DNA of 64,000 bases from Marchantia polymorpha subsp. ruderalis (Eukaryota; Streptophyta; Marchantiopsida; Marchantiales; Marchantiaceae), in NCBI GenBank assembly GCA_037833965.1, contig AP031352.1, positions 13,062,501 through 13,126,500 on the forward strand, written 5' to 3'. Below are positions 1 through 64,000 of this stretch, in pieces (position 1 is the first letter of the stretch; each line of letters starts with the position of its first letter). A program made the position numbers and the translations under genes. The notes beneath the pieces are model-generated. The model made no database searches. It was not told where the DNA came from and saw only the letters and a program-made list of their open reading frames with translations.

Positions 1-3000
1 TAGATGTAGAAGTCCAAGGCATTTTCTGCTTTGAATGCTCTGTCGTCCTGTGTTTCCATGCTTGTCGAATTCCTGGTCAACTGCAGTGCAACGCATCAGT
101 TCTTCTGACACCTCAAGAAATCAATAGCAAAGCATGCATGAACAAACGTACAACACAAGTTCTATGTATTTCAAAGAAAACACACAATCGAATGGCCGGG
201 ACGCAGCGATTTGCAAACGCGTAAGGAACCACAAGGCATTTCGTAAGACTTAAAGCAATCCGGTTTGGTCACAGCACCATCATTGCCAAATGAGATTACG
301 AATTGCAGCTAGCCTCGGTAAGTTGGACAAACAAGTTCTTTTAGTTCGAGAAATGCACAATTTAGGTCTATTTTTCTAACCTCTGCAATGGTCCAAGCTC
401 TTGGTTCAAACAAGCCACTGCTGAACACTTCGGTCTAATAGCCTGTCTCTAACCAAGGATTCCTTCACCTGTTTGCTACATGTCCAAAATTCTATAAGAA
501 TCAATAATGTTCACTAAATCTTCACACTTGTAATGTGCAAGTCTAGTTTGAAGTTTGAGTGGAACTCCAACTCTTTTATAGGCCCCTTGTCTGCGACCAC
601 AAAGCCTGGTGGCTGAAATCCAATACAAGACGATGCAGGGGCGACGCTTGGTGTTTGTACAACCAAACGGAAAACTTCTTGAAATACGCATTCCTCGGGA
701 GTTACACAAGTTACTAGATTTTAGTTTAATTCAATCTTCTTTTTAACTAACGAGGCCGAAGGTCATGACATGAGCTACTCTTTTTCTGCAGATGAAATCT
801 TGGCAGTTTATCTTCAGGTCTCTGCCGATTATGTCTCACATGCAGTAGAAGGAGCATCCAATTAGCTCCCCTGATATGTAAGATATTGTGATACATACTC
901 TATTTTTCTTTCCGGAATACAAGTGAAATGTTACAAGTTAGTAAGCGTCTGGTATTCAAGGAATACACCATCACTGTATAAGTTACCCCTTAAAGATCAA
1001 GATCAAAGCGTTCAAGTCTCTGCTTCGAATCAGCTGGACTTGCTAGCTTATTCTCTTGGTTGTGAGTACTGAAATGTGTTCGCGATTACATACAGAAGGT
1101 TCTCAAGGTTCAAACTGATCATAAATTCAGGACGGTTTAACATGTTGTAGAAAGTGATCTAAGTATTTCCTTATCACCAGACGGAATAAGATAAATATGT
1201 AATGCTTGTTTCCGTCCAATCATAGCCAGGGTGCTGTATATACAGGATTTTATGACCCATCCTCCGGTTCCGACTATGACCAGTGATCATTCAAACAAGA
1301 GAACGACGGTGAGTGGGCTCTAGACGGTGACGATTTCAAATTGCAAAACACCTCATCTGTCGTTTCATTAGCAGCTTATAAAGAACCAATTTAAAGAGCT
1401 GGTGAAAGGCTCCACGTTTCGAATCTTATAGAAATACTGATTTAGCATACTTGTAATTGTAAGGGAAGATTACAATCCTTTACTCTATATATTACCCCTA
1501 GTGATGATGAAGCACCCAATAATATTTTTGGGACTATCTATACCTCAACATTGTTTTTTGGTAACATATTCTAAGACTTGTTAACTATACCTAATGAGGC
1601 TAGGACTACCCATCACATGTAAAAGATGTACTAAGTAATATGGAAATTATGATGGAAAGATCCCATCAAGTTCAAATTAAGATTGGCCTAGGGTAAGTTA
1701 CATCAAGTAAAAAAATAATATTATTGGAATATTTTTTCTTGGTAGTTCCTGCATTATAGTAACTAATCAGGAGCATCCAAAGAATGTAGTGCATTATGTA
1801 AAGAAATGAATATAAACTGTCTATAAGAAGTCATACCAATTACTAGAGAGAGTGAAACTTTTGTCGCCTACTATGATACATTTCGTGCATATTACAAATT
1901 AGCTGATCAAAGCTCCATGTAATCCAAAGTTTTGCAGTTCGCAACATGTCGATATACTTGAAAACCTAGATTTTTGCAGTTCCAAATGTCAACTTTTTAT
2001 AGAGATTGATAATAATATTTGAACCTAATAATAGTCACCGCAATGTTTACAACATTATTCTCATACTTCGGAACCAAGTAAGCCTTTTGCTCAAACCAAG
2101 TATGGATTAGTCCTATTTCGAGTCAACTGCAAAGTACATCAACACTCTTTCCTTCCATTGAAGATACCTGCATACTGTAATCATCGGTAGGTTATACTTT
2201 TCATTTCTGCTGGTCAAGGAGTAACTTGCATTACTAAAAAATGTGAAGGGGATTAACCAAGGAATTATGTTAATGCTATAGAAAAGTTTATCGATAAAGA
2301 TGAAAATAATTGTTGCTGTTCAATAAAAATCCATGAAGTGAAATTTTATAAGAAGATTGAGCTCATCCACTAAAAATGCTAGATCACCAAAAACTATCAA
2401 CAATTTAAAATGTACAGTATTTTTAAGTCAATTATAGGAAAAGGGAAAAGAGATAAAGTATTATTCTATATTTATGTAAATAACATCTCTTGTATCTCTT
2501 TTCTCTTTTACATCTAAAAGTATTTTGGTCGGTTTTTGTTATGCAAGCATCCAAGAACGATTCTATGTGGAATCATAGATTTCACAGCCGACAAAGACGG
2601 ACGAAGTGCTTAAGTAGCAAAGATGAACTCTACAAATGCGGTGGTTTCTTTACAAAATTATCTTGTTTACTCCACCAATTTTTTTGATGATATTTGTCTT
2701 AGTGTCCAGTTTTTTATCACACGCTTATATTATTATTTTTCAAAAGTTATAAGCTTGAAGAAAATACTGGTGAGAAGAGGAATTATTCATTGGAAAAAGG
2801 TTTGAAAATCTGAAAATGGAAATGAGGGATACATTGACAAAAAGGACATATCAGTAAGTATATATTCAAATCCAGTGTTCCTGTATGCAATACTCAAGAT
2901 TGAACAATATATGATGAAAAAGTGCTTATGCCTTTTGATGAAACCAGAACAACGAATTGGAAACGCATGACAATAGCATTATCCGTGTTTGGAATCTCTT

Positions 3001-3734
3001 CAAGAAAGAAGAACAGGGGTGTTGCGTCTAAGTCTGGTGGATACGAAGTTATTGAGCTTAAATAGGAAGAACTGAGGAATTTAGACTTTTTGATCTATCT
3101 GAATTGTGAATCGAACAGTAAGTTGGGAAGAAATCATAAGATGGCATGTACGAGGTTTTTTTATTTAATAAAAAAGTGAAAGGATATTGAGGCCTCTCAA
3201 TGATAATGGATGGATTAAAGTAGACAGGCGATGGTATGTTCGATACTACTACTTGCAGGGTCTTCCCTTTTCAAGTATATACACTTAGATGTAGATCCGA
3301 TCCGAGATGCATAAGATTTCTAATGTCAATGGGACGATTCTCATGGAGGACTCTAAATCCAAAAGGCATTCTCATTAATATTCTCCAGTGACCGATCTTG
3401 TGGAAAAACTTACCAGAAGATGCTTGATCTCTTCAATGTTTGAAGGTCGCATCCGATCGAGAATCAAAGTTGCAAGAAAGGGTTCATTTGGAGTTTCCGG
3501 CATGAAGTAGCAAGGGTTTTTTCATTGAAATCTCACTACTTCGGCCTTTTGTGACAGAAAACACAGCATATGATGGTGTTTTTGCAGTCGCCCGTCTTTA
3601 CCATCATGCGTCCACTTATTTCTGGCTAACCATGTTTGGAAGTTCGTTTAATTCGATGTGTTGCTACGTGTTCAGCTGTTCAAAAATTTAGACGCAGTAG
3701 AGAGTGTCAACGCGCAGAAGCCGAACCTCAGCGT
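1..3734. other. AT-rich intergenic DNA, no gene recognised
   Basis: No reading frame here resembles a protein family I know, and the longest frames are under 90 codons with no supporting splice pattern. I saw no rRNA, no second tRNA and no transposon termini. Confidence 0.6.
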
Positions 3735-3806
3735 GGGGCATTCCGAGAATTGAACTCGGGACCTCTTGCACCCTAAGCAAGAATCATACCACTAGACCAA
3801 ATGCCC
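3735..3806 (-). tRNA. tRNA-Pro (anticodon AGG)
   Basis: Read on the minus strand, the 72 nt fold as a tRNA. The 7-bp acceptor stem GGGCATT (3806-3800) pairs with AATGCCC (3742-3736), and the discriminator base is C at 3735. The D-arm contains GGTCTAGTGGTAT. The anticodon stem CTTGC/GCAAG encloses loop TTAGGGT, giving anticodon AGG. The T-arm is CCGAG TTCAATT CTCGG. There is no intron and no encoded CCA, as expected for a nuclear gene. The body closely matches the plant nuclear tRNA-Pro consensus I remember. It is the only complete tRNA I found in the window. Confidence 0.96.
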
Positions 3807-4152
3807 TTGCTGAAATTCTCGTTAATATTACATTATTAATTTTTTACTGATTCTATATCTTGACCTAGGAATTACTCCGCAGATGCTGTTCGTACTATGC
3901 CCAGCATGTGCTCCTTTTCTCAATGTCCCTTCCTCTTGCATAGGTACCGATAGTATCTATACAACGTACTCTGTGATTTATTTGATTACGCTATTAACTC
4001 GAGTTCATGCCAGTTCGTGTTGGATTTGCAGTTATGATAAAATTTCATTCGGACATCGCTCAATATTTCTTCCCTAAAAACGGCCAATTTGCCATATTTC
4101 GTTTTCAGAAAGTTCCCTATTTCTAACAAAAAGTCTTTGTTGTCTAGGTGTA

Positions 4153-4355
4153 GAAACTAACGGGGTCACTTAACTAAAACTTGGGGGTGACAATTTTTGA
4201 CAAATCTTTGTTGATGTAGGTGATTTTACTAGACAAATTTACGTAAATATTCAGCTAAATCTTTGCTGTGATCGTTTGTGACAATTTCTTTGTTCATTAC
4301 CGTTACTTTATTAGAGAAACTAACGGAGTACTTGACTAAAACCTTGCGGCGACAC
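4153..4355. repeat. Imperfect direct repeat, two copies of about 40 bp
   Basis: Copy 1 (4153-4192) and copy 2 (4316-4355) both start GAAACTAACGG, continue with a CTTRACTAAAAC core and end in GACA. They differ at a few sites and are about 163 bp apart start to start. The flanks also share TTCTTTGTT-like words, so the duplicated unit may be a little longer. Confidence 0.6.
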
Positions 4356-6565
4356 CCGATGAGTTTCAATCAAGTTCTAGTATTTTGTTTCCTTGGTTAA
4401 CTCATTCACTTGTAGCTTTGAAAACACAAAGAATTATTCAAATAGTTCTAAAATATCAAGAAAGTCTCCAAATTTTCGGAAACAAAAGATCAAAGATAAA
4501 ACAGTGAACCCAGAACATTACGAAGTCGATGTTCTAGGTGCACAAAAATCTGTTGACTGAAAAGTTTGATTCCAGGTTTTAAAAATAAATTTCTTCAACT
4601 CATGGAGTTTTTCGTAGTATTAGTTTCACCATTTTCAAACGGTGTGGAAAGTGATTTCTCCTTGCTAAAATGGGAAAAGGATATTCAGAGATCAAAGATA
4701 ACACCCATTTCTCTCAAAGTTGTATTACATTGCCGACAAATTAGACCGAGTTTAGGTCAAAATTCGGCGAAAACTGTCAAGTTCCTTATATTCTTTATTT
4801 TGATTTGAAAATTATCCTTATTTTGTTGAGATACGGAACATACGGAATCCACCCTATATTGAGAGGCCTGATTAAGCCTGAATCATTGAGAAGCTCAGAG
4901 TTACACTATTCGAGTTGCACATGAGGAAGATTCGAATCTCCAAGTAGTAGACTCTGGACAGGAATCTTGGGGTTTTGCCCGGAATAGTTAGTTTGTTCGC
5001 TCTAATGTGAAATCATCTGCATTTGAAGACCCAAGAAAATTACCTTTGCCCTAAGATTGCGCAAGTTTTGGTAGGTTGAAAGGAATGCTGATCCCGTGAT
5101 AGGATAAGCATTTTGCTGTACATTGCAGGATGACGTCAACAGTCTTATCCAGGGAGACTAGAAGACTTATAACACAAGACACGAAATCATGAATATGAAC
5201 ATTGAAGAATCAGACGAAGATCGAGGGGACAAAATTAATGCCGGATTTCTGTTCGAGCGGGCTTGAGGCTAGAATTATACTATTAAGATAACCAGTGTGG
5301 AGATTATAACTACCCTGGCTCACATAACTTGGCCTGGTTTATGTGAAGAATGTGTTTGAGGATGATTATCGTCACCCTCAAAAACGCTGGCACATCCCCT
5401 TCACATTTGACTTTGGGTTTTGGTCTAAATCGGGCAACCAGAGATTTAGATTGATCTAAAGCATATGCGGAATAGTTCAACGGTATAGATTACACGGTCA
5501 CGGAGGATTAAACTGTACATACGTGATTCATAACAGATTTTACTTAAAAAAATCTTCAAAAATTTCAATGATAGATTAGGCGAGCTCTTCTATACATTGT
5601 CAGCCTAGCTAATTGGAGATAATGTAACTTATATTGATAAATTTATACTTTAAATTTTTTTTCCCTTATTCATATTTTGGAACTCATAATATTCATGATA
5701 CATAAAATAATTTTAAATGAAAATTTTAAAATAAATTTTAAAATCATTCACTAACGAAAAGTTAAACTTTATCCAAGAAACATAGAAAAAAATTTAAAAA
5801 AAACTTTCTTTTTACTCTTGTTATGAAACATGTCGAATAGTATAAAATTTATTAAAATTATTTAAGTAAAAAACTTTGGTTGATATCTAACTAGAAATAT
5901 TTTGTGGTAAATTTTTATTGTCTAAATTTTTTTAAATAAAAATTTTCTATTTTGATATAAATGATATTTCATGTTGATTTGTTTCATTCTGTTGTTCATT
6001 ATTTGATTTACAACAAAAATTGATAATATTTATTTGAATAAAATTTCTGTGATAAATTTACTCAACCTAATAACTTATTTTGCTGCTTGTAGAGAGTAAT
6101 AATTAGTTATTATTGTTCATGAAATTTCTGCAAAATAAATTTCCATCTTATTCAATAGCCATCATATAACATGTATCTAGTTATAGATATTTTCTTTCCA
6201 ATATTGCTCATTGTGAACGTAAACAAAACATAACAAGAAGTAGACATCAAATAAAATGTCAATATCCTAACTTCTCTTGAGATACATGAAAATTGATTTC
6301 ACAATTTCTCAATGGACCTAACTTGGATTTGATTTGTATACCTTGATGAAAGCTAGAGCATTAGAACTTAAATTGCTCTAGTAATGATCAAATTATATGT
6401 ATTATATCTACCGCAAAACATAAAATACATGAGTTTGCACACTACGTTTTCATAAATTATTGTGAACATTTTTCACATTCTAGTTACATGAACTAGGATT
6501 TAGTTGAATAAACTTCACTTTTGCTAAAAAAAAGTTCCAAATTTTTTGAAATCTATTCTATTAAA

Positions 6566-6598
6566 CATGTCAAGCACATGTGGAATGTGCTTGACATG
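6566..6598. repeat. Perfect 14-bp inverted repeat with 5-nt loop
   Basis: CATGTCAAGCACAT (6566-6579) is followed by loop GTGGA and the exact reverse complement ATGTGCTTGACATG (6585-6598). It sits in an AT-rich stretch far from any gene I can identify. There is no T-tract pointing to a terminator role. It could be a miniature hairpin element or a chance palindrome. Confidence 0.85.
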
Positions 6599-9500
6599 CT
6601 CTAATTTAATCATTGCTTTTTATTTTTCAAATTTTCATAAATATCCATACATAATTTTATTTTTAACTTACTCATATACATTTTTTAGTTAAATTGACTC
6701 GCTTATTGCATTTGCAACGTTGGATTGATTATTTGTCAAAATGAACATGTTATCCATTCAAAGTATTGAGATATCTCAATGGAATTCAATATCTCATTAT
6801 TCATCTTTTTATGTAACATGTTTCATATATACTTAGTGAAAATTTTTGGGCTTTCATGAACTCATCAAATATTGTATTCTACTATTTAGGATGTCTTTTC
6901 ATCATTAAAATAATTTCAATAATCTACATATAAACTTCTATTAATCTTTTGTCTCAAAGCCAAGTGATTAGATTATGTGGACTTCACCTCTAAAGTTCCA
7001 TAGAAACTTGTTATTACTCCATATATGTTATTTAATATAATGCTAAATATTATATCAAGTGCAGAAATCATTCGAATGCATATCTCTGCAAAAAAAAAAA
7101 ACATTGTAACCCATACGTGTTTTTTGGTGTAAAATCTCTAACCACCAACCTGGATTCAAAAATTTTCTTGCTAGATTAAACTTCAAATTATACTTGTAAA
7201 TCCAATTGCTGTCAATCAAATTTTTTTAAAAAACTTTTATTAACTTTCACTTTATGTTATCAATCAATAATATATTTCATGCCTCATATCAATATTTTAC
7301 TTCATTTTATAGATAGAAAATTTATCTCTTTTCAGATCAATTCATTGTCATCATCATCTTTGATCTCAATAAAATTTTTTCTTAAAGAATTATGAATGAG
7401 ACCATATTCCATATATTAAAAAAACTCTACCAATGTAGTTTGATGATAATTCTAGTTAAAAAAAATTCTTTTTTTCATAAAATAATTTTGAGTCTCATGA
7501 AAAAACCTGCTACTCAAGTTTTAGTTTTTGGGTGATTTGCTTATCTACACCAGAGCTTCCCGTCATATTATTAATTTATAATTATCAATATTTTACATAA
7601 TGACATCCTTGAGTGAAGACTGATCCTTGCCTATACGATAAGTTGAAAAAATCTTCATTTCTTTCAATGATCTCAATCCATCCCTAACGTTTTAAACCAC
7701 TAACATATCTAAGAAAATGAAACGTCTTGAATGTAAGCTTCTTGATTCTAATCTACTTGGATATTTAGAGTATAAATCGTAGGATTAAAATTGTTATAAC
7801 TATTTAAATTAGTTCATTATTTACGATTCAATTCAAAATGTCTAAAAGAATGATTTCATTTGAAGAAACAATATTTATCATATACATAATGGTTATGAAA
7901 ATTAAGTCTAAAATTTGTATGAAAAGTAAAAACTGTTGAACGTACCGTGCAAATTCTCCATCATTATTTGCTTGAATATTTGAGGACTAATGATTTTTTC
8001 TGAGTATAAACCATGATGAAGTAACGAGTGATCTTTTTATCTTTGCAAAAACCTTTAAACTATTCAGAATATGATTACAATATTTATCTTTATATAAATT
8101 TGTAAATCTATCTTTAGTCTAAATCTCAACTTGGACTTTTTCAACTTTAGAAAAAATATGATGATTTAATAATTTTGTTTGAAACAATAAATTCACATAT
8201 AATTTGAGTTTCATTAATAAATTATACATAATAATATTTCTCGGAACAGTGAGATCTGAGAAAATCGTTTCCAAATTTAATCATTAGAAACTTAAAAATT
8301 TTTCTTTACACTTTAAGTTGAATTTAAAAAACTTTTATTTGATGATTGTTCAGGAATCGTAAGTCAGTTGTACCAATGACAGGTAACAATTTCTTATTCT
8401 CAAGGAGTATCAAATACCTATTAGTGATGTGTCATAGCCTATGGCATTATATTTGAATCTTCTTAACTCAAGATTTGCGCGACTTAGTGTCACCTCCCTA
8501 ACTTGGATTAAATTTAGTTAACTTGTGAGAACTGATAACTCACACTATATTATAAAGAGAAGATTCATTTTCAACCAGAGCGGTTGGGAAATTAGAATAA
8601 TAAATACGAACTTAGAAATCTAAACAGTAACCGCGGTCTTTTCAAGGTTTCCTAGTGTGAGATTTCAATTCATTTTGAGATTACAATACCAATCCTCCCC
8701 AATGCATTATGTAATCCATACCATCTTTCAAATCAAGTTGTGTCATTAATTCATGTTGTTCTCTATTAGTTATCTACATAAGATTCCATTACAAAATCAG
8801 CTGTTAGAGCTATCAGAGAAAATTAACTGACGGGATCCTTCCGGAACCCAAAACACTTGTTGAGGCCGAACAAAATTCATTTCACTCGATTTGAACCCTC
8901 CAAAGGCCCTTCAACCCACCTTCATCCGTGTTCCCAAACAACCTTTTGTAACGTGTGTGATTTCAAAAGTGCCGTTCTATCTGTTCACACTTTGAACAGA
9001 ATGATACTTTTAGTCGGGAATGTTAGCAAAATGCCACTATTCCGAGAAGGTTTGGAGCATTGACATGTGGCAAGTAAATAATTCTAGTTTACTATAGTAA
9101 CTCCCTAGTATCATCTGGCAATGTTTTATGAGCCCAAAGAATGAAACAACTCGACTTGCCTCGTTGTTCTTACACAAGTGGTTACAGTAGATTGTACTTT
9201 TCCGGAACCATCATATCATGATATATAGTTGAGTGAAAGAATGTACTTGAAAAACAGGGATATTAGATCCTTAGGCAAAGCAATTACAAGAACTCCTAGG
9301 TGAAGGTGGGTTGTAGTTTCGTGAGGCGTACCTTCGGATAAAATGAATCAAGTTGAGTACCAACATGAGTTTTGAGTTCTGCATTTTTCTCGAGCTACCA
9401 CTTACAATGCGATGATAAGAGGGCTTGTAGCGAGACATTCACCGAGGCGTAGGTATTCATTCCTTCTTGCGGGCTAAGGAATAACTGGAGCATCATTAGT

Positions 9501-9954
9501 TACAGCTCGAGTTGCTTCAGTGATGTGCAACTAGTTCCTTGAACTATTTTCAGAAGGTTATAATCTTCAGAAATACTAAATGTACTCCACGGCCTGATAG
9601 AAGATCTAATTGAAGTTTTGAGACCACATTGACCTGGAATCTGTCGAAACATATAACTATGTTTACAAAAATTTTGAAAAATAAAAATAACAAGAAAGAA
9701 GCTCGCAATGTGCAATCTGGAACCCGTCAATTCTTCAGAAGAGCATAGCTGTATGTAGGTGAAACTCATATGGCGCATAGGATGAATTTATATCAATGAA
9801 CGCGGAAGTGAGTACAGAATTTATCCCTCTATAGAAGATGAAAACTTCGGAGATAGTACATGCAGTCCTAGATCGTAGCTGCTTCAGTACAATTGTTACA
9901 TCTACAGTCTTGATCGATAATCAGGTGCTAGGAGATTTTGGAAAAGGTGGGTCA

Positions 9955-12900
9955 TTAGATGGAGGTACTGTATGGAACCCCCATGCACGTCATGCCAGCC
10001 TTGGATTTGGGGAGGAGAAGTGTATATGCCAACTTGCTATAGCTGATTCTGTTGCTCCATGGCAACGACCGGGCCGCCTTGTTTTCCGCTTCGATCTCCT
10101 TCTCCAGTGCATTAACGCCGTCACTGAAGATCTTGAACACCTTCTGTAAATCCTTCTCGGGGTTAGCAGCCTTCACAGTCCCGGCGTGTTTATGCCCGAA
10201 GATATCTTCCCACCATTTTTCAAGCAAATCTTCATGTTTTTTTTTGCGATGTTCAACGACATCTTTATCTTCAACATCTTCTCCATTTTCTTGAATCAGA
10301 CCTTTCTTCTTTCCATGGGCATTAAATGTCCACTCGTCTTCGCCTAAGTACTGCTCCTCTTCAGAGTGGGTGGACAAGACCTTCAGGATGGCCATCACCT
10401 GCAAGGTCTGCTTGGGAGTGGCTATGGTGTCCAGTACGTACGATCTCCAGGCGTCTTGGGTCATCTTCACGTTGAGCTCGGGGATGAGTTGACGGGTCAT
10501 GGATGATCTCTGTATCACGTAGCCGGCGTAATCGTACTGGCCGAAGTTCACTGCAGCGTGATGCGGGCCTGCTATCCAATAGATCGTGGAGAGAATTTCT
10601 ATGAGTTGTTCGACGCAGTCCAGCTCCGGCCACCCCTCCTTGATGTCGGGATGACCCCTCGTTCTCACCTCGGTCCACCAATGCTGCAGCGCTCCGTGAT
10701 TCTGTGGGTCGTTGAGCACATCGGCTGACGATTTGTAAAATATGTTCACGTAACCCGTGACCCAATGTTTAATCAATGTCCACATTTTCAAAGCATCCTG
10801 CGCGAACGGGTAGTCCTCGATTACCAGCTCAACGTCTTCTTCCTCATTCTGGTTCTTCGGATCCTTTTTCTTTCGTATTGCCATTCCTCTGCACCATCAC
10901 CAATGAATGCAGGGGATGCATCAGCAGGCATCAGTGCCATTCAAATGGTACACGAAGTAAAGGATCCTGAGAAAGCCAAAGCAGAACCAGACTATACAGC
11001 ACTCGACAAGACGATAGTGATCTGAGCATAAAATGCACTGGAAATGTGTCTGATTGTGGCACCTTGCGAGTAGATCCTTGGTAACTGATTGCATGTCGAA
11101 ACGCCATGTCTGGTAAGCACCAGAGCTGATTTTCATGCTGTATTCTCCAGCGGTGAAGTTGTCGGGGATTATGCCGATCTTGTTGATCAGGATCTGACGA
11201 GCGTCGCTGTTGATATTCAGTGTGTTCCTGAAGGTGGGTTCCAACAGGTTTCCGATGGGATGCACACTGGAGAGCAGGGTCCTTTTAGTGGCGATGATGA
11301 TTGGCTCCATCGCTGCGTGACTGTACAGCCTGAAGGACGGTCGTGAAGCGGTGCATAGGGTTAATGTCAGTGAACAGATTTCCTATCCAAGACCACTTCT
11401 CGACTCACGCAATCAAAATCGACGTCCTCAAATTGGGACGTAAAGTATTAAGAGGGGATACCGGAGATCATTTAGCCATCGGCATACTTACCAATGACTG
11501 ACGAGCTCATGGTATGAGAAGTCCAGAGAAATGAAGTGGATCTTGGCGAGCTCCCACCAAAAGTCGAGCACCGGCTCATCGGCCGGATCTGACGAACCTC
11601 CCTTACCGTTAGAGATCGGCTGCACCTCTTGTGGGGTAACCACAGGAGGGGTGAAAACACGGTGTAATGTGCAATGCTGGTCTCCACTATCTTTAGGTAG
11701 AGATAGCTCGATGGCGATGGGGATCAATTTGCCTGGATGCTTCTTGTAGAAAAAGACAGCACGTCCTGCGTACGTCTTTCTACCCGAGATTTGGTTAATC
11801 TCTCCCACGTGGGCCTTGAAGGCGTCGTGGTAATCGATTATATAAAGCTTGTTTTCTTCGATCGCCTGCAGTGAATAAAAATCTCTTAGTTCCTGACGAC
11901 GTTTAGTTGTGATTGTTATGCTTCTTACAATTTCTCTCTCTGACAACATAGCACTGCATCATAGCTATGAAACTCCCCACGCACCTGCTCCAATGTGGAT
12001 TGCTTTGACTTCAGATACACCTCAACAGCATGCTGAAGGCCAGTAATCTTCTTTCCGGTATCACTCGGAGGAAAGGTCTGTATTCGTGGACAATCCAGAG
12101 CAGGGTCTGATGTTAGAAGCCATGAAGTGACAAGATATATGTAGTCGTGCAATAAAAGATTAAACAATATTTGACAACTGTAATTGATCATAAAACCTGA
12201 GCCATAGAGCAAATAAATGCATCCTCTTTACATGAGGAGGAGCCAGCTCCATTGAAGCTGAGCTGCAGCTCAGGATTTTCAAGACGCTTGCTCGTTTCTG
12301 GTCTGAAAGGAGCAAGAAAAGCGTAGTAGTTCGGTTCTGCATTACGGACATTTCAATCGAGTCATAAGTCTCATGTTTCCAGTTTTAACTCGCACCTGCA
12401 AACGCGTAATGACGGCCGGGTTCATGCCCGCCAGAGCTTGCCGCCCGAACTCCTCGTCGTTCATCAGAACGTCATACCAAGTGCCTCCGACTCCGGGCGT
12501 CAAAGCTGCAATTTGCATAAAGAAATGGTCATCGCATGAAATTTAGCTTGAGGACCGCCAACGAGATGGGATACAATCTGAACGTTGCCTGAGCGTTCAT
12601 TCTTTCACTGATTAGCTCGGCATCATTCGTAATTCTTAAGCATATCTGCTTTACGTGCCAAGGCGTGTTTGACCTCCGAGAGAATGAGGACAGAAACTTA
12701 CTTAGCACAGATCTCGGCTGCGGAAGATTAATGGCTTGCAGTAATTCCTTGAACACGTTGATGAATTTCTCCAGAAAGACGATAAAAGGATTCTTGCTTA
12801 ATATCGACTGATGGAACACGTCGAGGAAAACATCCAGCACTTTGTGGGCTTCGAGGCACTTGATCGTAGTTTCAAACCGATTATCCATTCCAGCAATCTC

Positions 12901-14594
12901 GAGGATGCTGCCGAAAGTCTTCTTGGGATCTTCCACTGGCGTTCCATGAAAACACCAGTCTGTGACTTTGTCAAGAAGTGCGTGGATGAATGTCTGCAAC
13001 ACGGTGTTTCCATGTCCAGTGGTGCTGTCACCTGAATGTGTTCGTGTAGTCAAGTTAGTAGGCTATAGCCGACATCGTACGTAGAGACGAAAAGCGTCTG
13101 AAACTAATGTAGTGTACGTTGATCAGCTCGTCTGCCTTCTGAACTTATGGAGGCCCTATGACTCAGTCCACGCGTCTAATTTCTGTAACCTACAACTTAT
13201 AAATGGTAGGAGACGAGAAAACCATCTTACTCTGCTCGAAGAGTGAAGTACATCTGAAGCGACGAGGGTATGGAAATGGAGAGCCACCCAAAACGAAATC
13301 GTATCCCAAGTCATTATATTTATCGAACTCGTAAATTAAGTCGTCTGCTAGCTGTGTCGCGTCGTCTTCTAGGTGTTTCACTGCTCCACGCAAGTCTCCA
13401 CGTATTCGATGGAGCTCGTGGTCCATCAGTTTCCAGAGGGTTTCGTGGGCAAAAACCGCCTGTGGAAAGACAAGCATGAATAAGAATTCGCATAATCATT
13501 ATCACAGTGCGAATTATTGAGAGGGATCCATCGAGCTGCTTGAAATGTCGAGTTAAGAAATATAAGAGAGACTCTAAAGCTCACAATTCTATCCTTGTTC
13601 CTACCCTTTCTTCCTTTAATGATCAAGGTACTGGAAAACACGGTGCAGAGGTACGAATGGAGAGAATAAACATTCTAATCGATATTTTGTTCAGATGACT
13701 AAATCTCACCTTACGATGAAAATACACCCGGAAGTCCTTCTCGGGGTCGACTGTGGGGTGAACCTGACTGTCACACTCGAAAACCCAGTCCCAGTCGTTT
13801 GAATCTTTGGGTACGTCATGGATGTTCAGCTTCACCGAATCGAGGTAGAACCGTTCCTTGTTATTGTTTCTCACAATAATTGCTCCGACTTGGAAATCGT
13901 CTGCGAGCTGCGTAAATTTTAGCAAGAAGCTTGGCACCACCACTGGAAACTGATTGTCATATTCGTCAGCTTGACTCGCCGTTCCATTTGCTGGTGGAGG
14001 GTTGACAAGGGTTACCTCGGCACTTTTACTTGGCTCGGTCGAACCTGGATATCTCGTGGAAAAATCAGAATTTTCGTCAGAATCTCTGAAGCACAGTCCC
14101 ACAAGTGTAAAAACTCTACTTGTCCTTGAAACCAGTGGCTGTGCGGAGGATCAGGATACATCATGTCAACCTGTTGATTAGGACCTCATGCCTGCTAAAA
14201 AAGTTGAACTGGGTGCGTGAAGAAAGATTGTTGAAGATGGGACTCTGAGCTAGAGATGTATTCCACGAGGTGTCTGTTGACAACATGCTCTCATACACCT
14301 CGTAGAATACATCTCTCAGTCAGCTTGGACTCGACATTAGAAATGCAAATTGAAAGAACTGATTCGAGAAGTAGGCTACAATGTAAGAGAAGTTATTACA
14401 TGTAGCAACGTGCAAATCATATCTTTGTTATAGAATTTATCACCTGGGCTATCGGCATTTGGTGTCTGAGAAACGAGCTGAATGGAAATCTGAGCTGGAT
14501 TCGTCAGTCCAGCCAGATTGATTTTCATGAGGTTCACGTTGACCTGAGCTACGATAGTTAGATCATCACGCCTGCGCTCTAGAGAACCCTCCAT
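9955..14594 (-). CDS. LOX: Plant-type lipoxygenase (PLAT/LH2 plus catalytic domain), multi-exon
   Basis: Lipoxygenases insert O2 into polyunsaturated fatty acids (oxylipin pathway). Exons read on the minus strand: 14594-14444 (start uncertain), 14044-13710, 13459-13231, 13031-12702, 12505-12396, 12106-11985, 11865-11492, 11329-11063 and 10888-9955 (TAA-type end after STSI). Listed introns have GT-AG ends and phases agree across every junction except between 12396 and 12106. Visible family marks are a PLAT domain in the first two exons, YNDLG...VLGGS...YPRR, DEEFGRQALAGMNP, IIDYHD, GRKTYA, and WWELAK. The iron ligands are His of SHW, His of YSH (HWLYSH across the 11492/11329 junction), His and Asn of HAAVN, and the C-terminal Ile. 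The stereo-control site in NINSDARQ is Ala, as in S-type enzymes. Between 12396 and 12106 the frame needs an extra exon of length 3n+1 that I could not place, so a hidden small exon or a frameshift is possible. The N-terminus, and any transit peptide, is unresolved: the reading frame is open above ATG 14594 but a TAA lies about 80 nt upstream. Confidence 0.93.
14253..14315. repeat. 21-bp near-perfect inverted repeat in lipoxygenase intron 1
   Basis: Arm 1 (14253-14273, GAGATGTATTCCACGAGG plus TGT) and arm 2 (14295-14315) pair at 20 of 21 positions; the single mismatch would be a G.U or A.C pair depending on strand. The loop is 21 nt. It lies between the first two coding exons. The shape fits a small foldback element or a short RNA hairpin; I see no flanking target duplication. 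Confidence 0.8.
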
Positions 14595-14612
14595 CTTTGC
14601 GTGCAAACTCAA

Positions 14613-17600
14613 GGAACCACTCCGGATTGGCTTGTTCTTGGATAACTTCGTCGTCCGCCCACCAGTTTATGTCAAGAGAGCTGTAAGCTCAAATCTCAAA
14701 CTTCCAAGCGAGACATGGTGAAGGAGAAATAATGTAGCCAATGCTCTGTGAAACAATGCTGCTTTGAAAGCCTGGACGCTTCAGCACTTATAGCTTGAGA
14801 TTTCAATAGGACGACAGTAAATCTCCGCGTCGTTTTATCAAGTAGTGGATAGTGGCATTCGTAATTACGTTCGTTCTCACTAGACCTGTGCTGATCATTT
14901 TCCTGTTACTATGTAAGGATGGTTGCAAGGTACACCGAAGTTGAGTTGTAAGCTGACCGATTAAGCCACAACAATGGGCTCATTCTTTCTCCAAAAGTAG
15001 AATTCAAATGATAAAACTATTGAGAAATTAGTATTTTTTATTAATTGTTTCTGTTCACCATTCAAACCATAGCATAAATATCTATGGTGTGATAAGCGAA
15101 ACGGATAAAAAATTCATGTTTCGCGACAAAATCTACATTCCAACTGTAAAGCCATTCCAAGTACATTCCCTGCTTTAAATGCAGGGATGTACTTACTCGT
15201 ACCCGAAAAACTGTTCAAATACATTCCTGATACCCAAAACCTTGAAAGCTACTTCCTCATACCTTGGGAGACATGACATGAAGAATCCTCAGTAGACTGT
15301 CTAGGTTCTTGTTGGAGTTGAGCCACCTGGTAGCAAAGTATTTTCATCATCGAAACCATTTAATCTGAGTAGGTCAGTAATTAAGTAGCATTGTTGACGA
15401 GCTCTAGTTTGTGTTTCACATGCTCTACTCAGGATTGTTTTCACAAATGCTCAGTGACCCTGACACGGCAGCAGTTACAGTTTGTCAAATCGGCGTTCGA
15501 CGAATTAAATGATATGTTTTCGCAAAAAGGAAGATTCATTTTGACAAATTTTGGGATATAATGTTAAGACGAAGATCGTTTCTGCCCCTTTTACATACAA
15601 GATGCTACATACTGGTATAGTGTATGTACATTCCTATTCTCTTCCTCTGATTCCACATATTTTTGACATGATATTATACCAACATTCACTCACAAAGGAG
15701 AAAGTCTTCTATGAAAATCATCACGAAATTGAAGATTCTTTTTCAAGTCGACATTCTAGCTCTATAAACCCATATATCTATTTTGTTTTCTAACATTCTT
15801 TCTTGAGTTCACCAATCTTTGTCTACGCATGATGATATACAATATACGAACATGGTGGACAAGAACATGCAAGATTCACATACGCACCCGTTTAACTACG
15901 CATCCCGGATAACTACGCATAATTTTACCCCTAAAATGAGGATCAAAATTTATTTAGTTCGAAATGTCACATATTGTCAATTTGTGCAAGTTTTGAAGTT
16001 TGTTGTGCCTAGAAATCAATTTTTGGTTGATGTTTCCTCGTATGATATGAGTAGACTACATTTCGGTAGTAGTAAGAAACTAGCCGGTATGTACCATATT
16101 GCATACGTTTTCAGATCATATTAGGCAATAAAATCTGAGAAGCCGTCTAAAGCTTTCATCAATTCACTATCGGGTTTGTTGAGTTCAATTCCCTTTCCAA
16201 GAAAGAGCAACTTTTGCAACCCTCACATAGCCTTGTGATTGATTTAGTCAAAATTGATAAACTTAATACAATACTTTTTGTGTTGGCGACAATGGTATAG
16301 AAATATTGGCATTACACATGCAGTCAATCTAAATGTAAAGCATTTCTTCAAATTCAATAAAACAATAAACAGTATTAAAAGTATATTCTCTATAGTATAA
16401 TGAGATATTAAGTAATATCTTTGTAGTATTTTCTCTTGTTTGTCTCAAACTTTTTTTATAATTGCTTCACTAACATCGTCCAACAGCTAAAGTGTTTTTT
16501 ATTGAAAACACCTATGTTTCCAATAAAAATTAGTTTCGGTTGCTCCACTTATATCACATCGCTAAGACTCGTTTAGTAATTTAGTTTTAGTTTCTTTAAC
16601 ATTATAATAAAATCAAAATATTCAAAGTGATCATTGTGTTATTTTAAATAATCTGAAGATCTGCCTAGGTCATTTCTAATAATTTTTGTTCTGGTTTTAG
16701 ACTCTAAAAGGTCTCTAAAATTTATATATGAATCTCCCCTAAATTTACAAATTATTGTTGTTAGATTTTTCTATGTCTCGTCCGAAGAAAGTATAACGTG
16801 GCCTCTATAACTATTGATTCACCAAAACGAATATGTGTGTATATATATATACTTCGAATTATATAAAATGTTACTAAAATTAATTGAGATCCAGATTCTC
16901 CTATCGATTGTCTGTCGATTATCTACTTGTCCTAGGTCGGCTTCTATATACTTCCTAGGCAAGGCTTTTTTCATGTTATAATCATGTGTCTGCAAGCTAT
17001 ATTTAAGTTTAGAACCACCTTATCCTATACCTATATCGGATTGCAAACATGCCTATTGTTAAAATAAGTATCTCAATTCGGATATTTTGAGTACGTCACC
17101 CATGCTCAAGTCTGCTACCTTTCGGTTTAGATCAGAAGATCCTACATACCTCATACGCAAGGCATTTTTCATGTTATAATCATGAGTCTCCAAGCCATAT
17201 AAAGTTTACTTGGGTTTAGAACCACCTTATTCTATACCTATATTGGAATGCAAACATGTCTATTGTCAGAATAAGTACCGCAATTCGGATATTTTGATAA
17301 CGTCACTCATGCTCATGTCGGCCACCTTTCGGTGTGGATTACAAGATATTTTTTTGCTTTTTGAGCTGTCCTCTACCCGCATTGCGTTACTCTGCATTAC
17401 CACAGAGCCTCCCGAAAGGAGCGATACTGTGGGGAACTCCGTGGACTCCTGGCTCTTCTCATTAATTGTTCGTATTTTTGGGGCTTTACCGTACCCGCTT
17501 ATAATCCCGGAAATTCGTGCGGAGATGCGACTCAGGCGATATGCATAGACTCGCCAGAAAACGTGAAAAAAGTGACACGCGTCCGCTCCGCGTGGACGCA

Positions 17601-18678
17601 ACGAGCCAACAGCTAGAGCAAGTCGAGAGTTTAGGATTTTAGGATCTATACTCTATTAAGTTTGGAGGATGGTTTTCGCGTGTACAGTACTGTGATCAAA
17701 TTTCCCCCAAGTTAGGTGCAACTGCAATTTTCTTCGGGGATAATTATTCTGCAATAAATTTACGTTATTCCATTGGCAAAGTTGAAGCCAAATGGTTGAC
17801 CTTGAGTAGAGTCAGTTCCATCAGAGTTATGATATCCTTGCAGCACATAGTACTTTCGGTGGGAAGAATCAGCACGGTACTATTGGCCAAGAAAAGTTCA
17901 AACTTAATATATTAGAATTTTTTTAAATTAATAGTTTTAAATTAATAACATATGATAATTAATATGTGCGATCCAATCCTAAATATATACTTATTAATAA
18001 AATTTAAAAACTGATACTCCATGATCTTGAAATTCTTTTACATTGATAAACAATATAGTAAAATTAGATTTGACACAAATTATTTTATCTAGATAACTAA
18101 ACCTTGAAAGATTAATCCAAAATTGGCTTCTCACTTGCTAGACCTCATGAATTTGTTAGCATGCTGTAATGTAAAGTTGCAACCATCAGATTTTGCATTG
18201 AGTCTCTCAGATTTCTTCTTAATCGCAAACTTGATATGGTTAATCTTCACTTCACGTGTTAAAAAAGCTCATGTGTTCGTTTTTCAGATAGCTTGCCGCT
18301 CTTCATTATACATGACTTGAAGTTCCCGAGGACTACCGCACCATCCCTTCCCCGTATACCAGAGCGTTGCCTTCGTCTCCCATGATCATAAAAGAATCAG
18401 TAGCGCTTCCAGCCATTCCCACTCTTCCAGATAAAGGCCTGGCAGTGATACACAACCAAGCTGCAATCGGGCAGCATGGTGAAGGACTAGAGCTGGTATC
18501 AGAAACCTTGGACTGGTTGGCCATACGCATCATGCCTTTTGTCAGGACTTGTTATAAGGGATTACACCAATAACACTCTTATGTGATGAAAAATACCCTG
18601 TCATTATAACCGGATACATTGGAAGGGCTCCCTGAGTAAAGAAAATACTAAAAAAATCACGTTACATTCAGACGTACA
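14613..18678. other. Intergenic DNA upstream of the lipoxygenase
   Basis: No gene recognised. It should contain the lipoxygenase promoter and possibly a 5' non-coding exon. A tandem duplication lies at 16944-17347, a GC-rich 6-bp-stem hairpin (GCGTCC/GGACGC) at 17579-17599, and a short TA-repeat near 16840. A frame at about 14590-14690 in a second phase (…DDEVIQEQ…) is open but ends in TGA and I could not assign it. Confidence 0.55.
16944..17347. repeat. Diverged tandem duplication, about 200-bp unit
   Basis: Copy 1 (about 16944-17139) and copy 2 (about 17142-17347) share long blocks in the same order: TTTTTCATGTTATAATCATG, TTTAGAACCACCTTAT, GCAAACATG, CAATTCGGATATTTTGA, CGTCAC and CTTTCGGT. 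Substitutions and small indels show the duplication is not recent. No coding frame is conserved between the copies. Confidence 0.85.
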
Positions 18679-19233
18679 TGTGATATATTTTATTTCCGTC
18701 ACTGGAAGAGCAACACTACTCAAGAATTGCAAAAATCTACTCTCAGTCCTCTAGACTGCGTCTCACAGCTACCTTGCGAGTAAAGTCTAGGATTTCTCAG
18801 AAGTACACAAGGGAAGCTGGTTGCTAGAAATCTACATGCATCACACGAGGAAAGTACCACTATCTTGCGTCTCATCAGCCATGAGGAAAAGAAAACGCAC
18901 ACTACGTCTCGGCTCTAAGCTTGTAATCTCCTGATGCCACACCCCCCCTCTAAACTCACAAACACTGAACTATATAACACGCAAAAAGTCCCAAGCACCC
19001 CCGAAAGGCCAAGGCCAAAGCACCCCTGGCTGTTCTCCAAGGGTCAAAGAGTATTTCCAAGAATAAAACACTGAAAACCCATCTCATCACACCTAAAAAT
19101 AGTATCACTCAATCTCACCTCAAAATAGTCTCACCCATAAACCAGTCTCTACACTCTCGCTAAAGGTAACTTGATCCTTGATGATGCCTAGGAATCATAC
19201 CCTCTCAGGTCTCTCCAAGTCCGAAGTCTGAAG
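18679..19233 (-). mobile_element. Element G, 3' LTR, first piece (inferred)
   Basis: Solo LTR C sits between exact TGAAG duplications (19229-19233 and 54744-54748). The DNA left of C should therefore continue what lies right of C, which is the 5'-most part of G's 3' LTR. Here a minus-strand TATA-like GTTATATAG occurs near 18965-18975. The proposed outer end TGTGATATATTTT at 18679 mirrors the inner end CCTCACA at 55061, giving TGTGA/TCACA terminal bases typical of an LTR. The joined LTR would be about 868 bp and lacks the long U3 reading frame. The outer boundary is an inference; the join through C is strong. Confidence 0.5.
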
Positions 19234-19639
19234 TGTGGTAACACACTTTTTGTTTTTTTGCAGAATTTACACAATTTCAGAAAAGAAGTACCGAAGCAGT
19301 GTCTGTAGTTAGGAAATGGTATGTTAAATAGAGTGGATTGAGGAGATCGTCACGAGGTCACGAAGAGTCGCGGAGTTGGACGTACCAGCGCCGAACGCCT
19401 TCGGCGCCTTCGGCAATATCTCCTTTACTGAGGTGTCTCTACCCACGCACCTCCAGCGCTTAGGGAAGGTACGCTTCCGGCACAGACACCTCCGGAGGAG
19501 ATGTCGCTAAAGACGTCAGAAGCCGGCAAGGACCTCTGAAGGCTTCCGACCATGAGTGCGCCTTCGGCGGTGCGCCATTGGCGCGGGAGGGAAACCTTCA
19601 TAACGATCAGGATTCACGGTAATTCTAGTTTGTTGGGGT

Positions 19640-19676
19640 CTCATTGGAAAGAGCTCGAGACGCTCGTTCTAACGAG
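19640..19676 (+). promoter_or_regulatory. Conserved U3 inverted-repeat module (copy in LTR C)
   Basis: Arm CTCATTGGAA (19640-19649) faces arm TTCTAACGAG (19667-19676); in between is AAGAGCTCGAG. Differences between the arms are mostly compatible with G.U pairing. The same module, with the same position early in U3, recurs in every LTR family of the window, including ones that share little other sequence. Confidence 0.7.
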
Positions 19677-20643
19677 CCCAAGAGCGCCGAAGATGAATTA
19701 GGGACAAAGAAGTTATGAGCGTCGGAAAACTTGCATCCGGACATGCGCTGTTCGCGCTAGGGTTCACCGTCGGAAAGGACTCCCGTACGCCCTCGGCGAT
19801 GCGCCTTCGGCGGAACCACGCGCTCATAAGAGGAGATCAACTCAGAGGCGGAAGCACCTTTGGCGGCTGCGGAGCGGAAGAGAAGCGCCGGCCGGCGGTA
19901 CGCCTCCGACGTGGCGCGGACAGGCGGGTGCGCTGGCATTATTCGCGCCGGCGGGATATGCGCCGTCGTCGATATGCGGGCAGAACGGACAAAACAAGTG
20001 GTACGACTACGCGCCGGCGTAATTCGCGCCGACTTGATGTGCGCCTCCAGCGAGGCGCCGACGGAGAAGGAATACGCCAGCGGCGATACGCCTCCGGCGA
20101 TGGGCAGGTTGGGAAAAGACAACATAGTCGACGCATACGCTCCGCTGCGGCGAACTCGAGTCCAGAAGACGATGGCGAACTCGAGTCCGGAAGACGATGG
20201 CGGCGGGAGAATTCAACGTTCACGCATGCGAATGCGCGCACTGCGGAGTCGTGAATTTGAGCATGCGAGGGAGAACCGTTAGGCCGTATAGCCGGCTGCG
20301 TAATCAAGTTTGATTGTACCCAGTGAGAGCGTTGGGCTATCTTGAATTCGGAGAAGAAAAGTTTGCTCTCCAGTCTCATTCTCTCATTCTTGATTGTGAG
20401 TTTTCCAGCTTCAAAGATCACGCGCAAGGGCGGAGAGACCTGCAGTGAGAAGAGAGAGTGCGGAGACAAGTTGCGCGAGGATCTGGACGGACCTTGCAGA
20501 GAGTTTGCGAGCAGCGAAATTGAGCGCGCGAGAGAAGAGAGAGCAATTTCAGTCAATGTCTGAGCGGTCGACGCGCAGCGGCGATTGTGAGAGATTGAGC
20601 GGAAGGCAAAAACGTCTGTGTGTGTGCAGGAAAAGCAAGAGAG

Positions 20644-22388
20644 ATGTCGAAGATCCCCATGCTGCGAGTGTCTCCACTTAGAGTGCCGCAGATCGGTCTG
20701 CGCGCATTCCAAGATGTGTTGACAAGGTTGAAGCTTGATTTCCTCCTGTGGGGATGGAATTGGACGTGTCCGGAGATGGTGCGCGAGTATTTGCAGGAGA
20801 AACACAAGCCCTCGCGCGGATTCCGCCCACACCCCGAGAGGTGGGACATTAGCGACTGGGCGCAGGTGTTAGGAAGGTGTGCAGGCGAGGAAGGGTATCT
20901 CCTCTTCGAGGCCGAGAGCGTGAAGGTGTCGAAGGAGGAAGAAGTCTCATACCATGATCTTTTCAAAGTTGCCAAGCATCCCAAGGACGGTTTCCGGACG
21001 CGGGATTACAAAGATCGATTGCGGAGAAATGTCGCGACTGCATTGCTTCAGATATTGCAGCCGACCAAGACCGCATACATGCATGGTTGGCAAGTGGGAT
21101 TTGTGGAGCTAGTGTTGTCAGGAGCTCCGGTTCATTGGGCACGGCTCCTATGGAAGGTGACGCGCCAACATGCGCAAGAAGAGAGAGGAGGGACCCTCAA
21201 TCATCTTTCGCCTTACCTGATCGTGTTTTATCGAGCGATGGGATGTTTGACGGCTTCACAGCGGACACGGTTTCCGCTGCTGACCCGGAGTTATCCGGGT
21301 AGATACTTGCGGGAGGCTGAAGTGGACTTAAATCTGGACGAAGCACCTGTCAGTCCAACTCCAGCTCCGGTTCCAGCAAGAGCAGCTGAAGAGCGTCGAA
21401 GTGAGCGCGCACCGCGGAAGCGGAAATGGAATGAGAGACCTGAAGACAGGCAGCCGGAAGCTCCCGCTGCGCCGACTCGGAGTCGGCCAACCCACGAGCT
21501 TCATAGCCGGCCAAAACAGAGGGCACGCAAGATGGTGTTGCCAACTAGTAGTGAGGAGACCGGGCGTACTCCAGTCCACGCAGGAGGAGATAATCGCGCA
21601 GATTCTGGAAAAATCGGTGAACCCCTCTGCGCAGAAGGCGCGGATGCCTTCAGAAGAAGACAGTCGGCCGACTGCGAGTCGGGCGACTAAAGGACGGCCA
21701 ACTGAGCAGCGCGTTGAACCGGATAGCAGGCCGGAAGCAGAAGGGAGTTTGGCTGAAGAGCCAACAACTCTCAGAGGGTCGTCTTCGGCAGAAGGCGCTT
21801 CTGAGAAAACGCCTCCAGCAAGCCGGCCAAGTGGAGTAAAGACGCGCAGGATGGATCCGACTGCCAGTCGGACAACTGGTAGTCAGCCGACTGCGAGTCG
21901 GTCAACTGAGAGTCGGCCAGATTCGCCGACTGCGAATCGGACAAGGCCGGCGACCATTGTGCGGGCGCCTTCGACGGACACACCTCCGGCGAAGACACTT
22001 TCCGCGCAGATCGCGCCGGAAGAGCAGGCAGTAGAAGCGGGCGGTGCAAGGGTGACAAAAGTAACTGCGGCGCCGACCCCTTCGAGAACCGAAGATCGAG
22101 CCGGAACAGGGGCTCAGGCAGTGGGATCCCCCACTGCCTTGGATATTTTAGCAGGGAGTGGAGCGGCAGTCGCGGCAGAAGCTGCCGCGCGCCACAGTTC
22201 CAGGGAGTCGCCAAGAGATTCTGTGGCGACTGAAATCCTCGAATCAGAGGATGAGACGAGTTCGGAAGAGCAGGAAGCGGACTCTGTGCGGAAGACGCCA
22301 ACCGGGGTACTGTGCGAGCAGATCGTGCCACTCCTGCGATATTTGGATCGCAAGACAACAAAGTATTCGAGTTGGTCGCGAGGCTCCA
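20644..22388 (+). pseudogene. LTR-C U3 reading frame, 5' part (transposon-protein-like)
   Basis: This is the front half of the LTR-encoded protein of family C. I chose ATG 20644 because its MSK start aligns with the MSG start of the E-family protein. The first 230 residues are clearly homologous to E (RLPQ/RVPQ, LLWGWN, GYRTRDYKDR/GFRTRDYKDR, HWA near residue 170, GGTLNHLSP). Then come a basic PRKRKW patch and a proline/serine-rich middle. The frame shifts around 21545-21600, continuing in another frame to LLRYLDRK, where E1 interrupts it at 22388. The rest is at 52989-53767. The middle is full of CCGACTGCGAGTCGG-type palindromes (encoding PTASR). Function is unknown; the N-terminal fold resembles the 'putative plant transposon protein' family by eye. 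Confidence 0.75.
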
Positions 22389-23340
22389 TGTGGTACTGTA
22401 ATAACCCACTAAAGGCTAAAACTGCAATATAGTGGTAGAAAGGTCGAACCCACAGGGACAGAGGAACACACAGGGTACAAAGTGTCACGTTTTAACAGAC
22501 TATTGAGGAGTTTGAATTCTCATGCAACTGTCACTCCCAGAAATACTGCAAGTGTCCACTCGGAGCGCACTCGGAGGTCGCACAGTGCAGCGTAACACAC
22601 ACACACACACACACCTGAAACTACAGAAACACAACCCAGAGATCCGTTAGGACCTCTACTTCAAGATTTCAGGGGGAAAGTCTCTCACGAGCACACTCGG
22701 CAAAGCTGCGGGCAGTGACTTCCAACTCCGGCTTTTACAACACTTCCACTAGCTTGCTGCTAGTGTAGGAAACCCGGTTTGGACTGCCTACTTCGGATCG
22801 AAGTCACTCAGACGCGGTGAACAACACTCTCAACTCACAAAACGCGCAGAGAACACAGGTCCGCACTGAAGGACTCACTGTGAAACATTCCAGTAACACA
22901 ACAACAGTCTATTGAAGAGTTTGAATTCTCAGGCACTTGTCATTCCCAGAAATACTACAGGGGTTACCCTCAAGGCACCTGCTGCAGCGTAACCTGAATT
23001 TACAACCAAGGCTTACACGAAGTAGCAAAACTTCACTTTGGCATTCAGGGGAAAAATCCCAAGGAGTACAATCAGAAAGAAACACTCGAAGGTGTAGGGG
23101 CGAAACTGTTCAAGTATCTAACTAGTCACTGGCTCTGAGCATCGGCAGTCACCCGCAGGTGCAGATCCGAACTACTCAAGTCTCTAACCAATGTACTAGC
23201 TCTGAACATTCGGCCGAAGGCCTTCAGCTACAAAATGCGGAACGCTAAGTTGTAACTCCTCGTGCGTGGTGACAGAACTCAAGGACACAAACACGCAAAG
23301 GAAATGGGTTCTTGATCTGCACTTCTGATGGGAAAGAACC

Positions 23341-23369
23341 CCAGGCAAAACGCCTGGAACTATTTTATA
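23341..23369 (-). promoter_or_regulatory. TATA box and post-TATA hairpin of LTR K
   Basis: On the minus strand TATAAAA (23369-23363) is followed by the perfect stem CCAGGC/GCCTGG around loop GTTTT (23357-23341). This is the same arrangement as in the other E-type LTRs. It marks the U3/R boundary and shows that the long reading frame lies upstream of this promoter. Confidence 0.75.
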
Positions 23370-23405
23370 CCTTCTAAGTCCTACCTAACACTACACTGCA
23401 CTACG

Positions 23406-26321
23406 CTACACGCCTGCACGGAACCACGCTACACTACACTCCGCGGAACCTGTACTACGTCTCCTGCGCGGCCGACTGCCGCGCACTAACTCCCTACCCT
23501 GCCACTCTTCCGCTCGACTGCGCAGTCCCAACCGCTGCAACGCCGCGGACACCTCCCCCTCGAGGGCGGACATGGTATCCTGTGCCTTCGACAGGAAGGC
23601 CTCGAGCTTCTTCGCTACCTTCCGCCGACTCCTACTGTCGCCTGACAACAACCCGGCTGCGCGCAATTCAAACTCACGCAGTGTGAGTTTCTCCTGCGCC
23701 TTCACTTCCCAGTGGGCGTAGCCCTTGAGACCGTGGGCGACTCGCCTCGCCGTCTCCACCTTCGTGCGATCCGCCTCCTTCCTGCGATCCTCTTCAATTA
23801 TCACTAATTGCGATTCGGCTTCAGCACGTTGCGCTCTCAATTCGCCACACTCTGAATGTAACCTGCGGATTAATTCTTCATCCGCCTGCCGTGCGAGCTG
23901 ACATTGTTCCAACAACCGCGTCTGTCGCACGAGCTCCTCTGACAAAATCCGATTCTGGGCCTGCTCCGAGTTGAGTGCTTCCTTGACCTTCACCTGCTCC
24001 TTGGTGAGCTCGCCCAGTTTCTCATCCTTCATCTTCTCGGAGTGCTTGTAGAATTTCTGATTAAGCTTGTACTGTCCCCACAAGCACTCATGCTTCTCCT
24101 TCAAGTCCCTCAACTCCTGGTCCACTCTAGCTAATAGCTTGCTGGTGTGGACTTTAGTGCGAGTCCGCCTGCGCACTAACTCGATGTAAGATCCCGGCTA
24201 GAGTGGGTCGGCGTATTTATCAACCTTGCGATCCAAGTACCGCAGCAACGGAATCACCTGCTCAGAGAGCGCCGCCGCCGGCGCTCCAACAATTTCCTCC
24301 TCCTCCTCCTCGGTGTCTTCTGCTCCTGACATTTCTTCCGTGGAGCCTCCGTCGTCATCATCCGAGTGGAGAATTTCAGTCGCCATTGATTGTGTCGGCG
24401 ACTGCCCCGAGTGGGGCTGCACGTCCTCGACGTGTGCTGCCTGTGAAGGCACGGCTGCAGCCTCGCTGCTCGTCGCCAAAATGTCTAAGGCGGAAGGCGA
24501 ATGTACCCGAGCGGCATCCCCGTCGCTCGCTGTTTGATTGCCTACCGCATTCTCTCTGTCGCCGTCGTCCGTCGCCGAAGGCGATTGAGCGGGGGGTGGC
24601 TGCGCGGGGTTGGATTGCGCATCGCGCATCGAGATTTCATCCCTCGGACAGTCACTCCGCTCCTCCGTCTGCTGCTCCCTTGATCGGTCCGCGGGGGCTG
24701 TGCCTGGCCCGTGCGCAGGCGCATTTGCCGGCGCCTTGTCCGCCGCAGGCGTAGCGCCGCGGACATCTATCGCCGAAGGCGACATGGCCGGGGGCCGCAC
24801 GCCCGATGTTCCTTGGCCTATAGGCCCTACCGCCGAAGGCGCATCTATCGGCGGACTTCCGGCCGATGGTGCAGCCTCCGCACGCTCTCTGCTCGTATCT
24901 CCTCGGCTCGAAGGCCCTGGCGCCGAAGGCGCAAATTGCGGCGCGTGGTGCGCCGGTGGGTCTGGCCCCGAGGGCCGGTGTCTCGTAGGCGGTTCTTCCG
25001 CCGGCTCCTTCCCCTTCCTGCGTTGGAACGGGGGTGATTCTTGCCTGTGCACAGGCGGCACGTGCGGAGGTGTCCTGTTCACAGGCGACCTGTGCACAGG
25101 TGAGCGCCTGTGCACAGGCGGACTGCTCCCTCCCACGCGTAAGCGTAGATCCACGTCCACTTGTGTTCGCCGGTCCGCGGAGGCTCGTCCGTCCGCGGAG
25201 GTTCGCCTGTGCGCAAACGGAACCTCTGTCCGCATCGCACGTGGTAACTCCGGAGGCCCTTGGCCCGTAGGCGGCCTCTCTCCCGACGAGGTTGCAGCGT
25301 GGCCCGCTGCTCCTGCGGTCGTCCGCGCTTCCTCTCGCCTCTCTGGCGACGCACTTCCTATCTCCGTCGCAATCGTCGCCGTGTCTGCACTGTCAGCTGG
25401 TAACACCAGTCTGCGTGCCTTCTGCTTCGGCCGGCTGTATGGCTCGCACAGCGGCCGCGGTCGAATGGGAGCAGAGGGTTCTTGATGCTGCTCCTCTTCG
25501 GACTCTTCCCTCCATCGCCGCTTCCGCGGCACTCGCGCTGCAGGGGTGTGTCTCCCTTCGTCCCTCCGTCTTGATGGGGTAGAAGTCGGGGACTCCTCTG
25601 CGTCAGTATCGACCTCGTTCTCCCGCACATACTTCCCGGGATGGTCGATGGATAATGGCGGAAAATGTTCAAGCTCCGCCGCTGTCAAACAATTCCGCTG
25701 TCGATAAAAATTGATGAGGAAAGGAGAAAGATGGTTTAGAGTTCCCCCCTTCTCCTCAAACGCGTGCTGTCACATCACCCTGTGCAGGATGCTCGCCCAG
25801 TGAATTGGAGTTCCCTCGATGACGCACTCCACAAAAGAAACCTGCCACAATGTGATGTAGCAGGCGCGGTGCGGCTGCAGTAATTGCATCAGCGCCGCGG
25901 ACAAAGTCCGGCGAAATTGATCTTTGTAATCACGGGTCCTGTACCCATTCTTGGTAGACCTCCCGGTCTTGAACAGCTCCACAAATTGCGCCTCTTCTTG
26001 CTTGGTCACCTTGATGCTCTCACTGTCGAAAAGGAGATGCCCTGGCATGCCAGCACATCTTCCCAACGCCTGCGCCCAATCTTGGACTGTCCACCGATCA
26101 ACATGCGGACGCAATCCGCGCGAGGGTGGTCCCTGTGGCTCTAGCCACTCGCGCACCATATTCGCGCAGATGTAATTCCATCCCCATAGCAAGAAATCGA
26201 GCTTTCTTGCTATTAAGCGCTCTTCGAAAGCGCGCAGCCCGTTCTGCGGCAGGCGAAGTGGCACCATCCGCAATCTGCTCGGTCTCGTCATCGCGTTCCT
26301 GGGGTTCGCTCGCCCGCTCAT
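23406..26321 (-). pseudogene. LTR-K U3 reading frame (about 960 codons), two stops
   Basis: Same protein as the intact copy at 49086-51971. ATG 26321 corresponds to the conserved MSGRAN start. Two nonsense codons break it: TGA after HRVM (near 25770) where the other copies have CGA, and TAG after YADPL (near 24198) where they have CAG. Both are C-to-T changes on the coding strand. All segments of the intact protein can be followed: N-terminal transposon-protein-like part, basic KRRW patch, proline-rich middle with PVHR repeats, acidic run, coiled coil and the GYAHWEV to SAECSVAWF C-terminus. Confidence 0.85.
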
Positions 26322-27823
26322 TCTACTTCCGCACTGCCCGCGCTTCTTTCTCTCTCGGCAAACTCTAATCGCTCTCAATTCCAAATCACGCGCACTCACT
26401 TCTCCCTCAATCAACAAGAAATCTCCTGTGTGACGACGTCGAGAATGGTCCGCAGCCAGTAGATGGATGCGCGCAGCGCGCACAAGAGATTGGAATCGCG
26501 AATTCAAGAATGGGACGCTCTCCGCCGCCCGGTCGAAGGTCATGGTCGGCTCTTGGTCGTGAAGAACGTCTCACTTGATGGCCGCGCCGGCTGTACGCTG
26601 GAACGGTCTTCGCTCTCACGCGCGGCTTCACGCTCCGCCGTCGTCGATTAAACTCTCACGCTCGAATTGGCGGATTTGAACTCCGCGAGCGTGTCACCCT
26701 GTGGACATGGGGGCGTAGCGCCGAAGGCGAGTTTTCCGCCTTGCGCGGTACACTTGTTCGTACCGCCCCTCGGCCAATCTCCTTCTGCCTTGACGCGTGT
26801 GCCCGTATGTCGGACAAAAATTCAACTCCTGCCTGTGCGCAGGCAGGGGCCTCGGCGGATTCTCCGCCGGTGCGGAACTTGAACATCCTCCTGTGCACAG
26901 GCGTTCGCCTGTGCGCAGGCGAATTCCGTCCGCGGCGCTGCGCTGGCGCGGAAGGCGTTGACCGTGGTCAGCCGTCTCCGTCCAGTCTGTCCGTTCCTTG
27001 TCTCTCCGTCGGCGCTTCCGCCGCCGCAACTCCGTCCGTCCAAGAGCGCATCCACCCGTGCCGTCCGCACGGTCCGTACCTGTTGGATTACTCTGGCGGC
27101 TCTTCCGACGTACGCGGCGCTGCGCTGGCGCGGAAGGCGCCGTACACTTTCTACCTCACAAGGCGCATTTCTAGGGCCCAAGGCGGATTTTCCGCCGACG
27201 CCGAAGTGCCTGTGCACAGGTGCGCCTGTGCGTAGGCGGACTTCGCGCCTTCCCTAACCCTACTTCGCCTGTGCACAGGCGAACGCCTTCGTCCGTGCAT
27301 AGGACAAAACTTGAATCCCCCTTCCGCATAGGCGGAATTCGCGCCGGTGGCGAACTCCTTCCGCCGTAGGCGACCGCCTCCGTTTCTTCCAGTAGCGATA
27401 ACTCTCTAAGTCCTCGTCCGTTCCAAGCGTTCTTGGGCTCGTTGGAATCAGCGCGTCAAGCTCTTTCCAACGGGACCCCAACTTGGTCAAGGCGCCCGAG
27501 GGTTTACCTAATTACGGGGGTTTCCCTACAGCCGCGAACGCAACCTCCGAAGGCGAGTTTTGCGCCTTGCGCCGTAGAGATCCTAACTGCGAGCTCGCAG
27601 GGAGGGTGGTGCCTGCCCTTACTGCGGCACCCCAATTCCCAGATTCTACAAGATCCCTCGAGAATCCCCGCGATCTTCCGGATTCACTCTGTTTTGATGT
27701 ACCGAAGGCTATGTACAATGCTGCCAGGGTACAGTTTTCCAAAAATGTTTTAATTTCCTCAAAATTGCCAAAAGTGGGGTACCACAGGTACCCCACTTTT
27801 GGTACCCCACTTTTGGACCAGGA

Positions 27824-28532
27824 GTTGAGGGAATTGAAGGAGAAGCATGCATGCTTGTGGGGTCAGTATAAACTTAATCAGAAATTCTACAAGTACTCCA
27901 AGAAGGTGAGGGATGAGAAACTGGACGAGCTCACCAAGGAGCAGGTGAAGGTCAAGGAAGCACTAATTTCTGAGCAGGCCCAGAATCGGATTTTGTCAGA
28001 GGAGCTCGTGCGACAGACGCGGTTGTTGGAACAATGTCAGCTCGCACGGCAGGCGGATGAGGAATTAATCCGCAGGTTACAGTCAGAGTGTGGCGAATTG
28101 AGAGCGTAACGTGCTGAGGCCGAATCGCAATTAGTGATAATGGAAGAGGATCGCAGGAAGGAGGCAGATCGCACGAAGGTGGAGACGGCGAGGCGTGTCG
28201 CCCACTGTCTCAAGGGCTACGCCCACTGGGAAGTGAAGGCGCAGAAGAAACTCACACTGCGTGAGTTTGAACTGCGCGCAGCCGGGTTGTTGTCAGGCGA
28301 CAGTAGGAGTCGGCGGAAGGTAGCAAAGAAGCTCGATGCTATTCTGTCGAAGGCGCAGGATACCATGTCCGCCCTCGAAGTGGAGGTGTCCGCGGCGTTG
28401 CAACGATTGGGACTGCGCAATCGAGCGGAAGATTGGCAGGGTAGGGAGTTAGTGCGCGGCAGTCCGCCGCGCAGGAGACGTAGTACAGGTTCCGCGGAGT
28501 GTAGTGTAGCGTGGTTCCATGCAGGCGTGTAG
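27824..28532 (+). pseudogene. Fragment of the LTR reading frame (coiled coil and C-terminus)
   Basis: This is the 3' third of the LTR-encoded protein left in E1's truncated 5' LTR. It matches 51258-51971 closely, starting within the coiled coil (ELKEKHACLWGQYKL) and ending SAECSVAWFHAGV. A TAA at about 28107 replaces the CAA found in the other copies. The N-terminal domain is gone, so this copy cannot make the protein. Confidence 0.85.
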
Positions 28533-28568
28533 CGTAGTGCAGTGTAGTGCTACGTAGGACTTAGAAGG

Positions 28569-28597
28569 TATAAAATAGTTCCAGGCGTTTTGCCTGG
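28569..28597 (+). promoter_or_regulatory. E1 5' LTR TATA box and post-TATA hairpin
   Basis: TATAAAA at 28569-28575 is followed by CCAGGC-GTTTT-GCCTGG, a perfect 6-bp stem. As the promoter of the 5' LTR this would start E1 genomic RNA, with the hairpin at or near the RNA 5' end. Confidence 0.7.
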
Positions 28598-29322
28598 GGT
28601 TCTTTCCCATCAGAAGTGCAGATCAGGAACCCATTTCCTTTGCGTGTTTGTGTCCTTGAGTTCTGTCACCACGCACGAGGAGTTACAACTTAGCGTTCCG
28701 CATTTTGTAGCTGAAGGCCTGCGGCCGAATGTTCAGAGCTAGTACATTGGTTAGAGACTTGAGTAGTTCGGATCTGCACCTGCGGGTGACTGCCGATGCT
28801 CAGAGCCAGTGACTAGTTAGATACTTGAACAGTTTCGCCCCTACCCCTTCGAGTGTTTCTTTCTGATTGTACTCCTTGGGATTTTTCCCCAGAATGCCAA
28901 AGTGAAGTTTTGCTACTTCGTGTAAGCCTTGGTTGTAAATTCAGGTTACGCTGCAGCAGGTGCCTTGAGGGTAACTCCTGTAGTATTTCTGGGAATGACA
29001 AGTGCCTGAGAATTCAAACTCTTCAATAGACTGTTGTTGTGTTACTGGAATGTTTCTCAGTGAGTCCTTCAGTGCGGACCTGTGTTCTCTGCGCGTTTTG
29101 TGAGTTGAGAGTGTTGTTCACCGCGTAGGAGTGACTTCGATCCGAAGTAGGCAGTCCAAACCGGGTTTCCTACACTAGCAGCAAGCTAGTGGAAGTGTTG
29201 TAAAAGCCGGAGTTGGGAGTCACTGTCCGCAGCTTTGCCGAGTGTGCTCGCGAGAGACTTTTTCCCCCTGAAATCTTGAGTAGAGGTCCTAACGGATCTC
29301 TGGGTTGTGTTTCTGTAGTTTC

Positions 29323-29357
<35 letters not shown>

Positions 29358-29574
29358 GCTGCACTGTGCGACCTCCGAGTGCGCTCCGAGTGGACACTTG
29401 CAGTATTTCTGGGAGTGACAGTTGCCTGAGAATTCAAACTCCTCAATAGTCTGTTAAAACGTGACACTTTGTACCCTGTGTGTTCCTCTGTCCCTGTGGG
29501 TTCGACCTTTCTACCACTATATTGCAGTTTTAGCCTTTAGTGGGTTATTACATAAGAAGCCGACAACTTCTTTT

Positions 29575-29592
29575 TGGCGCCGCTGCCGGGGA
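29575..29592 (+). promoter_or_regulatory. Primer binding site, tRNA-Asp-like
   Basis: TGGCGCCGCTGCCGGGGA lies 22 nt after the LTR end. It is complementary to the 3' end of plant tRNA-Asp as I remember it (…CCCCGGCAACGGCGCCA), with one mismatch. The same 18 bases occur in element F (34382-34399, minus strand). This fixes the 5' LTR boundary and the plus orientation of E1. Confidence 0.88.
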
Positions 29593-29638
29593 CAGTTGCG
29601 TCAACACCGGGGTTTTTACGAGCAGCCATGCTCAGTGA

Positions 29639-30600
29639 ATGTCGACGGGAGCTAGCGGGAGCAACCTAAGTGCTAGAGCTGTCCGCAGGTTCCGACGAGA
29701 TTCAGAGAAGGCCGTGGAAGAGACACGGCGTCAAAACAAGAAAACACCAAAAAGAGTACCGAAGCCTAGTTCGGCCGACATCCTTGGGGAACCTAACCCC
29801 GGCGACTCGGAACCAAACTTGGTGCTTACAGTTCTACTAGATATTCCTTGCACGGACCCTCCTCGTGATTTAGAAACGACCGCCCGAGAATCGTCGACAG
29901 ACACACCGATGGCGGACGGACAAGCCAATGTGCGGCTACCTCAGCCGATTACTAAACATTCCTACCCAAAGTATAAAGGGAGTGGGGATGACGACGATGC
30001 AGATTCATACATCAAGTTGTTCGAATCGGTGTCTATTGCCAATCGCGAGATCGCAAACGACGACCGACTAAGGATCTTTCCAAGCCTTCTGCGGAAGAAA
30101 GCGAGGAGTTGGTACAATCACGAGAGCATCGATCCGACTGGGTTGACAACATGGGCCCAGCTGAAGGAGAAGTTCCTTCGCCGCTTCCGTGAGCTCGGCT
30201 ACGACAGTCGGGTATTGACAAAGTTACGTAATTTGCAGCGAGAGAAGAAGGAGAGTCTGCGTGACTACACTGAGAGATTTCTGGACCTCCTTGACAGAAT
30301 ACCGAAAACAGGACCAGGGTCCCCTTTCTCGGTACAACAAGCTGTGGATTGGTACGTGACCGGCTTAACTCGGGAGATGGAGACTTTTTGCCGACGCAGC
30401 AAGTGCGACACTATTGAGGATGTGATTGCATCGGCAGAAGCCTTCGAAACTTCCACTCTCAACCGAAGAGGGAGAGAGAGACGGGAGTCAAAGGAGCGAA
30501 AACCGAAGGGAGGGCGAAGACGACGTAGAGGTACAACTCCGTCATCGGAAGAATCGTCTTCGGACGAGAACCGTTCCTCATCCGAAGAAGAGGAAACCTC
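29639..30600 (+). pseudogene. E1 gag, 5' part (Ty3/gypsy capsid)
   Basis: Gag builds the virus-like particle of the retrotransposon. ATG 29639 (MSTGAS) follows the PBS leader; a basic, disordered start of about 100 residues is followed by the retrotransposon gag region (LRKKARSWY, WAQLKEKFLRRF, LQREKKESLRDYTERF, VDWYVTGL). A serine/glutamate-rich linker follows. The frame is cut at 30600 by LTR E2 and resumes in the same phase after the second ACCTC at 45526. Interrupted, it can only give a C-terminally truncated product. The part seen here has no stop or frameshift, so E2 may have arrived recently relative to decay of E1. Confidence 0.9.
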
Positions 30601-32488
30601 TGTAATAACCCACTAAAGGCTAAAACTGCAATATAGTGGTAGAAAGGTCGAACCCACAGGGACAGAGGAACACACAGGGTACAAAGTGTCACGTTTTAAC
30701 AGACTATTGAGGAGTTTGAATTCTCAGGCAACTGTCACTCCCAGAAATACTGCAAGTGTCCACTCGGAGCGCACTCGGAGGTCGCACAGTGCAGCGTAAA
30801 ACACACACACACACACACCTGAAACTACAGAAACACAACCCAGAGATCCGTCAGGACCTCTACTTCAAGATTTCAGGGGGAAAGTCTCTCGCGAGCACAC
30901 TCGGCAAAGCTGCGGGCAGTGACTTCCAACTCCGGCTTTTACAACACTTCCACTAGCTTGCTGCTAGTGTAGGAAACCCGGTTTGGACTGCCTACTTCGG
31001 ATCGAAGTCACTCAGACGCGGTGAACAACACTCTCAACTCACAAAACGCGCAGAGAACACAGGTCCGCACTGAAGGACTCACTGAGAAACATTCCAGTAA
31101 CACAACAACAGTCTATTGAAGAGTTTGAATTCTCAGGCACTTGTCATTCCCAGAAATACTACAGGGGTTACCCTCAAGGCACCTGCTGCAGCGTAACCTG
31201 AATTTACAACCGAGGCTTGCACGAAGTAGCAAAACTTCACTTTGGCATTCAGGGGAAAAATCCCAAGGAGTACAATCAGAAAGAAACACTCGAAGGTGTA
31301 GGGGCGAAACTGTTCAAGTATCTAACTAGTCACTGGCTCTGAGCATCGGCAGTCACCCGCAGGTGCAGATCCGAACTACTCAAGTCTCTAACCGATGTAC
31401 TAGCTCTGAACATTCGGCCGAAGGCCTTCAGCTACAAAATGCGGAACGCTAAGTTGTAACTTGTAATAACCCACCAAAGGCTAAAACTGCAGTATGGTGG
31501 TAAAAAGATCGAACCCACAGGGACAGAGGCAACACACAGAGTAAAAGTGTCACGTTTAACAGACTTTTGGTAGAGTTTGAATTCTAGGCAACTGTCACTC
31601 CCAGAATACTGTAGTGCTCGACTCGGAGGCTCGACTCGGAGGAGGAACTCAACTCGGAGGATGCTCGGAGGATGCACGGTACAGCTTGGTCACTCAACAC
31701 ACACACACACACACCTGAAACTGGCAAAAAGCACAACTCGGAGGTCGGTCAGGACCTCCGCTTCGGATTTCAGGAGGAAAGTGTCTCGCAAGTTCACTCA
31801 GAGGTTCTGCAGGAAGTGCCTCCCACTCCGGCTTTTACTGCCCTTCCGCCAGGAACTAGCGGGGGTACCCGGACTGGACTTCTCACTTCGGAACGAAGCC
31901 TCTACGTACGCCGTGGACGTCACCCTCGACTATCACACAAAACGCAGGGAGTGCAGACCCGACTGAGAACTTTACTGAAAACACGATCCAGTAACACACA
32001 CACAACCTGAATTACAAACCAAGGTTTACACGAAGTAATGAAACTTCACATTGGCATTCAGGGGAAACTTCCCGTAGGAGTACAATCAGGATATGTCACT
32101 CGAAGGAGTAAGGGGGAACTGTTCAAGTCTCTAACTCGCAGCCGGCTCTGAGCATCAGAAATCACCCGCAGGTGCAGATCCGCACTACTCAAGTCTCTAA
32201 CCGGGTGCGAGCTCTGAACATTCAGCCGAAGGCCTTCAACTACAACATACGGTAACTTCGCTATGCTGCAGCTTCTCTACGTGGTGCCAGGACCAAAATG
32301 CACAAACACGCCAAGAAAGTGAGTTCCTGATCTGCACTTCCGAAACTGGAAGAGTCAAAAGGCAAAACGCCTTGAACTACTTTATACCTTCTAAGGTCCT
32401 AACTAACACTACACTACCCGCTAGGGTGCGAGCCGCAACAGATCCTACACCTGAGAAGTCGGCGGCTACCTTCCCCTCTAACTTACAA

Positions 32489-32524
32489 CCTAAATCTAAC
32501 CCTAACCCTAAATCTAAATCCTAA
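32489..32524 (-). repeat. Telomere-like motif inside LTR F (copy 1)
   Basis: Reads CTAAATCTAACCCTAACCC and continues with two more degenerate TAAATC units. It is a degenerate run of the plant telomere unit (CCCTAAA). A second identical patch lies 2960 bp on (35449-35484), and a related one in LTR I (61521-61560, plus strand). Confidence 0.75.
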
Positions 32525-33030
32525 GCCTACTGTACAGAGCCGCCAGCGTCTTTACATCCGAGATCTGAGGCTGAATATTTGCAGGCATGCGTGGCCGACT
32601 GAGATCAACGGCCCCACCAAATTTCAGATCCATCCGACCGTCCATCGCAGAGATATGGACTCCGCAAGATCTCTGAACCGCATCCGGTTTTCCGACTCCG
32701 AGTTTGCCGACTTGAAGTTCGCCGACCTCGAGTTCGCCGACCTCAAGTTCGCCGACTCCGAGTTCTCCGAAGGCGTTGACCGCCGAAGACGCACTTCCGC
32801 ACCTTTGCCTATTTGTAACAGTCACTTCCGACACCCATAACTCACAGATCCTTGATCTGTTTCAAGAGTTCTTGGGCTCGTTGGAACGAGCGCGTCAAGC
32901 TCTTTCTAACGAGACCCTAACTGAGTCAAACCGTTACGAGTTGAAAGAGTTATGCCAGTTTTATCCTTCGCCGAAGGCACACTGTCGAAGGCTTGTTATC
33001 TGTTATCGCCGAAGGCGCCCGCACGATGTT

Positions 33031-33332
33031 TCGCCGACTCCGAGTTCTCTGACCTCAAGTTTTCCGACTTGAAGTTCGCCGACCTCGAGTTCGCCGACCT
33101 CAAGTTTTCCGACCTCGAGTTTGCTGACTTGAAGTTCTTTGACCTCGAGTTCGCCGATCTCAAGTTCTCCGACCTCGAGTTCGCCGACCTCAAGTTTTCC
33201 GACCTCGAGTTTGCTGACTTGAAGTTCTTTGACCTCGAGTTCGCCGATCTCAAGTTCTCCGACCTCGAGTTCGCCGACCTCAAGTTTTCCGACCTCGAGT
33301 TCTCCGACCTCGAGTTTGCCGACTTGAAGTTG
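33031..33332. repeat. 15-bp minisatellite in LTR F (copy 1)
   Basis: About 20 units alternating GACCTCGAGTTCGCC and GACCTCAAGTTCTCC-like words. The 15-bp period keeps frames open on both strands: plus strand gives FADLEF/FSDLKF, minus strand gives LEVGE/LEVGK. Because the period is a multiple of three, these frames are a consequence of the repeat and not evidence for a protein. It occupies the place in U3 where other families have different repeats. Confidence 0.9.
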
Positions 33333-33786
33333 ACCCGAAGACGTCCGTCGCCGAAGGCGAACATCTAGGGCCGAAGGTGGATATTCTGCTGACGACGAAC
33401 TCCTTCCGCCTATCCGTAGGCGTTGTCCTTCGCATCTTCCGACAGTCACAACTCCCTGAGTCCTCATCCGTTCCAGGCTTTCTTGGGCTCGTTAGAACGA
33501 GCGCGTCGAGTTCTTTCCAACAAAACCCTAAGTAACTCAAGGCGTTAAGAATTGAGGAAGTTATGAGTGATCTACCGCCGAAGGTGCTCGAAGCGAGTCC
33601 TGCAGCGTGAACCGCCCGTTCCATTCCAAGTGTTCCACTGTGGCCTAAGCCCAAAACCCCTTGACTGTCCTCGATCCTCTTTTTACTCTGGCTTTGCGTA
33701 CCGATTACTATTTACAGCTGCTACCACGGTACTTACTAATCAAAAATGTTCTAATTCCGACGAAAAACAAAAAGTGGGTTACCACA

Positions 33787-33803
33787 TGCCCCCCTCCTCA
33801 ATT
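33787..33803 (-). promoter_or_regulatory. Polypurine tract of element F
   Basis: Minus strand AATTGAGGAGGGGGGCA directly abuts the LTR start TGTGGTAACCC. The same tract ends E1 (47601-47617) and, slightly changed, G (55077-55062). It primes plus-strand DNA synthesis. Confidence 0.85.
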
Positions 33804-33849
33804 GTGAGCGCCCACGCGAACATTTGGCTTGAGGGTCTGCCATTGGTGA

Positions 33850-34118
33850 TCCTGTCAACGGATTGCTCCTAGGTTGGCCTGACCCAGGAAGAGTTCCTGT
33901 CGGAGGGATTTCCAATAGAACCGTTAGCTCAATGCTTGCAGTAGGTGAACGAGAACACCCTTGGCTCCCAGCAATCGGCGATGGCGATCTTTCTACAGAG
34001 TTCTCACTTTGAGTCTTCTTTGTAGTTCGCCGTTTTTCTTCTACGGCTTCCTTTTTTTTTTTTTTTTTTTTCCGAATCTCGACGGAGCTTACGTGTGGCT
34101 CTCGCACTCAGGTCCCCC
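33850..34118 (-). pseudogene. Element F gag N-terminal remnant
   Basis: The minus-strand frame is homologous to the start of E1 gag: a lysine/arginine run, EAVEEKRR (E1 EAVEET), TVLLEIP (E1 TVLLDIP) and MADPQA (E1 MADGQA). It then runs directly into sequence from the 3' end of pol. The capsid core is missing. A run of about 21 A residues (34051-34071 as T on the plus strand) encodes the lysine tract and may have expanded by slippage. An identical copy lies at 36810-37078. Confidence 0.8.
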
Positions 34119-34381
34119 ACACCATCGCTCGTCGACATTCACCGAGCATTCATCTCAAAAGTTCACTCAGAGGCTCTGCAGGTAGTGACTCCCACTCCGG
34201 CTTTTACAGCCCTTCCGCCAGGAACTAGCGTAGGGAACCCGGACTGGACTTCCCACTTCGGAACGAAGCCTCTTCATACGCCGTGGACGTCACCCTCGAC
34301 TCACACCAAACGTAGGGAGTACAGGCCCGACTGAGGACTTAACTGAGATTGCTGCTCAAGTACTCTGGTGTTGACGCACTG

Positions 34382-34399
34382 TCCCCGGCAGCGGCGCCA
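34382..34399 (-). promoter_or_regulatory. Primer binding site of element F
   Basis: On the minus strand this is TGGCGCCGCTGCCGGGGA, identical to E1's PBS, 22 nt from the LTR end at 34422. It fixes F's minus orientation. The second F copy has lost this site. Confidence 0.88.
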
Positions 34400-34421
34400 A
34401 AAAGAAGTTGTCGGCTCCTTA

Positions 34422-36746
34422 TGTAATAACCCACCAAAGGCTAAAACTGCAGTATGGTGGTAAAAAGATCGAACCCACAGGGACAGAGGCAACACACAGA
34501 GTAAAAGTGTCACGTTTAACAGACTTTTGGTAGAGTTTGAATTCTAGGCAACTGTCACTCCCAGAATACTGTAGTGCTCGACTCGGAGGCTCGACTCGGA
34601 GGAGGAACTCAACTCGGAGGATGCTCGGAGGATGCACGGTACAGCTTGGTCACTCAACACACACACACACACACCTGAAACTGGCAAAAAGCACAACTCG
34701 GAGGTCGGTCAGGACCTCCGCTTCGGATTTCAGGAGGAAAGTGTCTCGCAAGTTCACTCAGAGGTTCTGCAGGAAGTGCCTCCCACTCCGGCTTTTACTG
34801 CCCTTCCGCCAGGAACTAGCGGGGGTACCCGGACTGGACTTCTCACTTCGGAACGAAGCCTCTACGTACGCCGTGGACGTCACCCTCGACTATCACACAA
34901 AACGCAGGGAGTGCAGACCCGACTGAGAACTTTACTGAAAACACGATCCAGTAACACACACACAACCTGAATTACAAACCAAGGTTTACACGAAGTAATG
35001 AAACTTCACATTGGCATTCAGGGGAAACTTCCCGTAGGAGTACAATCAGGATATGTCACTCGAAGGAGTAAGGGGGAACTGTTCAAGTCTCTAACTCGCA
35101 GCCGGCTCTGAGCATCAGAAATCACCCGCAGGTGCAGATCCGCACTACTCAAGTCTCTAACCGGGTGCGAGCTCTGAACATTCAGCCGAAGGCCTTCAAC
35201 TACAACATACGGTAACTTCGCTATGCTGCAGCTTCTCTACGTGGTGCCAGGACCAAAATGCACAAACACGCCAAGAAAGTGAGTTCCTGATCTGCACTTC
35301 CGAAACTGGAAGAGTCAAAAGGCAAAACGCCTTGAACTACTTTATACCTTCTAAGGTCCTAACTAACACTACACTACCCGCTAGGGTGCGAGCCGCAACA
35401 GATCCTACACCTGAGAAGTCGGCGGCTACCTTCCCCTCTAACTTACAACCTAAATCTAACCCTAACCCTAAATCTAAATCCTAAGCCTACTGTACAGAGC
35501 CGCCAGCGTCTTTACATCCGAGATCTGAGGCTGAATATTTGCAGGCATGCGTGGCCGACTGAGATCAACGGCCCCACCAAATTTCAGATCCATCCGACCG
35601 TCCATCGCAGAGATATGGACTCCGCAAGATCTCTGAACCGCATCCGGTTTTCCGACTCCGAGTTTGCCGACTTGAAGTTCGCCGACCTCGAGTTCGCCGA
35701 CCTCAAGTTCGCCGACTCCGAGTTCTCCGAAGGCGTTGACCGCCGAAGACGCACTTCCGCACCTTTGCCTATTTGTAACAGTCACTTCCGACACCCATAA
35801 CTCACAGATCCTTGATCTGTTTCAAGAGTTCTTGGGCTCGTTGGAACGAGCGCGTCAAGCTCTTTCTAACGAGACCCTAACTGAGTCAAACCGTTACGAG
35901 TTGAAAGAGTTATGCCAGTTTTATCCTTCGCCGAAGGCACACTGTCGAAGGCTTGTTATCTGTTATCGCCGAAGGCGCCCGCACGATGTTTCGCCGACTC
36001 CGAGTTCTCTGACCTCAAGTTTTCCGACTTGAAGTTCGCCGACCTCGAGTTCGCCGACCTCAAGTTTTCCGACCTCGAGTTTGCTGACTTGAAGTTCTTT
36101 GACCTCGAGTTCGCCGATCTCAAGTTCTCCGACCTCGAGTTCGCCGACCTCAAGTTTTCCGACCTCGAGTTTGCTGACTTGAAGTTCTTTGACCTCGAGT
36201 TCGCCGATCTCAAGTTCTCCGACCTCGAGTTCGCCGACCTCAAGTTTTCCGACCTCGAGTTCTCCGACCTCGAGTTTGCCGACTTGAAGTTGACCCGAAG
36301 ACGTCCGTCGCCGAAGGCGAACATCTAGGGCCGAAGGTGGATATTCTGCTGACGACGAACTCCTTCCGCCTATCCGTAGGCGTTGTCCTTCGCATCTTCC
36401 GACAGTCACAACTCCCTGAGTCCTCATCCGTTCCAGGCTTTCTTGGGCTCGTTAGAACGAGCGCGTCGAGTTCTTTCCAACAAAACCCTAAGTAACTCAA
36501 GGCGTTAAGAATTGAGGAAGTTATGAGTGATCTACCGCCGAAGGTGCTCGAAGCGAGTCCTGCAGCGTGAACCGCCCGTTCCATTCCAAGTGTTCCACTG
36601 TGGCCTAAGCCCAAAACCCCTTGACTGTCCTCGATCCTCTTTTTACTCTGGCTTTGCGTACCGATTACTATTTACAGCTGCTACCACGGTACTTACTAAT
36701 CAAAAATGTTCTAATTCCGACGAAAAACAAAAAGTGGGTTACCACA
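34422..36746 (-). mobile_element. Element F, LTR copy 2 (2325 bp)
   Basis: Repeats 31462-33786 with an offset of exactly 2960 bases; every segment I compared is identical, including the minisatellite (35991-36292), telomere-like patch (35449-35484) and TATA region (35340-35346). With the following internal piece it makes a head-to-tail LTR-internal-LTR-internal array. Confidence 0.92.
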
Positions 36747-37318
36747 TGCCCCCCTCCTCAATTGTGAGCGCCCACGCGAACATTTGGCTTGAGGGTCTGC
36801 CATTGGTGATCCTGTCAACGGATTGCTCCTAGGTTGGCCTGACCCAGGAAGAGTTCCTGTCGGAGGGATTTCCAATAGAACCGTTAGCTCAATGCTTGCA
36901 GTAGGTGAACGAGAACACCCTTGGCTCCCAGCAATCGGCGATGGCGATCTTTCTACAGAGTTCTCACTTTGAGTCTTCTTTGTAGTTCGCCGTTTTTCTT
37001 CTACGGCTTCCTTTTTTTTTTTTTTTTTTTTCCGAATCTCGACGGAGCTTACGTGTGGCTCTCGCACTCAGGTCCCCCACACCATCGCTCGTCGACATTC
37101 ACCGAGCATTCATCTCAAAAGTTCACTCAGAGGCTCTGCAGGTAGTGACTCCCACTCCGGCTTTTACAGCCCTTCCGCCAGGAACTAGCGTAGGGAACCC
37201 GGACTGGACTTCCCACTTCGGAACGAAGCCTCTTCATACGCCGTGGACGTCACCCTCGACTCACACCAAACGTAGGGAGTACAGGCCCGACTGAGGACTT
37301 AACTGAGATTGCTGCTCA
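36747..37318 (-). mobile_element. Element F internal region, copy 2, truncated
   Basis: Identical to 33787-34358 up to GCTGCTCAA near 37311-37319, where F sequence stops and plus-strand E-family LTR sequence (TCATTCTCGACG) begins. The PBS and the expected third LTR are missing. It includes the second gag remnant (about 36810-37078) and a poly-T run (37011-37031). Confidence 0.88.
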
Positions 37319-40300
37319 ATCATTCTCGACGTCGTCGCACAGGAGATTTCTTGTTGATTGAGGGAGAAGTGAGTGCGCGTGATTTGGAATTGAGAGCGAT
37401 TAGAGTTTGTCGAGAGAGAAAGAAGCGCGGGCAGTGCGGAAGTAGAATGAGCGGGCGAGCGAACCCCAGGAACGCAAGGACGAGACCGAGCAGATTGCGG
37501 ATGGTGCCGCTTCGCTTGCCGCAGAACGGGCTGCGCGCTTTTGAGGAGCGCTTAATAGCAAGAAAGCTCGATTTCTTGCTATGGGGATGGAATTACATCT
37601 GCGCGAATATGGTGCGCGAGTGGCTAGAGCCACAGGGACCACCCTCGCGCGGATTGCGTCCGCATGTTGACTGGTGGACAGTCCAAGATTGGGCGCAGGC
37701 GTTGGGCAGATGTGCTGGCATGCCAGGGCATCTCCTTTTCGACAGTGAGAGCATCAAGGTGACCAAGCAAGAAGAGGCGCAATTTGTGGAGCTGTTCAAG
37801 ACCGGGAGGTCTACCAAGAATGGGTACAGGACCCGTGATTACAAGGATCGATTTCGCCGGACTCTGTCCGCGGCGCTGATGCAATTACTGCAGCCGCACC
37901 GCGCCTGCTACATCACATTGTGGCAGGTCTCTTTTGTGGAGTGCGTCATCGAGGGAACTCCAATTCACTGGGCGAGCATCCTGCACAGGGTGATGCGACA
38001 GCACGCGTTTGAGGAGAAGGGGGGAACTCTAAACCATCTTTCTCCTTTCCTCATCAATTTTTATCGACAGCGGAATTGTTTGACAGCGGCGGAGCTTGAA
38101 CATTTTCCGCCATTGTCCATCGACCATCCCGGGAAGTATGTGCGGGAGAACGAGGTCGACACTGATGCGGAGGAGTCACCGACTTCTACCCCATCAAGAC
38201 GGAGGGATGAAGGGAGACACACCCCTGCAGCGCGAGTGCCGCGGAAGCGGCGATGGAGGGAAGAGTCCGAAGAGGAGCAGCATCAAGAACCCTCTGCTCC
38301 CATTCGACCGCGGCCGCTGTGCGAGCCATACAGCCGGCCGAAGCAGAAGGCACGCAGACTGGTGTTACCAGCTGACAGTGCAGACACGGCGACGATTGCG
38401 ACGGAGATAGGAAGTGCGTCGCCAGAAAGGCGAGAGGAAGCGCGGACGACCCAAGGAACAACGGGCCACGCTGCAACCTCGTCGGGAGAGAGGCCGCCTA
38501 CGGGCCAAGGGCCTCCGGAGTTACCACGTGCGATGCGGACAGATGTTCCGTTTGCGCACAGGCGAACCTCCGCGGACGGACGAGCCTCCGCGGACCGGCG
38601 AACACAAGTGGACGTGGATCTACGCTTACGCGTGGGAAGGAGCAGTCCGCCTGTGCACAGGCGCTCACCTGTGCACAGGTCGCCTGTGCACAGGTCGCCT
38701 GTGCACAGGACACCTCCACACGTGCCGCCTGTGCACAGGCAAGAATCACCCCCGTTCCAACGTAGGAAGGGGAAGGAGCCGGCGGAAGAACCGCCTACGA
38801 GACACCGGCCCTCGGGGCCAGACCCTCCGGCGCACCACGCGCCGCAATTTGCGCCTTCGGCGCCAGGGCCTTCGAGCAGAGGAGATACGAGCAGAGAGCG
38901 TGCGGAGGCCGCACCGTCGGCGGGAAGTCCGCCGATAGATGCGCCTTCGGCGGTAGGGCCTATAGGCCAAGGAACATCGGGCGTGCGGCCCCCGGCCATG
39001 TCGCCTTCGGCGATAGATGTCCGCGGCGCTACGCCTGCGACGGACAAGGCGCCGGCAAATGCGCCTGCGCACGGGCCGGGCACAGCCCCCACGGACCGAT
39101 CGAGGGAGCAGCAGACGGAGGAGCGGAGTGATTGTCCGCGGGATGAAATCTCGATGCGCGATGCGCAATCCAACCCCGCGCAGCCACCCTCCGCTCAATC
39201 GCCTTCGGCGACGGACGACGGCGACAGAGAGAATGCGGTAGGCAATCAACCAGCGAGCGACGGGGATGCCGCTCGGATACATTCGCCTTCCGCCTTAGAC
39301 ATTTTGGCGACGAGCAGCGAGGCTGCAGCCGTGCCTTCGCAGGCAGCACACGTCGAGGACGTGCAGCCCCACTCGGGGCAGTCGCCGACGCAATCAATGG
39401 CGACTGAAATTCTCCACTCGGATGATGACGACGGAGGCTCCACGGAAGAAATGTCAGGAGCAGAAGACACCGAGGAGGAGGAGGAGGAAATTGTTGGAGC
39501 GCCGGCGGCGGCGCTCTCTGAGCAGGTGATTCCGTTGCTGCGGTACTTGGATCGCAAGGTCGATAAATACGCCGACCCACTCCAGCCGGGATCTTACATC
39601 GAGTTAGTGCGCAGGCGGACTCGCACTAAAGTCCACACCAGCAAGCTATTAGCTAGAGTGGACCAGGAGTTGAGGGACTTGAAGGAGAAGCATGAGTGCT
39701 TGTGGGGACAGTACAAGCTTAATCAGAAATTCTACAAGCACTCCGAGAAGATGAAGGATGAGAAACTGGGCGAGCTCACCAAAGAGCAGGTGAAGGTCAA
39801 GGAAGCACTCAACTCTGAGCAGGCCCAGAATCGGATTTTGTCAGAGGAGCTCGTGCGACAGACGCGGTTGTTGGAACAATGTCAGCTCGCACGGCAGGCG
39901 GATGAAGAATTAATCCGCAGGTTGCAGTCAGAGTGTGGCGAATTGAGAGCGCAACGTGCCGAAGCCGAATCGCAATTAGTGACGATTGAAGAGGATCGCA
40001 GGAAGGAGGCGGATCGCACGAAGGTGGAGACGGCGAGGCGAGTCGCCCACTGTCTCAAGGGCTACGCCCACTGGGAAGTGAAGGCGCAGGAGAAACTCAC
40101 ACTGCGTGAGTTTGAATTGCGCGCAGCCGGGTTGTTGTCAGGCGACAGTAGGAGTCGGCGGAAGGTAGCGAAGAAGCTCGAGGCCTTTCTGTCGAAGGCA
40201 CAGGATACCATGTCCGCCCTCGAGGGGGAGGTGTCCGCGGCGTTGCAGCGTTTGGGACTGCGCAGTCGAGCGGAAGAGTGGTAGGGTAGGGAGTTAGTGC

Positions 40301-41385
40301 GCGGCAGTCGGCCGCGCAGGAGACGTAGTACAGGTTCCGCGGAGTGTAGTGTAGCGTGGTTCCGTGCAGGCGTGTAGCGTAGTACAGTGTAGTGTTAGGT
40401 AGGACTTAGAAGGTATAAAATAGTTCCCGGCGTTTTGCCTGGGGTTCTTTCCCATCAGAAGTGCAGATCAGGAACCCATTTCCTTTGCGTGTTTGTGTCC
40501 TTGAGTTCTGTCACCACGCACGAGGAGTTACAACTTAGCGTTCCGCATTTTGTAGCTGAAGGCCTTCGGCCGAATGTTCAGAGCTAGTACATTGGTTAGA
40601 GACTTGAGTAGATCGGATCTGCACCTGCGGGTGATTGCCGATGCTCAGAGCCAGTGACTAGTTAGATACTTGAACAGTTTCGCCCCTACTCCTTCGAGTG
40701 TTTCTTTCCGATTGTACTCCTTGGGATTTTTCCCCTGAATGCCAAAGTGAAGTTTTGCTACTTCGTGTAAGCCTTGGTTGTAAATTCAGGTTACGCTGCA
40801 GCAGGTGCCTTGAGGGTAACCCCTGTAGTATTTCTGGGAATGACAAGTGCCTGAGAATTCAAACTCTTCAATAGACTGTTGTTGTGTTACTGGAATGTTT
40901 CTCAGTGAGTCCTTCAGTGCGGACCTGTGTTCTCTGCGCGTTTTGTGAGTTGAGAGTGTTGTTCACCGCGTAGGAGTGACTTCGATCCGAAGTAGGCAGT
41001 CCAAACCGGGTTTCCTACACTAGCAGCAAGCTAGTGGAAGTGTTGTAAAAGCCGGAGTTGGAAGTCACTGCCCGCAGCTTTGCCGAGTGTGCTCGTGAGA
41101 GACTTTCCCCCTGAAATCTTGAAGTAGAGGTCCTAACGGATCTCTGGGTTGTGTTTCTGTAGTTTCAGGTGTGTGTGTGTGTGTGTGTTACGCTGCACTG
41201 TGCGACCTCCGAGTGCGCTCCGAGTGGACACTTGCAGTATTTCTGGGAGTGACAGTCGCCTGAGAATTCAAACTCCTCAATAGTCTGTTAAATGTGACAC
41301 TTTGTACCCTGTGTGTTCCTCTGTCCCTGTGGGTTCGACCTTTCTACCACTATATTGCAGTTTTAGCCTTTAGTGGGTTATTACA
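37319..41385 (+). mobile_element. E3: plus-strand E-family LTR, 5'-truncated
   Basis: It begins inside U3 just upstream of the reading frame and ends GGGTTATTACA at 41385, followed by reverse E2 sequence (CTGCGCGCAATTC). TATA is at 40414-40420, and the post-TATA hairpin (40426-40442) has one mismatch. A GT microsatellite lies near 41169-41188. The LTR start and the first 1.2 kb or so are missing at the junction with F. The expected target duplication cannot be checked because the left end is lost. Confidence 0.88.
37447..40284 (+). CDS. LTR-E3 U3 reading frame, nearly full length (945 codons from MSGRAN)
   Basis: An uninterrupted frame homologous throughout to the 49086-51971 copy; the open frame extends upstream to 37309 but I prefer ATG 37447, which matches the start conserved in family C. 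It ends early at a TAG after RSRAEEW where the other copies read CAG, removing about 37 C-terminal residues. It has an extra PVHRSPVHRSP unit compared with other copies. Features in order: transposon-protein-like N-terminus, KRRW basic patch, proline-rich middle, EEEEEE acidic run, LLRYLDRK, coiled coil, GYAHWEV. Function is unknown. Confidence 0.75.
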   Translation: MSGRANPRNARTRPSRLRMVPLRLPQNGLRAFEERLIARKLDFLLWGWNYICANMVREWLEPQGPPSRGLRPHVDWWTVQDWAQALGRCAGMPGHLLFDSESIKVTKQEEAQFVELFKTGRSTKNGYRTRDYKDRFRRTLSAALMQLLQPHRACYITLWQVSFVECVIEGTPIHWASILHRVMRQHAFEEKGGTLNHLSPFLINFYRQRNCLTAAELEHFPPLSIDHPGKYVRENEVDTDAEESPTSTPSRRRDEGRHTPAARVPRKRRWREESEEEQHQEPSAPIRPRPLCEPYSRPKQKARRLVLPADSADTATIATEIGSASPERREEARTTQGTTGHAATSSGERPPTGQGPPELPRAMRTDVPFAHRRTSADGRASADRRTQVDVDLRLRVGRSSPPVHRRSPVHRSPVHRSPVHRTPPHVPPVHRQESPPFQRRKGKEPAEEPPTRHRPSGPDPPAHHAPQFAPSAPGPSSRGDTSRERAEAAPSAGSPPIDAPSAVGPIGQGTSGVRPPAMSPSAIDVRGATPATDKAPANAPAHGPGTAPTDRSREQQTEERSDCPRDEISMRDAQSNPAQPPSAQSPSATDDGDRENAVGNQPASDGDAARIHSPSALDILATSSEAAAVPSQAAHVEDVQPHSGQSPTQSMATEILHSDDDDGGSTEEMSGAEDTEEEEEEIVGAPAAALSEQVIPLLRYLDRKVDKYADPLQPGSYIELVRRRTRTKVHTSKLLARVDQELRDLKEKHECLWGQYKLNQKFYKHSEKMKDEKLGELTKEQVKVKEALNSEQAQNRILSEELVRQTRLLEQCQLARQADEELIRRLQSECGELRAQRAEAESQLVTIEEDRRKEADRTKVETARRVAHCLKGYAHWEVKAQEKLTLREFELRAAGLLSGDSRSRRKVAKKLEAFLSKAQDTMSALEGEVSAALQRLGLRSRAEEW

Positions 41386-44053
41386 CTGCGCGCAATTCAA
41401 ACTCACGCAGTGTGAGTTTCTCCTGCGCCTTCACTTCCCAGTGGGCGTAGCCCTTGAGACAGTGGGCGACACGCCTCGCCGTCTCCACCTTCGTGCGATC
41501 CGCCTCCTTCCTGCGATCCTCTTCAATTATCACTAATTGCGATTCGGCTTCAGCACGTTGCGCTCTCAATTCGCCACACTCTGACTGTAACCTGCGGATT
41601 AACTCTTCATCCGCCTGCCGTGCGAGCTGACATTGTTCCAACAACCGCGTCTGTCGCACGAGCTCCTCTTACAAAATCCGATTCTGGGCCTGCTCAGAAA
41701 TGAGTGCTTCCTTGACCTTCACCTGCTCCTTGGTGAGCTCGTCCAGTTTCTCATCCTTCATCTTCTCGGAGTGCTTGTAGAATTTCTGATTAAGTTTGTA
41801 CTGACCCCACAAGCATGCATGCTTCTCCTTCAATTCCCTCAACTCCTGGTCCACTCTAGCTAACAGCTTGCTGGTGTGGACTTTAGTGCGAGTCCGCCTG
41901 CGCACTAACTCGATGTAAGATCCCGGCTGGAGTGGGTCGGCGTATTTATCGACCTTGCGATCCAAGTACCTCAGCAACGGAATCACCTGCTCAGAGAGCG
42001 CCGCCGCCGGCGCTCCAACAATTTCCTCCTCCTCCTCCTCGGTGTCTTCTGCTCCTGACATTTCTTCCGTGGAGCCTCCGTCGTCATCATCCGAGTGGAG
42101 AATTTCAGTCGCCATTGATTGCGTCGGCGACTGCCCCGAGTGGGGCTGCACGTCATCGACGTGTGTTGCCTACGAAGGCACGGCTGCAGCCTCGCTGCTC
42201 GTCGCCAAAATGTCTAAGGCGGAAGGCGAATGTACCCGAGCGGCATCCCCGTCGCTCGCTTGTTGGTTGTCTACCGCGTCCTCTCTGCCGCCGTCGTCCG
42301 CCGCCGAAGGCGATCGAGTGGAGGGTGGCTGCGCGGGGTTTGATTGCGCATCGCGCATCGAAATTTCATCCCGCGGACAGTCACTCCGCTCCACCGTCTG
42401 TTGCTGCTCCCTTGATCGGTCCGTGGGGGCTGTGCCCGGCCCGTGCGCAGGCGCAATTGCCGGCGCCTTGTCCGCCGCAGGCGTAGCGCCGCGGACATCC
42501 ATCGCCGAAGGCGACATGGCCGGGGGCCGCTCGCCCGATGTCCCTTGGCCTATAGGCCCTACCGCCGAAGGCGCATCTATCGGCGGACTTCCCGCCGATG
42601 GTGCAGCCTCCGCACGCTCCCTGCTCGTATCTCCTCGGCTCGAAGGCCCTGGCGCCGAAGGCGCAAATTGCGGCGCGTGGTGCGCCGGAGGGTCTGGCCC
42701 CGAGGGCCGGTGTCTCGTAGGCGGTTCTTCCGCCGGCTCCTTCCCCTTCCTACGTTGGAACGGGGGTGATTCTTGCCTGTGCACAGGCGGCACGTGTGGA
42801 GGTGTCCTGTGCACAGGCGACCTGTGCACAGGTGAGCGCCTGTGCACAGGCGGACTGCTCCTTCCCACGCGTAAGCGTAGATCCACGTCCACTTGTGATC
42901 GCCTGTCCGCGGAGGCTCGTCCGTCCGCGGAGGCTCGTCTGTGCGCAAACGGAACATCTGTCCGCATCGCACGTGGTAACTCCGGAGGCCCTTGGCCCGT
43001 AGGCGGCCTCTCTCCCGTCGAGGTTGCAGCGTGGCCCGTTGCTCCTGCGGTCGTCCGCGCTTCCTCATGCTTCTCTGGCGACGCACTTCCTTTCTCCGTC
43101 GCAATCGTCGCCGTGTCCGCACTGTCGGCTGGTAACACCAGTCTGCGTGCCTTCTGCTTCGGCCGGCTGTATGACTCGCACAGCGGCCGCGGTCGAATGG
43201 GAGCAGAGGGTTCTTGATGCTGCTCCTCTTCAGACTCTTCCCTCCATCGCCGCTTCCGCGGCACTCGTGCTGCAGGAGTGTGTCTCCCTTCGTCCCTCCG
43301 CCTTGATGGGGTAGAAGTCGGTGACTCCTCTGCATCAGTGTCGACCTCATTCTCCCGCACATACTTCCCGGGATGGTCGATGGACAATGGCGGAAAATGT
43401 TCAAGCTCCGCCGCTGTCAAACAATTCCGCTGTCGATAAAAATTGATGAGGAAAGGAGAAAGATGGTTTAGAGTTCCCCCCTTCTCCTCAAACGCGTGCT
43501 GTCGCATCACCCTGTGCAGGATGCTCGCCCAGTGAATTGGAGTTCCCTCGATGACGCACTCCACAAAAGAGACCTGCCACAATGTGATGTAGCAGGCGCG
43601 GTGCGGCTGCAGTAATTGCATCAGCGCCGCGGACAAAGTCCGACGAAATCGATCCTTGTAATCACGGGTCCTGTACCCATTCTTGGTAGACCTCCCGGTC
43701 TTGAACAGCTCCACGAATTGCGCCTCTTCCTGCTTGGTCACCTTGATGCTCTCACTGTCGAAAAGGAGATGCCCTGGCATGCCAGCACATCTTCCCAACG
43801 CCTGCGCCCAATCTTGGACTGTCCACCGATCAACATGCGGACGCAATCCGCGCGAGGGTGGTCCCTGTGGCTCTAGCCACTCGCGCACCATATTCGCACA
43901 GATTTAGTTCCATCCCCATAGCAAGAAATCGAGCTTTCTTGCTATTAAGCGCTCCTCGAAAGCGCGCAGCCCGTTCTGTGGTAGGCGAAGTGGCACCATC
44001 CGCAATCTGCTCGGTCTCGTCATTGCGTTCCTGGGGTTCGCTCGCCCGCTCAT
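41386..44053 (-). pseudogene. LTR-E2 U3 reading frame, broken
   Basis: Same protein in reverse, with ATG 44053 as the conserved start. It is interrupted by TAA after WGWN (43901 region, other copies TAC), by TAG after AAAVPS (about 42170, other copies CAG) and by TAA after QNRIL (about 41669, other copies TCA). The 3' end is lost at 41386 (after FELRA) because of the E3 insertion and the following deletion. Confidence 0.85.
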
Positions 44054-45168
44054 TCTACTTCCGCACCGCCCGAGCTTCTTTCTCTCTCGGCAAACTCTAA
44101 TCGCCCTCAATTCCAAATCACGCGCATTCACTTCTCCCTCAATCAACAAGAAATCTCCTGTGCGACGACGTCGAGAATGTTTAGCAGCCAGCAGATGGAT
44201 GCGCGTAGCGCGCACAAGAGATTGGAATCGCGAATTCAAGAATGGGACGTTCTCCGCCGCCCGGTCGAAGGTCATGGTCGGCTCTTGCTCGTGAAGAACG
44301 TCTCACTTGATGGCCGCGCCGGCTGTACGCTGGAACGGTCTTCGCTCTCACGCGCGGCTTCACGCTCCGCCGTCGTCGATTAAACTCTCACGCTCGAATT
44401 GGCGGATTTGAACTCCGCGAGCGTATTACCCTGCGGACATGGGGGCGTAGCGCCGAAGGCGAGTTTTCCGCCTTGCGCGGTACACTTGTTCGTACCGCCC
44501 CTCGGCCAATCCCCCTCTGCCTTGACGCGTGTGTCCGCATGTCGGACAAAAGTTCAACTCCTGCCTGTGCGCAGGCAGGAGCCTCGGCGGATGCTCCGCC
44601 GGCGCGGAACTTCATCCTCCTGTGCACAGGCAGTCGCCTGTGCGCAGGCGAATTCCGTGCGCGGCGTCGCGCTGGCGCGGAAGGCGTTGACCGTGGTCAG
44701 CTGTCTCCGTCCAGTCTGTCCGTTCCTGGTCTCTTCGTCGGCGCTTCCGCCGCCGCAACTCCGTCCGTCCAAGAGCGCATCCACCCGTCCCGTCCGCATG
44801 GTCCGTACCGATTTGATTTCTCTGGCGGCTCTTCCGCCGTACGCGGCGCTGCGCTGGCGCGGAAGGCGCCGTACACTTTCTACCTCACAAGGCGCATTTC
44901 TAGGGCCCAAGGCGGATTTTCCGCCGACGCCGAAGCGCCTGTGCACAGGCGAGCGCCTGTGTGTAGGCGGACTTCGCGCCTCCCCTAACCCTACTTCGCC
45001 TGTGCACAGGCGAACGCCTTCGTCCGCGCATAGGACAAAACTTGATTCCCCCTTCCGCGTAGGCGGAATTCGCGCCGGTGGTGAACTCTTTCCGCCGTAG
45101 GCGACCGCCTTCGTTTCTTCCAATAGTGATAACTCCCTAAGTCCTCATCCGTTCCAAGCGTCCTTGGA

Positions 45169-45196
45169 CTCGTTGGACTCAGTGCGTCGAGCTCTT
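45169..45196 (-). promoter_or_regulatory. U3 inverted-repeat module in E2
   Basis: Arms at 45169-45178 (CTCGTTGGAC) and 45196-45205 (TTCCAACGGG). The module sits early in E2's U3 when read on the minus strand, as in K (27438-27474). Confidence 0.6.
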
Positions 45197-45525
45197 TCCA
45201 ACGGGACCCTAACTTGGTCAAGGCGCCCGAGGGTTGACCTAATTATGGAGGGTTTCCCTACAGCCGCGGACGCAACCTCCGAAGGCGGGTTTTGCGCCTT
45301 GCGTCGTAGGGGTCCTAACTGCAGAGCTCGCAGGGAGGGTGGTGCCTGTCCTTACTGCTGCACCCCAAATCCCAGATTCTACGAGATCCCTCGAGAATCC
45401 CCGCGATCTTCCGGATTCACTCCGTTTTGATGTACCGAAGGCTATTTACAATGCTGCCAGGGTACAGTTTTCCAAAAAATGTTTTAATTTCCTCAAAATT
45501 GCCAAAAGTGGGGTACCACAACCTC

Positions 45526-46840
45526 ATCGTCGGAGGAGGAGAAGAAGAGGAAGAAGCATGGGGCAGCGAAGAAGAAGGGCACCCGACGAGTGACTACGGA
45601 CAGAGCGCCGGGAGACATAGCCTCGAAGATGGAGACCCTCGTGAAGGACTTCGCCGACCTCAAGGTTCAAGTGGTAGGCGGGCATGATCGCCGAAAATCA
45701 CCCGGGAGAGTGCGAGCGAACTTATGGTGTACTACGTGCGGAGCGGTGGGACATGCAAACACCGAGTGCCTTCCCACCCGTCCGTCATATCCAGTCAACG
45801 CAGTAGAGTGGGCACAACCGTACTATGGAGAGCACCCCCAGTACTATGGAGAGGCTAGCGAAGAGACAGCCTACGCCGTCCAGTCGGTTCCCACCCCTAC
45901 TGCAGTTTCAGCAATGCAAGTCCCACGATATCATCCGGTGGATCGGGCCACTACAGTACCCGTGAGGCGGAGAGCACCTCCAGGGACGTTTGACCCACCG
46001 CCACCGCGAGCTTGTTATAACTGCGGGGAAGTTGGACACTTCTCACCGCAGTGTCCCCATCCAAAAAGGCGAAACGATTATGTTCCGACATGCAGTAATT
46101 GCAAGAAGACCGGGCATACTGCGCCAGAGTGTGATCAGCCACCAGTTCCTCGGCCATCGGTACGATTTGTGAACCCTCCTGCCAAGGAGGACGTCCAAGT
46201 TAACCAGGTCGAAGTAGGTTCAGACGGGGATGACGAAGACGAAGAATGGCCGGCGGAAGAGGTTATGTGCGCACGGGTCGAAACTCGTAGTTCCAAGAAA
46301 TCGAAGGAGCAAGAGCGTGACACTCGCAAGCACGAACGGAGAACCGACGACCGGACGGGAAAAGGGAAGGAGAAGACATCCAGCAAGTCCGACTTGCGAC
46401 CTGCACGGAAGTCTTCGGTTACGCGAGAGGCACCAGCAGTGCGCCCCCAGACAGCAGTCGAGGATGAGCCAGTACGCTTGCTGAAACGGGACTATGCTCC
46501 GGATATCCGCAACGAGGTAACCAACCTGTTGAAGGAAGCGATCCGCACTCAAAAGGACCCACCGCGGCCAGACTTGCCATCCTTCCTTGGGGCGAAGTTG
46601 GCAGCCACCGTGGAACCTCGCAGAGCGTCGCCGCCGACCCCGGCGACCCAACGCGCCCACTATGATTTGGTCGAAGATCTCGGGAGTCGGAAAGTGAACA
46701 TCACGTTCAAGCAGCTCCTTGAGGACAACAAGACGTATCGAAGAATGTTGATGCTTTCGCTACGACGTCCGCGGAAGCCGCGCGCATCCACATCCTCTCA
46801 AGTATATCAAGTGAAGAGCGAAGACCAAGGGCCACCAGAA
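45526..46840 (+). pseudogene. E1 gag, 3' part with three zinc knuckles
   Basis: Continues E1 gag in phase after the E2 insertion. Three CCHC knuckles (CX2CX4HX4C) are visible: CTTCGAVGHANTEC, CYNCGEVGHFSPQC and CSNCKKTGHTAPEC, the first separated from the others by about 110 residues, the same spacing style as in G. These bind nucleic acid during packaging. A basic and acidic stretch and a segment homologous to the G region just before protease follow (ITFKQLLEDN…YRRML). The frame then meets integrase sequence at about 46840 with a change of phase, marking a large deletion of protease, RT and RNase H. Confidence 0.88.
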
Positions 46841-47580
46841 GGGATGATGCTGCCACAGTGGCAGCCTTCTTGTTTGAGTCGATTATCACACGCTACGGAT
46901 GTCCCTTAGAGCTAGTCGGCGACCGGGGCACGCATTTTCTGAATCAGATCATCGAAGATCTGACACGGTATTTCCACATCAAGCACCGGAAGACTACTCC
47001 ATACAATCCCAAGGCGAATGGACTGACGGAGAAGTCCAATGGTCTGCTGTGTAAAATACTACTCAAGGTCACGGTGAATCACGCTCACGACTGGGATACG
47101 AAGCTAGCAGCCGCACTATGGGCGTACCGGACAGCTGAGAAGATCACGACCAAACAGACACCATACTTTCTGGTGTATGGGCAACACCCGATCCTCCCGA
47201 TCGAATTTGAAGTACCCACCCAACGAACGTTGGATTTGCAGAGGATGGGCGCAGAGGAGAGTCAGCTCTACAGGTTACAGGAGGTCACGCTGCTGGATGA
47301 GAGGAGACGAGACGCCGAAGATCGCACCAGGAAAATCCAACTCCGCCGAAAGGAGAGATACGATAAAAAGATCAAACCTGTACTCCTGCAGGCGGGTGAT
47401 TTGGCATTGCTCTACGACAGCAGGCATGCCAGATTCCCAGGCAAACTGCACCTAAGATGGATAGGACCTTACAGGGTTGTCGAAGTATTCTCGAATGGAT
47501 CCATCCAACTTGCGGACCTGGCCGGCGATTTGTTAGGCACCCGAGTGAACGGGTGGCGGTTGAAGAAATACCACATGTGA
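46841..47580 (+). pseudogene. E1 integrase, C-terminal half
   Basis: From about DAATVAAFLFE the frame matches the integrase core of G: PLELVGDRGTHF (second catalytic Asp), HRKTTPYNPKANG, and Glu in NGLTEKSNG (third catalytic residue). The C-terminal part with LRWIGPYRVVEV and a final VNGWRLKKYHM follows. The zinc-binding HHCC domain and the first catalytic Asp are missing, so this is not a working integrase. The stop is at 47578-47580, about 20 nt before the polypurine tract. Confidence 0.88.
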
Positions 47581-47600
47581 GTGTTCGCGTGGGCGCTCAC

Positions 47601-47617
47601 AATTGAGGAGGGGAGCA
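47601..47617 (+). promoter_or_regulatory. Polypurine tract of E1
   Basis: AATTGAGGAGGGGAGCA immediately precedes the 3' LTR start TGTGGTACCCC (47618). Its position and its match to the F and G tracts define the LTR start for the whole E family. Confidence 0.88.
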
Positions 47618-47933
47618 TGTGGTACCCCACTTTTGGTAATTTTGAGGAAATTAAAACATTTTTGTAAAAAACTATACCCTGGCAGCATTGTACATAGCCT
47701 TCGGTACATCAAAACAGAGTGAATCCGGAAGATCGCGGGGATTCTCGAGGGATCTTGTAGAATCTAGGATTTGGGGTGCAGCAGTAAGGACAGGCACCAC
47801 CCTCCCTGCGAGCTCTGCAGTTAGGATCCCTGCGACGCAAGGCGCAAAACCCGCCTTCGGAGGTTGCGTCCGCGGCGGTAGGGAAATCCTCCATAATTAG
47901 GTTAACCCTCGGGCGCCTTGACTGAGTTAGGGT

Positions 47934-48010
47934 CTCGTTGGAAAGAGCTCGACGCACTGATTCCAACGAGTCCAAGAACGCTTGGAACGGATGAGGACTT
48001 AGGGAGTTAT
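47934..48010 (+). promoter_or_regulatory. U3 inverted repeat and conserved box, best copy
   Basis: CTCGTTGGAA (47934-47943) and TTCCAACGAG (47961-47970) are perfect 10-bp inverted repeats around AGAGCTCGACG…; then CCAAGAACG, GGAACGGATGAGGACT and AGGGAGTTAT (to 48010). The same order is seen in C, F, G, H, I and J. It could be a protein-binding enhancer, an RNA structure in the 3' end of genomic RNA, or part of termination/packaging. Confidence 0.7.
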
Positions 48011-48863
48011 CACTATTGGAAGATACGTAGACGTTCGCCTTCGGCGGAAGGAGTTCGCCACCGGCGGGAATTCCGCCTACGCGGAAGGGGGAATCAAGTT
48101 TTGTCCTATGCGCTGACGAAGGACGTTCGCCTGTGCACAGGCGAAGTAGGGTTTGGGGAGGCGCGAAGTCCGCCTACGCACAGGCGTTCGCCTGTGCACA
48201 GGCGCTTCGGCGTCGGCGGAAAATCCGCCTTGGGCCCTAGAAATGCGCCTTGTGAGGTAGAAAGTGTACGGCGCCTTCTGCGCCAGCGCGGCGCCGCGGA
48301 CGAGCAAGGAGCCACCAGAGTAATCAAATCCGTACGGACCATGCGGACGGGACGGGTGGATGCGCTCTGGGACGGACGGAGTGCGGCGGCGGAAGCGCCG
48401 ACGAAGAGACAAGGAACGGACAGACTGGACGGAGACGGCTGACCACGGTCAACGCCTTCCGCGCCAGCGCGACACCGCACACGGAATTCGCCTGCGCACA
48501 GGCGAGCGCCTGTGCACAGGAGGATGAAGTTCCGCGCCGGCGGAGAATCCGCCGAGGAGTCTGCCTGCGCACAGGCAGGAGTTGAACTTTTGTCTGACAT
48601 GCGGACACACGCGTCAAGGCAGAAGGGGATTGGCCGAGGGGCGGTACGAACAAGTGTACCGCGCAAGGCGGAAAACTCGCCTTCGGCGCTACGCTCCCAT
48701 GTCCGCGGGGTAATACGCTCGCGGAGTTCAAATCCGCCAATTCGAGCGTGAGAGTTTAATCGGCGACGGCGGAGCGTGAAGCCGCGCGTGAGAGCGGAGA
48801 CCGTTCCAGCGTAGAGCCGGCGCGGCCATCAAGTGAGACGTTCTCCACGAGCAAGAGCCGACC

Positions 48864-51800
48864 ATGACCTTCGACCGGGCGGCGGAGAACGTCCCATTCT
48901 TGAATTCGCGATTCCAATCTCTTGTGCGCGCTGCGCGCATCCATCTGCTGGCTGCTAAACATTCTCGACGTCGCCGCATAGGAGATTTCTTGGTGATTGA
49001 GGGAGAAGTGAATGCGCGTGATTTGGAATTGAGGGCGATTAGAGTTTGCCGAGAGAGAAAGGAGCTCGGGCGGTGCGGAAGTAGAATGAGCGGGCGAGCG
49101 AACCCCAGGAACGCAATGACGAGACCGGGCAGATTGCGGATGGTGCCACTTCGCCTACCACAGAACGGGCTGCGCGCTTTCGAGGAGCGCTTAATAGCAA
49201 GAAAGCTCGATTTCTTGCTATGGGGATGGAACTACATCTGTGCGAATATGGTGCGCGAGTGGCTAGAGCCACAGGGACCACCCTCGCGCGGATTGCGTCC
49301 GCATGTTGATCGGTGGACAGTCCAAGATTGGGCGCAGGCGTTGGGAAGATGTGCCGGCATGCCAGGGCATCTCCTTTTCGACAGTGAGAGCATCAAGGTG
49401 ACCAAGCAGGAAGAGGCGCAATTTGTGGAGCTGTTCAAGACCGGGAGGTCTACCAAGAATGGGTACAGGACCCGTGATTACAAGGATCGATTTCGCCGGA
49501 CTTTGTCCGCGGCGCTGATGCAATTACTGCAGCCACACCGCGCCTGCTACATCACATTGTGGCAGGTCTCTTTTGTGGAGTGCGTCATCGAGGGAACTCC
49601 AATTCACTGGGCGAGCATCCTGCACAGGGTGATGCGACAGCACGCTTTTGAGGAGAAGGGGGGAACTCTAAACCATCTCTCTCCTTTCCTCATCAATTTT
49701 TATCGACAGCGGAATTGTTTGACAGCGGCGGAGCTTGAGCATTTTCCGCCATTGTCCGTCGACCATCCCGGGAAGTATGTGCGGGAGAATGAGGTCGACA
49801 CTGATGCAGAGGAGTCACCGACTTCTACCCCATCAAGGCGGAGGGACGAAGGGAGAAACACTCCTGCAGCACGAGTGCCGCGGAAGCGGCGATGGAGAGA
49901 AGAGTCCGAAGAGGAGCAGCATCAAGAACCCTCTGCTCCCATTCGACCGCGGCCGTTGTACGAGTCATACAGCCGGCCGAAGCAGAAGGCACGCAGACTG
50001 GTGTTACCAGCCAACAGTGCGGACACGGCGACGATTGCGACGGAGAAAGGAAGTGCGTCGCCAGAGAAGCATGAGGAAGCGCGGACGACCGCAGGAGCAA
50101 CGGACCACGCTGCAGCCTCGACGGGCGAGAGGCCGCCTACGGGCCAAGGGCCTCCGGAGTTACCACGTGCGTTGCGGACAGATGTTCCGTTTGCGCACAG
50201 ACGAGCCTCCGCGGACAGGCGATCACAAGTGGACGTAGATCTACGCTTACGCGTGGGAAGGAGCAGTTCGCCTGTGCACAGGCGCTCGCCTGTGCACAGG
50301 ACACCTCCACACGTGCCGCCTGTGCACAGGCAGGAATCACCCCCGTTCCACCGTAGGAAGGGGAAGGAGCCGGCGGAAGAGCCGCCTACGAGACACCGGC
50401 CCTCGGGGCCAGACCCTCCGGCGCACCACGCGCCGCAATTGGCGCCTTCGGCGCCAGGGCCTTCGAGCCGAGGAGATACGAGCAAGGAGCGTGCGGAGGC
50501 CGCACCATCGGCGGGTAGTCCGCCAATAGATGCGCCTTCGGCGGTAGGGCCTATGGGCCAAGGGACAGCAGGCGAGCGGCCCCCGGCCATGTCGCCTTTG
50601 GCGGTGGACGTCCGCGGCGCTACGCCTACGGCGGACAAGGCGCCGGCATTTGCGCCTGCGCACAGGCCAAGCACAGCCCCCACGGACCGATCAAGGGAGC
50701 AGCAACAGACGGAGGAGCGGAGTGACTGTCCGCGGGATGAAATTTCGATGCGCGATGCGCAATCAAACCCCGCGCAGCCACCCTCCGCTCGATCGCCTTC
50801 GGCAGCGGGCGTCGGCGGCAGAGAGGACACGGTAGACGACCAGCAAGCGAGCGGCGGGGATGCCGCACGGGCACATTCGCCTACCGCCTTAGACATTTTG
50901 GCGAAGAGCAGCGAGGCTGCAGCCGTGCCTTCGCAGGCAGCACACGTCGACGACGTGCAGCCCCACTCGGGTCAGTCGCCGACGCAATCAATGGCGACTG
51001 AAATTCTCCACTCGGATAATGACGACGGAGGCTCCACCAAAGAAATGTCAGGAGCAGAGGACACTGAGGAGGAGGAGGAGGAAATTGTTGGAGCGCCGGC
51101 GGCGGCGCTCTCTGAGCAGGTGATTCCGTTGCTGAGGTACTTGGATCGCAAGGTCGATAAATACGCCGACCCACTTCAGCCGGGATCTTACATCGAGTTA
51201 GTGCGCAGGCGGACTCGCACTAAAGTCCACACTAGCAAGCTATTAGCTAGAGTGGACCAGGAGTTGAGGGAATTGAAGGAGAAGCATGCATGCTTGTGGG
51301 GTCAGTATAAACTTAATCAGAAATTCTACAAGTACTCCGAGAAGGTGAGGGATGAGAAACTGGACGAGCTCACCAAGGAGCAGGTGAAGGTCAAGGAAGC
51401 ACTAATTTCTGAGCAGGCCCAGAATCGGATTTTGTCAGAGGAGCTCGTGCGACAGACGCGGTTGTTGAAACAATGTCAGCTCGCACGGCAGGCGGATGAG
51501 GAATTAATCCGCAGGTTACAGTCAGAGTGTGGCGAATTGAGAGCGCAACGTGCTGAGGCCGAATCGCAATTAGTGATAATGGAAGAGGATCGCAGGAAGG
51601 AGGCAGATCGCACGAAGGTGGAGACGGCGAGGCGTGTCGCCCACTGTCTCAAGGGCTACGCCCACTGGGAAGTGAAGGCGCAGGAGAAACTCACACTGCG
51701 TGAGTTTGAACTGCGCGCAGCCGGGTTGTTGTCAGGCGACAGTAGGAGTCGGCGGAAGGTAGCAAAGAAGCTCGATGCTTTTCTGTCGAAGGCGCAAGAT

Positions 51801-51971
51801 ACCATGTCCGCCCTCGAAGTGGAGGTGTCCGCGGCGTTGCAACGATTGGGACTGCGCAGTCGAGCGGAAGATTGGCAGGGTAGGGAGTTAGTGCGCGGCA
51901 GTCCGCCGCGCAGGAGACGTAGTACAGGTTCCGCGGAGTGTAGTGTAGCGTGGTTCCATGCAGGCGTGTAG
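48864..51971 (+). CDS. Intact long reading frame inside U3 of the E1 3' LTR (1035 codons)
   Basis: Fully open from ATG 48864; ATG 49086 (residue 75) is the better start because family C begins there, giving about 961 residues. Approximate order by residue of the long form: 95-295 folded part with LLWGWN, GYRTRDYKDR, GTPIHW and GGTLNHLSPF, similar by eye to the 'putative plant transposon protein' family of plant retroelements; 338-345 basic PRKRRW, possibly a nuclear signal; 350-690 proline/serine-rich and repeat-rich; then ATEILHS, an acidic EEEEEE run and EQVIPLLRYLDRK; about 790-900 coiled coil; then HCLKGYAHWEV, KLTLREFELRAAG and a basic tail ending in WFHAGV. There are no zinc knuckles and no protease, RT or DDE motifs. 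It ends 36 bases before the LTR's TATA box, so it is in U3. What it does is unknown; packaging, nuclear or chromatin roles are guesses. Confidence 0.82.
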   Translation: MTFDRAAENVPFLNSRFQSLVRAARIHLLAAKHSRRRRIGDFLVIEGEVNARDLELRAIRVCRERKELGRCGSRMSGRANPRNAMTRPGRLRMVPLRLPQNGLRAFEERLIARKLDFLLWGWNYICANMVREWLEPQGPPSRGLRPHVDRWTVQDWAQALGRCAGMPGHLLFDSESIKVTKQEEAQFVELFKTGRSTKNGYRTRDYKDRFRRTLSAALMQLLQPHRACYITLWQVSFVECVIEGTPIHWASILHRVMRQHAFEEKGGTLNHLSPFLINFYRQRNCLTAAELEHFPPLSVDHPGKYVRENEVDTDAEESPTSTPSRRRDEGRNTPAARVPRKRRWREESEEEQHQEPSAPIRPRPLYESYSRPKQKARRLVLPANSADTATIATEKGSASPEKHEEARTTAGATDHAAASTGERPPTGQGPPELPRALRTDVPFAHRRASADRRSQVDVDLRLRVGRSSSPVHRRSPVHRTPPHVPPVHRQESPPFHRRKGKEPAEEPPTRHRPSGPDPPAHHAPQLAPSAPGPSSRGDTSKERAEAAPSAGSPPIDAPSAVGPMGQGTAGERPPAMSPLAVDVRGATPTADKAPAFAPAHRPSTAPTDRSREQQQTEERSDCPRDEISMRDAQSNPAQPPSARSPSAAGVGGREDTVDDQQASGGDAARAHSPTALDILAKSSEAAAVPSQAAHVDDVQPHSGQSPTQSMATEILHSDNDDGGSTKEMSGAEDTEEEEEEIVGAPAAALSEQVIPLLRYLDRKVDKYADPLQPGSYIELVRRRTRTKVHTSKLLARVDQELRELKEKHACLWGQYKLNQKFYKYSEKVRDEKLDELTKEQVKVKEALISEQAQNRILSEELVRQTRLLKQCQLARQADEELIRRLQSECGELRAQRAEAESQLVIMEEDRRKEADRTKVETARRVAHCLKGYAHWEVKAQEKLTLREFELRAAGLLSGDSRSRRKVAKKLDAFLSKAQDTMSALEVEVSAALQRLGLRSRAEDWQGRELVRGSPPRRRRSTGSAECSVAWFHAGV

Positions 51972-52007
51972 CGTAGTGCAGTGTAGTGCTAGGTAGGACT
52001 TAGAAGG

Positions 52008-52036
52008 TATAAAATAGTTCCAGGCGTTTTGCCTGG
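52008..52036 (+). promoter_or_regulatory. E1 3' LTR TATA box and post-TATA hairpin
   Basis: TATAAAA (52008-52014), then stem CCAGGC (52020-52025), loop GTTTT and stem GCCTGG (52031-52036). In LTR C the stem is CAAGGC/GCCTTG (53824-53840): the second and third pairs changed on both sides together. Confidence 0.75.
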
Positions 52037-52988
52037 GGTTCTTTCCCATCAGAAGTGCAGATCAGGAACCCATTTCCTTTGCGTGTTTGTGTCCTTGAGT
52101 TCTGTCACCACGCACGAGGAGTTACAACTTAGCGTTCCGCATTTTGTAGCTGAAGGCCTGCGGCCGAATGTTCAGAGCTAGTACATTGGTTAGAGACTTG
52201 AGTAGTTCGGATCTGCACCTGCGGGTGACTGCCGATGCTCAGAGCCAATGACTAGTTAGATACTTGAACAGTTTCGCCCCTACCCCTTCGAGTGTTTCTT
52301 TCTGATTGTACTCCTTGGGATTTTTCCCCTGAATGCCAAAGTGAAGTTTTGCTACTTCGTGTAAGCCTTGGTTGTAAATTCAGGTTACGCTGCAGCAGGT
52401 GCCTTGAGGGTAACTCCTGTAGTATTTCTAGGAATGACAAGTGCCTGAGAATTCAAACTCTTCAATAGACTGTTGTTGTGTTACTGGAATGTTTCTCAGT
52501 GAGTCCTTCAGTGCGGACCTGTGTTCTCTGCGCGTTTTGTGAGTTGAGAGTGTTGTTCGCCGCGTAGGAGTGACTTCGATCCGAAGTAGGCAGTCCAAAC
52601 CGGGTTTCCTACACTAGCAGCAAGCTAGTGGAAGTGTTGTAAAAGCCGGAGTTGGGAGTCACTGTCCGCAGCTTTGCCGAGTGTGCTCGCGAGAGACTTT
52701 TTCCCCCTGAAATCTTGAGTAGAGGTCCTAACGGATCTCTGGGTTGTGTTTCTGTAGTTTCAGGTGTGTGTGTGTGTGTGTGTGTTACGCTGCACTGTGC
52801 GACCTCCGAGTGCGCTCCGAGTGGACACTTGCAGTATTTCTGGGAGTGACAGTTGCCTGAGAATTCAAACTCCTCAATAGTCTGTTAAAACGTGACACTT
52901 TGTACCCTGTGTGTTCCTCTGTCCCTGTGGGTTCGACCTTTCTACCACTATATTGCAGTTTTAGCCTTTAGTGGGTTATTACACTATA

Positions 52989-53767
52989 GAAAATCGCAGT
53001 CTTATGTGGAGATTGTCAAGAGCACGACGAGGAGCAAGGTGGCCACTTGGGCCACTAGGTGCCAAACATTGCAGGATAGGTATACTGCCCTCTGACAGCA
53101 CCTGGCGATCACGCAGAGGCTACACCAAACCCTGCAACAACAGCGGGAGGATGTGGCGACGAAAGCCCAAGCGGATGCCGAGCTAATGCGGGCAAAGATC
53201 GAGTCGGAATTGCAGGAAGAGCGGAGACAAAACCGCATTCTAACAGAGGAGCTTGCGCGCCAGATGCGCGCATTAGAGGAAAGTCAAAGCACGCGCAAGG
53301 AGGATGAGGAGTTGTTGCGCAACTTGCAATCCGAGTGCGCGGAGTTGAGGGCGCAGCGCGCAGATGCGGAGATGCAGCTAGCAGAGGTGGAAGGCAGCAG
53401 CCGGACTCGAGAGGAGTTGGTGACGCGGGTGACTCATTGTCTAAAAGGATACGCCCACTGGGAAGTGGCGGCACAAAAGAAGATCACGCTCAGGGAGTTT
53501 GAGCTTCGGGCGGCGGCATTGACGGAGGGTGACAGTCGGAGTCAGCGGCGAGTAGCGAGGAAATTAGACGCCTTCTTGTCGGGTGCGCGCGACACTATGG
53601 CGCACTTGGAGTCGGAAGTGACTGCAGTCCTTCGGCGGCTGGGGTTGCGCAGCCGGTCGGAAGATTGGCAGGGTGGAGAGAAAGTGCGAGGCAGTCCGGC
53701 GCGCCGGAGGCGCAGTACTGGATCTGCAGAGTGTAGTAGAGTAGCTTGGTTTCGTGCAGGAGTTTAG
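52989..53767 (+). pseudogene. LTR-C U3 reading frame, 3' part
   Basis: Continues the frame cut at 22388. SYVEIVK aligns with SYIELVR of the E copies, then a coiled coil (with a TGA near 53092 where the E copies have no stop) and an open stretch from 53153 to 53767. The C-terminus is strikingly like E: HCLKGYAHWEV, ITLREFELRAA, GDSRSQRRVARKLDAFL, RRLGLRSRSEDWQG, RRRRSTGSAECS. The strong match at both ends and loose match in the middle point to selection on the ends. Confidence 0.8.
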
Positions 53768-53811
53768 AGTAGCAGGTAGTGCAACGTAGTGTTAGTTAGG
53801 ACCTTAGAGGG

Positions 53812-53840
53812 TATAAAGTAGTTCAAGGCGTTTTGCCTTG
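53812..53840 (+). promoter_or_regulatory. LTR C TATA box and post-TATA hairpin
   Basis: TATAAAG (53812-53818), then CAAGGC-GTTTT-GCCTTG (53824-53840), a perfect 6-bp stem with the same loop as in E. Confidence 0.72.
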
Positions 53841-54748
53841 GGATTCTTCCAGTTTCGGAAATGCAGATCAGGAACTCACTTTCTCGGCGTGTTTGTGCAT
53901 TTGGTCCTGGCATCACGTAGAGGAGCTGCAGCATAGTGAAGTTACCGCATGTTGTAGCTGAAGGCCTTTGGCTGAATGTTCAGAGCTAGTACACCGGTTA
54001 GAGACTTGAGTAGTGCGGATCTGCACCTGCGGGTGATTTCTGATGCTCAGAGCCGGTTGCGAGTTAGATACTTGAACAGTTCCCCCTTACACCTTCGAGT
54101 GACATATCCTGATTGTACTCCTATGGAAAGTTTCCCCTGAATGCCAAAGTGAAGTTTTGTTACTTCGTGTAAACCTTGGTTATCAATTCAGGTTATGTGT
54201 GTGTGTTACTGGATTGTGTCTCAGTTGAGTTCTCAGTCGGGCCTGTACTCTCTGCGCTTGGTGTGAGTCGAGGGTGACGTCCACTGCATATGAGGGACTT
54301 CGTTCCGAAGTGGGAAATCCAATCCGGGTTCCCTACGCTAGCAGAAACTGGCGGAAGGGTTGTAAAAGCTGGAGTGGGAGTCACTACCTGCAGAGCCTCT
54401 GAGTGAACTTTTGAGATACTTTCCCCCTGAAATCCTAAGCGGAGGTCCTGACCGACCTCCGAGTTGTGCTTTTCCAGTTTCAGGTGTGTGTGTGTGTGTG
54501 TGTGTGTGTTGAGTGACTTACGCTGCACTGTGCATCCTCCGAGCATCCTCCGAGTCGAGCATCCTCCGAGTGGCCTCCGAGTTGAGCACTGCAGTATTTC
54601 TGGGAGTGACAGTCGCCTGAGAATTCAAACTCTCCAAAAGTCTATTAAACGTGACACTTTGTACTCTGTGTGTTGCCTCTGTCCCTATGGGTTCAATCTT
54701 TTTACCACCATACTGCAGTTTTAGCCTTTGCTGGGTTATTACATGAAG

Positions 54749-55061
54749 TCCAAAGAATCTTTGAGCCGAAGAATTTTGAGCTGAAGTTCTTTGAGTCGAA
54801 GTACTTTGAGCCAAAAAACTTTTGCCTATTCGTACTAGCCACTTCCGATACTCATAACTCAATGATTTCTCAACCGTTTCAAAAGTTCTTGGGCTCGTTA
54901 GAACAAACATGCCAAGCTCTATCTATAGAATATCTCTTTAAGTCAATTGATTACGAATTGAGAAAGTTATGAGGTATTTATTCTATCAAATCAAACTATC
55001 TATTGAAAAAAAACTTAAAAAATACTACTTTATTTCCTATCTAAAAAATAGCCACCTCACA
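54749..55061 (-). mobile_element. Element G, 3' LTR, second piece (start of U3)
   Basis: Right of C's target duplication. The minus strand starts TGTGAGGTGGC at 55061, next to G's polypurine tract, and carries a decayed copy of the U3 inverted-repeat module (54894-54903, CTCGTTAGAA) and AGTTATGAG-type box. Near 54749-54815 there are degenerate TTTGAGCCGAAG/TTTGAGTCGAAG words like a worn 15-bp repeat of the F type. Confidence 0.75.
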
Positions 55062-55490
55062 TTGCCCCCTCCTCAATTGTGAAGCGTCCTCGCGAACACT
55101 ATAGAGGATTAAAATATTTTTTGAGTCTATCAAAGTGCACCCTCACTGGAAAAATTTCTCTTTCTATACCCGCAACTTGAGCGGAACCATTTGGAAAAAT
55201 TATCTGCACCACATACGGTCCTAGCCAACGAGTGTGGAGCTTACCAGGGAAGTGAACAAATCTGGAGTCATAGAGTTAAACCAGGTCACCTATTGCCAAA
55301 GGAATTGGCTTCAACTTTTTGTCATGAGACTTCTTGGTGTTTGCTTGTTGACGTTTCAGGCGGACTGCTGATTCCACCCTCGCCTCTTCTAGCTTCTCAA
55401 GAGCATATCACCTCTCCCTTACACTCTGATCTGCAGACATTCTTTCTTCCACGCTGACGCTTAAGGAAGGGACCTTAAATTCGATTGGAA

Positions 55491-56282
55491 CTAAAGAATG
55501 TTGTCCAAACACCAGATAGTAAGGAGTGAATTCAATTCAAACTCTCCAAAAGTGTGACATGTGGTGACTTTGTAAGCCAAATTGTAGGCATACACAGCAA
55601 CAAAGAGCTTTACATCCCAATCATTCTTGTGAACTGCAACCGTTTTGTTGAGTATCTTTCTAATGATGCCATTAGCCCGTTTAGTGAGTCCATTCGCCTT
55701 GGGATGATACGGAGTAGTTTTGCGATGCTTGACCCGATACAAGGTGGTCATTTCTTCCACCTTCTGTTTCAGAAAATGCTTTCCCCTATCACTCACAAGT
55801 TCCAAAGGAGGGCCAAACCTACAAAAAATCTGCTCATACAGAAACTTGGCTACTGTTCTTGCATCATTCTTCGTTGTGGGTTTAGCCTCCACCCATTTGG
55901 TGCAGTAATCGGTAGCCAAAAGTATATACCTATTCCTTCTTCCCTTGGTGACAGGAGTAATAGGTCCAATGAAATCAATCCCCCACTTCTCAAAAGGAGC
56001 CAAGGGCAGAATTGAAGTCAATTGATGATGACGTGAGTGAAGTGGTTTACCTGTCCTTTGGCATGCATCACAACTTCTAACAAATTGATGCACATCCTTG
56101 TGAATTGTGGGCCACCAGTACCCTGCATCTAATATCTTCCTCGCTGTGTTTGCTGAAGCAAAGTGTCCACCAGTATACTCCTCATGTAGTGACCTCATTA
56201 CCACTCCTACTTCCCTTTTTTCCAAGCACCTTCTCAATCTACCGTCCACTCCTTCCTTGTGCAAAACTCCATTTACCAACAA
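55491..56282 (-). pseudogene. G integrase
   Basis: Zinc-binding HHCC: SLHEEYTGGH and SCDACQ. Core: GIDFIGP (first Asp) and LVSDRGKHF (second Asp). The third residue is lost: NGLTKRANG has Lys where E1 keeps Glu (NGLTEKSNG). After KVTTCHTF the frame shifts and the C-terminal domain continues out of phase toward 55062. A stop separates it from the RNase H frame upstream. Confidence 0.88.
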
Positions 56283-56386
56283 GTAAGGTCAAATTTTCCT
56301 CATGAAGACTGTTGCCACCTCTTGATTCATCTCTCTAGGTATGATCACACTGTGCAAGAACTCAATATGTCTCCATACCATGTAGG

Positions 56387-57551
56387 CTAAGCTAACTTCA
56401 CCTGAAATAAGTCTTCATCAGGAAACCTGTCATAGATCTCCTTGTCATCCTGTCCTCCATCAATCCTTGAAAAATAATCAGCATTGATGTGATGTTTACC
56501 AGGTCTCACATTGATTTCATAGTTGAACTCTTGAAGTAGGAGCATCCATCTAGCCACCCTCCCTGTCAGATCAGGTTTATTCACCATGTATTTGAGAGCA
56601 TTGTGATCTGTATGAAACACCACCTTGTACCCCAACAAATAATGTCTGAATTTTTTGCAAGAGTAAATGATGCCCAATGCTTCTCTTTCAGTAGGAGAGT
56701 AATTCTTCTCAGCTGCAGCCAACAACCTACTAGCAAAGTAAATAGGATGATCTCTGCCGTTATCATCAAGTTGACTCAGAACCACCCCTATACAAAAGCC
56801 TGACACATCTACAAAGACGTGAAAATCCTTGCTCCAATCTGGCACCATCAGGATCGGAGCTTCCACTAGCCGCTGCTTCAAGTCATTAAAACTTTGCATT
56901 CTAGCAGGTGTTGGTTCAAAATCAGCACCCATCCTAAGCATGCAAGTCAATGGAAATGCCAACTTAGCAAAGTGCTTAATGAATCGCCTGTAGTAGCCCA
57001 CGCATCCCACGCATCCCTTGACTTCAGTAGTATTGGTAGAAAAAGAAATGCCCAACCATACTGCCACCTTATCTTGCTCCACCTCAATACCTCTTTTGAT
57101 ACTTTGTGGCCGAGAAGAACTACCTCCGTAACAGCAAAGTAGCATTTTCCTGGATGTAGCTTAAGGCCAACTTCCCTACACCGTCGGAATGTTTGCCTCA
57201 AGCAATCAATGTGATATGTAGCTGGGCCATACATAGCAAAGTCATCAATGAAAACCTCCAAAAATTTTTGCAAAAAATCATGTAAAATGTTCATCATTAA
57301 CCGCCGAAACATGCCTGGAGCGTTGCATAACCCAAATGGCATTCGTTTGAAGGCAAACACCAGCATTCCGTAGTAAACGCCGTCTTCAATTGGTCTTCCT
57401 TTCTGATCCAAACCTGATTATATCCTGAGTAACCATCCATAAAACTATAGAGCTCTTGACCTGCCACTATATCAAGAATCATATCCGTGAATGGAATAGG
57501 ATAGTAATCCTTCTTAGTGGCGTCATTCAACTTCCTGAAATCTTGGCAAAT
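56387..57551 (-). pseudogene. G reverse transcriptase and RNase H, frameshifted
   Basis: A TGA (just after 57552) where CGA would be expected splits RT from the gag-protease frame. Then KKDYYPIP, FMDGYSGYNQ, a frameshift near 57400, FKRMPFGLCNAPGMF and catalytic FIDD (usual YVDD or YIDD), then a second frameshift near 57100. YYRRFIKHFAKLA is the RT thumb. RNase H shows FVDVSG, PTEREALGI and HTDHNALKY, and the frame stops at 56387. It is clearly gypsy-type; no full product is possible. Confidence 0.9.
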
Positions 57552-59978
57552 TCAAATTTTTGGTGTTCCATCCGGACCAGGTTCCTTAGGTACTACCACT
57601 AAAGGAGACACCCACTCACTATTGAGTACTGGATATATGTAACCAGCGTCTAGCAACCGATCAATTTCATCCTTCACCATCAAGGAATACTTAGGATTCA
57701 TGGTGTGTTGACTTTGCCTGATTGCCTTTGCTCCCACCATCAAATCGATCCTTAGCTCTCCTAGCTCAGGATTTACACCTGTGATATCTCTATGGTTCCA
57801 AGCAAAGATATCCAAATATTCAGCAAGCAACTCCTGTATGTACTTCTCTTTGGATGACTTCAAAGCATATCCTAAATTGAACTCCTTGCCCTCCTTGACT
57901 GAAATTTTCCTGTATTGCTCAGATCTGATAACATCCATCTTGTTTCTCAAACGAGAATCCAAGCTCTCCTCTAAAGAGGCTAGCCTTAGGCCACCATACA
58001 CTGTGACTTCCTTCTTGACCTCCCCCTTCCCTTTGGAATTCATTGCCTCGCTGGTCGCATTTGATTCTCCCTTGATCTCTTGAATCGTCTTTAGATCAGA
58101 CTTAGTATCATCTGATCCGTGCATCTCCTCAACTCCTGGTCTGCATGGTATTATAGAAGATCTCAAGTTGTTGTTTGCACATGAATGATCTTCTTGTAAC
58201 ACCTCTCCTGAGTCAATCGTATATGCATCATCCACATCTGATTCGTTTGAGAAATCTGAATCATACTCCGCACTAATTTGAGTCGTCTCACCTTCATGCT
58301 CCACCTTTCCCCAAGACACTACTATTGGTTGCTTCCCGAATCTGAACTCCTTCTTCTCCCAATCAGTAATCACCTTAGCTCCATACAACCAAGGCCTGCC
58401 AATTAGCACTGGATAGGTGGATGGCCTATCTAGTTTCATGACCATGTAATTCAGTAAGAATTGTTTGCCACCTATAAGAGTAGGGACCTTACTCAAAGAT
58501 CCTACTAGTACCACCCTTGCTCCATTGGCCAATCTCATAGTTCTAGCAGTTGGCTCTAGTTGTGTAAAACCGAGTTGATGGGCAATAGCCTCAATCATGA
58601 TATTCACTCCTGATCCTCCATCCACCATCACGTAAGAGATAACGCAGCCACTTATCTCAATATCAATCTCAGGAGAACCACAATCTTCATAGAGCATTCT
58701 TACATCCGCTACTATACCCACCTTTGGCAATTTCCTTCTTCGCTTTCCAGCTAGCATTTCCTTCAATTGTCTCCTGTAAAGTGGATTGTCTTTGATCAGC
58801 TGTCCTTCTGTGGCAGTGACTGGACAGTCCTTAACATCCCTCTTAATATCATAGGAAATCAATGCTTCACTAGGTGCTGCTTTCACCTTTTCTTCCTCCA
58901 CAGCTGCTCGTGATCTGATGATTTGAAGATCTTTAGAAAGAGCCTTTGCATGCTCCAAGGTCTCCGATTCCTGCAACTGTTTCTTCAACTCCTCGTTGAT
59001 TTTAGGAAAGAAGAGTTTTGGGTGATCTCTGTTGTAGTCACTATCTTGCTCCGGAGATACACCAAACTTGGAAAACTCTTGCTTAGTCTTCTTAGCCTTC
59101 ATCTGCTGTTCCTTCTTTTCGTTCCTTCTCATAGATCTAGTTGTGACCTTGTAGCAGTGCTCGTCATCTCGTGGAGTCTCTGTTCTTCGCATTTCCTCTG
59201 AAAACTCCCATTGAGGTTGCTCCTTCTCTTCATTCTCCTCCTGCCATTCCATGCTAATGAAACTCACGGCTATTTCTCCTGGTGCCTTAGCAACTGCGGG
59301 TTGAGATGACTCACCTCTATTTAAGACCAATTTAGGTGCGGCAGCCATAGGGCAATTGACTGTCGTGTGTCCCTGTCTCTTACAGATTGCACAAAGCGCG
59401 GGTGGAATGCCATAACCTTGGTTTTTGGGCTCTGGACAGTTGATAGAATAATGTCCCAACTTACTACAGTTGTAGCACACTACCATAGCCAATTTAGAAG
59501 CTGCTACAGCACCTGAATTCTGATCTGCAGGTCGAGGTAAAGATGGTGTAGGTCGTTCATGCAGGTTACGAGGTCCAGCAGAAATCTGATATATCAAATT
59601 TGGTGCTTCTTCATAGAAAAACTCCACCTGTTTACCCAACGACAAGTCATATTGATCACCAAGCTCTTCATCCACCATCTGAACTTGTGGATGCCAAGTA
59701 GGACATTCATTTGGTGCATGGCCTAGCTGTTTACAGCGTACACACCAAACATGTGCTCGACTGATAAGTACTTTCCTGCGATTGGAAGTCAATCCAGCAA
59801 AGTGAACTAATAGAGCTTTGAGTTGGTTAGCAAGGTCGTCCACCTTTTCATCTAGACCACTTTTCTCTTTACTGATCAGCCCACCTCCACTTACTCCCTT
59901 GCTAGTGGAAGCCTTCTTGGAACTTTTGTCTTCCTTGCTGGATGCAGATTTGCTCTTCTTCGTGGAGTGCTTCTTCAT
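57552..59978 (-). pseudogene. G gag (C-terminal part) and protease, 808 open codons
   Basis: Three CCHC knuckles: CVRCKQLGHAPNEC, CYNCSKLGHYSINC and CAICKRQGHTTVNC. Further on is a retroviral-type aspartic protease with VDGGSGVNIM (active site DGGS in place of the usual DTGS/DSGS), RLANGA and PVLIGRPWLYG. The tail has the RT entry IDRLLDAGYIYP and WVSPLVVVPK. A long open frame like this in an old element suggests slow decay or past selection. Gag sequence upstream of 59978 runs into LTR H at 60022. Confidence 0.9.
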
Positions 59979-60615
59979 TTTCCATTTGTCAAATTCTTTG
60001 TCTGAGCTTGAATAAGCTTCATGTGGTAACCCACTTTTTTTTTTGTGCGGAATTTAAAACAGTTTTGGAAAACAGTACCGCAGCAGCAGTGAAAATAGTA
60101 ATCGGTACATTTAAATAGAGTGAAAATGGATAATCGCGGGTCTCGTATGATCTCGTAGAATCCAAGAGTTGGGCGCAATGTCCGGAACAGTCGCCCCGGC
60201 CCGAACGATCGATTCTGAAGGGAATCTACTTCGGCGCAAGGCGCAGAATACGCCTTTGGCGCTAGACGCCTTTGGCACTAGACGCCTTTGGCGCTAGGGA
60301 AATTCCTCACAACTTATTCAGTTCATAACGCATTGACTTTTTTAGGGTTTCGTTGGAAAGAACTCAACGCGCTCTTTCTAACGAGCCCAAGAACGCTTGA
60401 AACGGATGAGCAATCAAGGAGTTACAATTGTCGGAAGATATTGATAGGGAGGGCCTTCGGCGGAAGGGCTAGGTCGACGGACGAGCTGCCTTCGGCCCTA
60501 GGTCAACGCCTTCGAGGGTGAACTCCTTTGTACAAGCGCCTTCGGCGCCAGCGCATCAAGATTAGGTCAACGCCTTTGGGGCAAGCAACTCCATACGGTC
60601 CGCCTTCGGCCCAAC

Positions 60616-62631
60616 TGTGGTAACCCACTTTTTGTTTTTTGTCGGAACTAAAACATTTTTGAATAGTAAGTACCGCGGCAGTAGCTGTAAATAGTAATCG
60701 GTACGCGAAACCAGAGGATCGAGTACAGTCGGGGGGTTTTGGGCTTAGGCCACAGTGGGACGCTTGGGACGGAACGGGCGGTTCATGCTACAGGATCCGC
60801 TTGTGAAACGGATGAGAGGTCACTAAGTTATGAGTGTCGGAAGTTACTGATAAGGGGCTTTCGGCCAGCGCAACGCCGCGGACGGCCAGCTCAGCGCCGC
60901 GGACGGCCAGCTCAACGCCGCGGACGGACAGGTCAGCGCCGCGGACGGCCAGCTCAGCGCCGCGGACGGCCAGCTCAGTGCCGCGGACGGACAGGTCAAC
61001 GGCGCGGACGGACAGGTCAGCGCCGCGGACGGACAGCTCAGCGCCGCGGACGGCCTGTGGATAGGCAAACGCTTTCGGCGGAAGAGTAAAACTGTCATAA
61101 CTTTCTCAATTCTTAACGGTTTGACTTGATTTGGGTCTCGTTGGAAAGAACTCGACGAGCTGGTTTCAACGAGACCAAGATCTTTTGAAACGAATCAGTC
61201 ATCAATGAGTTATGAGCGTCGAAAGCGGCTGTCATGGTTTGGCGTGAGGCCTTGGACGTTAACAGTTAGAGGGGCCTTCGGCCCAAGGCGACCTGCGAGT
61301 AGGCGGCTTGCGTGTAGGACGCGTGGGACCCTCAGTCCTCGGTTTTTGGAGAAGGAATTTTGGCCTAGGTTCAGAGATCTTGCGGGGCCCATATCTTTGC
61401 GATGGACGGTCGGATGGATCTGAAATTTTGTGGGGCCGTTGATCTCGGCCGGCCACGCCTGCCTGCAAATTTTCAGCCTTAGATCTTGGGTGGGAAGGCA
61501 CTGGCGGCTCTGTACAGTAGGCTTAGGATTTAGATTTAGGGTTAGGGTTAGTTTTAGGTTGTAAGTTAGAGGGGAAGGCAGCCGCCGACTCCTCAGGTGT
61601 AGGATCTGTTGCGGCTCGCACCATGGCATTGCAGTGTAATGTTAGGTAGGACTTAGAAGGTATAAAATAGTTCCAGGCGTTTTGCCTGGGGTTCTTTCCC
61701 ATCAGAAGTGCAGATCAGGAACCCATTTCCTTTGCGTGTTTGTGTCCTTGAGTTCTGTCACCACGCACGAGGAGTTACAACTTAGCGTTCCGCATTTTGT
61801 AGCTGAAGGTCTTCGGCCGAATGTTCAGAGCTAGTACATTGGTTAGAGACTTGAGTAGTTCGGATCTACACCTGCGGGTGATTGCCAATGCTCAGAGCCA
61901 GTGACTAGTTAGATACTTGAATAGTTTCGCCCCTACACCTTCGAGTGTCTGTTCCTGATTGTACTCCTTTGGGATTTTTCCCTGAATGCCAAAGTGAAGT
62001 TTTGTTACTTCGTGTAAGCCTTGGTTGCAAGTTCAGGTTACGCTGCAGCAGGTGCCTTGAGGGTAACCCCTGTAGTATTTCTGGGAATGACAAGTGCCTG
62101 AGAATTCAAACTCTTCAATAGACGGTTGTTGTGTTACTGGAATGTTTCTCAGTGAGTCCTTCAGTGCGGACCTGTGTTCTCTGCGCGTTTTGTGAGTTGA
62201 GAGTGTTGTTCACCGCGTAGGAGTGACTTCGATTCGATTCGAAGTTGGTAGTCCAAACCGGGTTTCCTACCCTAGCAGCAAGCTAGTGGAAGTGTTGTAA
62301 AAGCCGGAGTTGGAAGTCACTACCCACAGCTTCGCCGAGTGTGCTCGCGAGAGACTTTCCCCCTGAAATCTTGAAGTAGAGGTCCTAACGGATCTCTGGG
62401 TTGTGTTTCTGTAGTTTCAGGTGTGTGTGTGTGTTACGCTGCACTGTGCGACCTCCGAGTGCGCTCCGAGTGGACACTTGCAGTATTTCTGGGAGTGACA
62501 GTCGCCTGAGAATTCAAACTCCTCAGTAGTCTGTTAAACGTGACACTTTGTACCCTGTGTGTTCCTCTGTCCCTGTGGGTTCGACCTTTCTACCACTATA
62601 TTGCAGTTTTAGCCTTTAGTGGGTTATTATA
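60616..62631 (+). mobile_element. Solo LTR I (2016 bp), chimeric
   Basis: From TGTGGTAACCCACTTTTTG (60616) to GGGTTATTATA (62631; the usual final CA has become TA), with perfect duplication CCAAC at 60611-60615 and 62632-62636. U3 follows F (including the telomere-like patch 61521-61560 and GTTGCGGCTCGCACC), while TATA (61662-61668), the hairpin, R and U5 follow E. It carries the U3 inverted repeat at 61137-61173. Confidence 0.9.
60863..61051. repeat. 21-bp minisatellite, nine units, in LTR I
   Basis: Unit GGCCAGCTCAGCGCCGCGGAC or GGACAGGTCAACGCCGCGGA-type, exactly nine in a row. Frames through it are open (QRRGRPA, SAPRTAS) only because the unit is a multiple of three. Confidence 0.92.
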
Positions 62632-62810
62632 CCAACGCCTTCGGCGGTACGGACATGTGCGCCTTCGGCGGAACGGAACTCCTACGGCAAAAGCGCCTTC
62701 GGGAGGACAAGAGGGATCGACGGAAAGTACAAGACTAGTTGACTGCGGTCAACGCCTTCGGCGATGCACCTACTTCGAAGGACGTCTTAAAGAAGTTCGC
62801 CTTCGGCGCT

Positions 62811-64000
62811 TGTGGTACCCCACTTTTGGTATTTTTGAGGAAATTAAAACATTTTTGGAAAACTGTACCGCAGCAGCAGTGTAAATAGCCTTCGGTGCAT
62901 CAAAACAGAGTGAATTCGGAAGATCGCAGAGATTCTCGAGAGAACTCGTAGAATCCAGGAGTAGGGTGCAACGTCGGGGACGGACACCACCCTCCCTGCG
63001 GTTTCTGAAGGTATAACCCCTTCGGCGCAAGGCGCAAAATCAGCCTTCGGCGCTGTGCCTTCGGCGCTAGAGGAATCCTTCAGAATTGGGTCAATCCACA
63101 AACGCTTCGACTTGGATAGGGTTTTGTTGGAAAGAGCTCAACGTGCTGATTCCAACGAGCCCAAGAACGCCACAAACGGATGAGGACTCCGGGAGTTATG
63201 AAGGTCGCAAGATACTCAGCTTTTTGCCTGCGCCCAGGCGAGGAAAGTTTTGTCCTAGGCGCGGACGAAGGCAGTTCGCCTACACGTAGGCGAAAGGGTT
63301 TTGGCGTAGGCGCGAATGTCGCCTACGCACGGGCGAGGAAACCTCTGCCCAGGCGGACGAGCGAAGTTTGCCTACGCACAGGCGCTTCGGCGTCGGCGGT
63401 AAATCCGCCTTCGGCCCTAGAAATGCGCCTTCGGGGTTAGAAATTGTACGGCGCCTTCCGCGCCAGCGCAACAGCGCGGGCGGGCGAGGAACCACCGGAG
63501 TAGTAAAAATCCGTACGGACCGTATGGACTGTACGGACGGAACGGATGGATGCGCCTTTGGTCGGACGGAGTTGCGGCGGCGATAGCGCCGACGGGGAGG
63601 CAAGAAATGGACAGACTTGACGGAGCCTGTTGACCACGGTCAACGCCTTCCGCGCCAGCGCAGCAGCGCAGACGGAATTCGCCTATGCGCAGGCGAGCGC
63701 CTACGCACAGGCGGGTGAAGTTCCGCGCCGGCAAAGATTCCGCCGGGAATTCCGCCTACGCACAGGCGGGAGTTCAACTTTTGTCCGATGCGCGGACGAT
63801 CGCCTTCGGCAGAGGGGGATTGGCCGAGGAGCGGTACGAACAAGTGTAGCGCGCAAGGCGAGAAATCCGCCTTCAGCGCTGCGCACCCATGTCCGCGGCG
63901 TAGTACGCTAGCGGAGTTCAAATTTGCCAATTCAAGCGTGTGAGTTAAATCTGCGTCGGCGGAGCGTGAAGCCGCGCGTGAGAGTGGAGACCGTTTTAGC
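62811..64000 (+). mobile_element. LTR J, E family, runs off the window
   Basis: Starts TGTGGTACCCCACTTTTGG (62811), has the U3 inverted repeat (63123-63159) and the palindrome-rich stretch, and matches E1's 3' LTR up to about 48810, roughly 50 bases before ATG 48864. The window stops before its long reading frame. Its left flank is GCGCT; the other end is not visible. Confidence 0.85.

What the first reader, a model, noticed from the sequence alone, without database searches (positions are those of the whole stretch)
48864..51971. A gene of about 1000 codons lives inside the U3 of a giant retrotransposon LTR
Seen: the frame lies between an LTR start fixed by a polypurine tract (47618) and that LTR's own TATA box (52008); homologous frames occupy the same place in LTRs C, K, E2 and E3. 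Known: LTRs rarely code for protein; mouse mammary tumour virus sag in U3 is the textbook case, and extra plant retroelement frames usually lie in the internal region. Inference: the protein would be translated from RNA covering the 3' U3 or from a promoter within U3, and every solo LTR preserves the gene.
Basis: partly seen in the sequence, partly recalled or inferred. Interest (0 to 1): 0.88.

Follow-up and report, generated by a model that had tools for sequence, protein, structure and literature searches.

The report
Conserved gene inside retrotransposon LTRs
A liverwort's jumping genes carry a protein gene, kept by natural selection, inside the repeated ends (LTRs) that normally hold only control signals, so insertions and even some leftover solo ends can carry an open copy of it.

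Summary
Confirmed, with corrections. Window 47618-52983 is a true 3' LTR (5366 bp, TGTGG...TTACA, polypurine tract before it) of a Ty3/gypsy element in a 241-Mb plant genome whose only named protein relatives are Marchantia. An open frame fills most of U3 and ends 37 nt before the TATA box. Six other elements in this genome, each with a matching 5-bp target duplication, carry the homologous sequence in both terminal LTRs; in three of the six the frame is open in both. One of these belongs to a diverged family (LTRs 4870 bp, identical) with an 851-codon frame, 51% identical. The protein is under purifying selection: in its N-terminal domain 8 nonsynonymous against 56 synonymous variants over 39 pieces. 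Constraint begins near ATG 49116, not 48864. Within family A this domain is as constrained as RT-integrase; between families it evolves clearly faster. Motifs from both ends of the protein occur 4648 and 4729 times in the genome. Two short LTR-like sequences lack just this frame; one is a gag-pol-less element with identical LTRs, so the gene is not needed in cis and may act in trans. No Pfam match above chance, PDB match or named non-Marchantia relative was found. Expression and function are not shown. New variant of a known kind.

The parts
47618..52983 (+). 3' LTR (family A), 5366 bp, TGTGG...TTACA
   Evidence: full-length matches elsewhere and PPT junction
47618..49115 (+). U3 upstream of the gene; codons 48867-49100 without clear protein-level constraint
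49116..51971 (+). U3 gene, 951 codons plus stop; start context AACGCAATG in most copies seen
   Evidence: constraint begins about here
49116..49760 (+). N-terminal domain (~215 aa), most constrained
   Evidence: 8 nonsyn: 56 syn variants; 58% identity to K family
49761..51107 (+). variable Ala/Pro/Arg/Ser-rich linker (~449 aa)
   Evidence: 150 nonsyn: 120 syn; composition
51108..51968 (+). C-terminal domain: conserved LLRYLDRK motif, then a charged heptad-like region (coiled coil inferred by eye)
   Evidence: 48 nonsyn: 65 syn
52008..52015 (+). TATA box, 37 nt after the stop codon (34 nt in K family)
47605..47617 (+). polypurine tract GAGGAGGGGAGCA
   Evidence: 752 exact PPT|LTR junctions of this kind in the genome
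29575..29593 (+). primer binding site candidate, 22 nt after the end of the 5' LTR
   Evidence: tRNA identity recalled, not tested
27814..29552 (+). remnant of the same element's 5' LTR (end of the gene, TATA, R-U5)
   Evidence: 98.9% to 51253-52983; leader follows
29639..30601 (+). gag, first part
30601..45520 (-). nested minus-strand solo LTR of family A (flanks GAGGT), itself split by further insertions; frame broken (3 stops)
45521..46456 (+). gag, second part
46762..47574 (+). integrase end of pol; RT and RNase H not found in this copy
22397..27786 (-). solo LTR of family A with flanks GTACC, frame broken (2 stops)
20644..22388 (+). K-type LTR gene, N-terminal and middle part, split by the insertion
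52984..54743 (+). K-type LTR, C-terminal part of its gene, TATA, R-U5
31462..36746 (-). E mini-element: two identical 2325-bp LTRs around a 635-bp internal region, no gag-pol, no U3 gene
60022..62632 (+). F, LTR-like (a second LTR start lies at 60616, so possibly composite; no second copy shown); lacks the gene; 95% identical to LTR A from just after the gene's stop

Best explanation
A Ty3/gypsy retrotransposon lineage of a Marchantia-type liverwort encodes an accessory protein wholly inside U3 of its LTRs. Shown: the frame lies in both LTRs of elements of two diverged families, ends 34-37 nt before the TATA box, and has been kept by purifying selection on the protein. Inferred: an mRNA starting in U3 upstream of 49116, or a spliced subgenomic RNA joined just before ATG 49116, runs through the gene and ends at the element's own poly(A) site in R, so 5', 3' and solo LTRs with an open frame could each be a transcription unit. 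The protein (basic N-terminal domain, variable acidic linker, basic C-terminal coiled-coil-like domain) most likely multimerises and binds nucleic acid or chromatin, and helps the element in trans, as a regulator or anti-silencing factor or in particle assembly. A plausible origin is a former 3' gene taken into U3 when a new polypurine tract arose right after pol.
For: LTRs, flanks and gag-PR-RT-RH-IN. C4 element: three LTRs, flanks CAGAC, all three frames open. K element C1:377831-393369: flanks GGACG, LTRs identical over 4870 bp, 851-codon frame in both, gag-PR and RT-IN frames of 945 and 946 codons. Selection: N-domain dN/dS 0.03-0.08 in six within-family comparisons, against 0.05-0.08 for three full or nearly full RT-IN comparisons (0.16 and 0.17 for two pieces of a fourth) and 0.07-0.30 for six of seven gag comparisons (0.45 for a short one); 8:56 nonsyn:syn variants against a neutral ratio of 2.3-2.7:1; in the 9 of 11 aligned LTRs with an open frame (six independent sets), frame indels are 3, 18 or 36 nt, while flanking U3 and R-U5 show many of 1-2 nt. 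Trans action: the E LTR matches the K LTR at 98.5% from position 3912, the last base of the K stop codon, and lacks gene and gag-pol, yet its two LTRs are identical. Abundance: 4648 N-motif and 4729 C-motif matches, reversed-pattern controls 0 and 2. The PPT follows pol by 24 nt.
Against: No transcript, protein or function was seen. Between families A and K the gene evolves much faster than RT-IN (N-domain 58% and pN 0.30, RT-IN 90% and pN 0.06), and its linker is weakly constrained. Both AlphaFold models are unusable (mean pLDDT 45.5 and 48.3). No relative of known function. The splice site is a candidate only. Mobility of E shows only that the gene is not needed in cis; it could be dispensable. 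Of the 136 best family A matches, 72 have no frame of 1030 codons or more, and 8 of the other 64 are listed with a stop. Multimerisation and binding rest on composition, charge and by-eye heptads.
Confidence: 0.7

Rival explanations
1. The frame is a long open frame by chance or by GC-rich composition in a non-coding U3.
For: The linker is palindrome-rich with weak constraint.
Against: Third-position bias, in-frame indels, dN/dS far below 1 in the N- and C-terminal domains and 51% protein identity between families whose synonymous sites are at or near saturation; N- and C-terminal motifs 4648 and 4729 times.
Confidence: 0.02
2. A host gene captured once by an LTR and carried as a passenger, not useful to the element.
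For: The protein shows no similarity to the element's gag and no Pfam match above chance; orphan family.
Against: Selection across many insertions and in two diverged families, conserved geometry relative to the TATA box. A passenger would decay. No search for a single-copy host version was made.
Confidence: 0.08
3. The protein works structurally for the element (a second capsid-, envelope- or particle-like protein) rather than as a regulator of LTR expression.
For: N-domain constraint within family A is in the range of RT-IN; late position after pol is where plant env-like frames sit (recalled).
Against: No similarity to the element's gag; no capsid or envelope family in Pfam scans. Transmembrane segments and folds were not tested.
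Confidence: 0.25
4. The gene is a host-serving restriction factor that spreads on solo LTRs and limits the element.
For: Solo LTRs with open frames exist.
Against: Elements with (nearly) identical LTRs keep the gene open in both ends.
Confidence: 0.05

Closest known systems
Mouse mammary tumour virus sag (U3-encoded superantigen; recalled; the virus appears in the search listings)
   Same: A protein gene held within U3 and thus in both LTRs.
   Different: Animal betaretrovirus; here about 950 codons in a plant Ty3/gypsy element, conserved between diverged families. The two proteins were not compared.
Retrosat2/RIRE3/RIRE8 ORF0 (PMC3485330; passages read)
   Same: Plant elements with LTRs of about 3 kb or more and an extra ORF of unknown function.
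   Different: ORF0 lies upstream of the gag-pol ORF, not in the LTR.
Orchid gypsy elements with an AlkB domain (PMC9289625; one abstract passage)
   Same: Extra protein in a large plant gypsy element.
   Different: Its extra ORF has a known enzyme domain; the passage seen does not place it in the LTR.
Cassandra retrotransposons (PMC10853983; search listing and abstract start)
   Same: A gene-derived functional sequence inside a plant LTR.
   Different: 5S rDNA-related promoter sequence, not a protein gene.
Marchantia polymorpha hypothetical proteins AXG93_... (e.g. P0003-P0006)
   Same: Homologous N- and C-terminal regions; unannotated gene models of the same protein family.
   Different: Named as hypothetical genes, many fragmentary; their genomic context was not seen.

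Membership tests
LTR retrotransposon, Ty3/gypsy | Two direct LTRs TG...CA with target-site duplication | tested here: met
   Flanks CAGAC, GAGCC, CGCCG, GTCTC, CCTTC (family A) and GGACG (K); not met by the window's own damaged copy
LTR retrotransposon, Ty3/gypsy | gag and PR-RT-RNaseH-IN in this order | tested here: met
   Pfam on L029: Retrotrans_gag, zf-CCHC, Asp_protease_2, RVT_1, RT_RNaseH, Integrase_H2C2, rve
LTR retrotransposon, Ty3/gypsy | PPT next to 3' LTR and PBS after 5' LTR | tested here: met
   752 PPT|LTR and 1227 LTR|leader junctions, reversed controls 0; which tRNA primes was not tested, and the primer site lies 22 nt from the LTR
U3-encoded accessory gene (arrangement as in MMTV sag) | Frame wholly within U3, upstream of the LTR's own TATA box, in both LTRs | tested here: met
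   that transcription starts at this TATA box is assumed
U3-encoded accessory gene (arrangement as in MMTV sag) | Expressed from a spliced or U3-initiated subgenomic RNA | not testable with these tools
   No RNA data; candidate 3' splice site only
MMTV sag protein family | Sequence homology | not tested
   The product has no Pfam or PDB sequence match; sag itself was not compared
Putative plant transposon protein (PF20167, Transposase_32) | Match to the family profile | tested here: not met
   No PF20167 match in hmmscan of the product, of P0002 or of the 9 members of A1; the whole-genome scan was empty too, but its controls rang nowhere. A distant relation was not tested by profile comparison
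Retrosat2-type ORF0 | Extra ORF upstream of gag-pol | tested here: not met
   The gag frame starts at base 87 of the internal region; the extra ORF is in U3
Non-autonomous LTR element (for E) | LTRs, leader and PPT without gag-pol | tested here: met
   635-bp internal region matching only leader, the start of gag and the PPT end of L029, with stops in all three frames

The most novel reading that the evidence does not exclude
A plant retrotransposon lineage has turned its LTR into a self-contained, trans-acting gene cassette: the U3 protein recognises the element's own LTRs (perhaps their repeated GC-rich palindromes) and switches them on or shields them from silencing, so solo LTRs with an open frame remain a dispersed source of the factor, which non-autonomous partners exploit after dropping exactly this gene.
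Probability: 0.25. Interest if true: 0.92.

Novelty: new variant of a known kind. Interest (0 to 1): 0.8.

Why it matters
LTRs are treated as non-coding ends; here they carry a protein gene kept by selection. That puts two copies in each insertion, lets some solo LTRs keep it, and makes it extremely numerous (4648-4729 motif matches; if every one were a 5-kb LTR, about 23 Mb or a tenth of the assembly, a rough upper estimate). It accounts for more than a hundred named 'hypothetical proteins' of Marchantia polymorpha in the listings, offers a natural deletion test of trans action (the E mini-element), and warns that dating insertions by LTR divergence, or masking LTRs, can treat coding sequence as neutral.

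Tried and rejected
Tried without result: Pfam, PDB by sequence, two AlphaFold models, both too poor to search with (no fold search was run), similarity to gag, a PF20167 genome scan whose controls did not ring. Weak Pfam hits (CENP-K, E 0.0018, 2 of 9 members; Extensin_1, E 0.00019, 1 of 9) were set aside as coiled-coil and proline-rich matches, a judgement not tested further. Rejected: chance ORF; start codon 48864; homologous frames in the 31462-37319 units. Paper searches listed no title or abstract start describing an LTR-encoded protein in a plant element; only passages of PMC3485330 and PMC9289625 were opened, and most subscription papers are not in the library.

Rows dropped: one search printed only comparisons of at least 60 codons and 8 changes, from 8 sources; those with at least 6 changes. 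In one search, pieces under 86% identity or about 150 residues, and ten loci (L001, L003, L025, L027-L029, L031-L033, L037: duplicates, near-duplicates or internal regions), were left out; the 39 pieces kept are not all independent (some are two parts of one LTR). In one search two of the 11 LTRs are tandem copies and three belong to one element.
Full report
Setting. The window lies in a genome of 241,466,482 bases in 9 contigs. Every named protein relative in the listings (4 of 4 listed; 120 of 128 listed; 120 of 121 listed) is Marchantia polymorpha; the rest are unnamed 'lgn' entries that cannot be assigned. I take the source to be a Marchantia or close liverwort; no call names the species.

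The LTR. The unit 47618-52983 (5366 bp) recurs from its first to its last base in several of the fetched places. It starts TGTGGTACCCC directly after GAGGAGGGGAGCA and ends TTACA. On contig C4 three such LTRs alternate with two internal regions of about 5.8 kb, the whole flanked by CAGAC on both sides. The internal region shows gag with zinc knuckles, protease, RT, RNase H and integrase by Pfam. Five further elements with both LTRs and matching 5-bp flanks were found: GAGCC, CGCCG and CCTTC on C6, GTCTC on C5, and the K element GGACG on C1. The homologous sequence is in both terminal LTRs in six of six. The frame is open in both in three (CAGAC, CGCCG, GGACG; the CGCCG 5' LTR has lost part of U3 before the gene), broken in both in two (GAGCC, CCTTC), and in GTCTC open in the 5' LTR but split by a nested LTR in the 3'. 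Exact PPT|LTR junctions number 752 (control 0) and LTR|leader junctions 1227 (control 0).

The window's own copy is the 3' LTR of an element whose 5' LTR is reduced to 27814-29552 and a few bases at 22389, whose gag is split by a nested minus-strand solo LTR (30601-45520, flanks GAGGT, itself split by further insertions), and whose pol keeps only the integrase end. Its outer flanks, CTCCA and CTATA, do not match.

The gene. Among 11 LTRs aligned whole, the frame is open over 1044-1054 codons in 9, which are six independent sets. Among the best 136 matches to the C-terminal part, 64 have an open frame of 1030 codons or more, 8 of them listed with a stop inside the match; these are the closest hits, not a random sample. 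Of eight solo LTRs with matching flanks, four have the frame open (C3 GTCCG, C5 CGTGG, C4 AAAGT, C6 GCAAT) and four do not (C6 GTATT, C4 TACAG, and GTACC and GAGGT in the window). In the open aligned copies, indels inside the frame are 3, 18 or 36 nt, whereas the flanking U3 and R-U5 show many of 1 or 2 nt. Pairwise dN/dS within family A: N-domain 0.03-0.08, C-domain 0.12-0.18, linker 0.26-0.56 with one value of 1.05 on 8 changes; against other families the N-domain gives 0.11-0.27. Controls: RT-IN 0.05, 0.06 and 0.08 in full or nearly full comparisons, 0.16 and 0.17 in two pieces of a fourth, 0.54 in the window's integrase remnant; gag 0.07-0.30 in six comparisons and 0.45 in a short one; the frame holding protease 0.56-0.80. 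Two other elements have gag-PR as one frame while the L029 copy used as reference has gag and protease in different frames, so its protease values are not a fair control. Across 39 pieces, single-base codon variants are N-domain 8 nonsynonymous to 56 synonymous, C-domain 48:65, linker 150:120, against a neutral expectation of 2.3-2.7 to 1.

Where it starts. Codons between 48867 and 49100 show dN/dS of 0.48 to 2.7 in 17 comparisons, so clear constraint begins near ATG 49116. The context AACGCAATG is found in most family A copies, in L030 and in the C1 K copy; the K-type copies in the window, L017 and L034 differ, as do a few others. K-type copies have a TGTGTG-rich stretch ending in GCAG just upstream, a candidate 3' splice site; family A mostly has CCCCAG or CTCCAG. 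This is a lead, not evidence of splicing.

A second family. The K element on C1 has two LTRs identical over 4870 bp, flanks GGACG, gag-PR and RT-IN frames of 945 and 946 codons, and an 851-codon frame in each LTR. Its LTR protein is 51% identical to that of family A (N-domain 58%, linker 41%, C-domain 57%), with synonymous sites at or near saturation (pS 0.72-0.80, pN 0.30-0.42). RT-IN is 90% identical (pN 0.06), so between families the LTR protein evolves much faster than pol; within family A its N-domain is in the same range. The TATA box follows the stop by 34 nt in K and 37 nt in A.

Natural deletions. The E unit in the window has two 2325-bp LTRs identical at 2325 of 2325 positions, a nearly identical PPT and leader, and 635 bp of internal sequence without gag-pol. 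Its LTR matches the K LTR at 98.5% from position 3912, the last base of the K gene's stop codon, to the end, and has no match to the gene. The LTR-like F (60022, or 60616, to 62632) matches LTR A at 95% from position 4360, just after that gene's stop at 4354; it was not shown to have a partner. So the gene behaves as a discrete module, dispensable in cis. Trans supply is the natural reading, but dispensability is not excluded.

Abundance. Degenerate DNA patterns for a motif near each end of the protein give 4648 (controls 0 and 0) and 4729 (controls 1 and 1) matches; an exact pattern at the TATA box gives 3225 (controls 0). Exact junctions with internal sequence are fewer, so many copies are probably solo LTRs or fragments; this is inference.

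Function. The product has no Pfam match (the nine members of A1 give only weak hits such as CENP-K and Extensin_1) and no PDB match; structure models failed. N- and C-terminal domains are basic (+10, +15), the linker acidic (-11) and rich in Ala, Pro, Arg and Ser. From this I infer, weakly, a multimeric nucleic-acid- or chromatin-binding factor. Four perfect palindromes of 12 nt or more lie in U3 before the gene and four in the linker (0.5 expected in each by a first-order model; three of each four are of the CCTGTGCACAGG kind); the C-terminal part has two (0.2 expected). They would be candidate sites, or may be small spreading repeats.

Origin. The pol stop lies 24 nt before the PPT. If an ancestor had this gene between pol and its PPT, a new PPT arising right after pol would put the gene into U3 in one round of reverse transcription. 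This is a proposal; no ancestor was found.

Novelty. Searches of the held library listed no plant or Ty3/gypsy element with a conserved protein gene in its LTR. Retroviral U3 genes are known (recalled), so I call it a new variant of a known kind.

Noticed in passing
29553-29593, also L025, L026, L037: The tRNA-like primer site (TGGCGCCGCTGCCGGGGAC) starts 22 nt after the LTR end; the gap TAAGAAGCCGACAACTTCTTTT could form a hairpin (AAGAAG/CTTCTT), with a G.U pair in E and K (by eye). How the 22 nt would be removed before integration is unexplained.
   Followed up: no
G000 C4:14471828-14499533; C2:31340956-31386546: LTR-internal-LTR-internal-LTR tandem inside one pair of target duplications, and five matches at an 11,184-bp period on C2.
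   Followed up: partly
48129, 48190, 50270, 50318 and other LTR copies in the window: Perfect palindrome GCCTGTGCACAGGC repeated in U3 and, in frame, in the linker of the gene.
   Followed up: partly
32944-33421 and 35904-36381; 60841-61071: 15-bp tandem array in the E LTR and 21-bp array in F.
   Followed up: no
55114-60053, minus strand: gag-pol of a different gypsy family (RT-IN pieces 47-56% identical), with stops.
   Followed up: no
K element C1 and CCTTC element C6, internal regions: gag-PR and RT-IN lie in one frame separated by a single stop codon (945 + 946 and 985 + 946 codons), suggesting expression by stop read-through; in the C4 copy L029 gag and protease are in different frames.
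   Followed up: partly
G000 contig C1, about 2.2-3.3 Mb: Motif places repeat with offsets near 393 and 366 kb, suggesting large duplications on this 5.59-Mb contig (perhaps a sex chromosome; guess).
   Followed up: no
P0078: A Marchantia polymorpha gene model joins integrase-like sequence to part of the LTR protein's N-domain, as a reading from pol into U3 would.
   Followed up: no
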